Of a stretch of 64,000 nt of DNA, positions 1 through 64,000 are shown one piece after another (position 1 is the first letter of the stretch; the number at the start of each line of letters is the position of its first letter). The notes under the pieces were generated by a model. It was not told where the DNA came from. It ran no database searches and saw only the letters and a list, made by a program, of their open reading frames with translations. The position numbers and the translations under genes are program-made. The stretch lies in NCBI RefSeq assembly GCF_003148665.1, contig NZ_QGGQ01000006.1:177183-241182 (forward strand), in the 5' to 3' direction. Origin of the DNA: Maribacter polysiphoniae. GTDB taxonomy: Bacteria; Bacteroidota; Bacteroidia; Flavobacteriales; Flavobacteriaceae.

Positions 1-1
1 G

Positions 2-229
2 AGAAGACCTGTCGAGTTGATTTTCCATCAAGAATTCAACGATGTGGTGCAAGCCATTTCCTTTGAAAAGAAAATCAAAAAGTGGAGCGGTAAAAAGAAG
101 CTTGCCTTGGCCAATGGCGAATATGACCTATTACAGATTTTGGCCGAATGCAGAAACGCCACCCATTCCGATTTTAAACCTATTGATACCGATAAAGGTC
201 TCGACTGCGCTCGACCGGACAAACCTTAA
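2..229 (+). CDS. GIY-YIG nuclease family protein, C-terminal part (gene begins before the window)
   Basis: The open frame runs in from the left edge (first readable residues RRPVEL), so the true start and the catalytic GIY-YIG half are missing. The visible segment has the family's typical second half: a short strand (VELIFHQEF), then an amphipathic stretch with EKKIKKWSGKKKLALANGE, which matches the usual 'EKQIKxWxRxKKxALI' pattern of small UvrC-like GIY-YIG proteins of about 80-100 residues. Such proteins are presumed DNA endonucleases, but their cellular role is mostly unknown. The C-terminal tail (DCARPDKP) is coded by a palindrome-like stretch (GGTC...GACC, 197-216), so a repeat may have added or replaced the last residues. 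Family assignment is fairly secure; function is not. Confidence 0.75.
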   Translation, partial: RRPVELIFHQEFNDVVQAISFEKKIKKWSGKKKLALANGEYDLLQILAECRNATHSDFKPIDTDKGLDCARPDKP

Positions 230-278
230 TACATCAAACTTTAAACGAACAAATAAAACAACCCAAAAATAGTACCCC

Positions 279-2411
279 ATGCAACTTATCCCCTACATCA
301 TAAAGCATACCCAACTCCCCGAAAAAGGAGTACAGAATACCGTTGAACTATTGGACCAAGATTGCACGGTACCTTTTATCTCCCGCTATCGAAAAGAACG
401 TACCGGAAATTTGGATGAAGTCCAGATTGGGGCCATAGTCACGTTCAAGGCCCAATTCGAGGCCCTCGAAAAACGCAAGGCCGCCATCATCAAAGCCTTG
501 GAGGAACAGGAGGTACTGACTACCGAGCTCCGCCAGAAAATAGGGAATGCCGGCGATTTGACAACGCTTGAGGACTTTTACCTGCCCTTTAAAAAATCGA
601 AAAAGACCAAGGCCGAGACGGCCCGTAAGAACGGTCTGGAGCCTTTGGCCAAGATCATCATGGCACAGTCCCGAAACTTCGGGGACGAGATTGAATTCGA
701 AGCCTCGAAATACCTGAGTGACACCGTAGAAAACGAAGACAAAGCCCTAGAGGGTGCCCGTCATATTATCGCGGAATGGATCAATGAACGTGCCGATATC
801 CGAAATCAGATACGGTATCAGTTGGAAAAATTCGCCCAAATCACCACCAAGGTCATCTCGACTAAAAAGGAGGAGGAAAAGGCCCAGAAGTTCCGGGATT
901 ATTTTGATTGGAGCGAATCTTTGGGCCGCTGTCCGTCACATCGTCTTCTGGCCATTCTCAGGGCGGAAAATGAAGGCTTTATCCGTGTTAAAATCGAAAT
1001 CGATAACGAAAGGGCGCTTCAAAAAATCGAAGACCGTATCCTTAAAAGCAACAATGCCTGTAGCGCACAGATAAAACTGGCCATTCAGGATGCCTATAAA
1101 CGTTTATTGTTTCCTTCCTTATCCAACGAAACCCTAAAAAAGGCAAAAGAGAAAGCCGATGAATCGGCCATTCAGGTCTTTTCAAACAACCTAAAACAGC
1201 TGTTGTTGGGCTCTCCCTTGGGTGAAAAACGCATTTTGGCCCTTGACCCAGGCTTTAGAACCGGCTGTAAACTGGTTTGCCTGAGCGCACAAGGCGATTT
1301 GGAGCACAACGAGACCATATACCCCCATGCCCCCAAAAATGATAGCAAAGGGGCCATGAGAAAAATAAGTTCCTTGGCCGATGCCTATAAAATTGAGGCC
1401 ATTGCCATTGGTAATGGTACGGCATCACGGGAAACGGAACAGCTGATAAAACGCATCCAATTCAGAAACCCCATTGAGGTCTTTGTGGTGAGTGAGGCAG
1501 GGGCCTCGATCTATTCGGCCTCGAAGATCGCACGGGATGAATTCCCCAATTATGACGTTACCGTTCGGGGTGCGGTTTCCATCGGGCGAAGATTGGCAGA
1601 CCCCTTGGCCGAATTGGTCAAGATCGACCCAAAATCAATCGGTGTAGGGCAATACCAACACGATGTGGACCAGAACAAACTAAAAACCTCGTTGGACACC
1701 GTTGTCGAGAGCTGTGTGAATTCGGTCGGAGTCAACATCAATACGGCGAGTGTACCCCTTTTGAGCTACGTTTCGGGTATTGGTCCCAAACTGGCGGAGA
1801 ACATCGTTGCCTATCGAAATGAACAGGGTGCATTTGAAAGCAGGACCGCCATTAAGAAAGTTCCCCGTTTGGGGGGCAAGGCCTTTGAACAGGGAGCGGC
1901 TTTTATGCGTATCAAACAGGCCAAAAACCCTTTGGATGATTCCGCCGTACACCCCGAAAGCTATGGTATCGTTGAAAAAATGGCGAAGGACCTCGGCAAA
2001 AAGGTATCGGACCTCATCGGAAACAAACAATTGTTACAAAGCATTGACCTGAATGCGTATTGTACCGAAAATATTGGGCTATTCACTTTAAAGGACATCA
2101 TTAAGGAATTGGAAAAACCCGGATTGGACACCCGCGAAAAAGCCAAGGTATTCACGTTTGACCAAAACATCAGGTCGATCACCGACTTGGAAACCGGACA
2201 ACTACTACCGGGCATCGTGAACAACATTACCAACTTCGGTTGTTTCGTGGATATCGGAATCAAGGAAAGTGGACTGATCCATATTTCCAACCTGTCTGAT
2301 ACCTTTGTGAAGGATGTCAACGCCCATGTAAGTTTGCACCAACAGATCATTGTTAAGGTGCTCGAGGTCGATGTGCCCCGGAAACGCATCCAATTGGCCT
2401 TACACCAATAA
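279..2411 (+). CDS. tex: Tex family RNA-binding transcription accessory protein
   Basis: At 710 residues this is a slightly short Tex protein. Visible in order are the helical N-terminal region, a YqgF/RNase H-like domain starting at RILALDPGFRTGCK (about residues 315-330), a helix-hairpin-helix segment (SYVSGIGPKLAENIVAYR, about 500-517), and a C-terminal S1 RNA-binding domain (GQLLPGIVNNITNFGCFVDIG through VPRKRIQLAL, about 640-708). Tex proteins bind nucleic acid in the cytoplasm and affect transcription and RNA turnover; the exact reaction is unsettled. The ATG at 279 gives the expected N-terminus (MQLIPYIIKHTQLPEKGVQ). The gene stands alone on the plus strand, 47 bp before the PAP2 gene, and its composition matches the backbone. 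Confidence 0.95.
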   Translation: MQLIPYIIKHTQLPEKGVQNTVELLDQDCTVPFISRYRKERTGNLDEVQIGAIVTFKAQFEALEKRKAAIIKALEEQEVLTTELRQKIGNAGDLTTLEDFYLPFKKSKKTKAETARKNGLEPLAKIIMAQSRNFGDEIEFEASKYLSDTVENEDKALEGARHIIAEWINERADIRNQIRYQLEKFAQITTKVISTKKEEEKAQKFRDYFDWSESLGRCPSHRLLAILRAENEGFIRVKIEIDNERALQKIEDRILKSNNACSAQIKLAIQDAYKRLLFPSLSNETLKKAKEKADESAIQVFSNNLKQLLLGSPLGEKRILALDPGFRTGCKLVCLSAQGDLEHNETIYPHAPKNDSKGAMRKISSLADAYKIEAIAIGNGTASRETEQLIKRIQFRNPIEVFVVSEAGASIYSASKIARDEFPNYDVTVRGAVSIGRRLADPLAELVKIDPKSIGVGQYQHDVDQNKLKTSLDTVVESCVNSVGVNINTASVPLLSYVSGIGPKLAENIVAYRNEQGAFESRTAIKKVPRLGGKAFEQGAAFMRIKQAKNPLDDSAVHPESYGIVEKMAKDLGKKVSDLIGNKQLLQSIDLNAYCTENIGLFTLKDIIKELEKPGLDTREKAKVFTFDQNIRSITDLETGQLLPGIVNNITNFGCFVDIGIKESGLIHISNLSDTFVKDVNAHVSLHQQIIVKVLEVDVPRKRIQLALHQ

Positions 2412-2458
2412 TTTAGGTAACACAAAACAGCCCTGAATTCAAAATCTACCCGTAATCC

Positions 2459-3298
2459 ATGTCAATGAAGTCTATACTCCCCTTGCTCCTAACCCTTGTG
2501 ATGACCATTTCGTGGGGTCAAGATCCCATTATAAAAGCACCCAAGACTACTTGGCAGATGTTCACTTACGATGCCGGCACCATGTTCACGAGCATTGGCT
2601 ATGCGTATACCAGACCCTTATATTGGAAAGGCCCACAATGGCAGACCATGGGGGCCGTGGCGGGCGGCACGGGATTTTTGTACCTTTTTGATGACCAGAC
2701 CTCCAAATTTTTTAGGGATGGCAGGGATCATGTCCCGAGCTTTATTCGTCATTATGGGGAATTTATCGGCAATCCTGAAAATAACTATTCGGTAACCGCA
2801 GGTGTCTATTTCACCGGTCTTTTCACCAAAAACGAAAAATTGCGGAGAACCGGGGTGCTGCTTATCTCCTCGGCATCGGCCACCGGGTTGTTACAACAGA
2901 TCATGAAATCATTGGCCGGTAGGGCTCGCCCCATAAGCGGGCAATCGAAGGACACCTTTGACCCCTTTAATGCGAGTAGGAACTACCACTCTTTTCCCTC
3001 TGGCCATGCGATGATGGCCTTTACCAATGCCTATGTCATCGGTAAGCAATTTAAGAACCCTTGGGTCAAAGCGGGTATTTATACCGTGGGGTTGGTTCCG
3101 GGGATTTCGAGGGTATGGGACGGACAGCATTGGTTGAGCGATGTGGCCTTTAGTGTGGCCATGAGTGTATTCACCGTTGAGGCCATTGACCGTTATTTGG
3201 ACTCCAAATACGCTGAAAAATATAACGACCAAAACAAGCTTGTAAGTTGGAACCTGACTTTTGCCCCGGGACAGATCGGGGTCATCGCCCGGTTTTAA
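2459..3298 (+). CDS. PAP2 superfamily phosphatase, exported/membrane
   Basis: This 279-residue protein has an N-terminal signal peptide (about residues 1-20, ending near SWGQ) and all three PAP2 phosphatase motifs. They are KSLAGRARP (K-x6-RP), the catalytic histidine in FPSGHA, and SRVWDGQHWLSD (SR-x5-H-x3-D). Relatives remove phosphate from lipid phosphates such as undecaprenyl pyrophosphate or phosphatidic acid at the membrane, or are acid phosphatases; substrate cannot be told from sequence. The start at 2459 (MSMKSILPLLL) overlaps a second ATG two codons on, and either gives the same signal peptide. It follows tex by 47 bp with no clear terminator between, so co-transcription is possible. 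Confidence 0.9.
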   Translation: MSMKSILPLLLTLVMTISWGQDPIIKAPKTTWQMFTYDAGTMFTSIGYAYTRPLYWKGPQWQTMGAVAGGTGFLYLFDDQTSKFFRDGRDHVPSFIRHYGEFIGNPENNYSVTAGVYFTGLFTKNEKLRRTGVLLISSASATGLLQQIMKSLAGRARPISGQSKDTFDPFNASRNYHSFPSGHAMMAFTNAYVIGKQFKNPWVKAGIYTVGLVPGISRVWDGQHWLSDVAFSVAMSVFTVEAIDRYLDSKYAEKYNDQNKLVSWNLTFAPGQIGVIARF

Positions 3299-3373
3299 TC
3301 CTATAGAAAGCCTAAAGTCGTACGTGTTTCCCTTTAAAAAACGTAACTTTATATGCATATAAAAAAGTAAATT

Positions 3374-3892
3374 ATGTTATCGGAAAAATTAGATAAAGCG
3401 CTCAATAAACAAATACAGATCGAGGCGGAATCCTCACAGGTATATTTATCAATGGCCTCTTGGGCCGAAACGAAAGGGTTGGAAGGTATTGCTTCCTTTA
3501 TGTACGCCCAATCGGATGAGGAACGCCAGCATATGCTCAAATTGGTAAAATTCGTGAACGAACGTGGGGGACATGCCAAGGTATCTGCCCTAAAAGCCCC
3601 AAAATTGGATTTCGGCACATTTCAAAAGATGTTCGTTGAATTATTGGAACATGAGATATTCGTATCGAAGAGCATTAATGACCTGGTACACATAACCCTT
3701 GAGGAAAAGGATTATGCCACCCATAACTTTTTACAGTGGTATGTGGCCGAGCAAATCGAGGAAGAAGCATTGGCAAGGACTATTTTAGATAAAATAAACC
3801 TTATCGGCAATGATAAGGGCGGACTTTATCTTTTTGATAGGGATGTACAGCAGATTACGGCCAATAGTGCGGCCAACGCCATGCCAGAATAA
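3374..3892 (+). CDS. ftnA: Ferritin (bacterial FtnA-type iron storage)
   Basis: The protein is 172 residues, the usual ferritin length, and reads as a four-helix bundle without a heme-binding methionine pattern. Ferroxidase-site residues are recognisable: the helix A glutamate in AESSQVYLSMASWAE, E and H in SDEERQHMLK, the glutamate in ELLEHEIFVSK, and the Q in YVAEQIEEEA. Ferritins oxidise Fe(II) and store it as a mineral core inside a 24-subunit shell in the cytoplasm. The gene stands alone between the PAP2 gene and a small basic protein. An AT-rich leader precedes it, but no operator for an iron or peroxide regulator is obvious. Confidence 0.95.
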   Translation: MLSEKLDKALNKQIQIEAESSQVYLSMASWAETKGLEGIASFMYAQSDEERQHMLKLVKFVNERGGHAKVSALKAPKLDFGTFQKMFVELLEHEIFVSKSINDLVHITLEEKDYATHNFLQWYVAEQIEEEALARTILDKINLIGNDKGGLYLFDRDVQQITANSAANAMPE

Positions 3893-3932
3893 GATTTAAC
3901 ACATAAACCTTATTTAGATTTAATTAAAATAG

Positions 3933-3940
3933 TACATTTG
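3933..3940 (+). promoter_or_regulatory. Candidate Bacteroidota -7 promoter element (TACATTTG)
   Basis: TACATTTG fits the TAnnTTTG -7 consensus of Bacteroidota sigma factor and lies 23 bp before the ATG at 3963. No good TTG -33 element is found at the usual distance, so this is a tentative call. Confidence 0.35.
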
Positions 3941-3962
3941 TCTTGTCTGCTATCGCATATAC

Positions 3963-4145
3963 ATGGGCAAAAAGAAAAAAGCGAAAAAAAAGGAGTTGAA
4001 AAAACTCAAGAAGAAACAGAAGAAATCCGCTTTGGCCATTTCTTCCGTTGCCTTAAAAACCAAGTGTTGCGATAAGTACAAAAAGAAGGAATCGAAACGC
4101 TGCAAAAAGTGTCCGTGTTTTGATCTTTTGCAGAAAGTAGCATAG
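3963..4145 (+). CDS. Tiny lysine-rich protein with a cysteine cluster, function unknown
   Basis: The product is only 60 residues. The first 23 are almost all lysine (MGKKKKAKKKELKKLKKK), and the second half holds CCDKY and CKKCPC, giving five cysteines within about 20 residues. The pattern suggests a metal-binding knuckle on a very basic, possibly nucleic-acid-binding tail. I do not recognise a named family, though similar small basic proteins seem common in Flavobacteriia. It has its own -7-like promoter element, and a strong bidirectional terminator follows it, so it looks like a real, separately expressed gene. A strongly basic low-complexity start could also be a spurious reading of A-rich DNA, but the conserved-looking cysteine cluster argues against that. 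Confidence 0.6.
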   Translation: MGKKKKAKKKELKKLKKKQKKSALAISSVALKTKCCDKYKKKESKRCKKCPCFDLLQKVA

Positions 4146-4170
4146 TACACCTTAAAAGAGCATATAAAAA

Positions 4171-4200
4171 AGCCCCGCATCATAGCGGGGCTTTTCTTTT
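4171..4200. terminator. Strong intrinsic terminator between convergent genes
   Basis: An 8-bp GC-rich stem (AGCCCCGC / GCGGGGCT) with a 6-nt loop is flanked by A-runs on the left and a T-run on the right. It can therefore terminate both the rightward small gene and the leftward ssb gene. Confidence 0.9.
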
Positions 4201-4210
4201 TATCGGTTCT

Positions 4211-4543
4211 TTATTTGCCCAACATGAGCAATTCGTTACAGCGTATTTCGGTGACATATCGTTTTTCACCCTCTTTGGTCTCATAGGAGCGATGGGTCAA
4301 TTTACCTTCCACGGCCACCTCGTTGCCCTTGGTCAAATAATTTTCGACGATCTCGGCGGTCTTCCCCCAGGCGACGACATTATGCCATTGGGTATCGGTA
4401 ACCTTCTCCCCTTTTGCATTTTTGTAGGTCTCATTGGTAGCGATTGAGAATTTGGCCAATTTGCTACCTCCATCCAAGTTTACGATTTCGGGATCATTCC
4501 CTAGGTTTCCAATCAACTGTACTTTGTTTCTAAGTGCGTTCAT
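4211..4543 (-). CDS. ssb: Short single-stranded DNA-binding protein
   Basis: This 110-residue protein is a single OB-fold of the bacterial SSB type: MNALRNKVQLIGNLGNDPE, then KFSIATNETYKN, WHNVVAWGKTAEIVENYLTKG, and VEGKLTHRSYET. SSB coats single-stranded DNA in replication, repair and recombination. It ends at NELLMLGK directly after the OB fold and lacks the disordered linker and acidic tip (DDDIPF-like) through which housekeeping SSB recruits partner enzymes, so it is probably an accessory SSB, not the main one. TAGGTTTG read leftward at 4610-4603 resembles a -7 promoter element. It is the last backbone gene before the AT-rich island. Confidence 0.9.
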   Translation of the reverse strand: MNALRNKVQLIGNLGNDPEIVNLDGGSKLAKFSIATNETYKNAKGEKVTDTQWHNVVAWGKTAEIVENYLTKGNEVAVEGKLTHRSYETKEGEKRYVTEIRCNELLMLGK

Positions 4544-5308
4544 AATTACTGATTTTACGTGTTAAACAGTTAATACTATCGAGCCACCTTGACCCGACAC
4601 TGCAAACCTAATACGGCCTTCCCCTCCTATTCGGTTATAAACTACTTACTTTCGTTTGTAAACGTTTGTAGTCGTTTACAATTGCCTAAACACCCCTTTT
4701 CCAGTGGATTACTTGGTTTATTCAATATTTTGTAGGAATTTTAGTTGTGTTCCCCTTCTTTTAAATTCTGAGATATTTTAATTTAAATACAGAGACAATT
4801 TTCAAATACAAATTTTACAACACTTTGTATTACTGATAAGTACGTTATTTGTTATGTGATAAAAAGTGTGAAAACAACGTGAAATATGGATTTATCTTTG
4901 AAATAAGGTTTAATGTTTATTTCCAATTGTTTTACCGCCATTATCCACGCCTAACTACCTTTAATTCTGCTTATTAAAAAATACCGAGAAATAGTCCTAT
5001 CTAAACATTAGGGGTATGTGAAGTAAAAATATAATAATGAAATATTTTCATTTTAAACTAGGGTAAAAATTTCACGAAAATACATAAATGATTGTATTAT
5101 AATGCTTTGCGATTATCAAAATTGTTATGACTATGTATTCGGTAATAATTGCACCTAATTCCAATCTAATACTTTTCTTAAAATAATATCTAAATCCGCT
5201 TTACCGAGATAGTGTCCTAACTTACACCTAAAATAAACTTTTTAAAAGATAATGATTTTGAGTTTTGAACTGTACGAGAAAAGTGGAAGGCTTCATTTTT
5301 AGGGAAGG
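4544..5308. other. AT-rich stretch without a recognisable gene (left edge of the defence island)
   Basis: About 760 bp with many stops in all frames and no credible coding frame, tRNA or rRNA. Base composition drops sharply compared with the tex-ferritin side. Apart from the ssb promoter region at its left end, I see only decayed-looking DNA. It is adjacent to two protein-gene remnants (5309-5437 and 5524-5724), consistent with an old insertion site. Confidence 0.5.
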
Positions 5309-5437
5309 CTACAAATTAAAATTTAAATTTCTTTCTATAATTATATTTTCAGTTTGGACACCAAAACATTCTAGATCATTTAATTGTCTCTCCAAAATTT
5401 TTTCGTAAGTACCCGTTCTAATGTATCCATATAACAT
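5309..5437 (-). pseudogene. Serine-recombinase-like N-terminal scrap (42 residues)
   Basis: A 42-residue leftward frame reads MLYGYIRTGTYEKILERQ, then LNDLECFGVQTENIIIER. This lines up with the start of small serine resolvases/invertases (xxxGYxRVSTxxQxxxxQ...LxxxGxxxIxxE): strand, Arg-x-Ser-Thr loop, and the first glutamine-bearing helix. The catalytic serine position appears as glycine (RTGT for RVST), and the frame stops after about a quarter of a normal 180-200-residue protein. It is best read as a dead relic of a mobile-element resolvase. The resemblance rests on a short stretch and could be chance. Confidence 0.35.
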
Positions 5438-5523
5438 AACTAATTTTAAAAAATATAAAATCGTTTATTCTCTAGATAAAATCATTTTAAAATGCCAAAA
5501 GAACTTAAAGATTAATATGTTGC

Positions 5524-5724
5524 TTAATTGTCAATAACTTCTTGCTTATAAAGTTCTTGAACAATTAAATTAAATGTGTCATTCTCAGTTAAAGAATTTC
5601 CTTCTATAGAGCATGAATGATAAGTCATTCTAGTAGCTTGATGTATCTCGTATTTTCTTTTTTCTGGTAAAGATTCAAACCAAATTTTTACTTTTTTAAA
5701 ATCTAATTTGGATTGCTTTTCCAT
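5524..5724 (-). pseudogene. Fic-family N-terminal fragment or orphan Fic antitoxin-like protein
   Basis: The 66-residue product contains TYHSCSIEGNSLTENDT. This matches the inhibitory-helix region of Fic proteins, (S/T)xxxE(G/N), here SCSIEG, followed by the NxLT that usually introduces the Fic fold. The Fic active-site motif (HPFxxGNGRxxR) is absent, and no continuation is visible downstream. Fic enzymes AMPylate target proteins. Separate small proteins carrying only the inhibitory helix act as antitoxins in some loci, whereas most Fic proteins carry it at their own N-terminus. No Fic toxin is present nearby, so a truncated Fic gene is more likely than a functional antitoxin. It lies 125 bp past mcrC on the same strand. 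Confidence 0.5.
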
Positions 5725-5849
5725 ACTAATATTTAAAATTTAAATGTTCAGAAGTTACTTTGTATAACAATCGTTAAAAATGAGGAAAACAACTGATTGT
5801 GTGTAATATCTAATCATTAGGTACCTCCCTCCTACTAAATTAAAAAAAA

Positions 5850-7160
5850 TTACATTACCGGTATCTGTATTGAATATTTATAAAGTTTGAGATATCGTTT
5901 ATCTTCTTGTGATAATAGTTCATCTATAACTATGTCACTATTCTTGGAATCATTACTTGTATAAATGATAAGCGTATCTGTTAGTAAATTATCATTTTTA
6001 ATTTCTAATTCTTTTCTAATGGATTTTAATCTGCCATACCCACTTACTTGTGCGGCGTCTTTATGAGAAATTTGACCTTCTTCATACCTGGGTTTATATT
6101 TGGCGTCAATAACAACTTTAAAATTACCACACTTAGAATTCAATAAAATATCTGGCTCTAATGAATGGAATTTCTTATGATAGATTACTTCATTCCTCAA
6201 AGGAAATACTTCTTTCAGTTTTTTAAATAAATACAATTCAAAAAGCTTGGGCATATCTATCCAAAAAGGTGGCGTTTTATACTTGGTTTCACTTACTTGA
6301 GATATATTATAAGAGAATCGTTTTAAAATAATTTTAGAAATTTGAACAGCGGATTTATACTCTTTAAAAAAGGGATTGTGTTTTAAATTAGTAACTTCCT
6401 TTAAGCTAATAACAGAAGACACATTGGTAAAAGCAGGACTAATATAATTAATAAGATATTTGACGCTTTCTGTAGATAAGGTCTTATGATTTGAAATTAC
6501 AGCTTTAGCAAACTCTAAAGTCTTCTTTAAAAGTCTATTTTCTATTGAATTATAACCAAACTCCTGATATTTGCAGTAGTTAAAATGCATCTTACTTTTG
6601 GTATGATTCTTTTTTACAGAGGCATTTACCAAAATTTTACCTTTTACCCTCGTATTTAAGTTCTGAGTAACATCGTAGTACGATTTTTTGAGCCCTTTTT
6701 TTACAATCTGTTTTAAAATAGTTAAAAATTCTAAAATCAGTAATGGGCTCAGTAAATCTTGTTGCTGTTCAATTTGGATTAAAGGTGCATTAAAGTCTAT
6801 GGAATATAAATTATCTAAATGCTTTATGTTTTCGGTCTCTTTTAAAGCCTCAAAAAGCATTAATAAATAATTTACCTCCGTAATGTCATTATTTAATTTT
6901 GGCTTAATGTAAATGGGTAATTTGCCTTTTACAATCCAGTTTACACCTACTATGTAACTTGAATTTAATCTATAGGCTTCATCTTTTTCATTAAACTGAA
7001 TATCAAAACAAAGCTCGTTAGTATTTTTTGAACGCTGAAAGTGTTGTGAAAAGTTTTGTTGTTGCAATATTACCTTTTGCTCTTCACTTAATTCTAGTAA
7101 AGAGTTTTCATATTTATAACCATAATGTTCATTAACAACAATCATGTTATAAATTTTCAA
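5850..7160 (-). CDS. mcrC: McrC-type nuclease subunit of a modification-dependent restriction system
   Basis: At 436 residues this is a usual-length McrC (PF10117) protein. The N-terminal half corresponds to the McrB-contacting region, and the C-terminal half carries a PD-(D/E)xK nuclease core: D337 in LEPDILL and D352-A-K354 in VVIDAKYKPRY. McrC supplies the cutting activity for the McrB NTPase ring, which recognises modified cytosine or other modified sites and translocates DNA. It overlaps mcrB by 14 bp, the usual tight coupling, and is the last gene of an eight-gene leftward operon. No terminator hairpin with a T-run is evident after it. Catalytic residues look intact. Confidence 0.9.
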   Translation of the reverse strand: MKIYNMIVVNEHYGYKYENSLLELSEEQKVILQQQNFSQHFQRSKNTNELCFDIQFNEKDEAYRLNSSYIVGVNWIVKGKLPIYIKPKLNNDITEVNYLLMLFEALKETENIKHLDNLYSIDFNAPLIQIEQQQDLLSPLLILEFLTILKQIVKKGLKKSYYDVTQNLNTRVKGKILVNASVKKNHTKSKMHFNYCKYQEFGYNSIENRLLKKTLEFAKAVISNHKTLSTESVKYLINYISPAFTNVSSVISLKEVTNLKHNPFFKEYKSAVQISKIILKRFSYNISQVSETKYKTPPFWIDMPKLFELYLFKKLKEVFPLRNEVIYHKKFHSLEPDILLNSKCGNFKVVIDAKYKPRYEEGQISHKDAAQVSGYGRLKSIRKELEIKNDNLLTDTLIIYTSNDSKNSDIVIDELLSQEDKRYLKLYKYSIQIPVM

Positions 7161-9330
7161 TTATAGGTAATGCACTAATTTTTAATAAACCGTCAGTAAC
7201 ATATTCTCTCAAAATAGGCTTAATCTCATAGTCTAAATTATAATTGAAATTATTTTCAGTGTATATAAAATAACTATGACCTAATTGAACATCTTTAGCT
7301 TCAAATTCATCAGATAAGTACTCAGAGTTTTTGCCATTCTCATCAATAAAAAGATTCTTTACTTTTAAGAAAATATCTTCTTTGAAAAATAACCTTGGTT
7401 CTTCTTCCTTTCGGTTAGCATTCAAATCTGCTTCAATCAATATTTCTGGTAGTATATCTACAAATGCAAAACGTCGTCTAATAGCATAATCTATTTGACC
7501 TACACTTCTATCTGCAGTATTCATCGTACCAATAATGAATAGATTTGGAGGTAGCGTTATTTGTCTGTCTCCTTTAATACCATACATACTATCAACAGCT
7601 TTGCCCCTATATTCTAATGCATATATTAGTTCTCCTAATACGCTAGATAAATTTGCTCTGTTAATTTCATCAATAATTAATACGTAGTTGTTTAAGGGAT
7701 CTTTTTGTATTTCATGGTCATTGAAGGTTAAATTTTCATCATTTATAAATTGTTGAAATAAATTTAATACTCTTACGAAATAACTTGCGTGCTGTTTTGC
7801 TAGACCAGATAAATTTTCATTTCTCTTTAAATCTTGTCTTTCTATATTACCATCTAAAAATGCCTGTTTAATATCCTTGAAAAGCATTCTATCCCCTCTT
7901 TGATTCCAACCTGCTGCTGGACTTTTATATCTGAAAGCATCTTCATCAGTGTTAATTAAACCAACACTTTTTGTTAATCTGTAAAACCCTTCATTATTCT
8001 CAATTTCTTCGTTAATCTTATCAACAAATAGGCTGAAGTATTCTTCTAAAAATACCTCATTAGAAAAGGTTGTTTCATCTTTATAAAAATCATTATAATT
8101 TTTCAAGGCTTTGGATGCATAATCTGCTAAGATTCTATTCTCAGTTTTATACTCTATTTTCCCAGCCTCGTTGTTCTCGACTGTTATTCCTCTGACAAAA
8201 TCTTCATAGGTATAAGATGGATGGAATTGAATAATCTTATAATAATCAACTATTTTCTTTTTTGCAACAATAGGTTGCTCAATATTCTTATTTTCAAACA
8301 GATATTTAGCTATGGCTGCATCATAAGAATCAAAGCCGTTTTTTTGTCCTCCAAGCCATAATTTTTCATTATAAGCTCTTTTAATACCTGCGTATGGAAT
8401 ATCATAAGTGCTTCCAGAATCAAGTGTAACGGTGCATCTATCGCTTTGTACATTTGAAATACCGTAACTTTTTCTCCCCGATGAACTAGGAATTTGTTTC
8501 ACATTTTTTATTTGCTCTCTGATGTAAGAATCAGATAAAAATGGGTCAGACTTTGTTTCATCTTTTATATGACTATTATCTTTAGTTATTTCTTCGGCTA
8601 TTAATTGTGCCAATCTAGTCTTACCTGTTCCTGGAGGACCTTGAAGAATAATTTGCTTTTTATGATGCAGTAAATCTATATATTGTTTCATGATTGAAGA
8701 TGAATCATTAGTAGTGGAATTCTCGCTTATGCTATTTGGGTTTTTGAAATATTCGAAAGTCTGCCATGGATAAGAAATTAAATCCATAAAATTTATAGAT
8801 GGATTATGTTCTTTATAAAAGCTATTTATAGAATGACTATCCTTGAACCAATTGTTTTGATATTCAGGAAGCTCTTCTTCAATGTTATTATGGATGTAGT
8901 AAAAAAGTTCTTTAAGGCTATCATCCTTTACAATTGTGGATAGATTATTTGGTTGTAGCCCAGCAATTACCCTATAAGTAGCAGCTCTTCTATCTTGTGC
9001 CGTAAACCTTCTAATGACACTTTTAACTTGTTCATATGTCTCCCATTGAGGATTATCTTGGTTATCTGCAATAATTTTCAGCAAAGGACCTAGTTCTGCC
9101 CAATTATTTTTTATTTTAGATTGTTCCTCTTTTGTAAAATACCCTTGTTTTAAAGACGATACACATTGATTATTCGATTTCTCAAAGAATTCAAAAAACA
9201 CTTCAGAATCCCAATCTTCCCAATTCTCTTTGGTTGAAGCTTCTACTATAAATTTTGGAACATATTCTTTATAAGCGTTTACCCACTCACTCCAAACTTC
9301 AATCTTTTTGATTAATTCTATTAGTTTCAT
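7147..9330 (-). CDS. mcrB: McrB-type AAA+ GTPase of a modification-dependent restriction system
   Basis: This 727-residue protein has Walker A GPPGTGKT (231-238), the family motif HPSYTYEDFVRGI (370-382), Walker B YVLIIDEINRAN (549-560) and the McrB signature MNTADRS (603-609), followed by arginine-finger-like IRRRF. It should form the ring that binds modified DNA, hydrolyses GTP and drives McrC. The first 200 residues are expected to hold the DNA-reading domain, but I do not recognise them as one of the common types, so the modification recognised cannot be predicted. The AAA core also has a long insertion between Walker A and Walker B. It starts 36 bp after the HNH gene, which suggests it belongs to the same transcript. 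Confidence 0.92.
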   Translation of the reverse strand: MKLIELIKKIEVWSEWVNAYKEYVPKFIVEASTKENWEDWDSEVFFEFFEKSNNQCVSSLKQGYFTKEEQSKIKNNWAELGPLLKIIADNQDNPQWETYEQVKSVIRRFTAQDRRAATYRVIAGLQPNNLSTIVKDDSLKELFYYIHNNIEEELPEYQNNWFKDSHSINSFYKEHNPSINFMDLISYPWQTFEYFKNPNSISENSTTNDSSSIMKQYIDLLHHKKQIILQGPPGTGKTRLAQLIAEEITKDNSHIKDETKSDPFLSDSYIREQIKNVKQIPSSSGRKSYGISNVQSDRCTVTLDSGSTYDIPYAGIKRAYNEKLWLGGQKNGFDSYDAAIAKYLFENKNIEQPIVAKKKIVDYYKIIQFHPSYTYEDFVRGITVENNEAGKIEYKTENRILADYASKALKNYNDFYKDETTFSNEVFLEEYFSLFVDKINEEIENNEGFYRLTKSVGLINTDEDAFRYKSPAAGWNQRGDRMLFKDIKQAFLDGNIERQDLKRNENLSGLAKQHASYFVRVLNLFQQFINDENLTFNDHEIQKDPLNNYVLIIDEINRANLSSVLGELIYALEYRGKAVDSMYGIKGDRQITLPPNLFIIGTMNTADRSVGQIDYAIRRRFAFVDILPEILIEADLNANRKEEEPRLFFKEDIFLKVKNLFIDENGKNSEYLSDEFEAKDVQLGHSYFIYTENNFNYNLDYEIKPILREYVTDGLLKISALPIIENL

Positions 9331-9366
9331 TTTTAATCGTATAGCTTTACTGGATTTTAATTTCTT

Positions 9367-10494
9367 TTATATTGCCTGCGCTAAATTTATATTACAAAAG
9401 GTATAAAGCATATACTCATTTCCAACAGCACATATAAATTCAAGGTAGGCTTTGTTTATTAATACTCCAGTCTTTCTTCTCGGATTCCCCAATTGATTTC
9501 TAAAGGCACTTACAATTACTCTTAAGGTCGTTATATTATTGCTTAATGTAAACTCAGGATGGTCTGGTAAATAATCCTCATGAAAGTCATCTTTCACTTG
9601 TTTATTGTGTGAGCTTAAGTAGCTGTTAAACCGTGTCTCAATTTTAAATACTGATTTCCATGTTTCCACTTTTTCAGCCTCAGTTGGATCTTGTTCCACT
9701 ACATCAAGTTTATAATAACCGTAAGGATATTTTTCCTTTTCTTCATCAGAAAGAGAACCAACATCAGAAAAATTGTTTACCGATAATTGTACGCCTTGAT
9801 TTGATTCATAAGGGTAAAATGACTCCCTTCTAGTTCCGTCATCATTGTGAAGAACATCAGCAGTTCCTTTTACACCACCTTGGTTACATTTATCACACAT
9901 AGGCACCAAATTGGAAAAATTTACAGCATATAATGGGTACTTAGATTTGTACAACCAATGGTCATAATCATCTTTAGCTTCTCCATCTATTAGAGCATAT
10001 TCATGTAAACCACAGAATGGACAAACACGTCCAGAATTATTTAAAGTTTTAAAATTGGTATAATGATTTCTTAAAGTAGTTCCAAGTTTATCTTGAATGG
10101 TTTTATTTGTTCCTAGCGCTGTACCATAAAAATGATCTTTAAGAACTGCTTTTAGTGCCGCATGTAGGTCTGCAGCATAATTTTCAGATAGAATTACAGC
10201 CTTTGTCTTTTCTTCACAAAGACTTTTAATATCTAGACCTGCGTCAAATTCATCAAACAATGATTGGCGATTAGCTATGGTAAGTTTTTGAAATTCAGTA
10301 TGTAAATCAATAAACTTATCCTCAAAACTTTTATTACCCGCCTGTGCTTTGGAATTTGACATAACATCTCGAAACCATTCAGGGAACAGATTTCTAGAAT
10401 ATGCACAAACAGGAATTGAGTTTCTTAGAAATTCAAAAACGACTTGATTTACTCTTTCAATAGGATGTGAAGGATATTTCAAAGTATAAATCAT
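9367..10494 (-). CDS. HNH endonuclease partner of the upstream ATPase (Septu PtuB-like)
   Basis: The 375-residue protein has a central zinc-ribbon HNH domain: C158-P-F-C161, then D178-H179 in DDYDHWLYKSKYP, an asparagine in NFSNLVPM, and C200-DK-C203. This is the HNH arrangement seen in PtuB-type proteins, with the usual 'DHYLPKSKYP' changed to DHWLYKSKYP. It overlaps the ATPase gene by 4 bp (ATGA), so the two are translationally coupled. Known Septu systems pair an ATPase (PtuA) with an HNH nuclease (PtuB) and block phages by nucleic-acid cleavage. Assignment to Septu in the strict sense is inference; the HNH core itself is clear. It is 36 bp from mcrB. Confidence 0.75.
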   Translation of the reverse strand: MIYTLKYPSHPIERVNQVVFEFLRNSIPVCAYSRNLFPEWFRDVMSNSKAQAGNKSFEDKFIDLHTEFQKLTIANRQSLFDEFDAGLDIKSLCEEKTKAVILSENYAADLHAALKAVLKDHFYGTALGTNKTIQDKLGTTLRNHYTNFKTLNNSGRVCPFCGLHEYALIDGEAKDDYDHWLYKSKYPLYAVNFSNLVPMCDKCNQGGVKGTADVLHNDDGTRRESFYPYESNQGVQLSVNNFSDVGSLSDEEKEKYPYGYYKLDVVEQDPTEAEKVETWKSVFKIETRFNSYLSSHNKQVKDDFHEDYLPDHPEFTLSNNITTLRVIVSAFRNQLGNPRRKTGVLINKAYLEFICAVGNEYMLYTFCNINLAQAI

Positions 10495-12152
10495 TCTTCT
10501 GTTCCTTTTTCAATGATTAGCTTATTCAGTTTTTGAAGGATCATAGTCTTCTCATGTGAGTCACCATACTTTGAGAGAGCATCATTTAATTCATTGATAT
10601 TATTTGATTTCAAATCTTCTAGCATTTCTTTCCATGAAACATCAGCAATCTGCCTTTGCTTACCGAAAAACTCATTGATTAGATTGGTTACTGATGTACC
10701 GTAGGTGTTAATGGTTACTTCTTCTGGTCCATCTCGCTTATCTGCTTTTAACCAAACTACATTGCTCTTTTTTGAATCAGAGATCATGAATGGAGAATGA
10801 GTGGTTAATACAATTTCTTGTTCACGATCATCTTCCGTTGGATTGGCTTTCATACATGCATTTATGAGCCAGATAAACTTGGACCTCCATTCGGGATTAA
10901 AATGGGTCTCTGGCTCATCTAAAAGGAAAAGCGTACTTGTGCTATCTAAAAGAATAATACTTCCTAATACCTGCAACAACTGATGTTCACCATCAGATAG
11001 ATGTTTATAATAGATTGGGGCAGTAACACCCTCTTTCTTAAATGAGATATTTCCTAAATGAAAAAGCTGTTTTTCGATTTCATATTTAGGTATTAAATCA
11101 GATAGGTTTTCACTTGTTCCAGCTTTAGCAGATTTGACAGTTTTACTGATGTTTCTACTAATCTTTTCAATATTAAGTGTTTGGAAAAAATAAAGCACTC
11201 TGAATAATCTATCTGCGGAATTGAACTTTTCTCTGAAACCAGTTAAAGTAGCTTCATTCATTTTGAAGTTGAAGGATAGATTGGTGAAATCATGACGAGT
11301 GGTACTATTATTTTCTTCGTCAAAAAGAGCATCAATTGCTTTAAAGCTTTCAATTGCTTCTTCTAATTCATCTGGAAGATATTTTTCAAAAGTCTTTGGC
11401 TTTTTTAATGATAATTGGATAGAAAATCCATTTAGTTCATTTACTTCAATTTCAGTTTTTAAAATAGAAAGGTCTTTTGTTTCGCCCAGTAGTGAGAGTT
11501 CCTTGTCGAAAATAAAGTTAGAAACGGTTATCAATTTTGAAACATTGTAATTTAGAAATTGGAAACGATTCATTTCTAACTTTGAGTCAACTGCTTTGTT
11601 CTTCTTTCTCTTTAAATCTTCATAGTACTCGAAATTCAGTTTTACAAAAGGATTACTGACCAATTCATTTAGACCTGAAGAATAGCCAATAATATGATTT
11701 GGAAGCACTTTACTTAAGCCATTATTGTAGAAATCCTTTACTTCAATCTCTTTTTCATTGAATGATAATTTAACTGCAGGCAACTCATCAACGGGTTTAG
11801 AAACGAGTACTAGTTGGTTTTGATCGAGGTCATCAAACGTAAGGGCGCCTAATTCGTCCCAAGTAAATCCTGCACCAGCGAGCGTCAGTTTTGGCAAGTA
11901 GTAATCAAGCTCAAAGCCGAAGGCAGTTTTGAAATTATCTAAATCTTTTTTTGATGAACGATTAAAATTCTCGAGATAATAAAACATCTCGGCAACCACC
12001 TCTAGTGCATTTGATTTCCCCGATCCATTTAGTCCAACAAAACAAATAGGCTCAATCTGTTCGTTTGCGACTAAAGAACGGTTGAAGTTAATCTCATAAT
12101 CAGCAGGCAATCCACGAAAAGGGGATAATAATTTGATACGCTTTAACTTCAT
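10491..12152 (-). CDS. Restriction-system-associated AAA/ABC-type ATPase (Septu PtuA-like)
   Basis: This 553-residue protein is an SMC/ABC-like ATPase. It has Walker A GLNGSGKS (40-47), an ABC signature LSDGEHQLL (385-393), Walker B LFLLDEPETHF (about 409-419) and a switch histidine in LTTHSPFMI. The middle region (about 60-370) is helical and holds no recognised domain. It starts with a 4-bp overlap on hsdS and ends with a 4-bp overlap on the HNH gene. Relatives are annotated as restriction-associated ATPases or PtuA; they sense infection and control the partner nuclease. Position inside a type I restriction operon makes a defence role very likely; the trigger is unknown. Confidence 0.8.
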   Translation of the reverse strand: MKLKRIKLLSPFRGLPADYEINFNRSLVANEQIEPICFVGLNGSGKSNALEVVAEMFYYLENFNRSSKKDLDNFKTAFGFELDYYLPKLTLAGAGFTWDELGALTFDDLDQNQLVLVSKPVDELPAVKLSFNEKEIEVKDFYNNGLSKVLPNHIIGYSSGLNELVSNPFVKLNFEYYEDLKRKKNKAVDSKLEMNRFQFLNYNVSKLITVSNFIFDKELSLLGETKDLSILKTEIEVNELNGFSIQLSLKKPKTFEKYLPDELEEAIESFKAIDALFDEENNSTTRHDFTNLSFNFKMNEATLTGFREKFNSADRLFRVLYFFQTLNIEKISRNISKTVKSAKAGTSENLSDLIPKYEIEKQLFHLGNISFKKEGVTAPIYYKHLSDGEHQLLQVLGSIILLDSTSTLFLLDEPETHFNPEWRSKFIWLINACMKANPTEDDREQEIVLTTHSPFMISDSKKSNVVWLKADKRDGPEEVTINTYGTSVTNLINEFFGKQRQIADVSWKEMLEDLKSNNINELNDALSKYGDSHEKTMILQKLNKLIIEKGTEE

Positions 12153-13585
12153 TTCTTTAGCTTAAACATTACCTGCTTAGTATCTCCACTATATACTTGC
12201 TCAATTATATTTTCATCCATTGCTTTTTTCAGGAATGATTTGACCTGAGATTTTTCAACGTAAAGTGCTCTGTTGCTTATGGCTTCTTCCAAATTAATAA
12301 CAGAAAACAAATTACTTCCGAAATCATTTTTAATGATTTCATCAAGGTTTACTTTAGTGTCTTGTACTTCATGTTTATCAACCCATTTTTCCTTACCAAT
12401 TGCTTCCATTTCTAGTTTAGTTTCTTCTGTTTCCAAAAGAGAAATATCAACCTTACTCAAATCCAAATCTCCTTTAAAAGCTTTTTGGCTTATGCTACCG
12501 TATAGATTTACTATTTCTCGTAAGCTTAACTGCAAGTGATTTCTAAGTTTTGCGATTTCTTCCGCTTTTTTTCCAAATGCATTCTGTTGTGATATTGGTG
12601 GAATTGGAATTTGGATATTTGAAATTTGTTTAGAGTTAATATTGAACTGAATAGAAGTTTTTCCCGCTTGGCCCATGAACCTTTTTCGCCCACCTGAAGT
12701 TTTTAAAAATGTGTAGAAAAACTCATAATTGATTTTCGTTGGATTGAACCTCAGTCTCATAACGTGTGAATCAAATACAACAGTATGTCCTAAATCAAAA
12801 TAAATTGAAGCTTTGCCTAGGTGAGATTCGCTACCAATTGCTCTAGCTAGAAGAATGTCACCATGTTTTAACTGGGATTTCTCAATTTTTTCCTCTGGAA
12901 TGTTTGAAAATTTACACTTATTAATATTAACATTCCGACTGCCCAGTTCACCAACACGTACTACCGGAATAACCCCATCATCTATTGCTGGTATCGTTGT
13001 CCCAAGGCTGGGTTTCTCTGAAAATGTTGAGTTTAATTTCTCTACAGGTAAATTGAGTGTGTTTTGACCTGGATCACCAAACATCTCCAAAAAAGTAGAT
13101 TTCAAAAACTCATCCACGAGTTCAATGCTTTCTTTTCTTTTCTGAATCAGACTCTCGCAATCAAATAAAATTTTGGCAATTCGTTTTTGATCATCAAGAT
13201 TATCCGGCACCATTAGTTTGACTCTAGATAACCCTGTTCTTGTTATTTGGGGTTGTGCGGAACCTGTTATTACATCTTTTAATCCTCTTGTTAGTAAAGC
13301 ATAATAAAGGAATTTTAAATTATATTTGGTTTCATTTATATCGTCTAATGCCATAGCATTAGAATTTATATACGAATATGGTGTCGTTAAATGAATATTG
13401 CCACTTGTGGCACCACGACAAGTAATTGCTAGAGTTGGATTTTTGTGGTTAAAATTTGAATAAAAACCAATTACTCCATTTGCTCCATAAACTGGATAAC
13501 CATCTTCTTTAAGAAATTTACTTGGTAAATTTTTCCATTGTTTCGGTTTTGCAATATCTGTTAAGTTGACTTCAATCCAATTCAT
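12149..13585 (-). CDS. hsdS: Type I restriction-modification specificity subunit HsdS with C-terminal extension
   Basis: The 478-residue protein has two target-recognition domains, each followed by a conserved helix. The first half has YPVYGANGVIGFYSN ... GSAQPQITRTGLSRV, then LDDQKRIAKILFDCESLIQKR; the second half begins near residue 185 and ends with ISQQNAFGKKAEEIAKLR and SISQKAFKGDLDL. HsdS sets the DNA sequence bound by the HsdM/HsdR complex. A normal HsdS would end at about residue 375. This one continues for about 100 residues, ending in a segment resembling a winged helix (INLEEAISNRALYVEKSQ, then VKSFLKKAMDENIIEQV). It abuts hsdM and overlaps the ATPase gene by 4 bp. Confidence 0.92.
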   Translation of the reverse strand: MNWIEVNLTDIAKPKQWKNLPSKFLKEDGYPVYGANGVIGFYSNFNHKNPTLAITCRGATSGNIHLTTPYSYINSNAMALDDINETKYNLKFLYYALLTRGLKDVITGSAQPQITRTGLSRVKLMVPDNLDDQKRIAKILFDCESLIQKRKESIELVDEFLKSTFLEMFGDPGQNTLNLPVEKLNSTFSEKPSLGTTIPAIDDGVIPVVRVGELGSRNVNINKCKFSNIPEEKIEKSQLKHGDILLARAIGSESHLGKASIYFDLGHTVVFDSHVMRLRFNPTKINYEFFYTFLKTSGGRKRFMGQAGKTSIQFNINSKQISNIQIPIPPISQQNAFGKKAEEIAKLRNHLQLSLREIVNLYGSISQKAFKGDLDLSKVDISLLETEETKLEMEAIGKEKWVDKHEVQDTKVNLDEIIKNDFGSNLFSVINLEEAISNRALYVEKSQVKSFLKKAMDENIIEQVYSGDTKQVMFKLKK

Positions 13586-15190
13586 TTAGATAATCCTTTT
13601 TAATTCTGAAAGACCTTCCAAAATATCTTTTTCTATGCCACCATTACCATCTTTACCAATCAGTTTGATTAGAATTTCAGAGGGTTTTTCATATGTTATT
13701 TCTTCAAACACTTCTTCTTTATATCTTGCAAAGCTCAAATCATAACTTTCCTCAATTATTTCTGATTTTTGAACATAGAAAAATTTACCTTTTCTATCAT
13801 TTTTTTTAGAATCATATGAACTATGAAATTGTTCAACAATATTCTGAAGGTCTCCGTGACCACTTTCATTTTTTGAACGTTTATCATCTAAGCTGTAACC
13901 ATCCGATTCCATATCGAAGAACAATACGTTTTCGGTTTCGCCCCCTTTTGTAAAAATTAGTAAGGCTGTACTTACACCGGCATACGGTTTAAAAACACCA
14001 CTTGGCATACTAACAACAGCTTTCAGTTGAGAGTTTTCAATCATTAGTTTTCGAGCATCTTGAAATGCTTTACTAGAACTGAATAGAACTCCTTGCGGAA
14101 TAACAATTCCGGCAGTACCGCCCATTTTTAACATATTGTAGATACGCTCGATAAAAAGTAATTCCGTTTTAGTGGTTTTTAGATTTAACTCTTCATTGAT
14201 ATCTCCTTTATCTATGTTACCTGTAAAAGGAGGGTTCGCTAAAACAATGTCATATTCAGCAGTCTCATGAAAGCCTTTACTCAAAGTGTCTTTATAATCT
14301 ACTTTAGGGCTCCCAATACCATGCATCATTAAATTCATTAAGCCCAAACGAACCATGGTTTGATCAATGTCATAACCTTGTAAGCTATCTGCTAAAATCC
14401 CTTTTACTTCTTCAGTTAAAAGAGCACTTTTGCTACTTCTGATAAAACCATCTTCATCAGGTTCTTTGTTAGCTTTATCCTTATCTAATTGAGTTACCAT
14501 GTATTGATAGGCTCCTAAAAGGAAACCACCTGTACCACAGGCTGGGTCTGCAACTTTTTGACCTAACTTTGGATTCACCAATTCCACCAATAATTTTATA
14601 ATATGTCTAGGAGTTCTAAATTGGCCATTTTTACCAGCAGCAGCTATTTCACTCAATAACATTTCATATACATCACCTTGTATATCTTGAAAATCTTGAC
14701 CTTTTTCACTGGCATCTTTTTCCATCTCTTCATAGATTTCGTCTATGCTTTTTATAGCCTCTAGAAGTAGAGAAGGTTTTGGAATAATGAAAACGGCATT
14801 TGCCATATGCTTGGTAAAAGGAGAGTCATCCTTGTCCAGTTGTTTTAAAAATGGAAAGACAAAACGCTGTATATGATTAAGCATTTCATCTGATGGCATG
14901 CGTTTAAACTCACTCCACCTTAATTTTTGCTTGTCAATACCGTTTTGTTTTTTCTCTTTATCTTCTGTAGTTAGATAAAAAGTGCCTGAAAACATAGATG
15001 TAAAATCATCACCCGTAAATTCAGCATTGGCTAAAGATTCCAAATCGTTTTCATCTAACTTTTTCATGAAAAGCAGATAGGTGATTTGCTCAATTGCTGT
15101 TAGTGGATTTGAAATTCCACCACTCCAGAACTTGTTCCAGAGGTCATCTATTTTTGATTTTATCTGTGAATTGTTACTTAGTAAACTCAT
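13586..15190 (-). CDS. hsdM: Type I restriction-modification DNA methyltransferase subunit HsdM
   Basis: At 534 residues this is a normal HsdM. An N-terminal helical domain (about 1-150) is followed by the SAM-binding motif DPACGTGGF (215-223) and the adenine-methylation motif NPPF (319-322). The chemistry is transfer of a methyl group from SAM to N6 of adenine in the sequence chosen by HsdS, which protects host DNA and, with HsdR, allows cleavage of unmodified DNA. It lies 1 bp after hsdR and directly abuts hsdS, so the three are co-expressed. No truncation or lost motif is seen. Confidence 0.96.
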   Translation of the reverse strand: MSLLSNNSQIKSKIDDLWNKFWSGGISNPLTAIEQITYLLFMKKLDENDLESLANAEFTGDDFTSMFSGTFYLTTEDKEKKQNGIDKQKLRWSEFKRMPSDEMLNHIQRFVFPFLKQLDKDDSPFTKHMANAVFIIPKPSLLLEAIKSIDEIYEEMEKDASEKGQDFQDIQGDVYEMLLSEIAAAGKNGQFRTPRHIIKLLVELVNPKLGQKVADPACGTGGFLLGAYQYMVTQLDKDKANKEPDEDGFIRSSKSALLTEEVKGILADSLQGYDIDQTMVRLGLMNLMMHGIGSPKVDYKDTLSKGFHETAEYDIVLANPPFTGNIDKGDINEELNLKTTKTELLFIERIYNMLKMGGTAGIVIPQGVLFSSSKAFQDARKLMIENSQLKAVVSMPSGVFKPYAGVSTALLIFTKGGETENVLFFDMESDGYSLDDKRSKNESGHGDLQNIVEQFHSSYDSKKNDRKGKFFYVQKSEIIEESYDLSFARYKEEVFEEITYEKPSEILIKLIGKDGNGGIEKDILEGLSELKRII

Positions 15191-15191
15191 G

Positions 15192-18008
15192 TTATGCTGC
15201 GAATTTTTCCGTTAATGCTAAAATTTCTTTTATCTCAGAAGGAGTGAATACACCACGTATTCCTTTTGGATGAATAATCGTAAATGGAGACGAGATTAAA
15301 TCTCGTTTTTCAATTTCTCCTCTTTCAATGATGTAATCTTTTAATAAGTTCAAGAACTCAATTTGCCGGGTAGATAAATTGCTGTGTTCTTTAATAAATG
15401 CTTGAACCAGTCTGCTCACTTCAGCATCAAAGCTTTCCAAAATCTCAATTCCTAGAATGTGTTTAATAAACTGAATGAACTTTGCCTTTTGATGATTATA
15501 AACTTTACGTAATAGCTGTTCTGTTATATGTGGGTCTTCTTCATGAAGTTCCTCTGCAAGTTGTTCGGCTTCTTCTTCAGTAACCTGCTCGCCAGACTTA
15601 ATCTTTTGAAGAATTGGATTCTTTTCGATTAGCTCTGCAATTTTTGCTTCAACCATCTCACGGTATTTTGAAATACTAACCGCTTCATTTTTGGGGCCAA
15701 ATTCAACCATTTCTTTAGTTTGAATTACATCTTGTAAATTCAACTTAGAAGGTCCGTCAAGAGGTCCTTTTTGCTCTCTGTATTTAATAAGGGGAGACAA
15801 AGTTTTAGCTAATACATCAAACCCTTCATCTAGAACCGTAGACCAGAAATTGTTCGTCAAAACCTTTTTGATGTAATCTTCATTCTTTGCTACTATGTTT
15901 ATGGACATAGGCAATTCACTAACCACAGTAATTATATTCTCTTTAAGAGTGTCGTATTTCTCGGTCTCTTCTAATAAATGTACAAGGGAAATTTCCAATA
16001 TATCTTTATTAAAACGCATGGCTTTAAAATCCGATTGGGAAACAGTTCTGAAAAGTGGTTTTATAGTATGACGTAAAAACTCAATCTTTTCTGGTGTCAA
16101 ATGATTCCAAAAAGCATCATCTTCGACTTTTGCTAAATCAGGTTTTGAATCTTGAATCACAACTGATTTTTTAGGCAATTCTGAGATTTGACTTCTTAAT
16201 TTTTCAATTTCCTTTTGACCAATTTCAGGCTCTTCCTTTTCAAGAGCTGTTTCAATTTTGTCAATTCTAATGCCAACAAAACGAACAGGTAAAGGGATTT
16301 GCCCTTTAAGTTGTTTTCCTTTTGGATTCAGTTTGAAGTATTCAAAATTATCCCAACAATCTAAGATTAGGAAAGCATCTTTTTCGGCACACCAAGGTTT
16401 CATCTTGGTTGGTTCGAGAAGCCTAGTTCCTCTTCCAATCATCTGCCAGAATTTGGTATACGAATAAACTGGTTTTACAAAAACAAGATTTACCAATTCA
16501 CGTACATCAATCCCTGTGTCGAGCATGTCTACACTAACAGCAACTCTTGGCATGTCATTATGCGTGAATTGATGAAGTAAACCGCCTTTGCCATAGACAC
16601 GTGGATCATCAGATACAATTACTTTGGCCAATTCACCTGTATATTCTGGATATAGTGAATCGAAAATCTTTTCAATTCTCCTAGCGTGGGCTTTTGTAGA
16701 ACAGAAGAAAATAGTTTTCCCAGGTAACACACCATTTGGATCTTTTATAGATTCTTCCATAAATTCCTTAACAATGGTAACGTTAGTTCCTTTGTTAATT
16801 ACTGACTTCTCTAAATCTGTTCCTTCAAAATTTATTTCGGCAACTTCCTTTCCTTGAAGAATCAAGTTTTTCTGATCTTCTAGACTTATGGTTCGTTTAC
16901 TAATTCCATCCTCTTGAAATTTAGTTTGAATCTTCATTACCTGAAAATCACAGAGGTATGGAGGGATGTTGTTTACAGCTTCCTCATAAGAATATGCGAA
17001 AGAAGGTAAGCCGTCTTCACATTCAAATAGTTTGAAAGTGTTATGGTCAATAACATCTGTAGGTGTAGCAGTTAAACCAAGTGTTGTTGTGTTAAAATAA
17101 TCTAGAACTTCCTGATAAGTGTTGTAAATAGATCTATGACTTTCATCAATTACGATTAAATCAAAAAAGTGAGGAGACAAAGAATATTCTTCATCTCTAA
17201 TGATATTCAACATTGTAGGATAAGTAGATGTGTAAATCCTTCTATCCTTAGCAATTTCTTTTTCTCCAACCTTTGGCCATCTAGGTTCATTTGGGAGAAA
17301 CTCTTTAAAAGCTTCTAAGGCTTGGTTTCTTAATGCAATTCGGTCAACTAAGAACAGAACTCGTTCAGCCCAACCAGCTCGCATAAGAGCATCCACCATT
17401 GCTATGGTGGTTCTGGTTTTTCCAGTTCCTGTAGCCATTACTAAAAGAAACTTTTGTCTCTTTTTTTCAATTCCTTCCATTACAGAACGGATAGCATGGA
17501 TTTGATAATCACGTCCTGCTATGTCTGTGTTTATTAGCTCTTGTGCTAGTGGTTTTCTGTTTCTTCTGATATAGGAGTATCGTTCAAGGTCATCCCTTGT
17601 TGGAAATCCAATCACTTTCTTTGGTGGATAGTTTCCTAAATCCCAATAGAATATTTCATGACCGTTGGTATAAAAACAAAAAGGTAATTCACCACCAGAT
17701 TCATTTTGGATATTTTGACAATATTGTTTGGCTTGTTCTCTTCCTAATTCTGCATTTACGGAAGTTTTCTTTGCCTCAACTACTGCCAGTACTTTTCCAT
17801 CTTTTCCATATAAAACATAATCTGAATATTGATATCCTTGATAAGGAGTTTGAGGTTCATTAACACCCTCAGGTAAACCAACATTTATATTGTATTCAAT
17901 ACCAACTTGGGTTTGGTCAGTAATATTCCACCCCGCTTGTTGAAGCTGCTTATCGATTAAGTCCTTTCTTGTTTTTGCCTCATTCATATCAATTCTTATT
18001 TGAGACAA
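15192..18008 (-). CDS. hsdR: Type I restriction endonuclease motor subunit HsdR
   Basis: This 938-residue subunit has the N-terminal nuclease core (D63 in YSDYVLYG and E78-A-K80 in VVEAKK), then an SF2 translocase: MATGTGKT (191-198), DLIVIDESHRS, GLTATP, and the motif VI region with IGRGTR. A helical C-terminal region follows. It pumps unmodified DNA and cuts at a distance once HsdS/HsdM find a bare site. The longest frame begins at TTG 18008, overlapping the Xre gene by 20 bp. An ATG at 17987 (MNEAKTRKDL) lies 1 bp after the Xre stop, and would be an equally good, coupled start. All core motifs appear intact. Confidence 0.95.
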   Translation of the reverse strand: MSQIRIDMNEAKTRKDLIDKQLQQAGWNITDQTQVGIEYNINVGLPEGVNEPQTPYQGYQYSDYVLYGKDGKVLAVVEAKKTSVNAELGREQAKQYCQNIQNESGGELPFCFYTNGHEIFYWDLGNYPPKKVIGFPTRDDLERYSYIRRNRKPLAQELINTDIAGRDYQIHAIRSVMEGIEKKRQKFLLVMATGTGKTRTTIAMVDALMRAGWAERVLFLVDRIALRNQALEAFKEFLPNEPRWPKVGEKEIAKDRRIYTSTYPTMLNIIRDEEYSLSPHFFDLIVIDESHRSIYNTYQEVLDYFNTTTLGLTATPTDVIDHNTFKLFECEDGLPSFAYSYEEAVNNIPPYLCDFQVMKIQTKFQEDGISKRTISLEDQKNLILQGKEVAEINFEGTDLEKSVINKGTNVTIVKEFMEESIKDPNGVLPGKTIFFCSTKAHARRIEKIFDSLYPEYTGELAKVIVSDDPRVYGKGGLLHQFTHNDMPRVAVSVDMLDTGIDVRELVNLVFVKPVYSYTKFWQMIGRGTRLLEPTKMKPWCAEKDAFLILDCWDNFEYFKLNPKGKQLKGQIPLPVRFVGIRIDKIETALEKEEPEIGQKEIEKLRSQISELPKKSVVIQDSKPDLAKVEDDAFWNHLTPEKIEFLRHTIKPLFRTVSQSDFKAMRFNKDILEISLVHLLEETEKYDTLKENIITVVSELPMSINIVAKNEDYIKKVLTNNFWSTVLDEGFDVLAKTLSPLIKYREQKGPLDGPSKLNLQDVIQTKEMVEFGPKNEAVSISKYREMVEAKIAELIEKNPILQKIKSGEQVTEEEAEQLAEELHEEDPHITEQLLRKVYNHQKAKFIQFIKHILGIEILESFDAEVSRLVQAFIKEHSNLSTRQIEFLNLLKDYIIERGEIEKRDLISSPFTIIHPKGIRGVFTPSEIKEILALTEKFAA

Positions 18009-18183
18009 TTAAATCTTTAATATCTACATTTAAAATATCAGCAATTTCATTAAGTATTTCTAAGCTTGGTTGTCTCCTATTTTGAACATAAGAATTGACC
18101 ATATTATAGCTCTTGCTTAACTTTTCCGACAGCCAAACTTGCTTAATTCCTTTCTCTTCAAGTACCTCTTTAATGCGATTCAT
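17989..18183 (-). CDS. Xre-family regulator leading the restriction operon
   Basis: The 64-residue protein is a lone helix-turn-helix domain of Xre/Cro type: IKQVWLSEKLSKSYNMVNSY, then VQNRRQPSLEILNEIADILN. Small regulators of this sort often control restriction-modification operons so that methylation precedes cutting. It is first in the leftward train, and its stop codon overlaps the hsdR start region, a coupled arrangement. TATTTTTG read leftward at 18206-18199 fits a -7 element 16 bp before its start, but no clear -33 element was found. No matching operator dyad stands out in the 215 bp before the large palindrome. Confidence 0.85.
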   Translation of the reverse strand: MNRIKEVLEEKGIKQVWLSEKLSKSYNMVNSYVQNRRQPSLEILNEIADILNVDIKDLIVSNKN

Positions 18184-18400
18184 TATTTATAGGATTTTCA
18201 AAAATAAAAATAGCATTATTAACTGGTTATATATCATATTTTGAGATAAAAAGAAATCATCTTCATAGTATTCTAAACGTTTAACACATATAAAGTAATC
18301 TATTTTTAGAATCCCTATTTCACCAAACAAGCTTAAATTCAACCTAATTGATAATCTTAATTTTCTAAAAGAAACACAACTATTTCTAAATAGTATTTCG

Positions 18401-18470
18401 AATTTAAGGGTAACATTTTAAATCACATTACGGTTTTCCGTAATGTGATTTAAAATGTTACCCTTAAATT
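18401..18470. repeat. Perfect 70-bp palindrome (33-bp arms, 4-nt loop)
   Basis: Positions 18401-18433 are the exact reverse complement of 18438-18470, with loop TTTT. I checked every pair; there are no mismatches. It lies in the 330-bp gap between the divergent Xre/hsd operon and the nuclease-helicase gene, 44 bp before that gene's ATG. No T-run follows, and it is AT-rich, so it is not a classical terminator. It could be a cruciform, an mRNA leader hairpin, or a miniature mobile element. The remaining sequence of this gap is AT-rich with nothing else recognisable. Confidence 0.9.
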
Positions 18471-18513
18471 ACTGCTATGTTATCAAAAACACTCAAGAAT
18501 CTAAATCGCTTCT

Positions 18514-21500
18514 ATGAAATATAAGAACAACCAAATTACTTATAGTCCCTCCGATTTATCTTCTCATAGTAGTTGTAAGCACCTTACACAGCTAAACAAG
18601 CAACATGTAAGAGGAGAAATTGCAGATCCTGAAATATATACAAATCGCGTACTTCAAATGCTACAGGAAAAAGGTATTGATTTTGAAGAAGGTCATCTGC
18701 AGGCAGTTAGGGACCAAGAAAAATCTATTGCCGAAATTAATATAGAGGATCCACATGCTGAGAAGCATACTATTGAAGCTATGCATAAAGGCGTGGATGT
18801 TATTTATCAAGCAAGGTTAAAAGAAGATGGTAAATGGAGCGGCTGGGCTGATTTTTTAAAAAAGGTTGATCGACCAAGTGCTCTTGGTAATTGGTCGTAT
18901 GAAGTATGGGATACCAAATTAGCAAATGAAACTAAAGCAGGTACTATACTTCAAATTGGTCTCTACTCGGAACGTGTAGCTTCAATACAAGGCCTAACTC
19001 CCGAGTACATGGGTGTAATAAAGCCTGAGGGAGAAGAAAAGTATCGATATGATGAATATGCTGCATACATAAGATTGGTAAAACGAAACCTTGAAGATGC
19101 AATTTTAAAAGAAGAAGACACATACCCTGACCCTGTTAGTCATTGCGATATTTGTAAATGGTGGAAGAACTGTAATGCCGTTAGAAGAAAAGATGACCAT
19201 TTATCTTTCGTGGCAGGATTAGGAACTTCCCAAGCAAAAGAATTCAAACTACATGAAGTTGATACATTGGAAAAACTAGCCAATTTAAGTTTACCTGTAC
19301 CTTTTAATCCCTCGAGAGGAGTAAAGGAAACCTATAATAAACTTAGGGAACAGGCAAGGCTGCAATATACAAGTAGGCAAAACGGATATGAACCCATATA
19401 CGAAACCTTAGATGTTGAAGAAGGTAAAGGGCTAAGCAAACTGCCGAAACCATCTGTAAATGATATTTTTCTCGATTTTGAAGGGGACAGAATGGTTGAG
19501 CCAGATGGTCTTGAGTATATGATTGGCTATGTACATAAAGGTAAATATCATGCCCTTTGGGCTAAAAATGAAAAAGAAGAGAAAGAGAATTTTGAGCAAT
19601 TTATTGACTTTGCTTTTAAACAGAAACTAGAAGATTCTTCGCTTCATATTTATCATTATGCACCTTACGAAGTCACCGCTTTTAAACGGTTAATGGGAAA
19701 ATATGCATCTCGTGAAACAGAGATTGACACCTTTTTAAGATCGCACACATTTGTGGACCTCTATAGTGTTGTTCGTCAGTCAGTACGCGCTAGTGTGGAG
19801 AAGTACTCAATCAAGGACTTAGAAGTGTTCTTTGGTTATGAACGTAAGATGGATTTACGACAGCTCTCAAGTCATAAATGCCAATTAGAGCTACTTCTTC
19901 AAACTAATAATATTGATAAATTAACAAAGGAAATCAAAGATGCCGTCCAGCTATATAACCAAGATGACTGTCAATCATTAATACGCCTTCAGGAATGGTT
20001 GGAAGAGATTCGGATGAGTCTTATAGAACAAGGTGAAAATATTCCAAGACCAGAGGATGATGATGGCGCAGCAAGTGATAACATTACTGCTCATCAAGAA
20101 CGTATAGAACCCATTATGAATTCTTTACTAGATGGCATACCTTCAATAAAAGCAGAACGAAACGATGTCGAGCAAGCAAGATATATTCTAGCCCATATGT
20201 TGGATTGGTATCGCAGAGAAAAGAAGTCTTTTTGGTGGGAGTTTTTCCGTTTGAAAGAGCTACCAGAAGATCAACTTTTAGAAGAACGTAAAGCGATTTC
20301 ATTTTTAGAATATACAGGCAATAGAGAGCCAGAAAAACTAAGTGTTGTAGATGAGTATAAATTTCCGCCCCAGGAATGTGATTTGCGTCAGGGTCAACCT
20401 GTAGAAGATCAGGAAAATAATAAAATTGGCGCTATTCATGAGATTGACGTTGAAACAGGTGTGCTGCGAATTAAAAAAGGTCCCTCTAAAAAAGATATGC
20501 CACATCCATTTTCGGTTATCAGTTTGGAAAGCGTCAATTCTAGTGTAAAAGAAGAATCAATTATTAGATTGGCCGAATGGGTTGTTGAAAATGGAATGGA
20601 TAACGAAGATATGACCTATCGTGCGGCTAGGCAATTACTGATGAACAGTCCTCAAAGTATGATAGAAGATAGAACGCATTTTGAAGATCTTTTTGAAAAA
20701 ACATATGATTTTGCATCTAAACTAAACCACAGTTATTTGCCCGTTCAAGGTCCGCCAGGTGCCGGCAAAAGTTTTACAGGAAGTCGCCTTATTATTAGAT
20801 TGATTAAAGATGGTAAGAAAATAGGTATTACAGCTCTTAGTCACAAGGTCATCTCTAACTTGTTAGCAAAAATCTGGGAAGCAGCTCAAGAGGAAGGTAT
20901 CAGTATTCAAATGATACAAAAGGTTAAAGTGGATACAGAGGAAAGTAAACCATGGACCTTGGTTAAAGATGAAAGTCCCATCCAAAAAGCTATTGGTAGT
21001 GCTGACGTTATTGCCGGAACATCTTTCATGTGGAGCAAACCAACTTATCAAAACAGTGTGGATTATCTTATTGTTGATGAAGCAGGTCAATTATCTCTGA
21101 TTGATACTTTAGCTGTTTCTCATAGCTGCTCTAATCTTATTTTATTAGGAGATCCACAACAATTAAAACAGCCACAGCAGGGTGTACACCCGGACGGCAC
21201 AGAGGTATCTGCACTTGAAAATGTATTACAAGGAGAAAAAACTATTTCTGATGAACAAGGAGTATTTTTGGCTGAAACTTGGCGTATGCATTCCTCAATC
21301 AATACTTTCGTTTCTGAACTTTTTTATGAAAACAAATTAAAATCAAAAGATCACCTGGATACACAGCGAATAATAGGCTCACGGTATGCCGGAGCAGGAA
21401 TGTATCTTGAAGAAGTTGAACATGATGGAAATACTAATTCATCGTCTGAAGAGGTAGATAAGATATCGGAAATTGTTGCGCACCTAACGGATGGTAATGT

Positions 21501-21870
21501 TTCCTTTATTAATGAAAATAATAAAAAAGCTAGCTTGACAATTAGCGACATAAAAATCATTACCCCTTATAATGCACAAGTACAGGCTATTAAAAATCGT
21601 TTAACTGATTTGGAAGTTGGTACAGTTGATAAATTTCAAGGTCAGGAAGCTCCAGTTGTTATTTATTCTGTAGCCACTTCTAGCTTAGAGGAAGCCCCGC
21701 GTGGAATGGAGTTTTTGTTTAGCCCAAATAGATTTAATGTTGCAGTTTCAAGGGCTCGCACATGTTTTATTATGGTGGCAAACCCATCTATTTTTGAAGC
21801 TGAATGCAAAAGTCCGCATCAAATAAAGTTGGCTAATGCCTTTTGTAGGTTTAAAGAACTTTCAAAGTAA
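18514..21870 (+). CDS. TM0106-type RecB-like nuclease fused to an SF1 helicase
   Basis: The 1118-residue protein joins several enzymatic parts. A Cas4/RecB-like nuclease comes first (D133-T-K135 in VWDTKLA; cysteines in HCDICKWWKNC near 210-220). A predicted RNase H-like exonuclease fold follows (FLDFEGD at 319-325; YHYAPYE; LYNQDDCQS). Last is a UPF1/Dna2-type helicase: GPPGAGKS (749-756), VDEAGQ (854-859), LGDPQQL, ETWRMHS, TVDKFQGQEA and NVAVSRAR. Relatives are labelled TM0106-family RecB-like putative nuclease. Role is not established; DNA end-processing in repair or phage defence is likely given the neighbours. ATG 18514 gives the expected start, and a 15-codon upstream frame overlaps it. 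It is divergent from the hsd operon and convergent with the recombinase gene. Confidence 0.85.
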   Translation: MKYKNNQITYSPSDLSSHSSCKHLTQLNKQHVRGEIADPEIYTNRVLQMLQEKGIDFEEGHLQAVRDQEKSIAEINIEDPHAEKHTIEAMHKGVDVIYQARLKEDGKWSGWADFLKKVDRPSALGNWSYEVWDTKLANETKAGTILQIGLYSERVASIQGLTPEYMGVIKPEGEEKYRYDEYAAYIRLVKRNLEDAILKEEDTYPDPVSHCDICKWWKNCNAVRRKDDHLSFVAGLGTSQAKEFKLHEVDTLEKLANLSLPVPFNPSRGVKETYNKLREQARLQYTSRQNGYEPIYETLDVEEGKGLSKLPKPSVNDIFLDFEGDRMVEPDGLEYMIGYVHKGKYHALWAKNEKEEKENFEQFIDFAFKQKLEDSSLHIYHYAPYEVTAFKRLMGKYASRETEIDTFLRSHTFVDLYSVVRQSVRASVEKYSIKDLEVFFGYERKMDLRQLSSHKCQLELLLQTNNIDKLTKEIKDAVQLYNQDDCQSLIRLQEWLEEIRMSLIEQGENIPRPEDDDGAASDNITAHQERIEPIMNSLLDGIPSIKAERNDVEQARYILAHMLDWYRREKKSFWWEFFRLKELPEDQLLEERKAISFLEYTGNREPEKLSVVDEYKFPPQECDLRQGQPVEDQENNKIGAIHEIDVETGVLRIKKGPSKKDMPHPFSVISLESVNSSVKEESIIRLAEWVVENGMDNEDMTYRAARQLLMNSPQSMIEDRTHFEDLFEKTYDFASKLNHSYLPVQGPPGAGKSFTGSRLIIRLIKDGKKIGITALSHKVISNLLAKIWEAAQEEGISIQMIQKVKVDTEESKPWTLVKDESPIQKAIGSADVIAGTSFMWSKPTYQNSVDYLIVDEAGQLSLIDTLAVSHSCSNLILLGDPQQLKQPQQGVHPDGTEVSALENVLQGEKTISDEQGVFLAETWRMHSSINTFVSELFYENKLKSKDHLDTQRIIGSRYAGAGMYLEEVEHDGNTNSSSEEVDKISEIVAHLTDGNVSFINENNKKASLTISDIKIITPYNAQVQAIKNRLTDLEVGTVDKFQGQEAPVVIYSVATSSLEEAPRGMEFLFSPNRFNVAVSRARTCFIMVANPSIFEAECKSPHQIKLANAFCRFKELSK

Positions 21871-21905
21871 ATTTTAAAATATTAGTTAATTAGATATTCG
21901 CCTAA

Positions 21906-22469
21906 TTAGCTCCAGAGTTTTTCAAACCTACTACTGACTACTCTAGTATAATGTGCGGTATGCTTGGGGTCTCTATGGCCAAGGTAGTCCTGAATTAATC
22001 GCAAATCATATCCTTTGTTCGCCAAGTAAAAACCACAAGAATGCCTCAAAGTATGCGGATGGACTCTTGGTAAATTTGCCTTCTCCCCTACTGATGTAGT
22101 AATATAATTTACAGCTTGCCTGGTTAATGGTAGTCCTCTTTCATTTATAAATAACCAGGGTAGATTATCTTTGCGAGAATTTAGATATCGTCTTATAGCC
22201 CTCAGTTCATCTCCTGATATGGGATGCTCAACTGAAAGACCATTTTTTAGTCTATTTATCCAAACTCTTGATTCTTTTATATTGACATCTGATTTTTTCA
22301 AGTTTACAGCTTCACTTACTCTTAATCCATGACGATAAATCATAAGTAACAAAAGGTAATTCCTTTTTGGGTATCGAGTCTTTTTTGAAGCCTGAAGAAG
22401 TAACTTCATTTCGGAGTCACTCAAATAGTCTTTGGTTCTTTCATGTGCATCTGCAGTTACATTTTCCAT
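21906..22469 (-). CDS. Small FimB/FimE-type tyrosine recombinase
   Basis: From ATG 22469 the product is 187 residues, the size of FimB/FimE-type DNA invertases, which lack the long N-terminal arm-binding domain. Catalytic residues are present: R in RHGLRVSEA, HTLRH (HxxR), LGH, and the nucleophile Y in HYTRV. The stretch VHPHTLRHSCGFYLANKGYD closely follows FimB. A longer frame from TTG 22544 adds 25 residues but its start falls inside a 20-bp-arm inverted repeat, so I prefer the ATG. Such enzymes flip promoter segments or resolve element copies. Here it sits next to transposition genes, so it may act as their resolvase. No FimB-type invertible promoter was identified. Confidence 0.85.
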   Translation of the reverse strand: MENVTADAHERTKDYLSDSEMKLLLQASKKTRYPKRNYLLLLMIYRHGLRVSEAVNLKKSDVNIKESRVWINRLKNGLSVEHPISGDELRAIRRYLNSRKDNLPWLFINERGLPLTRQAVNYITTSVGEKANLPRVHPHTLRHSCGFYLANKGYDLRLIQDYLGHRDPKHTAHYTRVVSSRFEKLWS

Positions 22470-22536
22470 ACTCTTTACATTTCGCCCGTTGGAAGATAAT
22501 TTTAGATATTTGGCAATCCCAATGTAATATAAGTTA

Positions 22537-22588
22537 AAATTCAACTACTCTTTACATAATACGGATTTTGTAAAGAGTAGTTGAATTT
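22537..22588. repeat. Inverted repeat with 20-bp perfect arms and 12-nt spacer beside the recombinase gene
   Basis: Arms 22537-22556 and 22569-22588 are exact reverse complements; the spacer is TAATACGGATTT. The arms meet the spacer as ...ACA and TGT..., like transposon termini facing each other. The inner 12 bp, TACTCTTTACAT, recur directly at 22469-22480, overlapping the recombinase ATG. It may be an end or recombinase-binding region, or a hairpin ending transcription of the ATPase gene; no T-run is present. Confidence 0.85.
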
Positions 22589-22608
22589 CTTTTCCTTTAA
22601 ATAAAATG

Positions 22609-23292
22609 TCAATCGTCCAAAGCGTTCAGACCATTTCCATAAAAAAGGTAATTGTGTAAAGCATTAATGAGATCCCCAATAGTTTTCAAATTAAAAAAAT
22701 GTTCTTTAAGAACGGATTTGTTAGTTACACTATGATCTTTACAAACTGAAATGATTTCATCTCTTGTTAAATCATCCATCTTAATGATCATATTCAATCT
22801 TCTATAAAATTCCGGAACTCCTTCTAAAGATCTTGAATTCCAACTTTCGATCTTATCTAAATAATATCCTGGTCCAGAAAGCACTATCCCTAACTTATCA
22901 TGAGTTAAATCCCTAAGCTCATGAATGAAACTATATTGATCATATTTAAACTTTCCACCTTCATCAATAATCAAAAGATGGCTTTCATCCAATTCCTGAT
23001 AATAGCTCTCAAGCCAGTTCATAAAACGATGTATATTTCTCCTTTTATCTAAATTATAAAGATTCTGTAGCCCGTAAAAAAAATCCTTGATACCCATACT
23101 TTGCCTAACCCTAATGTACTTTACTTGATATGGATTCGAATTTTTATAATACTCCAAACCAACCGTTTTACCAGAACCAGGTTTACCTACAATTGCAAAA
23201 AACTTATGATGTGTTTGAGCCATTTCACATGCGTTTTGAATCACATTGAAATTATGCAAACTATAGCGCCTATTTTTTGGAGGTTGTTTCAT
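22609..23292 (-). CDS. MuB/TniB/TnsC-like AAA+ transposition ATPase
   Basis: This 227-residue ATPase has Walker A VGKPGSGKT (about 36-44) and Walker B LLIIDEGG (about 101-108), then a sensor region (GIVLSGPGYY). Proteins of this class bind DNA as filaments, choose the target and stimulate the DDE transposase. It overlaps the transposase gene by 23 bp, the same order and coupling as MuA-MuB or TniA-TniB. It is somewhat shorter than MuB and lacks an evident N-terminal DNA-binding domain, starting almost directly with the AAA+ fold. No TniQ-like partner is seen. Confidence 0.85.
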   Translation of the reverse strand: MKQPPKNRRYSLHNFNVIQNACEMAQTHHKFFAIVGKPGSGKTVGLEYYKNSNPYQVKYIRVRQSMGIKDFFYGLQNLYNLDKRRNIHRFMNWLESYYQELDESHLLIIDEGGKFKYDQYSFIHELRDLTHDKLGIVLSGPGYYLDKIESWNSRSLEGVPEFYRRLNMIIKMDDLTRDEIISVCKDHSVTNKSVLKEHFFNLKTIGDLINALHNYLFYGNGLNALDD

Positions 23293-25348
23293 CTTTCAAA
23301 ATTTTGAATTTTGTGTTCCTTTTGGGTTTGGGAGTGTAAATTTTTAGTTCACCAGTATAAGGATTATTCCCAATGGTATCGAAAAATCCTTTATCATCCA
23401 GTTCTTTAAGCCTATAATCTTTGAGGGCATCTCTTATCAAGCCCTTGTCTTGCATTCTTATTGCTTTCATCTTTTCGATAAGCTCATCATCCATACTAAG
23501 GTTTGGCAGCTCACTCAAATACTCTTCAGTATCAACGGCTTTCTCAAAAATTCCTTCAAAATTATCTTTGATTCTTTTAGTCATTTTTTCATGAAAATGT
23601 TGATAAGCTTTTATTTCATTGTTCGTATATGTTATTTGCTTTATGGACTTGTCCCTTTGAAGATTAATCAAAAAATTACCTTGAGAGTCGAAAAGATTGA
23701 TTTCCTCCATGGCCAATGGTTGATAGTAAACATGGACTTTTGTTCTATTGAGTTTATTTGCCCATTTTGAACTCCATATCGTATAAGCATATTTTCTGCC
23801 ATCCAGAACAAATTTCACTTTGGATCTAGATACTTTAATTCTCTTCATTTTACCAAAAATAAAAGCTATATCGAAGTTCTTAAAGGTTCTCGTAATTCCC
23901 TTTTTCCCTGCTCTAAATAGTTTGTCAGGAATGCCATCAACAACCTTTGAATAATTTGTGTTATAATTGTTGATTTCTTCTTTTATAAGGTCAATAAATT
24001 CTATTCTGCTAATCAAATATTTCTTGCTTTTGTAGAGTGCTTCCAAATGTCTGTTCTTTCTACCATTTTTTCTTTTTGATTTGATTCCCTCGCCCAAAAA
24101 TCCTACATGATTATTGAGGTAACTTTCCTGTAGAATTCCAAACCATCGTTCTATATGCCCCTTATCACCTGGGTTATCTACTTTGCAATGCCTCACATTA
24201 ACACCAAAATCGTTTAGTAAGTTCGTTAAGTTTTCGAATTTATAATTAGTATAAGCTGAGCCGTTATCACAGACAATATGATTCGGGACAACATGATTCT
24301 CAATAAATGCTATTTTAAGGCATTCTTTTACTGCTTCAAAGTTTTCAGAATCTGCAAAAGAGTACCCAACGATCTTTCTAGTATGGACATCCATCATTGC
24401 ACATAAATTCAAATAACGTATCTCTCCATCTTCTTTAAAGGGAAAATTAATTCTCGTTGAATCAATTTCGTAAACATCTCCAACAGCCTCCGGCTCCTCT
24501 CTTTCCAAATAAGGGAATAGATTATTTTTTGCATAGGCCTTTCCATATCTTAAGGCATCCCACCTGTTTTTCATCTCAACATCAGAACAGATTTTGTACA
24601 CTGTACTTAGTGATATAGTGAGTAACCCCCTGGCCCTTAAATCACTATTCACAAGTTTATGAATCTTTGGAATATTATATCCCTTTGGGGTCCCATAGTA
24701 AAGCTGAATCAAACCCCTGACCATTATACTAACTTTGTAAGGTTCTCGACCATTAATTTTAAAATCATGTATCAAGGTTTCGGGAATACCTTTTTTCTCG
24801 CATTGTTTCATTTTTTCCCAGAAATACCTATAGCTATTTGTCTTAAATATTATATGAGGTAATTTCATATAGGCGTTATATAGCTCTATTTTTGGGACAC
24901 CTTTGTATCTCAATCGTATGGTAAGATTAACTATATAATGCGTTTTAGCATATGCCCTTTTTTGATTTTCCCCCAACAAATAGCCTGAATACATAGGAAG
25001 ATACCTCACCCAATTTCCTTTTTCGAACCAAAACTTTTTGAACTGTCCCTCCCAATATGAATTACCCCTATCTAAATCATCAGGTATTGCATTGTTCAAA
25101 ATTTTCTTTGCTTCATCGGAATTACGAGGCAAACCATACTTTAATATCAAATTTTTAGGAATGGAGTTATAAAATATCCAGATCATATTATCTCCCAATT
25201 CTTTTTTATTAGCAAAAGAGAATGCCTTACCTTTATTATATCGTGAAAGATGGTTTTCAAGCGTTCTAGGATTATATCCGTTATCGACTAAAAACTGTTT
25301 TGACACATAGGTGTCATTATTGATGATTCTTAGATATCCTTTTTCCAT
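23270..25348 (-). CDS. Mu/Tn7-superfamily DDE transposase (MuA/TniA/TnsB-like)
   Basis: The 692-residue protein has an N-terminal region of about 280 residues with likely DNA-binding helices. An rve-type catalytic core follows with D296 (YEIDSTRI), D361 (VCDNGSAY) and E400 (GHIERWFG), then a beta-barrel-like segment and a C-terminal tail ending KPKRNTKFKILKDE that probably contacts the ATPase. It should recognise element ends, nick and join them to target DNA. The catalytic triad is intact. The start ATG at 25348 faces a 160-bp region with two identical-type operator dyads and the divergent Xre gene, suggesting repression as in Mu. Terminal inverted repeats of the element could not be defined. 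Confidence 0.9.
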   Translation of the reverse strand: MEKGYLRIINNDTYVSKQFLVDNGYNPRTLENHLSRYNKGKAFSFANKKELGDNMIWIFYNSIPKNLILKYGLPRNSDEAKKILNNAIPDDLDRGNSYWEGQFKKFWFEKGNWVRYLPMYSGYLLGENQKRAYAKTHYIVNLTIRLRYKGVPKIELYNAYMKLPHIIFKTNSYRYFWEKMKQCEKKGIPETLIHDFKINGREPYKVSIMVRGLIQLYYGTPKGYNIPKIHKLVNSDLRARGLLTISLSTVYKICSDVEMKNRWDALRYGKAYAKNNLFPYLEREEPEAVGDVYEIDSTRINFPFKEDGEIRYLNLCAMMDVHTRKIVGYSFADSENFEAVKECLKIAFIENHVVPNHIVCDNGSAYTNYKFENLTNLLNDFGVNVRHCKVDNPGDKGHIERWFGILQESYLNNHVGFLGEGIKSKRKNGRKNRHLEALYKSKKYLISRIEFIDLIKEEINNYNTNYSKVVDGIPDKLFRAGKKGITRTFKNFDIAFIFGKMKRIKVSRSKVKFVLDGRKYAYTIWSSKWANKLNRTKVHVYYQPLAMEEINLFDSQGNFLINLQRDKSIKQITYTNNEIKAYQHFHEKMTKRIKDNFEGIFEKAVDTEEYLSELPNLSMDDELIEKMKAIRMQDKGLIRDALKDYRLKELDDKGFFDTIGNNPYTGELKIYTPKPKRNTKFKILKDETTSKK

Positions 25349-25371
25349 AAATTATATATTTATTATATATT

Positions 25372-25391
25372 TATAACGCTTTATAGTTATA
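25372..25391. promoter_or_regulatory. Operator-like dyad A (TATAAC-N8-GTTATA)
   Basis: Six-base arms TATAAC and GTTATA are separated by 8 bp, 23 bp before the transposase start. The same arms and the same spacing recur at 25465-25484 (dyad B), which argues for a dimeric repressor site, most simply the divergent Xre protein. Confidence 0.6.
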
Positions 25392-25462
25392 TTTATACAT
25401 ATATTGTATATTTTAGATTATCATTTTATGATACACTAACTAATTTAATAACTATTTTTTAC

Positions 25463-25486
25463 ATTATAACTGTTTTTAGTTATAAT
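25463..25486. promoter_or_regulatory. Operator-like dyad B (ATTATAAC-N8-GTTATAAT)
   Basis: Eight-base perfect arms with an 8-bp spacer lie 23 bp before the Xre ATG. The core is identical in arms and spacing to dyad A near the transposase. Placement in front of both divergent genes fits dual control with autoregulation. Confidence 0.65.
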
Positions 25487-25509
25487 ATTCGTTTTATATT
25501 ACTTTTAAT

Positions 25510-25857
25510 ATGATATCTAACAACATTAGAACGTTCCGAAAAAAAAGGAATTTGACACAAAAGGAATTTGGTGAAATCTGTGGTATATCACAGGTTCAGA
25601 TAGCTAGATATGAAAGTGGTAACACAAAACCATCAAAAAAAATATTAGCACGAATAGCACAAGGATTGGCCGTACCTATGGATAAACTCCAAGATAAAGA
25701 AAACCATAATGACCCAGATTTAGAAACTTTAAATCATCAATATAATGAATTGGTCGAAGTCCTTAAAGACAAAGAATATATTATGGCATTATCCAAAATC
25801 TTTCGATCTTTCTATATAACCTGTCATGCAAAAGTTGAATTGGAAAATGACATTTAA
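25510..25857 (+). CDS. Xre-family repressor-like regulator of the transposition module
   Basis: The 115-residue protein begins with a canonical Xre helix-turn-helix (RTFRKKRNLTQKEFGEICGI, then SQVQIARYESGNTKPS, residues about 7-45). A short helical C-terminal part follows (LNHQYNELVEVLKDKEYI) that may dimerise. It is divergent from the DDE transposase, and matching dyads stand before both genes, so repression of transposition and of itself is the simplest reading. The function is inferred from position; the fold is clear. Confidence 0.85.
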   Translation: MISNNIRTFRKKRNLTQKEFGEICGISQVQIARYESGNTKPSKKILARIAQGLAVPMDKLQDKENHNDPDLETLNHQYNELVEVLKDKEYIMALSKIFRSFYITCHAKVELENDI

Positions 25858-25967
25858 TCTACAGTAATTCTCATTGAAGATCTAATATTCATGCACAATT
25901 GATTGTAACACCTTCTACACACTTTAAAATATAGATTATCTCAAACAATTACGAATACAATGCACTG

Positions 25968-25989
25968 AATAACATAAGCTTATGTTATT
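25968..25989. repeat. Perfect 22-bp palindrome
   Basis: AATAACATAAG followed directly by its reverse complement CTTATGTTATT, with no spacer. It lies 110 bp past the Xre gene in a 235-bp gap and may be a protein-binding site or lie near the right boundary of the mobile module. Confidence 0.7.
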
Positions 25990-26093
25990 ATTTTGTTTGA
26001 AACCCGTGACCTATACTAAAATAAAGGCCACAGTTGATAAACCTAAAATAGAAATAGGTGTAATTGCACACATATCCATACGTTGGCAACAAT

Positions 26094-26708
26094 ATGAAAA
26101 AATCAATATTCATATTACTATTTGGACTCTGTGCCTGTAAATCGGGATTAGATTCCTCTCCGAAAATGGAATTGGAATCTTTAAAAAATTGTATTGAGTC
26201 AGAACAAAGAGAAATTCTTGAAATGGTGGTAGAATCATTTGAAATGAAAATTCAAAAACAATATCCAAAAATTTCAAAGGAAAAAGGTTACTTCGAATTC
26301 ATTACGGATTGGAGTAACAAAAAACTAAATAAGGACTTTTTTAACGATTCACTTGACTTGAAAGTCCGCAGTTTGAATTTATGGACAGAATCCATTCGTT
26401 CGGATAAGGACATGGAATTAGAGAAAAAGTTATTCAATGTTGACTCAATGAATCCCGTAAGGTCTAAATTAAATGTCGAGTTTTCGAACTGCCTGTCTAA
26501 AACTATGGACTGGAGAAATGGTATTAGCAACTTTTTACGGGTAAATTCAAAATATCGAATAAGTCCAAGGCATGCTCGAAAATATTTATATGGAACAAGT
26601 GAATATGATTTAAAGAATTTTGAAAGTAGATTGGCTATTGTACTTGGAGTGTATTATCAAACCATGTTCAACATAAAAAATACTGTTGCCAACAAAGCCC
26701 AAACGTAA
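26094..26708 (+). CDS. Small lipoprotein of unknown function
   Basis: From ATG 26094 the product is 204 residues with a lipoprotein signal peptide (KKSIFILLFGLCAC; acylated Cys near residue 14). An earlier TTG start would add residues before the signal peptide and is rejected. The mature part is helical and charged, without a family I recognise. The gene is framed by matching words: GTTGGCAAC 4 bp before the ATG and its reverse complement GTTGCCAAC overlapping the last codons. That may mark it as a cassette-like unit. The mature protein probably faces the periplasm or outer membrane. Confidence 0.7.
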   Translation: MKKSIFILLFGLCACKSGLDSSPKMELESLKNCIESEQREILEMVVESFEMKIQKQYPKISKEKGYFEFITDWSNKKLNKDFFNDSLDLKVRSLNLWTESIRSDKDMELEKKLFNVDSMNPVRSKLNVEFSNCLSKTMDWRNGISNFLRVNSKYRISPRHARKYLYGTSEYDLKNFESRLAIVLGVYYQTMFNIKNTVANKAQT

Positions 26709-26756
26709 TGCGGACTATAGGGCTAAATAGAAAGGTCTGTGTATATTTATGAAGTC

Positions 26757-26899
26757 GCTAAATCTTTGGGATTTAGCTTTGAACAAACAAAAAATAAAAC
26801 TAAACAATAAGCTTTAGCTTCATGTTAAGACGGAAACTGGCCAGCGCGCCAACTCGCCCGTTGCTAACGCAGACGGCGTACCTCCACAGTGCGCTTAAC
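26757..26899. repeat. Structured intergenic block with nested inverted repeats
   Basis: The 234-bp gap between two lipoprotein genes holds an 8-bp-arm hairpin (GCTAAATC/GATTTAGC, 26757-26777). It also holds an outer pair GTTAAG (26824-26829) and CTTAAC (26894-26899) enclosing CAAC-tcgccc-GTTG. The GC-rich core contrasts with the AT-rich flanks. From memory, very similar text recurs between genes in other Flavobacteriia, but that was not searched. A repeat or recombination site is possible. Confidence 0.4.
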
Positions 26900-26942
26900 T
26901 AAAGCGTTCTACCTAATTCAACTATTTCAGACAAAAAACAAT

Positions 26943-27473
26943 ATGAAAAAGATTATCCTCCTCCTTTTTTTTATTCTTTTAACAAGCTGCGCATCTAATT
27001 TAAAAGAGAAACCTAAACAAAATTTTTCCCTTGAAAATCAACTAAATTCCTTAAACTACAAATTAGTTTTACCGGAAAAATGGCATCCTTATCTTGACCT
27101 TCACGGAAAAATAGCCTATAAGCCAATAAAACACTCGGATAGATACCCTAAAGTCTCCATTAGTATACGACGTATTCCACCGGAAAGGCGCAAACACCTT
27201 ACTTTGCGCGAATTGGTTGATGAAAATTCTAATAATGTTAAATATCTTAAAAATTATTCGAGCAAAAAAAAACTAATTCAAACTAAGTTTGGGGAAACGT
27301 ATGTTCTTGATCAAGCATTTAATTTAAACTCAAAAAGTTCTATAATAAGAAGTACATATTTTGAATATAAAGGAAATTACTACTGTTATATTTTTTATTC
27401 AAAGGCAATATCATTTAATAGATATATTGATGATTACGGCTTAATATTTGAACAATTTGAGTTTAGAGATTAA
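26943..27473 (+). CDS. Small lipoprotein of unknown function
   Basis: From ATG 26943 the product is 176 residues and opens with a clear lipoprotein signal (KKIILLLFFILLTSC, Cys near residue 16). A 54-bp longer frame would begin before the signal peptide and is not favoured. The mature region alternates strands (SISIRRIPPERR, STYFEYKGNYYCYIF) and may be a compact alpha/beta fold of the PsbP/LpqN-like type seen in short lipoproteins, but I cannot assign it. It follows the structured repeat block directly and stands alone on the plus strand. Confidence 0.7.
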   Translation: MKKIILLLFFILLTSCASNLKEKPKQNFSLENQLNSLNYKLVLPEKWHPYLDLHGKIAYKPIKHSDRYPKVSISIRRIPPERRKHLTLRELVDENSNNVKYLKNYSSKKKLIQTKFGETYVLDQAFNLNSKSSIIRSTYFEYKGNYYCYIFYSKAISFNRYIDDYGLIFEQFEFRD

Positions 27474-27630
27474 TAATTTAAAGGGATACTTAATACAAAC
27501 TAAGCCCATCAAAAAACTGAGGTAAAAAGCAAACAAATTCTTCCTTAAGCTGTAGCCGTATTTTAGGATGTAATTATTTTGAAAACATCGAATTCAAAAG
27601 TGGGTTAAGAAACTAATGAAATTATTATAA

Positions 27631-28386
27631 GTGGAAACAGAAAAAATAAGACCCTGTAATTTCAAACCTATGGAGTTTCAGTATACCAGACTTACTTGTG
27701 AAGTTTGGACTTTAAAGGAAATTGCTATTCTAGGTACCGACCCAGACACTAACGAGACTATAAAAATAATGCAATGTTTCAAATGCAAAACGTATTGGAA
27801 AGTATTCGAAGAATACGATAGTCATCATGGTACAGCTAGAGTATGTGTCAAAGAGAATGAAGAAATTGAAATTTTTAATAGAAATTACAGCTTTGATTCC
27901 AGTGAAATTATAGATATAAGAAAGACCACCAGCCTAAATAACAAGAATAACCAGATAATAGAACCTCCTTTACCAAACAAAGTTTATTCAAAACAATCAG
28001 ATAATAAATTTAAAATACTATTACTTACTGCTTTAATAACCAGCCCTATTTGGGTTCTTTTGTTTTTCCATTTTATACCCGATAAAATTTCGGAAAATAA
28101 TCTTTATGAGGATGGCATAAAAACTGTCGCAAAAATTGAATTCTATACAATAGAAAAAGAAGCTGGTAGTGGGAAATTAGGAGGACAGAATAAACATGAT
28201 GTAAAAATTGCCAATTATGTTTATCGGGATAATCATAACAACGAATTTAAAGGCAAAGTGAAGTCTGGTCTAGTCCCCATTTCGCTTGATAGTACTATAC
28301 AAGTACTGTTTCTCGAAAATAATCCGAGTAAGCATTTGGTTATTAAAAGAGATGGCAATGGTGTATTAGGCAAGCCTAGAGAATAA
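27631..28386 (+). CDS. Single-pass membrane protein with a DUF3592-like outer domain
   Basis: The frame gives 251 residues from GTG 27631, or 238 from ATG 27670 (MEFQYTRLTC). The N-terminal cytoplasmic part has a CFKCKTYW pair that could bind a metal with nearby Cys/His. One transmembrane helix follows (LLLTALITSPIWVLLFFHF, about 130-150). The C-terminal part (TVAKIEFYTIEKEAG ... IQVLFLENNPSKHLV) resembles DUF3592-type domains, which are small beta-rich folds of unknown role. Neither start has a clear promoter. Function is unknown. Confidence 0.55.
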   Translation: METEKIRPCNFKPMEFQYTRLTCEVWTLKEIAILGTDPDTNETIKIMQCFKCKTYWKVFEEYDSHHGTARVCVKENEEIEIFNRNYSFDSSEIIDIRKTTSLNNKNNQIIEPPLPNKVYSKQSDNKFKILLLTALITSPIWVLLFFHFIPDKISENNLYEDGIKTVAKIEFYTIEKEAGSGKLGGQNKHDVKIANYVYRDNHNNEFKGKVKSGLVPISLDSTIQVLFLENNPSKHLVIKRDGNGVLGKPRE

Positions 28387-28678
28387 AAAACGTAGCCAAA
28401 CAAAGAACTGAGGTAAAAAGACAAAAGACCAAAACCCCAAGGTTATACTACACCATGTTTCAAAGGCGTATGACCAGGGAAACCATTACAAGGTGCTCCG
28501 TTGAAATGAAAATACCGGTAAACGTTACAGGTTTAAAAGAATGCTTTTATCTTTGAAGCCTAAATCTTCAAATTACGCTTTATCAAACACCATTTGAATT
28601 GCAAGACCAACATTTGGCCGTGAGTAACGGCCCTGCCTAAAACACGATAAACACACCGTAACCATTACATATACAAAG

Positions 28679-29455
28679 ATGAAAACAACATCATTACAAC
28701 CCGTCATCGCCCTACTGGCCATAGTTCTCGCACTTTCTTCCTGTTCGGTAAAAAAGAAAAAACCAACAAACGATTTTGAGGACCATCACACCCCGGAAAT
28801 AGCATTGGATTGGCAGGGGCGCTATTATGGACTTCTACCCTGTGCCGATTGTGACGGTATTGCAACCCAATTAGACCTCAACAACGACCTTACCTATGTT
28901 CTGACCAAAGTTTGGAAAAAGAACGGCACGGCGTTGTCCGATACCTTAGAAGGAAAATTCACATGGCAAGGAAACCGTATAAAGCTCGACGGTATGGCCG
29001 ACCAAAGCAGCGCAGCCACCTTTAAGGTAGAAGAAAACCGCGTACGCCAATTGGACATGGACGGAAATGAAATCACCAGCGAATTGGGGGCACATTATGT
29101 ATTATCGAAAATGGGAAATTCACAAGTTGAGGATAAGAGATGGCAAATAGTTGAACTCAACGGAAAGCCGGTAGACGGTTCCCCAGAAACACACTACCTT
29201 ATTTTTCATTCCAAGGAAGGCCGCCTTGAGGCCAAGATGAATTGCAATGTACTCTCTAGAAGCTACAGGATCACCGATCGGTTCAAGATTACCATGGACC
29301 AAGGTATTTCTACAATGATGGCCTGCCCGGACACTCTGGATGCCGAATTCAACAGAGCCCTTGACATGGCCGACAACATTGCTGTTGGCAACGGCACAAT
29401 GACGATCAACAAAGCGAGAATAGCCCCTTTGTTAAGCCTTAAACTAGTGGAGTAA
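28679..29455 (+). CDS. Lipoprotein with NlpE N-terminal and META domains
   Basis: The 258-residue protein has a lipobox (VLALSSC, Cys about 22). An NlpE-type domain follows with its hallmark YYGLLPCADCDGI (about 50-62), and then a C-terminal META/HslJ-like domain (RWQIVELNGKPVDGS; CNVLSRSYRI; MMACPDTLDAEFNRAL). NlpE homologues report envelope or copper stress at the outer membrane, and META proteins are linked to heat-shock or envelope resistance. This two-domain layout is common in Bacteroidota. It is flanked by roughly 240-290-bp intergenic gaps in which I see nothing specific. Confidence 0.85.
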   Translation: MKTTSLQPVIALLAIVLALSSCSVKKKKPTNDFEDHHTPEIALDWQGRYYGLLPCADCDGIATQLDLNNDLTYVLTKVWKKNGTALSDTLEGKFTWQGNRIKLDGMADQSSAATFKVEENRVRQLDMDGNEITSELGAHYVLSKMGNSQVEDKRWQIVELNGKPVDGSPETHYLIFHSKEGRLEAKMNCNVLSRSYRITDRFKITMDQGISTMMACPDTLDAEFNRALDMADNIAVGNGTMTINKARIAPLLSLKLVE

Positions 29456-29691
29456 GGGGCTCGTTCTGCTCCGAAAGGGGCAAAGCCCCATTTTTATATG
29501 GAAAGTCCATTACAAGTGTACTACGTCTGGTATCCCTATGGAAATTCCTCGCGCATAAACCCGCAACGAACCACAGACCGGTAGCCTCCATGTAATACAA
29601 CTCAGATAAGCAAATCGACATTTCGGAAATTTATAATAGTAAGGTTGTACTTGGCTGGGTAATATTGCCTTTAAACCAACCTAAACATATT

Positions 29692-30264
29692 ATGAATACA
29701 CCCGATTTAAAAAAATTGAAATTGGAATTGGCCCTGAATGCCAAAAGCGGAATTGATTTTATTATTTCCGCCGCTATGGTCTGGGGTGCCATTGCCTATA
29801 TATGGACATTACCCAAAGAAGCATATAGTAAAAGCATCCTGACATTCTACGTTGGAATTACCATGCTACCCTTGGCCCTTCTACTGTCAAAAATCCTCAA
29901 GACGAAATGGACAACAAAAACAAATCCCTTACAGCCATTGGGCATGTGGCTGAATTTGGCTCAACTCTTTTATTTCCCTTTTCTGTTCTTTATTTTGAGG
30001 GATAATCCAGATTACTTTGTAATGACCTATGTAATCATTACAGGAGCGCACTTTTTCCCGTATGCCTGGTTCTATGATGAAATTGGATACGCCATTTTTG
30101 CTGGTATCATAGCGGTTGGGGCTTTAGTGGTTGCCCTTAACGTAACTGTGGGGGACATGTACTTTGTACCCTTGTATATGGTCTTATGTCTGCTCGTATT
30201 GACTGTATGGTTACTTATATCAAACAAACGAAAAAGAAGGAGCGCTAATGCCGTGTTCAATTAA
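29692..30264 (+). CDS. Polytopic membrane protein (DUF7010-like)
   Basis: From ATG 29692 the product is 190 residues with about six membrane segments (for example IISAAMVWGAIAYIWTL, ILTFYVGITMLPLALLL, YMVLCLLVLTVWLLI). The opening KLELALNAKSGIDFIISAA fits DUF7010-type proteins, whose role is not known. It ends in a basic tail (KRKRRS). It stands alone between the NlpE-like gene and an AraC regulator, with no operon partner. Confidence 0.65.
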   Translation: MNTPDLKKLKLELALNAKSGIDFIISAAMVWGAIAYIWTLPKEAYSKSILTFYVGITMLPLALLLSKILKTKWTTKTNPLQPLGMWLNLAQLFYFPFLFFILRDNPDYFVMTYVIITGAHFFPYAWFYDEIGYAIFAGIIAVGALVVALNVTVGDMYFVPLYMVLCLLVLTVWLLISNKRKRRSANAVFN

Positions 30265-30407
30265 GGACTTGGGTAGTGTTACTTAGAAATTCGGTAGGAT
30301 TACCCTAACGTTCAGCTTCCATTTGCTAAATTAGTGCCGAGCGACACGCACCGAGCCATATACAAACCGTTGGCAATACCTTAAATGGCAAGTCAGAAAA
30401 TAGTTAA

Positions 30408-31514
30408 ATGAAATTTCTTCAGATTCTGTTTATCGTAAATATAATCTTTGGGTTTGCCCTTGGGCTGACCATACTATTTAAACCTTTCCTAAAAAGTAAT
30501 ACCAATAAATATTTAGGCTATGCCGTATTGATCGTTTCGTTCATAATGTTAAATATCGTATTGAAAGAAACAGGATTTTATGACGAATATGATCTCCTGT
30601 ATATTCTTTACGATATAGAATGGATTTTTCTCTTTCCTGTTTTTATTTTCTTTTTTGTTCTAAAGAGTATTGGCCACGAACTTACCACTTACAAGGAGCT
30701 TCAATTATTATACGTCCCCTTTATTATTTCAGTGCTTGTAAATCTCATCAATAACCTAGAAAGGGATTTTGGCTTATTCACTTTTAACAGTGAAATACTA
30801 TTACGTATGAAAACCAGCTTCTTTTCCATTGAAAATTCCTTTGTCTACATGTACAACGTTTTTTTAATGGTCTGGTTGTTTTTTATCTTAAAAAGATATA
30901 ATGAAAAAAAGGATGGTGGTTGGTTGTGGCGCCTATGGGGTATCATTAGTGCACTAATCGTGCTTTGGATTGTTCTGGATTTTACCGAAAACATTATTTT
31001 AAGCAATGTCATAACGATGTTCTCTGCCATATTGCTTATTGGACTTTCCTTTTTTCTATACTGGATTTCGTATACTACGATCTACAGACAAAAATTACGC
31101 ACGGAAGCTCACGAGATAAATACAATACTTCAAACCCAAGACCGAGATTTCAGTAACACAAAAAATACAACCCCTATAAATGCCCATTTCGAAAATTTTG
31201 AAAACCTCTTCAAAAAAGAACACGTATATCGAAATCCAAATATCACGAGGGAATCCATTGCCGAAAGATTGAATATCAGTGCTGGATACCTCTCCCAATT
31301 GATCAGTTCCCATTTGGATGATAATTTTTCGAATTATGTAAACCAATATAGGGTAGACGAGGTAAAAAAAATGCTTTGTGATGATGCCTTCAATAAATAT
31401 AACATTGAGTCTATTGGCCTGGAAGCTGGATTTTCATCAAAAACAACATTCTTTAAGGTATTCAAAAAGAATACCGGAATGACTCCGTATCTCTTTAAAA
31501 AACGGAACAAATAG
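30408..31514 (+). CDS. AraC-family regulator with an N-terminal multi-pass membrane domain
   Basis: The 368-residue protein has about seven hydrophobic helices in its first 225 residues. A C-terminal AraC helix-turn-helix pair follows (TRESIAERLNISAGYLSQLI and IESIGLEAGFSSKTTFFKVF, ending KKNTGMTPYLFKK). Such membrane-anchored AraC proteins in Bacteroidota presumably sense a membrane or external signal and act on nearby genes. The flanking DUF7010-like and S41 peptidase genes are possible targets, unproven. ATG 30408 is preceded by an intergenic segment holding the ACCGTTGGCA word. Confidence 0.85.
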   Translation: MKFLQILFIVNIIFGFALGLTILFKPFLKSNTNKYLGYAVLIVSFIMLNIVLKETGFYDEYDLLYILYDIEWIFLFPVFIFFFVLKSIGHELTTYKELQLLYVPFIISVLVNLINNLERDFGLFTFNSEILLRMKTSFFSIENSFVYMYNVFLMVWLFFILKRYNEKKDGGWLWRLWGIISALIVLWIVLDFTENIILSNVITMFSAILLIGLSFFLYWISYTTIYRQKLRTEAHEINTILQTQDRDFSNTKNTTPINAHFENFENLFKKEHVYRNPNITRESIAERLNISAGYLSQLISSHLDDNFSNYVNQYRVDEVKKMLCDDAFNKYNIESIGLEAGFSSKTTFFKVFKKNTGMTPYLFKKRNK

Positions 31515-31600
31515 GTACCCATTTCTTCAGTTATGACAAAATGATACTCCCACTACACCAGTGACACTAGTTTTGGGGTGAATTAAAAAACCTTGAAATC

Positions 31601-32968
31601 ATGTCACTACCAAAATTAAACCACAAAGTCATTTTCCAAATCGTTTTGATTATCTCATATATATGCCTTACCGGTTGCACCAATAACGACGATACGCCAA
31701 CAGGTACCGTAGACTTTTGGTATACGCCCCAAAAAGGTTATGTTTTGGAAAGATCGGCGGAAAACATTAAGCTCTATGGTGTCTCTTCTTCTGGATGTAC
31801 GCTGATTGATGATGATCTAATACCGGAAAACTATGCAGGAATCCAATTCAATTCAAATGGTGACCAACTCATTGGTTCATCCAACTTACTGGCGGGGGAT
31901 ATCATTTTTGACAAGCTTATTGATGATAGTGATTTCTGTGATTTCGATGTCCTAGTGCCATCCAACGATCCTCAAGTCAACTTTCAGTATTTCTGGGATA
32001 TTTTTAACGACTACTATGCTTTTTTTGAGTTGCGAAATGTAAACTGGCAAGATAATTTGGCACTTTCATCGATGGTCACATCAACTAATTTATATGAGGT
32101 TTTGGAAAGTATGACCACCCCCTTAAAGGATGGGCATGTAAGTATTGTGAATGAAGTGGTAAACATCAATTCAAACCGAACGAATCTATTGGAAATCATG
32201 AATTCCAATTTATCATCCAGCGATGCCATTGAGACCACAGCTGAGCTTTTTTTGGTTTTAGGCCAGCGGATATCATTCATCAATTCAAATTATCTGAATG
32301 GTCAATTCAATACCGATAGTAACGGTAATATGATTTGGGGGCTTATCAATAATGAAGTAGGTTATTTCAATGTCGTAACAATGGAAGATTATGCTGCGGT
32401 GGATCAGGAAATAGCCACCGTAAGCAACCTAATGGACCAGGTAATGGAAGATGTCCAACAAGCCAATATTGATCAATTGATCATTGATTTAAGATTCAAT
32501 ACTGGAGGTCATGACGGTATCGCATTGGAAATAGCCTCTAGGTTTATCACGAATCCAAATCCTGTATTTACAAAAAAATCAAAGAACCGAACTGGTTTTA
32601 CCGATGGGCAAACCATTACATTGGCTCCTAAAGGTGACTTTCAATTTTCGGGAGGGATTGTTTTACTAACGAGTCCCGTGACTGCCAGTGCTGCGGAAAT
32701 TTTTGTAATGTGCCTAAAAGATTTACCCAATGTTACTATTGTCGGACAAAATACGAACGGGGTATTTTCTGAGATTTTAACGCATCGCTTACCCAATGGA
32801 ACCTTTATTGGACTTTCCAACCAGATCTATGCCGATAATTCAGGAAATGTATTTGAAGGCATTGGCATTGGACCAATACAAGAAAACAGAATTCCGTTTT
32901 TAAGCACCAATGATTTCAATAATAGCACTGATAGCGGAATAGAAAGAAGCTTGGATATTTTTGAATAA
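31601..32968 (+). CDS. Exported lipoprotein peptidase, S41 (C-terminal processing/tricorn core) family
   Basis: The 455-residue protein has a lipobox (YICLTGC). Its S41 catalytic fold includes IDLRFNTGGHDGIALE and the serine-bearing GGIVLLTSPVTASAAEIF, then VGQNTNGVFSEI. A lysine/serine dyad is expected; SAAE holds the likely serine. No PDZ domain is evident between the N-terminal and catalytic parts, so it is closer to the PDZ-less S41 lipoproteins. It cleaves proteins or peptides in the envelope. A single-gene unit following the AraC gene by 86 bp. Confidence 0.85.
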   Translation: MSLPKLNHKVIFQIVLIISYICLTGCTNNDDTPTGTVDFWYTPQKGYVLERSAENIKLYGVSSSGCTLIDDDLIPENYAGIQFNSNGDQLIGSSNLLAGDIIFDKLIDDSDFCDFDVLVPSNDPQVNFQYFWDIFNDYYAFFELRNVNWQDNLALSSMVTSTNLYEVLESMTTPLKDGHVSIVNEVVNINSNRTNLLEIMNSNLSSSDAIETTAELFLVLGQRISFINSNYLNGQFNTDSNGNMIWGLINNEVGYFNVVTMEDYAAVDQEIATVSNLMDQVMEDVQQANIDQLIIDLRFNTGGHDGIALEIASRFITNPNPVFTKKSKNRTGFTDGQTITLAPKGDFQFSGGIVLLTSPVTASAAEIFVMCLKDLPNVTIVGQNTNGVFSEILTHRLPNGTFIGLSNQIYADNSGNVFEGIGIGPIQENRIPFLSTNDFNNSTDSGIERSLDIFE

Positions 32969-33183
32969 GACATTGTCAATACTATATAACCCCAATTTGT
33001 TTCACTGTTCGCTTCGCTCGGAACGTTGGAATTCCCTACCTTTAAACTATGGCTTGGTAATGGCGGAATGGTCCTAGCGGACGATTCCAAAACCTAACCA
33101 TGGTCCAACCCTTTCTACATCTAAAAACAGCTATTCCATTAAAGACCAAACACCCCTATTATCATAAAAAATATGCATCACCA

Positions 33184-34011
33184 ATGAAAGCAACCAAATT
33201 GTTTTTTACCGTCCTATTGCCTCTTGGAATTTTTCTTTCATATTCTGGGACAAACGAAAAAAATGATCCAACCCTAAAAAAGCCAAACACGAAAACGTTA
33301 ATCGCCCCCAACGAATCCCTGTCGAACACCGGACAATGGGTGCCATTGTTCAATGGCCGGGATTTGGAAGGTTGGGAAGTGAAATCGGTGAAAGAAGATC
33401 AACATTATAATTTTTGGAGTGTAAAGGATGGGGCTATTGTCGTTAACTCCATGGGTGTAACAGATCATGATTATAATTGGTTGCAAACCAAAAAGGAATA
33501 TGCCGATTTTGAATTGAAGTTGAAATTTCAATCCTATAGGGAGAGTCCAGGGAATAGTGGCATTCAAATTAGAAGTCGTTATGATAGCGATGGCACGGCC
33601 AAAGGGTCTGTTTATAAGGGATGGTTGGACGGACCTCAAGTTGACATCCATCCAAAAAAACCATGGCGGACCGGTTTTATCTATGATGAAACACGAGGAC
33701 ACCAGCGTTGGATTTATCCTGATCTACCGGATTGGAATATTGATAAATCGACTTATGCACCAAAGGAGGTTCGCCATTATTTCAATGATGAACCTCCCCA
33801 TTGGAATGATTTGGTCATTATTTGTAAAGGAAATCATATTACTACCATTGTCAACAATCTTATCGTGGCGGATTACGATGGCAAAGGAGTATTGGATGAT
33901 CGTTGGCATCAAAAATACGGTGTAGATACAAAAGGCTTTATTGCGCTACAACTACATAAAAACAATCAACTGAAAATGGCCTTTAAGGACATCCAAATCA
34001 AAGCGTTGTGA
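33184..34011 (+). CDS. DUF1080 (3-keto-disaccharide hydrolase) family protein, exported
   Basis: From ATG 33184 the product is 275 residues with a signal peptide (KATKLFFTVLLPLGIFLSYS). The DUF1080 jelly-roll follows: WVPLFNGRDLEGWEVKS, FELKLKFQSYRESPGNSGI, and the end LKMAFKDIQIKAL. Members hydrolyse 3-keto-glycosides or bind sugar. The longer GTG-type frame from 33100 has no signal and is not preferred. The insert WRTGFIYDETRGHQRW is characteristic of the longer members. A neighbouring S41 peptidase is not obviously related in function. Confidence 0.85.
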   Translation: MKATKLFFTVLLPLGIFLSYSGTNEKNDPTLKKPNTKTLIAPNESLSNTGQWVPLFNGRDLEGWEVKSVKEDQHYNFWSVKDGAIVVNSMGVTDHDYNWLQTKKEYADFELKLKFQSYRESPGNSGIQIRSRYDSDGTAKGSVYKGWLDGPQVDIHPKKPWRTGFIYDETRGHQRWIYPDLPDWNIDKSTYAPKEVRHYFNDEPPHWNDLVIICKGNHITTIVNNLIVADYDGKGVLDDRWHQKYGVDTKGFIALQLHKNNQLKMAFKDIQIKAL

Positions 34012-34084
34012 AGTTGATACCCTGTGACATCCTAAAACCCTTTGAATGGCAAATCCTGTAAAAATCATAACCTCTATTTCTTAG

Positions 34085-34246
34085 ACGTTTTGGGAATAGC
34101 ACTTCCAATACATACAGTATTGGTTCGTCAGTACCAAGGTTGTGGCTCTGCTTTCCTCAGTCCTATGTTCACGACCAACAAGCTTGCCGCTTACCAATGG
34201 TTCAAGGTGTTACCCCAGAACACAAGGGACTTGCACCCTCTAGATT
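34085..34246 (-). ncRNA. Possible group II intron 5' domain remnant or other structured RNA
   Basis: Read leftward the segment has the feel of a bacterial group II intron start: GAGGGTGCAAGTCCCTTG, then ...GGTAAGCGGCAAGCTTG, GACTGAGGAAAGCAGAGCC and GGTACTGACGAACC. A perfect 7-bp hairpin CCAATAC/GTATTGG lies at 34105-34123. A hairpin TTAACTAC/GTAGTTAA at 34249-34270 precedes it, and class C introns insert after such stems. No reverse transcriptase and no domain V were found, so any intron is a relic. The two small rightward frames here look like noise. Confidence 0.35.
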
Positions 34247-34368
34247 AATTAACTACTTTTCTGTAGTTAAAAAGGTCCATACCGGTACCACACAAAATCG
34301 AAACCACATTAAAAGCCGTTTAGCCAGTCACAGTGCCCCATTATAACCAACCGTTGAACACTGATAAA

Positions 34369-35085
34369 ATGAATGAAACCACAAAGAATATTGATAATTA
34401 CTTGGACAACCATTATATCCACAGAAGTAATTGGCTAAGAGCAGCAGTTCTTGGGGCAAATGACGGAATTTTGTCGACTGCGAGTCTTGCAATAGGTGTT
34501 GCCGCTGCAAGTGACCTTAGAGATCCAATTGTGTTAGCTACTTTAGCGGGATTAGTGGCTGGTGCCTTATCAATGGCAGCAGGAGAATACGTTTCGGTAA
34601 GTTCCCAAACAGATGTAGAAAAAGCTGATATTGAAAGAGAGAAAATAGAATTAATAGAAACACCTGAAATTGAATTACAGCTATTAGCTGAAATTTATGA
34701 AAAAAGAGGATTAAAAAAAGAAACTGCCCAAACAGTTGCAAAAGAATTAACGGAACACGATGCATTGGGTACACACATAAGAGATGAACTGGGGCTAAAT
34801 GAAATAAGTAAAGCCAAACCAATGCAAGCCGCTTTTGCTTCTGGGGCCGCGTTTACAGTAGGTGGACTGCTTCCTTTCCTAGTCACGCTCTTTCTTCCCC
34901 TAAAAAGTATGGAATATTCCCTTTACGGTTTTGCCCTGTTTTTTCTAATGATTTTAGGAGCATTAGCAGCCAAAACAGGCGGTTCAAGTATCAAAAAAGC
35001 AATTATACGAATTACTTTCTGGGGTACTGTGGCCATGGGATTGACAGCGCTGGTAGGATATATGTTCAATGTGAATCTCGGATAA
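34369..35085 (+). CDS. VIT1/CCC1 family iron/manganese transporter
   Basis: From ATG 34369 the protein is 238 residues. It has five membrane helices and the family motif RAAVLGANDGILSTASLAIG (about 22-42), then GALSMAAGEYVSVSSQTDVE, with a metal-binding glutamate-rich loop (KADIEREKIELIETPEIE and GLKKETAQTVAKELTEHDA). Members move Fe(II) or Mn(II) across a membrane to detoxify or store them. An upstream GTG start at 34333 is less likely. It is a stand-alone gene directly after the structured-RNA-like segment. Confidence 0.9.
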   Translation: MNETTKNIDNYLDNHYIHRSNWLRAAVLGANDGILSTASLAIGVAAASDLRDPIVLATLAGLVAGALSMAAGEYVSVSSQTDVEKADIEREKIELIETPEIELQLLAEIYEKRGLKKETAQTVAKELTEHDALGTHIRDELGLNEISKAKPMQAAFASGAAFTVGGLLPFLVTLFLPLKSMEYSLYGFALFFLMILGALAAKTGGSSIKKAIIRITFWGTVAMGLTALVGYMFNVNLG

Positions 35086-35219
35086 AAAACCGTACCTCAC
35101 ACGGTGCGTAAAATATTGCCTATTACTGTTGAACCGAAAGGTTTTTACCTACTTATGAAGACCGATAAATATTTATCCCAAAGCATCGGAAGGCATTTTA
35201 AAAATTTTAAAAATCACCA

Positions 35220-36146
35220 ATGAGAATAATACCCCTTTATATAATTTCACTTCTATTCCTATTTTCATGCTCATCAAATGATGATGAAATCAATAATCCA
35301 CAAAGTGTATATCCTGAATTTGGTTCAGAAATAGAAGTAGTGATCAATGGCCTATCCTTTGATGCAATGGAACCATTTATCTCACCGAATGGGAACTATC
35401 TATTCTTTAATAATTTAAATGATGGTATAAACACAAGGCTATATTATGCGACGAAAGTCAATGATTCCACTTTCAATCTTGCTGGGGAATTAACAGAAGC
35501 AAACCAAACAACACCACCCCATTTGGATGCCGTTGCCGATATGGACGTTAATGGTAGTTTTTATTGGACATCAACAAGGAATTATCCCACGGAACTAAAT
35601 AACCTTTTTCACGGTACTTTTAGTTCTGGAAGTATCCGTGACATTGAAAGGGTTCAGGGTGACTTTAATAGGAATACACCGGGTTGGTTAATAATGGATC
35701 ATGGAATAAGTTTAGACGGACAATATCTGTACTTCAACAACGCAAGGTTTGATGACCTGAATTGCCAAGGTCCTTGTGAAACAACCATTGGAATTGCACA
35801 AAAAGAAAATGGTTCAACGTTTAGTACACTTCCAAATTCTGCATCAATCCTACAGAACATCAATGATACCAATTATATTTATTATGCGCCTTGTATAAGT
35901 AGTGATGACCTGGAATTGTATTACACACGATATTTAAAAGGAGAAATTACATCGAGTACTGTTTTTGAAATATGCGTTGCTGTGAGAAATGACCCTACCT
36001 CCGAATTTTCAATTCCAAGCGTTTTATTTTCGGAGACTATTTTGAATTTAATAGAAGCCCCTACCCTAACGGTAGATAAAAACATCATGTACTATCATCA
36101 AAAAACAGCTGATTCCCATAAAATAATGATGCGATATCGAATTTGA
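35220..36146 (+). CDS. Lipoprotein with a WD40/PD40-like propeller, function unknown
   Basis: The 308-residue protein has a lipobox (ISLLFLFSC, Cys about 17) followed by SSNDD, the aspartate-rich linker usual in Bacteroidota surface lipoproteins. The mature part has repeats such as PFISPNGNYLFFNN and GISLDGQYLYFNN and PCISSDDLELYYTR, typical of PD40 (TolB-like) beta-propeller blades. It may bind a protein or sugar at the outer membrane. No neighbouring receptor pair (SusC/SusD) was seen. Confidence 0.75.
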   Translation: MRIIPLYIISLLFLFSCSSNDDEINNPQSVYPEFGSEIEVVINGLSFDAMEPFISPNGNYLFFNNLNDGINTRLYYATKVNDSTFNLAGELTEANQTTPPHLDAVADMDVNGSFYWTSTRNYPTELNNLFHGTFSSGSIRDIERVQGDFNRNTPGWLIMDHGISLDGQYLYFNNARFDDLNCQGPCETTIGIAQKENGSTFSTLPNSASILQNINDTNYIYYAPCISSDDLELYYTRYLKGEITSSTVFEICVAVRNDPTSEFSIPSVLFSETILNLIEAPTLTVDKNIMYYHQKTADSHKIMMRYRI

Positions 36147-36240
36147 AATCAACAAAACCATATACAAGACGATAGCCCCATAAGACCCAGACAACTGTAA
36201 CAATCCGAAGAAAACAAACTCATTAACGGAAACCAACCCT

Positions 36241-37893
36241 ATGAATAGAATAGCGTTTATTTTTATCCTATCATCCTTTTGCCTAGCGACAAACTTTGCA
36301 AGTTCCCAAGATTTGGATTCCCAAATCGACAAACTATATCAAGTCAATACGAACGAACCCGGATTTTCCATTGCTGTATACAAGGGAGATAAAATCATCG
36401 TTGAAAAACAATATGGAAGTTCCCATCTTGATTATAATATTCCCGTTACAAGCGAAACCGTTTTTGATATAGGTTCAATTGCGAAACAGTTTACGGCAGC
36501 AGCCATCTTACTGTTGGAAAACCAAGGGAAATTATCCATAAAGGACCCAGCGTACAAATACATTGATAATCTTCCTAGATATAAAAAAGGAAACCCCACC
36601 ATTGAGCAGTTATTAAACCAAACAAGTGGAATAAAAGAGGTTGATCCCTATCTTGAAATATGTGATATTCATTGGAGGGATTACATAAGACAATCCATGC
36701 TCGTCAATATCATCACGAATATTGAAGAACTTCATTTTACGCCTGGGGAATACTTTTACTACTCCAATGCCAACTATATTTTATTGGCTTCCATAGTTGA
36801 AAAGGCATCGGGAATGTCGTTTGAGGACTACCTGCAGACAACTATTCTTGAGCCCCTTAACATGCACCATACCATTCTTAATGTGGATGTTTACAGAACC
36901 ATTCCAAATCGGGCTATTGGCTACACAGTGGATGAAGGTCAGTTTTACAAAACACATCAATACGGCTTGTATTTTGCTGGCGACGGACAAATCATTACCA
37001 ATCCTGAAGATATGTTTCAATGGCATAAGAACATCAAAAATTCAACCATAGGAACACCTGAAATTTGGAAGAAAATGTTTTCAAAAGCCAGATTGAATGA
37101 TGGAACGATCATCAATTTTGGTCTAGGAGTGGAATTTGAAACGCACAATGGCTATGAGGCAATGGGATTTGACGGTATGATCAGTAGCGGATTCGTATCA
37201 AAATACCTGTATTTCCCAGAACTGGACATTGCCTTTTTCACGACCCAAAATACCTTTGATTGGGATTTTAAAGACCGCTTTTTCAAGCTTATTGATTTAT
37301 ATATTCCCCCAAATAAGGAAACTGAAAACAAATCCCATGATCATAAACGAATAAAACTATCACGCCAAGCATTAAAAAAATACGAAGGTTCCTATTTGTA
37401 TTATTACAATGATGTGGACCGAAAAGCCAACAATATAAAGCTAGTGGACGATCAGTTACACGTGCTCACTTTGGATGGCGATAAAATCACGGAACTGATT
37501 CCGTTGGGCAACCATAAATTTTTATTCGGGGAGGACGATAATGCCGTGGTCACCTTCAATCTCAGTGAAAACGAAAAACAATACACCTACGATGAATTGG
37601 AAAATGAAAAACCCTGGGTATTTAAAACGTTTCATCCTTACGGACATTCTGAAAAAGAACTAAAGGAATATGAAGGACACTATTTCAACAAAACGTTTCA
37701 GATTAGCAAGAAACTTCAATTGGAAAACGGAAAACTCTATTACTATTACAGAAATGGTGCCTGGAAATATGAAATGAATTCCCTTTCAGAAGATGTGCTT
37801 GAAATACCCATAAGTCCGGTTGAATTTATCAGAAATAACAATGATGAAATCGAAGGGTTTAAAATTATGGGATTACTATTTGAAAAAATATAA
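36241..37893 (+). CDS. Serine hydrolase (class C beta-lactamase fold) with C-terminal accessory region
   Basis: The 550-residue exported protein has a signal peptide to about residue 22. Its beta-lactamase/D-alanyl-aminopeptidase-type domain has S79-IA-K82 (IGSIAKQF) and a tyrosine motif (YYSNANYI, Y-x-N). The C-terminal 180 residues (LKKYEGSYLYYYND ... LKEYEGHYFN) resemble the repeated lipocalin-like domains common in this family. Substrates include peptides or esters; penicillin resistance is not implied. A second, broken copy of this type occurs at 46395. Confidence 0.9.
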   Translation: MNRIAFIFILSSFCLATNFASSQDLDSQIDKLYQVNTNEPGFSIAVYKGDKIIVEKQYGSSHLDYNIPVTSETVFDIGSIAKQFTAAAILLLENQGKLSIKDPAYKYIDNLPRYKKGNPTIEQLLNQTSGIKEVDPYLEICDIHWRDYIRQSMLVNIITNIEELHFTPGEYFYYSNANYILLASIVEKASGMSFEDYLQTTILEPLNMHHTILNVDVYRTIPNRAIGYTVDEGQFYKTHQYGLYFAGDGQIITNPEDMFQWHKNIKNSTIGTPEIWKKMFSKARLNDGTIINFGLGVEFETHNGYEAMGFDGMISSGFVSKYLYFPELDIAFFTTQNTFDWDFKDRFFKLIDLYIPPNKETENKSHDHKRIKLSRQALKKYEGSYLYYYNDVDRKANNIKLVDDQLHVLTLDGDKITELIPLGNHKFLFGEDDNAVVTFNLSENEKQYTYDELENEKPWVFKTFHPYGHSEKELKEYEGHYFNKTFQISKKLQLENGKLYYYYRNGAWKYEMNSLSEDVLEIPISPVEFIRNNNDEIEGFKIMGLLFEKI

Positions 37894-38071
37894 CCACCAT
37901 GGCTAAAAGTCGGCAGAATCAATTGTAGGTTTTAGTTTATATACGAATCTGGAAGCGTGGGGTTCGCGTTACGATACTTCTAGATACCAATCGGTTTAAT
38001 TAAGAACTTTGCCCCGTGACTGACCGTATACCCCAGGTCTTAACGTGCATTTCAAAACTTATATCAGAATT

Positions 38072-38887
38072 ATGAAACCAGAACAGGACTATATCGAGAT
38101 AAACAGGCGTTCTTGGAATAACAGAACGGATGTTCATATGCAATCGGAGTTTTATGACCTTGACGGTTTTCTAAAAGGCAAAACTTCATTGAATGCCATT
38201 GAACTCGGCCTACTTGGCAATGTTCAGGGCAAATCCATTTTACACCTACAATGCCATTTTGGACAAGACACAATTTCCTTGGGTAGGCTTGGGGCACAGG
38301 TCACCGGTGTCGATTTATCCGATAAGGCCATCGAAAAAGCAGGACAACTTGCCAAGGAAACCGATTCAAATGCAAGTTTTATCTGTTGTGATATCTATGA
38401 CCTTCCCAATTATTTAGACAAACAATTTGACATCGTATATACGAGCTACGGAACTATTGGATGGTTGCCCGATTTAAACAAATGGGCAAAAATCATTTCC
38501 AAATACCTAAAACCAAACGGACAATTGGTCTTCGTGGAATTTCATCCCATTGTTTGGATGTTTGATGACAATTTTGAAAACGTAGCTTACAATTATTCCA
38601 ATTCCGGAGCCATCGTGGAAACGGAAAACGGAACCTATGCCGACAGATCAGCGGACCTAACCCTAGAATATGTAACGTGGAACCATGGTTTAAGCGAGGT
38701 AATAAATGGTTTGATCCAAAATGGGCTTGTGATAAATTCGCTCGATGAATTTGATTATTCCCCCTATAATTGCTTTAACAAAGCGGTTAAAATCGACGAA
38801 AAAAAATATAGGATAGAACACCTAGGGAATAAAATTCCCTTGGTCTATGCCATAGTGGCGACAAAAAATACCGCTCACAGCGTATAG
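38072..38887 (+). CDS. Class I SAM-dependent methyltransferase (UbiE-like)
   Basis: From ATG 38072 the product is 271 residues. It has a glycine-poor but recognisable SAM-binding motif (KSILHLQCHFGQDTISLGRL), an acidic end of strand 2 (VTGVDLSD) and a motif II (FDIVYTSYGTIGWL), with LVFVEFHPIVWMF later. It transfers a methyl group from SAM; the acceptor is unknown. The 9-codon longer start at 38045 is less likely. It is a single gene between the serine hydrolase and a lipoprotein hydrolase. Confidence 0.85.
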   Translation: MKPEQDYIEINRRSWNNRTDVHMQSEFYDLDGFLKGKTSLNAIELGLLGNVQGKSILHLQCHFGQDTISLGRLGAQVTGVDLSDKAIEKAGQLAKETDSNASFICCDIYDLPNYLDKQFDIVYTSYGTIGWLPDLNKWAKIISKYLKPNGQLVFVEFHPIVWMFDDNFENVAYNYSNSGAIVETENGTYADRSADLTLEYVTWNHGLSEVINGLIQNGLVINSLDEFDYSPYNCFNKAVKIDEKKYRIEHLGNKIPLVYAIVATKNTAHSV

Positions 38888-38987
38888 GGAAACATTAAAA
38901 CTTTTTTTATACCTTGTGTAACAGGCACATAGCTACTTTCTGGGTCAACTACAACATCCTATGCGAACCGTTGAAAACAATACGAGT

Positions 38988-40292
38988 ATGAAAATCCTTG
39001 TCCTCTTCATAACCTTTGGGATATGCTCTTGCATGCCGAACCCTAAAACCAATGAAGGCGAAAAGACAGGAAGCTTTAGCGGCCGAATCGAAAAGGGGAA
39101 TTTTTCCGACGAGATCCTATTTGAAATAGAATCCGATACGAGCAATTTCCAGGTTTTTTTCACGAGTATAGCGCAAAATGCCAATAGAATACCCCTTCAG
39201 CATGTAGAAATAAACGGCGACTCCATACAGTTCATGCTGCAAAGCGATTTTTATACCTATTCCTTCAAAAATAAATGGACCGATAACAATAGTAAACTCC
39301 AGGGTTCGCTTACGGTTGATACCCTGACAACACAGTACACCTTGCAAAAGGAAGCTTTGGACAACAACAATACCCCACAAAGTGAGGACATTAGTTTCGA
39401 GACCAACGGCCTGAATTTAAAAGGGACTATTTGGTACCCTAAAAACAAGGGGGATAAGGGACTGGTGATTGTGACCTCTTCTGGAAACGCAGACCGAAGT
39501 GCCTCGCGCGCGGAAGCCATACTATTTGCACGAATGGGTTTTACCACCTTTCATTATGACAAAAGAGGTACTGGGAATTCCAAAGGGGATTGGGGCGTTG
39601 CGACCATTGAGGAATTGATAGGGGATGATATCAATGCCATAAAATATTTTTCTGACAAGTCTGGAATCCCACTTACGAATATTGGAATAAAAGGGAGTAG
39701 TCAGGGAGCTACCAAAATACCCTATATTTTAAATGAATTAGAGCATCTGAAATATGGGATTGCCGTTAGTTGCCCCGGAGTGACCCTGCTAGAGAGCGAT
39801 TTGAACTATTGGAAAAACAGAAATGCGGTGGCATTGGGAAAAGATATTGAAGAAGCAACCGCAATACAGCGGAAGGTCTTTGAATATATCGCTGGAAAAA
39901 TATCGAGAAGCGCAATGGAAAAAGCCCTTTCTACTGGTAAATCCGCATCGTGGTTTGCCCATATCTGGGTACCGGACTTGGATGAGGTTCAAACGGACAC
40001 AAAACTGCTTTACAGTCCAATCCCCTACTTTGAAACGACCAAGCAGCCAATCCTCATTCTACAAGGGACATTGGATGAAATCATTCCCGCCAATAGTCAT
40101 AAGCTCATTGCCAACGCACTTACCCAATCGAACAACCATGATTTTGAAACCGTTTTATTGGATGGGGCCTCCCATTCCATGTACTATGTTGGGGAAAGTG
40201 ATTTCCCATACTGGTCAAAATTACATTCTGATTATTTAAAAACCATTGAAGATTGGATACATACGGTTTACGGCATTACCAAGCAAGAGTAA
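38988..40292 (+). CDS. Lipoprotein alpha/beta hydrolase
   Basis: From ATG 38988 this is a 434-residue protein with a lipobox (ITFGICSC). An N-terminal beta-rich region (about 20-150) is followed by an alpha/beta-hydrolase core. The core has the oxyanion region VIVTSSGNADRS, nucleophile GSSQG (GIKGSSQGATK), acid LQGTLDEIIP, and base histidine in DGASHSMYYV. It is probably an esterase or peptidase of the envelope; the substrate is unknown. A longer start at 38961 would lie before the lipoprotein signal. Confidence 0.85.
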   Translation: MKILVLFITFGICSCMPNPKTNEGEKTGSFSGRIEKGNFSDEILFEIESDTSNFQVFFTSIAQNANRIPLQHVEINGDSIQFMLQSDFYTYSFKNKWTDNNSKLQGSLTVDTLTTQYTLQKEALDNNNTPQSEDISFETNGLNLKGTIWYPKNKGDKGLVIVTSSGNADRSASRAEAILFARMGFTTFHYDKRGTGNSKGDWGVATIEELIGDDINAIKYFSDKSGIPLTNIGIKGSSQGATKIPYILNELEHLKYGIAVSCPGVTLLESDLNYWKNRNAVALGKDIEEATAIQRKVFEYIAGKISRSAMEKALSTGKSASWFAHIWVPDLDEVQTDTKLLYSPIPYFETTKQPILILQGTLDEIIPANSHKLIANALTQSNNHDFETVLLDGASHSMYYVGESDFPYWSKLHSDYLKTIEDWIHTVYGITKQE

Positions 40293-40448
40293 ACCAAACC
40301 GTTGCTAAATAGTATAACAATGGATCACAAAAACTACATGACCGGCTAATTCATCAACGATTGCCATGGATGGAAATACCCTTCCAATTGTCCAACACAG
40401 ATACAGCAAGTTTCCTCGTAATTTATTTAACAACAAAAGACACAAATT

Positions 40449-41066
40449 ATGATAAACGAATTAATTGGAACAGTCCTTCAAATCTTGATTTTCGCCTTGA
40501 TCCCATTTTTGGTCTATCTATTCCAGAAGAAAACCGCAAAAGGGTTTTTCGATGATATTGGATTGAAAAAATCGACGAAAAGAGCAAATTTTTTGGCCAT
40601 TTTTGCTTGTCTTTTATTTGCGGCCCCACCATTGATCTTAACATTGGTCAGCAATGATTTTAAGGCCATAATGATCGACCCCAATAGTTTAACCGGTAAA
40701 ATCAGGGAAATGGGGATGGGTGTACAAACACTATTCATTTTACTCTTGATGGCCCTGTTTAAAACCTCCTTGGCCGAAGAGATACTTTTTAGGGGTTTTT
40801 TAGCCAAAAGATTGATTCGTATGGCAGGCTTCGTTAAAGGCAATATCATACAGGCCGTGCTATTCGGAATGATCCACACAGTACTCTTTGCGTTTACGAC
40901 AAACAACCCTGTTTTCTTAACGGTTATCTTTATCATACCTGCGATTGGAGCCTATGTTTCCGTTTATCTAAACGAAAGAATCGCCAATGGAAGTATCATT
41001 CCTGGCTGGATTTCACACGGGTTGGCCAATGTACTTGCCTATAGTTTCGTAGGCTTTTTACTATAA
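40449..41066 (+). CDS. CPBP-family intramembrane metalloprotease (Rce1/CAAX-like)
   Basis: The 205-residue membrane protein has the family signature AEEILFRGFLAKRL (EE-x3-R), a second motif FGMIHTVLFAF and a third PGWISHGLANVLAY. The glutamates and histidines bind the catalytic metal. Related proteins cut prenylated substrates or peptides in bacteriocin immunity and envelope processing. Start ATG 40449 follows an AT-rich leader. It stands alone before cysK. Confidence 0.85.
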   Translation: MINELIGTVLQILIFALIPFLVYLFQKKTAKGFFDDIGLKKSTKRANFLAIFACLLFAAPPLILTLVSNDFKAIMIDPNSLTGKIREMGMGVQTLFILLLMALFKTSLAEEILFRGFLAKRLIRMAGFVKGNIIQAVLFGMIHTVLFAFTTNNPVFLTVIFIIPAIGAYVSVYLNERIANGSIIPGWISHGLANVLAYSFVGFLL

Positions 41067-41123
41067 AACGAAGATAAAATATCAATTTGCCTGCGTCATA
41101 ATAGGGTGTAAACTATTTCCCTT

Positions 41124-41131
41124 TAACTTTG
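41124..41131 (+). promoter_or_regulatory. Candidate -7 promoter element for cysK (TAACTTTG)
   Basis: TAACTTTG matches TAnnTTTG and lies 77 bp before the cysK ATG. No clear TTG -33 element sits 20 bp before it, so the site is a moderate call. Confidence 0.4.
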
Positions 41132-41208
41132 CAAACTGTCTGCCTTAACGAGGCATTATGCCAATAGGATAGTTGGCTTGGAAAATTAATCCATTAATTA
41201 TAATAAAC

Positions 41209-42126
41209 ATGAAGATTGATAACATTTTAGAAAGCATTGGGAGCACACCTGTAGTGCGATTGGCCAAATTATTTCCAAATGCGAATGTTTGGATGAAACT
41301 TGAAAAAGCAAATCCAGGAGGAAGCATTAAAGACAGAATTGCACTTGCGATGATCGAGGATGCTGAAAAAAGGAACATTTTAACCCCGGATACGGAAATT
41401 ATAGAACCTACCTCTGGAAATACCGGTATTGGCCTAGCCATGGTTGCCGCCGTAAAAAACTACAAACTTACACTGGTAATGCCTGAATCGATGTCTGTCG
41501 AAAGAAGGGCGTTAATGGCCGCTTACGGGGCCAATCTTGTGCTAACCCCAAAAGAATTGGGTTTAGGGGGTACAATAGCAAAAGCCAACGAATTAGTGGC
41601 TAATAATAAAAATGCGTGGATGCCCTCACAATTCACCAACCAGGCCAATCCAGAAATACACCGCAAAACAACTGCCTTGGAAATTGCCAATGATTTCCCT
41701 GAAGGTTTGGATTATTTAATTACCGGTGTGGGTACCGGTGGCCATATCACAGGTATTTCCGAAGGTTTAAAGGAAAAATTCCCGAATGTAAAGGTCATGG
41801 CCGTAGAGCCCCACGATTCTGCGATAATTTCTGGAGGGGAACCAGGACCACACCCCTTACAAGGGATTGGACCCGGCTTTTTTCCGGAAGTGTTCAATAG
41901 GGAAGCCATTGATGGGGTCTTTAAAATAACCAAGGATGAAGCATTCGCGGAGGCACAGAACATAGCGAAAACCGAAGGTATTTTGGTTGGCATCTCTACA
42001 GGGGCTTCCTTGGCTGCTGTTAGAAAACAATTGCAAACCTTGGATGGTAAGGAGACAATCCTAACCATGAATTACGATACCGGTGAACGTTACCTCTCCG
42101 TAGAGGCTCTTTTTACAACACATTAG
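41209..42126 (+). CDS. cysK: Cysteine synthase (O-acetylserine sulfhydrylase)
   Basis: From ATG 41209 the protein is 305 residues, the normal size. The PLP lysine is K41 in GGSIKDRIA, the PLP-phosphate loop is TSGNTG, and a second loop is [10 protein letters not shown]. It joins O-acetylserine with sulfide to make L-cysteine. Sequence does not fully separate CysK from CysM; length and the GGSIKDRIA context favour CysK. No serine acetyltransferase gene is adjacent. An upstream start at 41173 is not needed. Confidence 0.95.
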
Positions 42127-42308
42127 TACTATTGAATTATACAAAACCACGTACATTACCATAATTGAAAATCAATAGGGGACAAACTTAGGGTGGCATG
42201 GCATAAAGGCAAGTAGTGATAAAACAATGGTTTCTGCTTATTTGCAATGACCACCACCCCAAAGCGTCGGGATTAAAGGAATGATTTAACCATTTAAAAA
42301 AGAACACT

Positions 42309-42635
42309 ATGTCCAATGAATTTGAGAAAGGAAAAATATTTTCCTACGACAAGAGTATAGGCTATGCCGAAAAAGCTGTCGTCAGCAAACACATCCTAAA
42401 AAAAGAAACAGGGAACATCTCATTATTTGCTTTTGATAAAGGCGAAGGGTTGAGTGAGCATACCACACCGTTTGATGCGGCGGTCTTTATTGTCGATGGC
42501 AAGGCCGATATAAAAATAGATGGCGTTTCGAACGTTCTTGAAGCGGGCGAAAGCATTATTATGCCGGCAAATGTCCCTCATGCATTACTTGCGGTAGAAA
42601 AATTCAAAATGGTATTGACCATGTTGAAATCATAG
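42309..42635 (+). CDS. Cupin-domain protein
   Basis: The 108-residue protein is a single cupin barrel, with FDKGEGLSEHTTPFDAAVFI providing part of motif 1 and EAGESIIMPANVPHALLAVE motif 2 (histidine in VPHAL). Such proteins bind a metal and a small ligand, and range from enzymes to sensors. It is preceded by a 180-bp gap and followed convergently by a methyltransferase, with no operon partner. Confidence 0.85.
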   Translation: MSNEFEKGKIFSYDKSIGYAEKAVVSKHILKKETGNISLFAFDKGEGLSEHTTPFDAAVFIVDGKADIKIDGVSNVLEAGESIIMPANVPHALLAVEKFKMVLTMLKS

Positions 42636-42647
42636 CATCGCTTGGTC

Positions 42648-43325
42648 TTAAAAAATCGTATACAAAGTCGTTACAATAACCCCTTTGCCATCATTTAAGA
42701 CTACCGACAATAATTGTTTTTCGTCTTTTATCTTACAATTAAACGGCGGGGCCAATACGTCTACACCACTTTGCTTTTTTAGTCGGATTCCCTGTCCCGA
42801 AATAATATCCTTGTTTGGTATAAAATCCCCTTCAGGTATATGCTCCGTGATAACCACATATTTGTAATCCACCAACTTATGCACTATACGGGTTATTTCA
42901 GCATTCGACAGATGTTGCAACACCTGTCGTAGTACAGCACAATCCCCGTGAGGCAAATCATCGGCTGCGATATCCAAACAATGGAATTCCAAATTTTCCT
43001 GCTTGAATTTCTCCTGGTTATGCGCAATAAGGTCCGATACGATATCCATCGCAATATACTTTTTGGTATATTTTACCAATTCTTTCCCGACATTGAAATC
43101 CCCACAACCCAGATCACAAACCACAATAGGACTTTTAAAGGATGTCAAAAATGATTTTACAACAGCGATATACGGATTGACGATCTCAGGATGATGCGAC
43201 CCTACACCGGAATAAAAATCAGCATTGCCGCCACCCCAAAGTTTCATGGCATAAACCTGGTCCATTGCCTCTTTTGTTGGCCAAGGTTTCTTTACCCTTC
43301 TCGTTTTACCCACTTTCTTTTCCAC
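42648..43325 (-). CDS. Class I SAM-dependent methyltransferase, probable
   Basis: The 225-residue protein has a SAM-binding motif (VVCDLGCGDFNVGKELV), an acidic strand 2 end (YIAMDIVSDLI) and a later VLRQVLQHLSNAEIT typical of methyltransferases of unknown target. The N-terminus is basic (KKVGKTRRVKKPWP). The tryptophan/glycine stretch MKLWGGGNADFYSGVGSHHP may bind the acceptor. It is convergent with the cupin gene, 13 bp away, so the two share little or no terminator space. Confidence 0.75.
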   Translation of the reverse strand: MEKKVGKTRRVKKPWPTKEAMDQVYAMKLWGGGNADFYSGVGSHHPEIVNPYIAVVKSFLTSFKSPIVVCDLGCGDFNVGKELVKYTKKYIAMDIVSDLIAHNQEKFKQENLEFHCLDIAADDLPHGDCAVLRQVLQHLSNAEITRIVHKLVDYKYVVITEHIPEGDFIPNKDIISGQGIRLKKQSGVDVLAPPFNCKIKDEKQLLSVVLNDGKGVIVTTLYTIF

Positions 43326-43591
43326 AAAAACTTTATTAATCTATCCCGCTTATAAACACATGTGTACAAGCGACTAAATGAAACATTAAAACAAACGTAC
43401 ACCTTATACGCAACCGCGCAAAATTACCCACAACATATGACATCCCAAACGTTTTACTACATTCTACAAAGGCCATAGGTATTGCGGCCCAATATGATTC
43501 AGTGATTGTGGGTTCGAAAATACATTTTATTAGTACATTAGATTGTGCAAAACCGAGGTATCGCTTGTGCTAGACTTAAAGCAGACAGAAA

Positions 43592-44461
43592 ATGAACAGG
43601 TTACAAAATATGGGATTCCCGGATAAAGCCAAATTACTGATCATACATGCAGATGACGCCGGACTTTCGCATTCCGAGAATATGGCAACGATACAGGTCC
43701 TGGAGAACGGATTTGTAAATTCATACAGCATTATGGTACCCTGTCCGTGGTTTTATGAAATGGCCCTGTTTGCCAAGAACAACCCCCAATTTGACTACGG
43801 AATACATCTAACATTGACCTGTGAATGGGAAAATTATAAATTCGGACCTGTCCTGCCCATTTCCGAAGTACCAAGTTTGGTAGACGGTAATGGACATTTC
43901 TATAAAAACAGGAAAGATCTTGGGAAAAACGCCACGCCAGAGGATGTTCGAAAAGAACTGCATGCACAGATAGGGAAAGCCTTGGAATTCGGATTACGAC
44001 CTACCCATATTGATTCGCACATGTACAGTGTCGGGGCCGATCCGGCATTTTTTAAAATCTACAAGGATTTGGGAAGGGAATTGAATCTTCCGGTTTTGAT
44101 CAATGAACAATTGATGCAGATGGTGGGGCTACAGCCTGAAGAGCATATAGAAGAAGGCGACTTCCTCATTGACAGAACCTATGTTGGGGAATTCAAGTAT
44201 TTTGAGACAGGCAAATTGGGCAACTTTTATAGCGACATTTTGGAAAATCTATCGAGTGGGATCAACCTTATCCTAATCCATCCCGCATTTGATGACCGTG
44301 AAATGAAGGGCGTTACCGTCAACCATCCAAATTTCGGTTCTGAATGGCGGCAGATCGATCTCGACTTTTTCACCAATGCGGAAAACAGGTCAAGACTCCA
44401 AGAAAACAATATCGAATTAATCACTTGGGGAGCTATAAAAAAAGCCCATGACAATGGCTAA
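43592..44461 (+). CDS. ChbG/YdjC-like carbohydrate deacetylase
   Basis: The 289-residue protein carries the YdjC pattern: [16 protein letters not shown] (metal-binding Asp-Asp and His, about 13-28), [20 protein letters not shown], and THIDSHMYS. Members deacetylate chito-oligosaccharides or similar N-acetyl sugars using a divalent metal. Closing motifs ([12 protein letters not shown]) support this. It stands alone, and glycosidase genes nearby (49-53 kb) are too distant to call a locus. Confidence 0.9.
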
Positions 44462-44959
44462 GATTCAAAATGAAATCCATCATATAACAACAAAAAGAAG
44501 GGTCAATCCCAAAAGTTGGGTGTGAATTGGAAAAAGAAAACATAAACTATCCCGAAGTTCGTGTTCTGTTCTTTTTTGCATTGCCTCAAATGCATAGCAT
44601 TCATGAATACCGTTAAAAAACAATAGACATGCCGATGAATAAAAAAGAAACAGGACCGAACAACCAAGGTGCAGGGTGCCTTGGTTAGGAGGGGCCAGCA
44701 GTAGCCTTGGCTTGCCGACCAACACTCAATACCCATGACATCTAAAGTGCAATGCCAAATCGCCCAGGCCGCTTTCACTAAGGTGAAATGCTCTATGGAC
44801 GACTTCCCCCGCCCAATGCGGAAACCACTTGATTTAAAACGAAATCAAAAATAGGCCGTTCCTTCTTTAGCCCCCCGTTAAGGGGTGTCGAAAATATAGC
44901 ATTCTTCCTTTCCAGATTGACAATTATCCTTGCATAAACACAACAATTGTTCTTGATCC
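44462..44959. other. Gap of about 500 bp without a recognisable gene
   Basis: No convincing coding frame, tRNA or rRNA. It contains a GC-richer hairpin-prone stretch (CCAAGG...CCTTGG near 44663-44683) and otherwise unremarkable DNA. Frames on the minus strand here lack codon bias and start context. Confidence 0.5.
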
Positions 44960-45001
44960 AAAAAAAAGAGACCCTATCAAAACCAATGTTTCAATAGGGT
45001 C
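44960..45001 (-). terminator. Intrinsic terminator of the outer-membrane protein gene
   Basis: Stem GACCCTAT/ATAGGGTC with a 16-nt loop at 44970-45001, with an A-run at 44961-44967 that is a T-run on the leftward strand. It sits 38 bp past the stop of the 45039-45899 gene. Confidence 0.8.
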
Positions 45002-45038
45002 GTTTATTATAGACCAGGAGAGAAAATCCCTTGGGTTA

Positions 45039-45899
45039 CTACTCTTTTTTAGAACTACCTAATTTATAAGTAACACCTATATTAAGTCCAAATGACGAAT
45101 AGGGTACTTTTTGTGATAGTACTTTTGAAGTATCTGTATTGGTGTTCGATAAATTGTCCTCATAAGTCGTTTTCTTATTGACGCCATCAGGTAAATTATC
45201 TATGGAATAAAAACCGTCCACGGCAACAGTACCATCGGGTAAAACAATATCAGTATTGAATGCAGAAAGTTCAGAATCCTTACGTTTTAAACTGATGCCA
45301 TAATACTCAGCTTCAACAAAAAGACTGAAATTGGTATTCAAATCATATTTGTAACCAAGTGCAGCAACAAGACCTAAAGGAAAATGTCCGTGATAATCCT
45401 CTTTATAATTGGTCTCGGAATAGGAACCCTCCGGTACACCGAAGGCTGCTGCCTCCTCTGCTGAGAAAACAGATTTTCGATACACCACGGCTTCCGTTTT
45501 GCCCCCTAATTTCAATAAGGCTCCAAAACGACCGTAAATGTTATTCGTGAATTTATAAACTATGGATGTTGAAGCTCCAAAAGCACGGGCTCTGGCCACA
45601 GCATTTACTTCCGTACCGGGTAAATCAACAACAGATATATCCTGATCTGCACCGTTTAAATAACCAATACCTAAATCCACTCCGAACGAGTCATCAAAGA
45701 AATAAGTCCCCCGTATTTGAACATTGGCCCCTTCGCCATAACTACCATAGGAGTTTTCTGTTTCTGAGGCATTAACCCGTTCCCCCAATTTCATGCCTGC
45801 GCTTCCTATAGCATATCCAGAACTTGCTGAAAATTGCCATTGCCCATAAGATATGGTACTTACCAAAACAGCCGCGCATATTGTAATTAAACGTTTCAT
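45039..45899 (-). CDS. Outer-membrane beta-barrel protein (OmpW/OprF-like), unknown role
   Basis: The 286-residue protein has a signal peptide (LITICAAVLVSTISYG) and alternating polar/aromatic strands ending in the aromatic signature (SSFGLNIGVTYKLG) typical of outer-membrane barrels. Many of the strands (QWQFSASSGYAIGS, FGVDLGIGYLNGAD, IYGRFGALLKLGG, YKYDLNTNFSLFVEAEYYG) point to an eight-strand barrel. Role is unknown. A long AT-rich upstream gap (45900-46394) and an efficient terminator make this a monocistronic unit. Confidence 0.85.
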   Translation of the reverse strand: MKRLITICAAVLVSTISYGQWQFSASSGYAIGSAGMKLGERVNASETENSYGSYGEGANVQIRGTYFFDDSFGVDLGIGYLNGADQDISVVDLPGTEVNAVARARAFGASTSIVYKFTNNIYGRFGALLKLGGKTEAVVYRKSVFSAEEAAAFGVPEGSYSETNYKEDYHGHFPLGLVAALGYKYDLNTNFSLFVEAEYYGISLKRKDSELSAFNTDIVLPDGTVAVDGFYSIDNLPDGVNKKTTYEDNLSNTNTDTSKVLSQKVPYSSFGLNIGVTYKLGSSKKE

Positions 45900-46394
45900 A
45901 ATTATTGATTTAGCGTAATAATTTTAAATTAAATAATATGAAAAATCGGTTTTCCGAAGCTGTAACACCAAAACAATCCGACCTCATTCAAGAGGCATAT
46001 TCTTTTGATTAGGAAAGTGTTACGTATGCAATCGACAACCAAATTTAAACTATAGTCAAAGATACTTCTTTAATAAACTTGGATGTAATTGCAATTAAGT
46101 TTTAAGCAATGCTCAATACTTTAAAAGCATTACCTAGATTATCGTTAAAAATTATGGCCATTAAACCAATTAATCTTAATAAAATTATTAAAATGATTCG
46201 ATTAAGCCTTATAACCACCAACCATGGTATTATTAAAAAATAGGGCACAACAACCAAACTACTTCACAAAAACAATGTATGGATTACAAGGTATTGCCCC
46301 CTCCGGATTTCCATTCGGTTGGTATTTCCTAATTTAGGGACTTAAAACACCCCACGATACAAACCCGTTACCTGTCCGTTAAACCCATCACCTT
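45900..46394. other. 495-bp AT-rich gap between divergent genes
   Basis: This upstream region of the outer-membrane protein and the broken serine hydrolase holds no gene. Leftward TATCTTTG (46064-46057) and TAAATTTG (46047-46040) resemble -7 promoter elements for the barrel gene, but no TTG at a suitable distance was found. Nothing else stands out. Confidence 0.45.
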
Positions 46395-46787
46395 ATGAAA
46401 AAACTTATTATATTATTGGTGTTCAATGCTTTGTTATACCAAAGTTATGGTCAGACAAACGATTCGATTACAAAAGAACTAACCCAAGCATTGGAACAGA
46501 TTTATGCACAAGGACATATTATTGGTTTCTCCGTTGCTGTTGTCAATCAAGATGGGATAGTATTCGAGAAAGGACTGGGGTATGCCGATAGAAAGAAGAA
46601 CATAGGATATTCGGAGAATACGATTCAGAATATCGCCTCTATTTCCAAAACATTTATAGGTGTTGCCTTATTAAAAGCACAAGAAATAGGCAAAATCCTC
46701 ATTATAAACACGGAGCTTGAAAAAGATGGAATCGAGGAATTTATTGACATATGGAAAACACTTGAGGATTTTGAAAACAAATTATAA
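46395..46787 (+). pseudogene. Serine hydrolase (beta-lactamase fold) with a large in-frame internal deletion
   Basis: The 130-residue product starts like an intact exported serine hydrolase: a signal peptide (KKLIILLVFNALLYQSYG), FSVAVVNQDGIVFEKGLGYA, and the catalytic S82-IS-K85 (IASISKTF). After IGVALLKAQEIGKI at about residue 103 it jumps to INTELEKDGIEEFIDIWKTL, which reads like the final helix of such enzymes. The Y-x-N motif and about 250-400 middle residues are absent. It is best explained as an in-frame deletion leaving both ends; loss of function is expected. It may nonetheless be expressed. Confidence 0.65.
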
Positions 46788-46868
46788 ATCGAATATGCCA
46801 TCATAAATACGGTACCCTTTTGAAATACCTTATGCCGAAGACCGTGTATCGTTTATAAAACACAGTAA

Positions 46869-47369
46869 ATGGATAGGAATCTAACCCAAATCAATACGGA
46901 AATCTATACCCCATGTGGGTTTGATCTAACGGACTTTAAAACAGAACCGGAAGGTAAAGCATATGATGCCTGTCGATTTAAACTGAACGGACTCCATATA
47001 AGATGTAGAAACGCCAAGATCACACCTACAAAAACCGGGCAATTCGTTACTTTTTGGAAACGGAACGGCAACGGACCGATTGAACCTTTCAACGCAACCG
47101 ACCAAATTGATTTTTATATCGTGAATGTACGGTCAGCACATGGGTTCGGACAATTTGTTTTCCCGAAATCGGTACTGATTGAAAAAGGAATAATCTCCAC
47201 GGAAAAGAAAGAAGGGAAAAGAGCCTTCCGGGTGTACCCGAAGTGGGACATAACAACAAACAAACAAGCGGAACGCACCCAAAAATGGCAATTGGATTAT
47301 TTCTATCCCATCAATGAGGCAACCGACCTGACCAAGGTTTGCCAACTGTACGAAAAAAAACAATCTTAA
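46869..47369 (+). CDS. mepB: MepB family protein
   Basis: The 166-residue protein matches the MepB family (CRFKLNGLHIRCRNAKITPT, GQFVTFWKRNGNGPIEPF, DFYIVNVRSAHGFGQFVFPK, RAFRVYPKWD). MepB was named from the staphylococcal mepRAB locus next to a multidrug pump; its role is unknown. No pump gene is adjacent here. Length equals the usual 160-170 residues. ATG 46869 gives a complete N-terminus. Confidence 0.85.
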   Translation: MDRNLTQINTEIYTPCGFDLTDFKTEPEGKAYDACRFKLNGLHIRCRNAKITPTKTGQFVTFWKRNGNGPIEPFNATDQIDFYIVNVRSAHGFGQFVFPKSVLIEKGIISTEKKEGKRAFRVYPKWDITTNKQAERTQKWQLDYFYPINEATDLTKVCQLYEKKQS

Positions 47370-47520
47370 GACCTAGCGCACGTTAAGACCAAAGTGCATT
47401 CCAATAGATCTAGAACTGTATTCAACCTTTCATATGATTTCAAAGTAGGATATCACTGAAAATCCAATGCGATGCCATCTTAAACGTACTCCCAACTATT
47501 CTTGGAAAGACCAAGGGTTA

Positions 47521-47829
47521 CTAACTACAATCTTCAGAACCCCACTTATCCAAACTCCGTAGAATATGCTCAAGCGATCTTCCCCTGTCTGTCAATTTGT
47601 ATTCAACCTTTGGAGGTACCACTGGAAAAACCTTTCTGGAAATGAGTCCGTCCCTTTCCAATTCCCGTACTGTTTGGGTAAACATCTTGTTTGATATTCC
47701 AGGAATTTTCTTTTGTAACAAGCCTGAACGCAATCCGCCTTCCAACAGATGAAATAGAACGAGCGGTTTCCACTTTGTCCCAATTAAACCCATGGTATAA
47801 TTAAGAGGACATTGAATATTTTTTTCCAT
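47521..47829 (-). CDS. HxlR-family winged-helix regulator
   Basis: From ATG 47829 this is 102 residues: CPLNYTMGLIGTKWKPLVLF, GLLQKKIPGISNKMFTQTVR, ELERDGLISRKVFPVVPPKV, EYKLTDRGRSL, a standard HxlR fold. The frame stays open to 47907, but the -7 promoter element at 47913-47920 would place transcription start near 47906, leaving no leader for that start; 47877 (MPKRVKRR) is another option. It is divergent from a VOC/glyoxalase-like gene with overlapping promoters and a small dyad TTACT-N4-AGTAA at 47883-47896. It probably controls that gene and itself. Confidence 0.85.
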   Translation of the reverse strand: MEKNIQCPLNYTMGLIGTKWKPLVLFHLLEGGLRSGLLQKKIPGISNKMFTQTVRELERDGLISRKVFPVVPPKVEYKLTDRGRSLEHILRSLDKWGSEDCS

Positions 47830-47900
47830 TATCAAGATACAAGTATTTGATTTTCTTCTTTTTACTCTTTTAGGCATATATATTACTTTATAGTAAGTTA

Positions 47901-47931
47901 TTGCCATAATAACAAATATAGCCTAATTTTG
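47901..47931 (+). promoter_or_regulatory. Bacteroidota promoter of the VOC gene (TTG-N20-TAATTTTG)
   Basis: TTG at 47901-47903 and TAATTTTG at 47924-47931 with 20 bp between them fit the TTG/TAnnTTTG consensus exactly. The ATG at 47952 lies 20 bp downstream. It overlaps the leftward hxlR promoter. Confidence 0.65.
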
Positions 47932-47939
47932 TAATCCAA
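47913..47939 (-). promoter_or_regulatory. Candidate leftward promoter of hxlR
   Basis: Read leftward, TATATTTG at 47920-47913 is a -7 element and TTG at 47939-47937 a -33-like element, spaced 16 bp, a little short. It overlaps the VOC promoter, so one bound regulator could affect both. Confidence 0.4.
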
Positions 47940-47951
47940 TAAAGATAGCAT

Positions 47952-48464
47952 ATGACAAACAGTAAAGATTACCCTAAATCATTTTCCCATATCGGGATTA
48001 CCGTGCCCAACATTAATGAAGCCGTAAAATTTTATTCGGAAGTAATGGGCTGGTACATTATCATGGAACCTTCTAAGGTCAAAAAAGAAAAAAACACCGC
48101 AATTGGGCAAATGTGTATTGATGTATTTGGAGAAGAATGGGAAACATTTGAAATTGCCCACTTGGCCACTTCGGACAGTATAGGAATAGAATTGTTTTCA
48201 TTTCCACACGGAATCAAGGAATCCCCTGAATTCAACCCTTTCAATACTGGACTATTCCATTTTTGCATTCAAGACCCGAACATTGAAGCCCTAATTGAGA
48301 AAATAGTAGCTTATGGCGGCAAACAAAGAATGCCCATACGTGAGTATTACCCCAATGACAAGCCCTATAAGATGTGTTACGTGGAAGACCCTTTCGGTAT
48401 TGTTTTCGAAATTTACACCCATAGTTATGAGCTAACGTATTCCTCAGGAGCCTATTCCAAATAA
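47952..48464 (+). CDS. VOC-family (glyoxalase/dioxygenase-fold) protein
   Basis: The 170-residue protein starts with FSHIGITVPNINEAVKFYSE (a metal-binding histidine in the first beta-alpha-beta-beta unit). A second unit has LFHFCIQDPNIEALIEKIVA and the closing MCYVEDPFGIVFEIYTHSYE with a metal-ligand glutamate. Members are lactoylglutathione lyases, fosfomycin-type enzymes or dioxygenases; the reaction cannot be fixed. Divergent HxlR neighbour suggests induction by a reactive or electrophilic compound, a common arrangement. A hairpin structure follows its stop. Confidence 0.9.
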   Translation: MTNSKDYPKSFSHIGITVPNINEAVKFYSEVMGWYIIMEPSKVKKEKNTAIGQMCIDVFGEEWETFEIAHLATSDSIGIELFSFPHGIKESPEFNPFNTGLFHFCIQDPNIEALIEKIVAYGGKQRMPIREYYPNDKPYKMCYVEDPFGIVFEIYTHSYELTYSSGAYSK

Positions 48465-48533
48465 AAACGACCAATGCTTAACCTACATTCGTCCCTACAA
48501 AAGTAAATAAACACAGATGGCAGAATTTAAAAG

Positions 48534-48592
48534 GCGGAAAGTGCATGGGGTCACCGTAACCGATGCACTTGCCGCATTTTTGCGGCACTTTC
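48534..48592 (+). terminator. Complex hairpin region after the VOC gene (terminator or attenuator-like)
   Basis: A compact hairpin TGCCGCA-TTTT-TGCGGCA (48570-48587) sits after a second possible stem, GTGCAT...ATGCAC (48541-48568). The left flank GCGGAAAGTGC can pair with GCACTTGCCGC or, alternatively, with GCACTTTC (48585-48592), so folds compete. There is only a weak T-run, so it is a terminator with modest confidence. Confidence 0.45.
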
Positions 48593-48752
48593 CCGTTTAA
48601 TGATCATCATCCCTATCCATTTCCCATACATTCCGCTTGGTTCGTCATCCAAACGCCTATCTTCTATGGGACGCATACAACATGACATATGAACGTAAAT
48701 TATAAATTAGTGATACAAAATAGTCTTTTTCCACATATAGATGTTTTGGATC
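48593..48752. other. Intergenic stretch before the GH2 promoter
   Basis: Part of the 535-bp gap between the VOC and GH2 genes. I see no coding frame, repeat or RNA in this part. Confidence 0.45.
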
Positions 48753-48783
48753 TTGGTTTAGAAGTTGGCAACCTTTAATTTTG
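48753..48783 (+). promoter_or_regulatory. Bacteroidota promoter of the GH2 operon (TTG-N20-TAATTTTG)
   Basis: TTG at 48753-48755 and TAATTTTG at 48776-48783 are 20 bp apart, the same form as the VOC promoter. It would give a leader of about 210 nt before the beta-mannosidase ATG at 49000; that leader contains no recognised riboswitch. Confidence 0.6.
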
Positions 48784-48999
48784 ATATCCACGTTAGTTTT
48801 TTTTGACGGTATATAGCCCTTTTTATACCACTATTTTCGAACACACGGTATGTTCAAGGGTATGCCGAACCTAGCCTTTAAGACCATGAATAGACCCGTT
48901 ACGAACAAACTGCAGCCTTCAATAGACCGTTTGGATTTAAAATCACCTTGCAACCAAAATAGGAGTACCATCCTGTACACCGCCTAAACCAATAAAACC

Positions 49000-51600
49000 A
49001 TGTTTAAAAGCAAAAAATTACGCCAAAACTTTCTTTATATGTTGGTACTCATTTTTATGTCCGGTTGCGGCAATGACCCTGCCACCGCTGAAATCGATCT
49101 GTCTGACCATTGGACCTTCAAAAAAACCCAAGACACCCTTTGGAACAAAGCTACCGTGCCAGGGACGGTGCATACCGATCTCATGGAAATAGGGGAAATT
49201 CCGGACCCGTATTATCGCTTGAACGAACACGACCTGCAATGGATCGATAAGGAAGATTGGGAATACAGGACCACGTTCACCCTTACCAAGGAAGACCTTG
49301 AAAAACAACATTTAGAACTCGATTTTCTAGGGCTCGATACCTACAGCCAAATATATCTGAACGATTCGCTGATCCTTCAAACCGATAATATGTTCCGAAA
49401 TTATAAGGCGGAAGTAAAACCCATACTTCAGGAGGGTGGGAATACGCTGCGAATCGTATTCGAATCGCCTATTAAAAAAGGATTGGAAAAATATGATGCC
49501 TTAGGGTATAAAATCCCGGTATCGGACAATGATCTGGCGGCCATCGGCAAGGTCGAAGGCGATAAACAAGTGAGTATCTTTACCCGCAAGGCCGGTTACC
49601 ATTTTGGTTGGGATTGGGGCCCCCGATTGGTCTCTTCGGGCATATGGAGACCCATAAAACTACGCAGTTGGAACCACCATAAGATAGATGACCTTTTTAT
49701 TCAGCAAGACACCTTGGCCCAAAGTGCAAGCCTTACGGCCCAAATTGAATTGAGTGCGAGCGAAATCAATGAAAAATCAGAAATTGAGATCCTTGTCAAT
49801 GATTCCATAATCAAAAAACAAGAGGTCGCCCTAGCCGTGGGGAAAAATAAGTTCACTATCCCTTTCAAGATAGAAAATCCGGAACTATGGTGGCCCAATG
49901 GTATGGGGGAACAGGTCTTGTACAACATCGAGGTCAAAGTCATATCAGACTCCTACATCGACCAAAAATCCCATAAAATAGGCCTTAGAACAGTAGAACT
50001 GATAAGGGAACCCGATGCCTACGGAACATCATTCTATTTCAAGGTAAATGGGCATCCCGTTTTTATGAAGGGGGCCAATTACATTCCCCAGGATGCCTTT
50101 CTACCGCGCGCAAAGAAATCCAACTACGAGCATATACTAACCTCCGCCAAGGAGGCCAATATGAATATGCTCCGCGTTTGGGGCGGTGGTATTTATGAGA
50201 ACGACGAATTTTATCAAATGTGCGACGAAATGGGACTACTTGTTTGGCAGGATTTTATGTTTGCCTGCGCCATGTTCCCCGGCGACCAAGGATTTCTTGA
50301 CAATGTACGGCAAGAGGCCATAGACAATGTAAAAAGACTGCGCAACCATACTTCAATCGCCCTTTGGTGCGGAAATAATGAGATTCTCTCCGCCTGGGAA
50401 AACTGGGGCTGGAAGAATCAGGTTGCCGAAGAACAGTCCCAACAGATTGCCGATACGATTTGGAAGGCCTATGATGACATCTTTCATAAAATACTTCCGG
50501 AAGTCGTTCAAAATTTCGATGGTAACCGGGCTTACTGGCCATCATCCCCGGAAAGTGATTTTGGGGAGCCGGAATCCCTGGAAAAAGGGGACGCCCATTA
50601 TTGGATGGTCTGGTGGGGTAAAGAGCCGTTCGAAAAATATACCACAGAAATACCCCGATTTATGTCGGAGTACGGATTTCAATCCTTTCCAGAAATGTCA
50701 AGCGTTGAAAAATATACGGTTCCCGAGGATTATGATATCTATTCCGAGGTCATGAAATCGCACCAAAGGTCGAGTATCGGCAATGAGACCATTGAGGAAT
50801 ATATGTTACGCCATTACAAACGACCAAAGGATTTTGAAAGTTTCCTTTATGTTAGCCATCTATTACAGGCCCATGGCATCAAAGTGGGTATTGAGGCCCA
50901 TAGAAGAAACAGGGATCGTTGTATGGGTAGCTTGTACTGGCAGATCAATGACTGTTGGCCAGTAGCCTCTTGGTCGAGTATCGACTACTATGGAAAATGG
51001 AAGGCCCTTCATTATGAGGCCAAAAAATCCTTCGAAAATTTCTTGATCACTTTCGAAGAGCAGGCAGACAGCCTAAAGGTTTACATCGTGTCGGATTCCC
51101 TAAAACCCGTTGATGCAAAATTGAAGCTGCGCCTACTCGATTTTGAAGGAAACGCTATTGACCAATGGGAAGAACAGGTTGTTGTAGCACCGAACCAATC
51201 CAAGTCTTATTTTACAATTCCAAAAAGGGATTTGATCAACAAGGATATTTCAAAAAATGTGCTGTTACAGGGTCAGATGATCGTTGGCGAAAAGGTCCAT
51301 ACCGAGAATTTACGCTATTTATCCCCTTATAAATCCCTCGATTTTCCCAATCCGGAACTTTCTTTCGAGGTACATGAAAATACCGATGGTTTTGAAGTAA
51401 CTTTGAGCACCCTGAAATTGGCCAAGAGTGTCTTTCTATCCTCAGGATCCGATGCCAATTTCTCGGATAATTATTTTGATATGCTTCCAAATACCAAAAA
51501 AACAGTGTCCATAAAAAAAGGTGCAAACGAAAACCTGGCCTCATTTAAAGACAAACTTAAGGTGATCACCTTGGTAGATACTTTTACCCCGGATTTATAG
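49000..51600 (+). CDS. Exported lipoprotein exo-beta-mannosidase-like GH2 glycosidase
   Basis: The 866-residue protein has a lipobox (LVLIFMSGC) and GH2 layout: sugar-binding jelly roll (WTFKKTQDTLWNKATVPGTV), immunoglobulin-like domain, and TIM barrel. Catalytic acid/base is E461 in CGNNEIL, and the nucleophile is E557 in MSEYGFQ. The start WNKATVPGTVHTDLM and NNE/SEYG contexts are those of beta-mannosidases (retaining, releasing mannose from non-reducing ends). It probably acts on mannan or glycoprotein-derived sugars in the periplasm. It precedes another GH2 by 65 bp, making an operon. Confidence 0.9.
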   Translation: MFKSKKLRQNFLYMLVLIFMSGCGNDPATAEIDLSDHWTFKKTQDTLWNKATVPGTVHTDLMEIGEIPDPYYRLNEHDLQWIDKEDWEYRTTFTLTKEDLEKQHLELDFLGLDTYSQIYLNDSLILQTDNMFRNYKAEVKPILQEGGNTLRIVFESPIKKGLEKYDALGYKIPVSDNDLAAIGKVEGDKQVSIFTRKAGYHFGWDWGPRLVSSGIWRPIKLRSWNHHKIDDLFIQQDTLAQSASLTAQIELSASEINEKSEIEILVNDSIIKKQEVALAVGKNKFTIPFKIENPELWWPNGMGEQVLYNIEVKVISDSYIDQKSHKIGLRTVELIREPDAYGTSFYFKVNGHPVFMKGANYIPQDAFLPRAKKSNYEHILTSAKEANMNMLRVWGGGIYENDEFYQMCDEMGLLVWQDFMFACAMFPGDQGFLDNVRQEAIDNVKRLRNHTSIALWCGNNEILSAWENWGWKNQVAEEQSQQIADTIWKAYDDIFHKILPEVVQNFDGNRAYWPSSPESDFGEPESLEKGDAHYWMVWWGKEPFEKYTTEIPRFMSEYGFQSFPEMSSVEKYTVPEDYDIYSEVMKSHQRSSIGNETIEEYMLRHYKRPKDFESFLYVSHLLQAHGIKVGIEAHRRNRDRCMGSLYWQINDCWPVASWSSIDYYGKWKALHYEAKKSFENFLITFEEQADSLKVYIVSDSLKPVDAKLKLRLLDFEGNAIDQWEEQVVVAPNQSKSYFTIPKRDLINKDISKNVLLQGQMIVGEKVHTENLRYLSPYKSLDFPNPELSFEVHENTDGFEVTLSTLKLAKSVFLSSGSDANFSDNYFDMLPNTKKTVSIKKGANENLASFKDKLKVITLVDTFTPDL

Positions 51601-51665
51601 TTAAAGCGATCAGACACGATAAAACCACAATACAGTTCCATTAAACCCTAAAAATGAAATAGAAA

Positions 51666-53477
51666 ATGAACATGAAACCAATTAAAAGTGTACTCATCCT
51701 ATTGTTTATCTCCTCTTTTACGACGCTTTTTGCACAGGAAAGGGAATTCTCCGATCTACTGCAAAATATCGATGCCAGGGAAAAAGTTTCATTGAACGGG
51801 TTGTGGGATATTATTATTGACCCGCTTGAGAATGGCTATTACAACCATAGATTACAACCCATGGACAATGGGTACTTCAAAAATGCCAAAATGCAATCGC
51901 CCTCCGATCTTATTGAATATAATTTTGACACCAGTGATCAGATTATGGTCCCAGGGGATTGGAATACCCAAATGGAAAAATTATACTACTACGAAGGTAC
52001 CGTTTGGTATAAAAAGGACTTTAACTACACGGCCAAAACAAATGAATTGGTCTATCTGTACTTTGAAGCCGTAAATTATGAGGCAATCGTTTACCTCAAT
52101 GGGGAACGTATAGGAACCCACACGGGTGGGTATACCCCCTTTCAATTTGAGGTGACCGACAAGCTTAAGGAAGGGGATAATTTCGTAGTCGTCAAAGTCG
52201 ACAATAAACGTAAACGTGAAAATGTACCCACGGTCAACCAAGATTGGTGGAACTACGGGGGCATTACCCGATCTGTTCATTTGATCTCAACACCTAAAAC
52301 CCACATATCCGATTATTCCATTCAATTGGCAAAAGGCAGTACCACCAACATTCAAGGCTGGGTAACCGTCGAAAATGGCTCTGATGGTGACAACGTGGAA
52401 ATCAGCATTCCCGAACTCCGTAAAAATGTAAAATCCGTTGTTAAAAATGGTAAAGCCAGTTTTTCGATAAAGGCGAAACCCACCCTATGGGAACCCAAAA
52501 ACCCAAAACTGTACGAAGTCACTATAAAAACAGGAACCGACGAGATAACCGATACCATCGGGTTTAGAACCGTCTCTACGCAAGGGTCGAAAATTTTACT
52601 CAATGGAAAGGAAATCTTCCTAAAGGGTATAAGCATTCACGAAGAAGCCCCATTCAAAACAGGCCGGGTAACCTCGAAAGAAGAATGCAGGATATTGCTG
52701 CAATGGGCCAAGGAACTAGGCTGTAATTATATTCGTTTGGCACATTATCCCCATAGTGAGACCATGGTTCGGGAAGCTGAAAAAATGGGCTTTATGATCT
52801 GGTCGGAAATACCCGTGTATTGGACCATCCTATTCGACAACAAGGATACCTACGCCAATGCCAAAAACCAACTTACCGAAATGATCTCCCGCGACAAGAA
52901 CAGGGCTGCCATCCTTATGTGGTCGGTGGCCAATGAAACCCCGGAAGGTGAAGCGCGACTCGATTTCTTGACCAATCTTGCCAATGAGGCCCGAAAATTG
53001 GACAATACCCGATTGATAACCGCTGCTTTGGACACCCAAAGTGAAGGGGAAGGTGGCAAAATGATCGAAGACCCCTTGGGTAAAGCAGTCGATGTCATCG
53101 GAATAAACCATTATTGTGGCTGGTACGTTGACAAACCCCAAAAATGTTCCTCGGTAAAATGGGCCAGTGCCTATGACAAACCCATGATCATGAGCGAAGT
53201 GGGTGGCGGTGCCTTATATGGTCTTCATGGTTCTAAAAATGAACGATGGACCGAAGAATATCAGGCCGAAGTGTATAGGACCAATATTGAAATGATGCGG
53301 AATATTGAATTTTTGTCCGGATTATCCCCTTGGATCTTAATGGACTTCCGCTCTTCAAGACGTCCTTTAAAACGAATTCAGGAAGATTTCAATAGAAAAG
53401 GTCTGATCTCTGAACAAGGCATGAAAAAACAGGCTTTTTATATTCTTCGTGATTATTATCTGAAGGAAAACAATTAG
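51666..53477 (+). CDS. Exported GH2 glycosidase (beta-glucuronidase/beta-galactosidase type)
   Basis: The 603-residue protein has a signal peptide (SVLILLFISSFTTLFAQ) and GH2 domains: DNGYFKNAKM..., GIGGITRS-like N-terminal domain (WWNYGGITRSVHL), and a TIM barrel with IRLAHYPHSE. Acid/base E424 is in ANETPEG, nucleophile E511 in MSEVGGG; both are counted from 51666. The length equals UidA of E. coli (603), but the UidA asparagine-lysine carboxylate clamp is not evident, so glucuronidase specificity is unproven. It is the second gene of a GH2 pair and ends at a strong terminator. Confidence 0.88.
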   Translation: MNMKPIKSVLILLFISSFTTLFAQEREFSDLLQNIDAREKVSLNGLWDIIIDPLENGYYNHRLQPMDNGYFKNAKMQSPSDLIEYNFDTSDQIMVPGDWNTQMEKLYYYEGTVWYKKDFNYTAKTNELVYLYFEAVNYEAIVYLNGERIGTHTGGYTPFQFEVTDKLKEGDNFVVVKVDNKRKRENVPTVNQDWWNYGGITRSVHLISTPKTHISDYSIQLAKGSTTNIQGWVTVENGSDGDNVEISIPELRKNVKSVVKNGKASFSIKAKPTLWEPKNPKLYEVTIKTGTDEITDTIGFRTVSTQGSKILLNGKEIFLKGISIHEEAPFKTGRVTSKEECRILLQWAKELGCNYIRLAHYPHSETMVREAEKMGFMIWSEIPVYWTILFDNKDTYANAKNQLTEMISRDKNRAAILMWSVANETPEGEARLDFLTNLANEARKLDNTRLITAALDTQSEGEGGKMIEDPLGKAVDVIGINHYCGWYVDKPQKCSSVKWASAYDKPMIMSEVGGGALYGLHGSKNERWTEEYQAEVYRTNIEMMRNIEFLSGLSPWILMDFRSSRRPLKRIQEDFNRKGLISEQGMKKQAFYILRDYYLKENN

Positions 53478-53492
53478 ATTATTTTTCGTAGT

Positions 53493-53537
53493 AAACCTTG
53501 GTTATTGCCATGACTTTTGTCAATGACCAAGGTTTTT
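53493..53537 (+). terminator. Strong intrinsic terminator of the GH2 operon
   Basis: Stem AAACCTTGGT/ACCAAGGTTT with an added ATTG/CAAT inner stem and one mismatch, then a run of seven T (53533-53539). It closes the two-gene GH2 operon. Confidence 0.9.
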
Positions 53538-53669
53538 TTATGCCTTTTCCTTAACATAATCAAGCAAAACCAATAGAAAACACATTGGTTACCCTGCATT
53601 TTTCTTATAGGTTTCTTACCTTTCAGATATAGCTTTCCAACGTTATGTAAAAACCTAAATACCAACCCT

Positions 53670-56600
53670 ATGAAATCCTTGCAGTATATTCTCCTTGCCT
53701 TGTTTGTCATACCCCTTTCATTACAATCACAAAAACGAAAAAAGAATTCAACGCCTCCAGCCATTACTGTACAGGATTCTATGTTCCATGGACTCAAATG
53801 GCGTAATATCGGTCCGTTTCGAGGTGGTAGAAGTGTGGCCTCAACCGGAGTTGTTAAGCAACCAATGACCTATTATATGGGAAGTACCGGCGGTGGGGTC
53901 TGGAAAACCGTTGATGACGGTATTACCTGGAAGAACGTATCTGACGGATTTTTTAAAACGGGAACGGTTGGTGACATTGCCGTTTCGGAAAGCCATCCGA
54001 ATATGGTTGTTGTAGGTATGGGGGAGCATGCCGCCCGTGGGGTTATGACCTCTATGGGTGATGGCATATACAAATCAACCGATTCCGGCAAAACCTGGAA
54101 ACATATGGGCTTGGACCATACGCGACATATCTCCGACGTCATCATCCACCCCACCAACCCGGATATTCTTTTTGTTGCGGCACAAGGTGCCCAATACGGC
54201 CCAACTACCGATCGCGGCGTTTACCGTTCAATGGATGGCGGAACAACCTGGGAAAAGGTTCTATTCATAAATGACATAACGGGAGCCGCTTCCTTATCCC
54301 TGGACATGACTAACCCGTTGATCCTATATGCGGCCATGTGGCAGCACGAACGCTTTCCTTGGACGATAACCTCTGGGGGGAAAGATTCAGGCCTTTACAA
54401 GTCAACAGATGGAGGAAGCACATGGGAAAAAATGAAGGAAGGGCTACCCAAAGCATTCGGTAAAGCCGGAATTTCCGTTTCAAGGACCAATCCTGAACGC
54501 GTATTTGCCGTTCTTGAGGGTGAAGATGACAAAGGGGGCGTTTACTGCTCTGATGATGCCGGTAAAAAATGGACTCAAGTAAACAAGGACCGGATCAATA
54601 TCGCCCGTTCTTGGTATTACATGGAAATTTATGCCGATCCACAGGATGAAAACTTGGTATATGTACTCAATGCCCCAGTAACGAAATCCATCGATGGCGG
54701 TAAAAGCTTTAAACCCTTATCTACACCCCATGGCGATAACCATGACCTTTGGATCAACCCGACCGATAATTCCAAAATGATCAATTCGAACGACGGGGGT
54801 GCCAATATTTCGAACAATGGTGGTAAGAGTTGGAGTTCACAGCAAAACCAACCTACCGCCCAGTTCTATCGTGTCATTACCGATAATATAGTGCCGTATA
54901 CTATCTACGGCGGCCAACAAGACAATTCAGCCATTGCCATTGCCAGTCGAACCAACGACCAAGGTATCGATTGGAAAGATTGGTACGCTGTCGCCGGTTG
55001 TGAAAGTGCCTATTTGGCCTTTGACCCGGATAACCCCGAAGTGGTTTTTGGAGGATGCTATCAAGGTATTATCGAAAAATGGGTACGGGCCTCACGGGAA
55101 GGAAAACCCATTAAGGAATATCCCGAATTAGCCCTTGGAAATGCCCCAGAAAATTTTAAGTTTCGATATAATTGGAATGCCCCCATCATAAGTTCCCCCC
55201 ACAATAGAAGCACCATTTACCATGCGGGAAATGTCGTTTTCAAATCTATGGATAACGGACACAGCTGGGACATAATAAGTCCAGACCTTACCCGAAACGA
55301 CAAATCAAAACAAGGTCCGGGCTCAGGTCCGTACACCAACGAAGCGGCTGGTGGAGAAAATTATAATACCCTTATGTATTTGGTTGAATCACCACATGAA
55401 AAAGGAGTGCTCTGGGCCGGTAGTGATGACGGACTGATACATCTTACTAAAGATGGTGGTCAAAATTGGACCAATGTAACCCCTCCGAATTTAAGGGAGG
55501 GAATCGTGAACAGTATAGAGGTATCCCCACATGATCCAGCGACGGCTTATGTCGTCGTGATGCGCTACAAACAAATGGACCTAAAACCTTATATTTTTAA
55601 GACCTCCGATTACGGTACCAATTGGTACAATATAACTAATGGTATAACTGGCGAACACACGTTTGTACGGGTAGTACGGGAAGATAAGCACAAGAAGGGA
55701 TTGCTTTATGCAGGCACGGAAACCGGCTTGTTCATTTCATGGGATGACGGACAAAATTGGCAACCTTTCCAGTTGAATCTACCTATCGTCCCAATCAACG
55801 ATTTGGTCATTCAGGATAATGATTTGATCGCTGCCACAGCGGGTCGTTCTTTTTGGATTCTCGATGACCTTGCTGCTATTCAAAATATGGGTTCCCCAAA
55901 AAAACCAATCAGTATTTACAAACCCAAGGACACCTATTTGATTTTTGGCGGGCATACCGACAAACCCGATTCTGGATTGGGACAAAATCCAAAATCGGGA
56001 GTAACCTTCGATTATTATTTAGACAAGGATGCCGACAGTTTAGGAATGACATTGGAGGTGTTGCACAAGGGTACCACCATTAGGACCTATACGAACAAAA
56101 AACCGAAAGATTTCAAATCCTGGCCCGGGGGACCATCCAAACCCGAAACACTTCCCTCCAAAAAAGGATACAACAGGTTTACATGGGATTTTAGAAAGGA
56201 AACCCTCCCCGCCGTAGACAAGGTTTTTGTCTATGGGAGTTATGCTGGGTCACGAGTGGGTCCTGGTACGTACCAGTTGAAATTGACCGTCGACGGATTC
56301 ACATCCGAGACCGAAGTTACGGTTTTGAAAAATCCAAAGGTAGAAGGTTCCCTAGCCGACTATGAAGAACTACAAACTGTTTTGGGGCAAATTGAAGGTA
56401 GTATAAAAAGCATTCACGAATCGGTTACGGCGATGCAATCGGCAAAAGCACAATTGAAAAGTTATGCCAAATTGCTAAGCGACAATGACCAGGCCAAGGA
56501 GTTATTGGATAAGGGCAAGGCACTCATTGAGCGTATTGACACCTGGGAACGGAATCTAATCCAACCCAAGCAGAAAACCTTTCAGGATGTGATCAATTAC

Positions 56601-56816
56601 AACAATCGACTGAATGCGGAATTTATGGAGTTAAAAAGTTATGTTGATGTTGCGGAACCTAAAGTGACCAAGGGAGCCAAAGAGCGCCTTAAGGACCTCA
56701 TGGCCGAATGGAAAACCTACGAGTCTGAAAGGAATACCATCGTTAACGATGAAATGGAGGTTTATAATAAATTATATGATGAACTGGGATTACCAGCGAT
56801 AATCCTGAAAGAATAA
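53670..56816 (+). CDS. Large exported BNR/sortilin-type beta-propeller protein
   Basis: The 1048-residue protein has a signal peptide ([17 protein letters not shown]). It then has repeated BNR/Asp-box units such as [39 protein letters not shown] and [12 protein letters not shown], forming one or two beta-propellers across about residues 40-700. A beta-rich module (about 750-870) and a charged coiled-coil end (about 890-1040) follow. Related proteins are often annotated as glycosyl hydrolase or VPS10-like; no catalytic pair is clear, so a binding or surface role may be equally likely. Spacing to the PH gene (12 bp) suggests an operon. Confidence 0.85.
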
Positions 56817-56828
56817 AACAGACTACCG

Positions 56829-57251
56829 ATGAAAATTTACAAATCAAAAATAGGGATAGGCCTAGTGCTCTTTATTGTTTTTGTTTTTGGTATAAGTTCC
56901 TATACCCTGGTTATCGAAAAAAGTTGGGGCGGACTATCATTCATGGCCCTTACCGCTGCCTTTATCGCCTACCTTTTCCATCAGACCTATTACACCATTG
57001 ACGGAAACATTCTGAAGGTGAAATCGGGGTTTCTTTTGAACCAATCCTACGAAATAAGCAGGATAACCAAAATCAGTGAAACCCATAATCCGATTAGTGC
57101 CCCTGCCGCCTCCTTAGATCGTTTGGAAATCTCCTTTGACAATGGCACCTCTGTTATTATTTCCCCAAAAGAGAAATATGGATTTATTGATGGACTGGTA
57201 CAACGGAATCCCAAAATAAATGTGCAACTTAGGGCCAAAAACAAAGGATAA
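56829..57251 (+). CDS. Bacterial PH-domain (YdbT-like) membrane protein
   Basis: The 140-residue protein has two N-terminal membrane helices (IGLVLFIVFVFGISSYTLVI and GGLSFMALTAAFIAYLF). A PH-like domain follows with strands TYYTIDGNILKVKSGF, ISRITKISETHNPIS, DRLEISFDNGTSVIISPK. Its role is unknown. It lies 12 bp after the propeller gene and 3 bp before the pentapeptide gene, an apparent operon. Confidence 0.8.
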   Translation: MKIYKSKIGIGLVLFIVFVFGISSYTLVIEKSWGGLSFMALTAAFIAYLFHQTYYTIDGNILKVKSGFLLNQSYEISRITKISETHNPISAPAASLDRLEISFDNGTSVIISPKEKYGFIDGLVQRNPKINVQLRAKNKG

Positions 57252-57254
57252 TCA

Positions 57255-57830
57255 ATGAACAAACCTTTCATCGCAGACCAAACCTTCAAAGGAAAGGATT
57301 ATAGGACAGACCGACTTTCAAAAGGGGAATACGAAAACTGTATATTCGAGAATTGCGATTTTTCCGATGGGTATCTCGACAACCAACATTTTATGGAATG
57401 CCAATTCCTGGATTGCAACCTCAGCAATACGAACCTAGGCCAGACGGTATTGAACGACGTACACTTTACCCGGTGTAAAATGATGGGGGTGAAATTTGAA
57501 TACTGCAACAATTTCCTAATGTCCTTTGATTTTTCAAACTGTGTGTTGAATTTCTCATCCTTCTATAAAATGGCATTGGGCGCCATTCAGTTTAACGATT
57601 GCAAACTCATTGAAGTCGATTTTACGGAAACCGACCTATCCGGGGCATCATTGGATGACTGCGATTTGGAAAAGGCTGTTTTTTACGATACCTTTTTAGA
57701 GAAAACAGATTTGACCACGGCCTATAACTTCAGCATTGACCCTGAAAGAAACCGAATCAAAAAAGCCAAATTCTCAAAAGACAACATCGTCGGTTTATTG
57801 ACAAAATATAACATCGTTATCGAAAACTAA
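57255..57830 (+). CDS. Pentapeptide-repeat protein
   Basis: The 191-residue protein has repeated A(D/N)LxX-type blocks: YENCIFENCDFSDGYLDNQH, FMECQFLDCNLSNTNLG, NDVHFTRCKMMGVKF, TETDLSGASLDDCDLEK. This right-handed beta-helix is like Qnr proteins, which mimic DNA and shield gyrase, but that function cannot be assumed, and most members have unknown roles. It is third in the apparent propeller-PH-pentapeptide operon. Confidence 0.9.
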   Translation: MNKPFIADQTFKGKDYRTDRLSKGEYENCIFENCDFSDGYLDNQHFMECQFLDCNLSNTNLGQTVLNDVHFTRCKMMGVKFEYCNNFLMSFDFSNCVLNFSSFYKMALGAIQFNDCKLIEVDFTETDLSGASLDDCDLEKAVFYDTFLEKTDLTTAYNFSIDPERNRIKKAKFSKDNIVGLLTKYNIVIEN

Positions 57831-57889
57831 ACCCCTATTCGTTTGTAATCGGATAATTTGTATCTTGTTGGCATCAAGAACATTATTCA

Positions 57890-58384
57890 ATGAAACCGAT
57901 CTTTATTCTTGCTTTATGCTTTTCAGTGAGCTCCTTTTCCCAGCACACCGTTTCCTTTACCGAAACTAGTGTCCCTCCCAAAGCCACATTAGACAACGTC
58001 GCCTGGATTGCGGGCCATTGGAAAGGCGAGGCCTTTGGTGGTATCGCCGAAGAAATATGGAGTCCGCCCTTGGGCGATTCCATGATGTTTGTCTTTAAAC
58101 TGATAACCGACGGTAAGGTACAATTCTATGAAGTGGGCCATATTCAAGAACGCGATGGAACCTTGATTTTGCAATTGAAGCATTTTCATGGTTCACTGAA
58201 AGGTTGGGAAGAAAAAGATGATACCGTCGATTTCAAATTAGTGAAAATGGAAGACCACACCATCTACTTCGATGATTTTACCATAGAGCGGATCAGCGAA
58301 AACGAAATAAACATGTATGTGATCGTCGACAATGACCAAGGTGCTTCCGAAGAAGTTAAATTCAATTACAAAAGGGAAAAATAA
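57890..58384 (+). CDS. DUF6265 family exported protein
   Basis: The 164-residue protein has a signal peptide (FILALCFSVSSFSQ) and a conserved beginning of the mature part (LDNVAWIAGHWKGEAFGG), then EEIWSPPLGDSMMFVFKL and IYFDDFTIERISENE, typical of DUF6265 barrel-like proteins of unknown function. It overlaps nothing and is 1 bp before the zinc-ribbon gene, so these two are co-transcribed. Confidence 0.75.
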   Translation: MKPIFILALCFSVSSFSQHTVSFTETSVPPKATLDNVAWIAGHWKGEAFGGIAEEIWSPPLGDSMMFVFKLITDGKVQFYEVGHIQERDGTLILQLKHFHGSLKGWEEKDDTVDFKLVKMEDHTIYFDDFTIERISENEINMYVIVDNDQGASEEVKFNYKREK

Positions 58385-58385
58385 G

Positions 58386-58736
58386 ATGCAAAGAAAATGT
58401 TTGGAATGTGGCACCGAAATCAGGGGACGTGTCGACAAGAAATTCTGTTCGGACCATTGCAGAAACGCCTACAACAACAAGGTCAACAAAGACAGTAAGA
58501 ACCTTATCCGAAATATCAACAACCGACTACGAAAGAACTATCGCATTTTGGACAGCTTTCCCCTAAAGGACGGGAAAACAAAGACCACGCGAACCCGATT
58601 GATGGATAAAGGTTTCGATTTTGAATTCATCACCAACCTTTATACCACCAAAAAAGGCACTACCTACTATTTTCTCTATGATTTAGGATACTTACCCTTA
58701 GAGAATGATTATTATATGATCGTAAAAAGGGAATAG
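58386..58736 (+). CDS. Small zinc-ribbon protein (DUF2116-like)
   Basis: From ATG 58386 the product is 116 residues. It opens with MQRKCLECGTEIRGRVDKKF, then CSDHCRNAYNN, a CxxC...CxxxC zinc ribbon, followed by a basic helical region and a beta-rich tail. Its start is 1 bp past the DUF6265 stop. A nucleic-acid-binding role is plausible for the ribbon but not shown. Confidence 0.75.
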   Translation: MQRKCLECGTEIRGRVDKKFCSDHCRNAYNNKVNKDSKNLIRNINNRLRKNYRILDSFPLKDGKTKTTRTRLMDKGFDFEFITNLYTTKKGTTYYFLYDLGYLPLENDYYMIVKRE

Positions 58737-58737
58737 A

Positions 58738-59202
58738 TCACTTCCAATTATGTCCGCTAAGTTTTAAGGCGGCTATAACAATATCCTTACGGCTTATTTG
58801 ACCCACGACCAACCCATCTTTCATAACAGGTAATCTTCTGCGGTTATGCTTATCAAAAATACATGCTGCATCAAAAATGGAGGTGTCATGTGGAATGGTT
58901 TCCACCTCTTTAGACATATACTTCTCAACACTCTTATCGAGGATAGGCTGATTAAAATAGCGGCTTTCGGAAATCTGCTTCATACAATCCGCTTCTGAGA
59001 TGATCCCGACCAAAAACCCATTATCATCCAATACAGGACCCCCTGAGATATGATACTTGGCAAATTGCTCCATAACCTCCAAAATGGACTGATCAGGGGC
59101 AAAGGTCACCAACTTGGTGGTCATGTAATCGGAGACCAAAATAGGTGCGTCAAACTCTTTCTTAGATGCTTTTCTGATTCCTTGAAAACTTTTGATAGCC
59201 AT
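58738..59202 (-). CDS. CBS-pair domain protein
   Basis: From ATG 59202 (MAIKSFQGIRKASK) this is a 154-residue CBS pair: VSDYMTTKLVTFAPDQSILE, GGPVLDDNGFLVGIISEADC in the first repeat, and VEKYMSKEVETIPHDTSIFD, RRLPVMKDGLVVGQISRKDI in the second. CBS pairs bind adenosine nucleotides or SAM and regulate partner enzymes or channels. The longer frame to 59310 runs into the divergent promoter region and is not preferred. It is convergent with the zinc-ribbon gene, 1 bp apart. Confidence 0.92.
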   Translation of the reverse strand: MAIKSFQGIRKASKKEFDAPILVSDYMTTKLVTFAPDQSILEVMEQFAKYHISGGPVLDDNGFLVGIISEADCMKQISESRYFNQPILDKSVEKYMSKEVETIPHDTSIFDAACIFDKHNRRRLPVMKDGLVVGQISRKDIVIAALKLSGHNWK

Positions 59203-59319
59203 ACTTTTATCTTTTAGGTTGATTACTAAAGATAGAAAAAATAATCCAATACCATAAAATGGGCGGTATACTACCAGATCATTCGATAATTTTATACTTT
59301 TAGGGTACACGTATGCGTC

Positions 59320-61605
59320 ATGAAACCATTATCAAAAATTACCTCGCTCTTACTCATTCTTCTTGCTGTTTATTGGAGTTTTAAAGCGGCAATGCCTTCT
59401 TATACGGAAGACATCAATACCACAAAAATTGCTTTTTCAACGGACAGGGCCCTGACCCATGTGAAAAACATTTCCCAAAAGCCGCATGGCGTAGGGTTCC
59501 CAGCCCACACCGAAGTACGAAATTACATTGTATCCGAACTACAATCCCTAGGTTTGGAAACCCTGACCCAAGAGGGATATACTGCCGGTGATTGGGGAAA
59601 TTTGAGTAAGGCAACCAATATTCTCGCCCGGATCAAGGGGTCGGAAGAAGGCAAGGCCTTACTATTGCTATCCCATTACGACAGCAGTCCGCATTCCTCA
59701 TTGGGGGCCAGTGATGACGGCAGTGGGGTTGCTACGATCCTAGAAGGCGTGCGCGCTTTTCTAGCGGAGGGAAAACAACCTAAAAACGACATCATAATCC
59801 TGATTACCGATGCTGAGGAATTGGGACTTAACGGTGCGGATTTGTTCGTCAACAAGCACCCTTGGGCAAAAGACGTAGGCCTAGTCTTGAATTTTGAGGC
59901 CCGGGGAAGTGGTGGCCCCAGTTATATGTTGGTGGAAACAAATCGAGGTAATGGAAAACTTATCCAGGAATTCATTGCGGCCAATCCCAAGTATCCCGTA
60001 GCCAATTCCTTGGTGTACAGTATTTACAAAATGCTTCCCAACGATACCGATCTAACCATTTTTAGGGAAGATGGGGATATTGATGGTTTTAACTTTGCCT
60101 TTATCGATGATCTCTACGACTATCATACGGTACGTGACAATTATGATCGATTGGACCGAAATTCCCTAGCCCATCAAGGCAGTTATTTAATGCCTTTGTT
60201 AACCTACTTTTCAGATGCCGGGTTGGACAATCTAAAAAGCCTGGATGATTTTGTCTACTTTAACGTTCCCTTCTTTAAGCTAGTCTCCTATCCTTTCGAA
60301 TGGATATGGCCCATGTTCGCTTTGGCAGCCCTCTTTTTCGTGATCCTTTTGGTCATCGGTTTTCGAAAAAAAACTATCCAGACCAAACAAGTACTAAAAG
60401 GGTTCTTGCCCCTACTACTGTCATTGGCCATTAATGGGATTGTCGGTTTTTATGGCTGGAGCGTCCTTACATGGTTATACCCCGGATATACCGATATATT
60501 GCAAGACTTTACGTATAACGGCCACACCTATATTGCCGCCTTTGTCCTATTTTCAATAGCCACTTGTTTTTGGTCATACCATAAATTCAAATCGATTGAA
60601 ACGCCAAATCTCTTGGTAGCGCCCATATTCCTTTGGACTCTGATATGTGGATTGGCTACGGCCTATTTACCGGGGGCCAGCTTTTTCGTTATTCCCTTAT
60701 ATGCGCTTTTGGTTTCGTTCATGGTAATCATCAACCAAAAAGAACCAAATGCTTATTTGATATTGATCTTGGCATTGCCCGCCCTTTGGATCTATCCCCC
60801 TTTCATTAAAATGTTCCCTATTGGTTTGGGATTGAAAATGATGGTAGCCACTACCCTTTTGACTTCCTTGACCTTTTATTTACTTCTTCCCCTATTTGGA
60901 TTTTATAAGGGTAAGAACCGATTGGCCATGATTGGGTTTTTACTTTTTATCGGATTTATGGTTTCTGCCCATTTCAATTCGGATTTTACCAAGGAAAATG
61001 CAAAACCGACCAGTCTGCTATATGTTCTGGATGCCGATACCAATAAAGCACAATGGGCGACCTATGATAACGTTGTTTCCGATTGGACGTCACAATATAT
61101 AGGTGATACCAAAAAAAATCCTGAAAAACTATCGGACAACACCATAAGTAGTAAGTACTCCACGGCATTTACGCATGTGGTCGATGCCCCATTGAAGGAA
61201 ATCACCCCGCCTAAAATCGATATCACCCTTGATACGATTATTGGAAACGACCGAATGATAACGATTTGCATAACCCCCCAACGCGATGTTAACCGTCTGG
61301 AAGTGTTTACCAATGCCGTTGAAATCAAAAATGCCGTTGTCAATTCCATCCCTTTGTCGGAGTTTTATTTGGCCCAAAGGAAGCAAGGCCGATTGGTTAC
61401 ACATTATATCAGCAATAATGCCTATACCGAACTTCAACTTACCTTGCCCAAGGAGGCCAAACCCAAGTTGACGATTTATGAAGCCTCCAACGATCTGTTG
61501 ACCAATGAACTATTCACCATTCCCGAACGACCCGAAAACAATATACCCATGCCTTTTGTATTGAATGATGCCATTCTCATAACCAAAACCATCCCTCTTG
61601 AATAA
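59320..61605 (+). CDS. M28 family membrane metallopeptidase
   Basis: The 761-residue protein has an N-terminal membrane anchor and a zinc aminopeptidase domain. Its ligands are the H and D of LLSHYDSSP, D of GASDDGSGVA, catalytic E-E in TDAEELGLNG, E of VLNFEARGSG, and H of YDYHTVRDNYD. Then 7-8 membrane helices (about 325-560) and a soluble C-terminal domain (about 580-760) follow. This M28-plus-membrane layout is common in Bacteroidota and in ERMP1-like peptidases. Substrates are not known. Its stop overlaps the next gene's start by 8 bp, suggesting coupling. Confidence 0.9.
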   Translation: MKPLSKITSLLLILLAVYWSFKAAMPSYTEDINTTKIAFSTDRALTHVKNISQKPHGVGFPAHTEVRNYIVSELQSLGLETLTQEGYTAGDWGNLSKATNILARIKGSEEGKALLLLSHYDSSPHSSLGASDDGSGVATILEGVRAFLAEGKQPKNDIIILITDAEELGLNGADLFVNKHPWAKDVGLVLNFEARGSGGPSYMLVETNRGNGKLIQEFIAANPKYPVANSLVYSIYKMLPNDTDLTIFREDGDIDGFNFAFIDDLYDYHTVRDNYDRLDRNSLAHQGSYLMPLLTYFSDAGLDNLKSLDDFVYFNVPFFKLVSYPFEWIWPMFALAALFFVILLVIGFRKKTIQTKQVLKGFLPLLLSLAINGIVGFYGWSVLTWLYPGYTDILQDFTYNGHTYIAAFVLFSIATCFWSYHKFKSIETPNLLVAPIFLWTLICGLATAYLPGASFFVIPLYALLVSFMVIINQKEPNAYLILILALPALWIYPPFIKMFPIGLGLKMMVATTLLTSLTFYLLLPLFGFYKGKNRLAMIGFLLFIGFMVSAHFNSDFTKENAKPTSLLYVLDADTNKAQWATYDNVVSDWTSQYIGDTKKNPEKLSDNTISSKYSTAFTHVVDAPLKEITPPKIDITLDTIIGNDRMITICITPQRDVNRLEVFTNAVEIKNAVVNSIPLSEFYLAQRKQGRLVTHYISNNAYTELQLTLPKEAKPKLTIYEASNDLLTNELFTIPERPENNIPMPFVLNDAILITKTIPLE

Positions 61606-62407
61606 GAACATCGCGATCATGGGTTGTGGTTGGCTAGGGTATTCCTTGGCCAAATCCCTTATACAGGAGGGTTTTACGGTCTTTGGGACCACAACCTCGG
61701 AGGACAAAATGCCAATACTTCAAACTGTTGGCATCACACCTTATAGGATTTCAATATCGGAGAAAGGAATTACAGGCCCCATAACAACGCTATTGGGAAA
61801 TGCGGAAACCCTTATCATCAATATCCCGCCGAAACTACGTGGATCCAATCCTGAGAATTACATCAAGAAAATGGAACACCTCTGTGGGGCTTTGAAAAAA
61901 TCCAAGGTTAAGAAAGTCGTGTTTGTAAGCAGCACCTCGGTCTATGGCGATGATCAAGGCGTAATCAACGATGACATCCTACCCAAGCCAACCACCGCAT
62001 CAGGAAAACAGTTGCTAGCTTCGGAAAAACTGTTTTCGGCCCTTCCAAATATAGAAACGACCATTATCCGATTTGGGGGATTGATCGGTAAGGACAGACA
62101 TCCTGTTACCATGCTATCGGGTAAAACCGGATTACGGAATGGGAACCATCCTGTGAATTTGATCCATTTGGAGGATTGCATAGGCATCATCAAATCGATT
62201 TTAAAAAAGCAATGGTGGGGTGAAATTTTCAATGCAGCCTTCCCCCTACATCCTTCTAAAAAGGAATACTACCAACAAATAGCCAAGCAAAAAGGATTGA
62301 TTCCTCCAGAATATGACGAAAACCCAAGTTTGTCAGGTAAAATTATCGACCCAAGTAGGCTTATTCTTGTTAAAAAGTATCTTTTTCTTACCTCAATTTA
62401 TATTTAA
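61598..62407 (+). CDS. NAD(P)-dependent epimerase/SDR-type protein (YeeZ-like)
   Basis: The 269-residue protein starts with a Rossmann motif (IAIMGCGWLGYSLAKSL, GxGxxG) and contains FVSSTSVYGDDQGVINDD and a conserved tyrosine in an SDR-like position. It shares the YeeZ layout. The start is TTG 61598, overlapping the peptidase gene by 8 bp; no ATG gives the full Rossmann fold. It may reduce or epimerise a sugar-nucleotide or unknown metabolite. Confidence 0.8.
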   Translation: MNKNIAIMGCGWLGYSLAKSLIQEGFTVFGTTTSEDKMPILQTVGITPYRISISEKGITGPITTLLGNAETLIINIPPKLRGSNPENYIKKMEHLCGALKKSKVKKVVFVSSTSVYGDDQGVINDDILPKPTTASGKQLLASEKLFSALPNIETTIIRFGGLIGKDRHPVTMLSGKTGLRNGNHPVNLIHLEDCIGIIKSILKKQWWGEIFNAAFPLHPSKKEYYQQIAKQKGLIPPEYDENPSLSGKIIDPSRLILVKKYLFLTSIYI

Positions 62408-62528
62408 TTCACCACATAAATTTCGATTTTCACAACAAATAAGCCCTGTTTGTGTTAATTAAACCATTGTTATTAAAGGTCTTATCGATGAAATGCATAA
62501 TTTTAAGTAAACTAAAAAATCGATTGAC

Positions 62529-62903
62529 ATGGAAAATTCAGCATTACGATTTAGAATTGAAAAGGAGATTGAAAAATTAATTTCCGAAAGTTGCGCAAAT
62601 CCCCAATCAACCGAAAAATTTGAAACCTTACATGTTGCTATCTTGAAGAAGTATTACAATGCAGCGGATGTATCTATTGATTATCACAGAAAAAGGGTAG
62701 CCATGGATATCGTAATGGACGACAAAAACTACGACCCGACCAAGGTCAATACGTACATTCCTTTATTACACGCCAATCTTTTATTTAAAAACCTAAAGGA
62801 TTTTTTAAAGTCATGCATTGAAATGGATACCAAAAATTTGGGATTTTATGCCGGACTCATACGTAGGTTCGCCAAAAAAGAAGTCAAATTAACCATAGTA
62901 TGA
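62529..62903 (+). CDS. Conserved-looking small protein, function unknown
   Basis: The 124-residue protein is mostly helical (RIEKEIEKLISESCANPQS, DVSIDYHRKRVAMDIVM, HANLLFKNLKDFLKSCIEMD). I do not recognise a named family. It is monocistronic: a promoter-like leader precedes it, and a strong terminator follows 24 bp after its stop. Confidence 0.65.
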   Translation: MENSALRFRIEKEIEKLISESCANPQSTEKFETLHVAILKKYYNAADVSIDYHRKRVAMDIVMDDKNYDPTKVNTYIPLLHANLLFKNLKDFLKSCIEMDTKNLGFYAGLIRRFAKKEVKLTIV

Positions 62904-62926
62904 TATTTTATCATACCAAAAAAATC

Positions 62927-62949
62927 AGCGCCGCCTTGGCGCTTTTTTT
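62927..62949 (+). terminator. Intrinsic terminator
   Basis: Stem AGCGCC/GGCGCT with a 5-nt loop followed by TTTTTTT. It ends transcription of the 62529-62903 gene. Confidence 0.9.
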
Positions 62950-63034
62950 ATGTTTATTTAATACTTTCGTTAACAGCATAATAAATATAATTTTAATAGC
63001 TTAGCGCACGAAAAATCAAGAAAACAAGAGATAT

Positions 63035-63733
63035 ATGAAAAAGGTTGTCTTCGTGGTCCTATTTGCCTCCAGCTTTATGGTAAATGCACAATCAAACGCC
63101 GAATTATTAAAACATTACGAAGCCTTTTATAAGGAAATGAGAATGCAGGCCGATGTGAACGGTATGACCAATGCCTTAACGCATCTTAATGTACTTGCCC
63201 CTTCCAAAGCACGAAAAGACACGCTGGCCTACATCTATGCGAACAACAATCAGCATATGCAGGCATTGAATACCATAGGAATAGAAAAAAACGAGTCGGA
63301 TTCGGACCTGGCCGTACAGGTGAAGGCCATTTCATTAAAAGCCATCAACCAGCCCAAAAGGGCCTTGGAACAATTGGAAATCCTGAACAAACGTACCCCA
63401 AATGTCTATTTGGCGTATGAACTCGCCGATTTAAAAATACAGACCGGTGATAATCTTGGGGCCATTACCAATATTGATTATGGGATTGCCAATGCCAAGG
63501 ACGATATGAAATATGCTTTTTATGAAAGACAGCAACCTTACGAAGCGTCATTGAAGGCGGCATTTATGCATTTAAAGGCCCTTACCATCTACAATCAGGA
63601 TAAAACCAAGATCGATGAGGCAATCGCCATGATCGATAAGGCTTTGACCATAGACCCTAACTTTAATTTAGCCAGCCTAAGCAAGCAGGCTTTGGAATCC
63701 AGAAAAGCAGAACCTGCCGAGGATAAAAAATAA
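63035..63733 (+). CDS. Exported TPR-like protein
   Basis: The 232-residue protein has a signal peptide (KVVFVVLFASSFMVNAQ) and helical hairpin repeats, for example KAISLKAINQPKRALEQLEI, VYLAYELADLKIQTGDNLGA and EAIAMIDKALTIDPNFNLAS, a TPR signature. It probably serves as a periplasmic scaffold. It stands alone between the preceding terminator and a convergent partial gene. Confidence 0.75.
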   Translation: MKKVVFVVLFASSFMVNAQSNAELLKHYEAFYKEMRMQADVNGMTNALTHLNVLAPSKARKDTLAYIYANNNQHMQALNTIGIEKNESDSDLAVQVKAISLKAINQPKRALEQLEILNKRTPNVYLAYELADLKIQTGDNLGAITNIDYGIANAKDDMKYAFYERQQPYEASLKAAFMHLKALTIYNQDKTKIDEAIAMIDKALTIDPNFNLASLSKQALESRKAEPAEDKK

Positions 63734-63825
63734 TCTTCAATCGGTTCGCCGAACATAAAGATACAGGAAGTCCCGTTTTTTAAACAGGATACGGCAAGGT
63801 TATCGTTAACCGGGTATACCCATTG

Positions 63826-64000
63826 CTATTCCTGATCCAAAATCAGTTTGGCATCCAAGGTATGGTTCACAACGGCATTGAACTGTTCCCTCATGATATT
63901 ATAGGATTCGATCATTTCATGTACCGAGGTCTCGGGGTCCAAAAAATAAACCAGATCACCCTTGACCTTTAGCAAATAGGTCTTAAAAACCTTTTGGCGG
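63826..64000 (-). CDS. C-terminal end of an unidentified protein (gene continues past the window)
   Basis: A leftward frame open to the right edge ends at TAG 63828-63826. The last 57 residues read RQKVFKTYLLKVKGDLVYFL, then DPETSVHEMIESYNIMREQF, NAVVNHTLDAKLILDQE. No domain is recognisable from this tail. It is convergent with the TPR-like gene, 93 bp away, and no terminator was found between them. Confidence 0.6.
   Translation of the reverse strand, partial: RQKVFKTYLLKVKGDLVYFLDPETSVHEMIESYNIMREQFNAVVNHTLDAKLILDQE

Follow-up and report, generated by a model that had tools for sequence, protein, structure and literature searches.

Gene content of the array

The window, i.e. the whole stretch of 64,000 nucleotides analysed here (Maribacter polysiphoniae, contig NZ_QGGQ01000006.1, positions 177,183 to 241,182), carries eight ORFs on its minus strand between positions 5850 and 18183, numbered from the first letter of the window. 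Their coordinates and the range of their gaps, from -20 to +36 bp, agreed with the initial annotation, and the junctions read 5' to 3' along the array were -20, 1, 0, -4, -4, 36 and -14 bp, respectively. The array had been called a fused operon; it consists of eight separate ORFs without any fusion. Coupled overlaps had been claimed for Xre/HsdR, HsdS/ATPase, ATPase/HNH and McrB/McrC; the two around the ATPase (4 bp each, with ATG starts) were retained, whereas the other two exist only with TTG starts, as in-frame and equally likely ATG codons at 17987 (HsdR) and 7145 (McrC) would turn the overlaps of -20 and -14 bp into gaps of +1 bp each.

The first gene (17989..18183) encodes an Xre/Cro-type HTH regulator of 64 amino acids (PF01381 HTH_3, 37.9 bits, cut-off 23). 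It is followed by genes for the type I restriction subunit HsdR (15192..18008, with the TTG start), matched above cut-off by PF04851, PF08463 and PF04313 and by PADLOC REase_I with 549.6 bits, the methyltransferase HsdM (13586..15190; PF02384 with 197.6 bits, PF12161), which contains DPACGTGGF and NPPF, and the specificity subunit HsdS (12149..13585), in which PF01420 was matched in two target-domain stretches. All three subunits are thus present with their expected domains, i.e. translocase/nuclease in R, N6-methylase in M and specificity in S, and HsdRMS is a predicted type I restriction-modification (RM) system.

The ATPase gene (10491..12152) was assigned to TIGR04435, restriction system-associated AAA family ATPase (348.7 bits, cut-off 300), and was also recognized by the PADLOC PtuA model with 174.5 bits; kinship to PtuA was seen in profile matches with E values of 4e-11 and 6e-11. 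With its AF2 model (pLDDT 80.7) as the query, each of the 42 best Foldseek matches in the PDB was a chain from an entry for retron I-A or Septu (PtuAB), a match that is judged by E value and ranking at the level of entries, as TM-scores against the PtuAB entries were 0.28-0.52 and rmsd exceeded 10. By sequence and fold, the product is a PtuA-like ABC ATPase as found in Septu. The next gene (9367..10494, 375 amino acids) encodes an HNH nuclease partner that is PtuB-like by position and motif. It was recognized by the PADLOC models PDC-M62B (56.1 bits), PDC-M01B and PtuB (35.3 bits), PDC-M62 and PDC-M01 duplicates of Septu being counted as Septu in PMC11811056, and by the motif CxxC ... DH ... 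N ... CxxCN, invariant or almost so in 13 aligned sequences including that of the window; the HNH protein of locus L032, outside this alignment, misses one motif cysteine. The protein matched nothing in Pfam at E values up to 0.1 and nothing in NCBIfam, its PtuB model included, at E values up to 0.01, similarity to PtuB profiles was weak (hhalign probability 34%, E 4e-4), and the structure model was too poor for a structure search (pLDDT 48.6). A phage-borne HNH was rejected, as tblastn of the HNH protein against phage records gave no match, although loci combining RM genes and such a pair do occur in IMG/VR contigs.

The last two genes encode McrB (7147..9330), with an N-terminal region of about residues 1-205 and an AAA+ GTPase domain (PF07728, 61 bits; E 6e-30 against solved McrB chains), and the nuclease partner McrC (5850..7160 with the TTG start; PF10117, 112.3 bits, cut-off 23.9). 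McrB reads GPPGTGKT, IIDEIN and MNTAD for Walker A, Walker B and NxxD, respectively, and is followed by McrC, as in McrBC systems. According to PMC11090510, McrB follows the NxxD rule and CoCoNuT systems are defined by its shortening to NxD; membership in the latter was rejected for the window McrB, which reads NTAD. Among the 25 Pfam matches listed, none lay before residue 207, no relative of residues 1-199 was found on plasmids, and the N-terminal region was without similarity to that of McrB in locus L128; it may read a modified base. A single-protein query with McrB found no relatives in viral contigs. Profile searches therefore upheld the families proposed initially for Xre, HsdRMS, the ATPase and McrBC, and the array stacks three predicted kinds of phage defence: one that cuts unmarked DNA, one that cuts modified DNA and, between them, an ATPase-nuclease pair resembling Septu.

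Sequences flanking the array

Bacteroidota-type promoters have the form TTTG-N17-23-TANNTTTG, in which TANNTTTG is the -7 motif. On the minus strand, 5701-18600 contained no complete instance of this pattern (0.57 expected under a first-order model), so that none was found for the start of the array either, and octamers of the -7 type were observed there 3 times against about 9 expected by chance. The octamer TATTTTTG (18199..18206, minus strand), 15 bp before the Xre start and with no matching -33 element, fits the -7 motif and is a weak candidate for a promoter element of the array. The interval that separates the array from the divergent gene contains a perfect inverted repeat of 33 bp with a 4-nt loop (18401..18470), possibly a terminator or an operator.

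Gene order and linkage in other genomes

For the comparison, HsdR, HsdM, HsdS, ATPase, HNH, PtuB, McrB and McrC of other loci were called with profiles built from those loci. The search for the gene order in relatives, proposed in the initial annotation as a check, recovered it in four other genomes, each belonging to the same family as the window: the seven-gene order is shared by L095, L076 and L128, and by L074 with a broken HNH frame (L095, L076 and L074 from a 395-genome sample of the window's taxonomic order, L128 from a set of 99 genomes sampled among relatives). An ATPase-HNH pair precedes McrB in three further loci.

The TIGR04435-like pair is tightly linked to hsdS, which lies directly upstream of the ATPase gene, with gaps of -31 to +43, in 26 of the 27 TIGR04435-like loci whose upstream side was visible (window included; the exception, L069, was kept in the count). 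The linked loci include plasmids from four phyla, genome contigs and viral contigs. L070, L147, L148 and L149, where the ATPase was weak and neither hsd nor HNH was detected, were left out, as were L141-L146 with a partner of the PtuB type, though hsdS is directly upstream in 6/6 of the latter; in the viral contigs L141, L142, L145 and L146, of which the last two look alike, a PtuAB-like pair is placed between hsdS and hsdM. In turn, of the 22 TIGR04435-like pairs whose downstream side was visible over 3 kb or more, again with the window included, 2 were followed by McrBC; L064, L065, L066 and L139, which fall short of 3 kb on that side, and L069, with a weak ATPase and likewise no McrBC, were left out. 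NCBIfam scoring covered part of both sets. At least 8 loci were confirmed in the genome-contig scan, so counts drawn from it are not a census. A separate McrBC in the majority of relatives, named initially as evidence against the single unit, was thus observed for the window's ATPase-HNH family, and a fixed eight-gene unit was rejected.

Seen from McrC, hsdM and hsdS lay upstream of McrBC on the same strand in 19 and on the opposite strand in 1 of 39 loci whose upstream side extended over 10 kb or more (binomial p 4e-5, overstated since some loci are close kin). The 39 were drawn from 43 loci examined, window not counted, by leaving out L115, L118, L119 and L120 (less than 10 kb upstream); the genome sample held 48 McrC places, including the window (G000), of which G041, G320 and two of G098 were left out. 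Type I RM thus shares a strand with McrBC in roughly every second McrBC locus, a looser link than that of a fixed unit. An HNH/PtuB partner was found in 6 of the 39, always on the strand of McrB and just before it, with one small ORF between in L074, L087 and L107; among nine further loci anchored on McrB, the pair was present in one (L128).

The interval between hsd and mcrB is a slot of variable cargo, and the ATPase-HNH pair is one of its fillings. Other loci hold a TIR protein (L114), a Roc-COR-TIR protein (L136), a Schlafen AlbA_2 protein after an HsdM-like gene (L118), an M78 peptidase with one unknown (L100) or an MTES helicase-nuclease (L094), and the slot is empty in L099, L104 and L116. 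This variety would also be produced by passive stacking, in which the slot accepts any recombining defence gene and three independent modules share transcription by position only, a reading that is credible although we lean against it. In agreement with it, Hsd type and pair family are freely mixed. Lineages of RM, pair and McrBC are mixed as well, and in favour of the composite operon discussed below, L101 and L107 have near-identical pairs (ATPase 90%, HNH 95%) before McrC proteins with 22% identity. On a McrC tree of 52 rows, nine of which (L128-L136) came in by similarity to the window McrB and not from the PF10117 sample, the eight loci with the pair required 8 changes, at least 7 of them forced by starred branches, against a shuffled mean of 7.6, i.e. 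they are scattered as at random on a tree built by a quick method, with several long branches and locus labels assigned by the analyst. By these labels, L108, in which an ATPase and an HNH-like ORF lie at a greater distance upstream, and L133 and L135 (ATPase between R and M) counted as hsd only. The changes could represent losses no less than gains. Pairs of a related kind also live apart from hsd and McrBC: among nine plasmid records matched by HNH proteins of the L095/L128 type, the three opened carried ATPase-HNH with neither hsd nor McrBC within 9 kb, so a pair of that wider kind needs no RM. Random insertion, however, is not expected to give the 19:1 orientation, nor partners of which 6/6 detected (6/7 if the HNH-like ORF of L108, judged by eye, is counted) are on the strand of McrB and, save for small ORFs, adjoin it, nor does passive stacking fit the attachment of the TIGR04435-like pair to hsdS. 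Several of the other cargo types are known suicide effectors, in keeping with a common role. As the same order recurs in several relatives with other versions of the parts, the sequences suggest that the three-part combination is favoured and not accidental.

A second alternative, that an hsd-ATPase-HNH operon (RM plus guardian) is transcribed separately from an mcrBC unit whose start lies within or ahead of the 36-bp HNH/McrB gap, appears unlikely. This gap is the widest junction of the array, and the absence of McrBC behind most relatives of the pair is what two units would give. Against it, the junction measures +9 in L095, +15 in L076 and -35 in L128 (from the first possible starts), and no minus-strand site inside the gap was among the terminators and stronger promoters listed by a sigma-70 and terminator scan; a terminator or strong promoter at this place, which the initial annotation held to speak against a single transcript, was not found by pattern scans. 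A role of the pair as an accessory of the type I enzyme and not as a suicide effector, e.g. as a further DNA nuclease breaking down what HsdR has cut, would agree with the hsdS linkage and with a Septu for which PMC11555353, citing its ref. 8, reports action on nicked DNA, but is improbable in view of the kinship of the ATPase to PtuA and of the growth arrest caused in retron-Eco7 by PtuAB without its retron partners.

Discussion

The array may be a composite immigration-control operon, horizontally acquired and with an embedded effector that probably guards the RM enzyme, a reading to which we give about an even chance. Transcription from one promoter would be part of it, and horizontal origin is inferred from low GC and neighbouring recombinase genes. 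In a first layer, HsdRMS would mark self DNA and cut unmarked DNA. The genes of the second layer directly follow hsdS with overlapping ATGA junctions, and the PtuA-like ATPase and HNH protein would form a suicide effector that is silent while the RM complex is intact and, when a phage blocks restriction or alters nucleotide pools, releases the nuclease against tRNA or DNA. In a third layer, McrBC would cut DNA with modified bases, so that phages evading the first layer by modification would be caught.

Guarding of the PrrC type is, by analogy, the most likely role of the pair. PrrC combines ABC ATPase and tRNase activity in a single protein, whereas the window encodes ATPase and HNH separately and has McrBC behind them. 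As in EcoprrI, for which a suicide effector gene within the type I RM operon and thereby a precedent of RM guarding are described in PMC3874165 and PMC12707154, the effector gene adjoins the RM genes on the same strand. With Septu and retron I-A, the window shares the fold and sequence kinship of the ATPase and the ATPase-HNH gene pair; its HNH protein is larger than PtuB and only weakly similar, and its pair is bound to hsdS, whereas Septu is stand-alone or with a retron. Reported PtuAB targets differ, being nicked DNA, tRNA-Tyr or no tRNA.

The component linkages have been noted before. The order HsdS-ATPase-HNH, a linkage already named, is common to the window and to TIGR04435 type I RM loci on plasmids of Priestia, Hymenobacter, Kovacikia (HsdS in two pieces) and Sphingobium, behind whose pairs no McrBC was found, unlike in the window. 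The RptR-RMS-DarTG-M48 island of enteropathogenic E. coli likewise has a small regulator first and a toxin system embedded in type I RM, but the toxin is DarTG2 and McrBC is not among its seven ORFs (PMC12255303). Type I RM near McrBC, as in the window, is known from the immigration control region of E. coli K-12 (PMC3874165, PMC11090510), and in the E. coli-like McrBC branch type I RM is nearby, usually unidirectional and potentially in a single operon, according to PMC11090510; the ATPase-HNH pair is not named there, 'hnh' and 'septu' having 0 occurrences in the main text. No description of the three-part stack was found in the open-licence PMC literature, represented mostly by titles and the starts of abstracts, and the stack is less reported than its component linkages.

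Tentatively, the reading may be extended: type I RM operons may widely carry a guardian of PtuA-like ATPase and HNH nuclease, an analogue of PrrC silenced by HsdS/HsdM, and the hsd-mcrB gap of Flavobacteriales may be a standing slot for suicide effectors, giving a repeatedly assembled operon of three echelons in which unmodified DNA would be cut, the cell killed if restriction is blocked, and modified DNA cut. If the pair does sense failure of the adjoining restriction enzyme, the 'restriction system-associated' ATPases would gain a function and PrrC would no longer be a special case. The recurring order with unrelated parts offers a natural experiment on whether restriction gains from being joined to suicide and to modification-dependent cutting, i.e. 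whether the three do better combined than singly.

Array layout and gene families

The eight minus-strand genes (Xre, HsdR, HsdM, HsdS, ATPase, HNH, McrB and McrC) described in the initial annotation were recovered at 5850-18183 as proposed, with intergenic distances of -20, 1, 0, -4, -4, 36 and -14 bp, respectively, from Xre to McrC; the first (-20) and last (-14) overlaps rest on TTG starts, and the in-frame ATGs give +1 for both. The assigned gene families were upheld by Pfam, PADLOC and NCBIfam. The ATPase scored 348.7 bits against TIGR04435 ('restriction system-associated AAA family ATPase'; cut-off 300) and 174.5 bits against the PtuA model of PADLOC, and its profile matches in the PDB included a retron I-A ATPase (E 4e-11) and PtuA (E 6e-11). 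When its AF2 model (pLDDT 80.7) was searched by Foldseek, the best 42 matched chains all belonged to retron I-A or Septu entries, with those of AriA (the PARIS ATPase) ranking next. The HNH protein had no match in Pfam or NCBIfam and was tied to Septu-like HNH models by PADLOC; its motif CxxC-DH-N-CxxCN is conserved across 13 aligned sequences, the window's among them, and one cysteine of the motif is missing from the HNH protein of comparison locus L032, which lies outside this alignment.

Genomic surroundings

The GC content falls to 0.29-0.35 at 4-20 kb (A+T-rich), compared with 0.44-0.48 over the leading 4 kb and 0.36-0.46 beyond 28 kb. The array is flanked on one side by ssb (4211-4543), and divergent from it lies a gene (18514-21870, plus strand) for a RecB-like (TM0106) nuclease fused to an SF1-type helicase (1118 aa; TIGR03491, 209.6 bits; PADLOC MkoA-like, 142.7 bits), which by these matches is probably another defence gene. 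Behind it, genes for a phage-integrase-family recombinase, an AAA_22 ATPase and an rve integrase stand in a row (21906-25348, minus strand), resembling a Tni-type transposon next to the island. The low GC and the recombinase and integrase neighbours fit the expectation for an acquired island; no tRNA gene was found anywhere in the 64-kb window. A perfect 33-bp inverted repeat with a 4-nt loop (18401-18470) separates the array from the nuclease-helicase gene, and its sole match elsewhere in the genome is partial (84%) and on another contig. Just downstream of McrC, a 66-aa ORF (5524-5724, minus strand) is weakly like PADLOC PDC-S04 (23.6 bits), which a passage of PMC11811056 gives as a duplicate of SoFIC; this ORF is perhaps a Fic remnant.

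Linkage of HsdS, ATPase and HNH

Upstream sequence is visible in 27 TIGR04435-like loci, drawn from plasmids, genome contigs, genomes of the order and phylum, viral contigs and the window, and in 26 of them the ATPase gene directly follows hsdS, with gaps of -31 to +43 bp and a 4-bp overlap common. HsdS-ATPase-HNH is an already known linkage: HsdM, HsdS, ATPase and HNH follow in this order on Priestia, Hymenobacter, Kovacikia and Sphingobium plasmids (four phyla), where the ATPase is already named as restriction system-associated. McrBC was not found behind the pair on any of these four plasmids. On the Priestia plasmid (L029), a DUF3578 protein is encoded ~3 kb upstream of hsdM (6006-7073, plus strand), and a profile search of this locus for McrC found none; DUF3578 is described in part of PMC11090510 as a McrB reader-type domain. 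A second, PtuAB-like pair stands immediately 3' of hsdS in four loci (L075, L077, L078 and L079), and in viral contigs L141, L142, L145 and L146 a PtuAB-like pair lies inside the type I set, between hsdS and hsdM.

Recurrence of the gene order

The order HsdR-HsdM-HsdS-ATPase-HNH-McrB-McrC, sought in relatives, was met in three loci (L095, L076 and L128) and, with the HNH frame broken, in L074, all in genomes of the window's family. With first possible starts assumed, the gaps were 5, -8, 2, -4, 9 and -8 bp in L095 and 121, -1, -4, -14, -35 and -8 bp in L128, the latter reached through the top-scoring McrB relative among 99 genomes; L076 has a PtuB-type HNH (TIGR02646 over cut-off) and an HsdS-ATPase gap of 163 bp, and L074 has a TIGR04435 ATPase, a PtuB-like HNH and a 154-aa ORF before McrB. 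In L087, L101 and L107, ATPase-HNH precedes McrBC in a chain lacking the full hsd set.

Of 395 genomes sampled from the order, 46 matched PF10117, at 48 places (E <=1e-8). Besides the window, 43 McrBC loci were looked at, and 39 of them had 10 kb or more of upstream sequence. In 19 of these 39, HsdM and HsdS are encoded upstream in the same orientation as McrBC, and in one they are on the other strand (binomial p 4e-5, which exaggerates the significance, since the McrC tree places several of the loci together as close kin). The upstream regions yielded an HNH or PtuB partner in 6/39, every time on McrB's strand and adjoining McrB, with one small ORF intervening in L074, L087 and L107. An HNH-like ORF in L108, seen by eye and without a Pfam match, escaped the profiles built for the survey; it is not adjacent to McrB, so partner adjacency is 6/7.

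Variable cargo and mixing of parts

The stack did not hold as a fixed unit: of the 22 loci of the window's pair family in which 3 kb or more of downstream sequence is visible, McrBC follows in 2 (the window and L074), and among nine further McrB-anchored loci the pair was found in one (L128). Elsewhere the hsd-mcrB interval holds TIR, Roc-COR-TIR, Schlafen, M78-peptidase or helicase-nuclease genes, or is empty. Of nine records matching the L095/L128-type HNH, three, all plasmids, were inspected, and each shows an ATPase-HNH pair with no hsd or McrBC within 9 kb.

In L136, a Roc-COR-TIR protein of 1195 aa with leucine-rich repeats (4441-8028, minus strand) is encoded between hsdS and mcrB. A different embedding occurs in L133 and L135 (HsdR-ATPase-HsdM-HsdS-McrB-McrC), with an ATPase of 578-581 aa between R and M, that of L133 being AAA_21. 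Small HTH genes adjoin RM-McrBC clusters in L074 (3124-3864, plus strand) and L112 (10375-10791, minus strand), upstream of hsdR and between hsdS and mcrB, respectively; by eye their products are alike, both with HQGRNVKRFREML, and may represent a shared regulator.

HsdM is 75% identical between L128 and L076, and the pair and McrBC of L128 are not close to those of L076. L101 and L107 have a common pair (90% and 95% identical) ahead of McrC proteins 22% identical. On the McrC tree (52 rows), which does not separate gains from losses, the eight pair-bearing loci require eight changes, at least seven forced by well-supported branches, and the shuffled mean was 7.6, so the pair label is not clustered. 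Between the window and L128, the GTPase part of McrB is 46% identical over 530 aa, and no significant similarity was found before residue 216.

Relation to known systems

Effectors embedded in RM loci and the TIGR04435-hsd link are already known, and a section of PMC11090510 has presented RM and McrBC as a potential operon. The nearest published layout met, as far as the text of PMC12255303 at hand extends, is a DarTG2-in-RM island with a leading regulator. Among the matches listed in the open-licence PMC literature, no description of the three-part stack and its recurrence was found. According to passages of PMC3874165 and PMC12707154, PrrC is an effector within a type I RM operon, released on phage T4 infection, and PrrC and PARIS are RM guardians. 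Portions of PMC11555353 and PMC13096335 report that tRNA-Tyr is depleted or cleaved by PtuAB of retron-Eco7 and by one Septu, that another Septu is active on nicked DNA, and that PtuAB of retron-Eco4 seemingly has no tRNA target. Beyond the layout, motifs, kinship, linkage and recurrence observed here, the ATPase-HNH pair would act as an RM-linked suicide effector, and RM, effector and McrBC would then constitute three echelons under one promoter.
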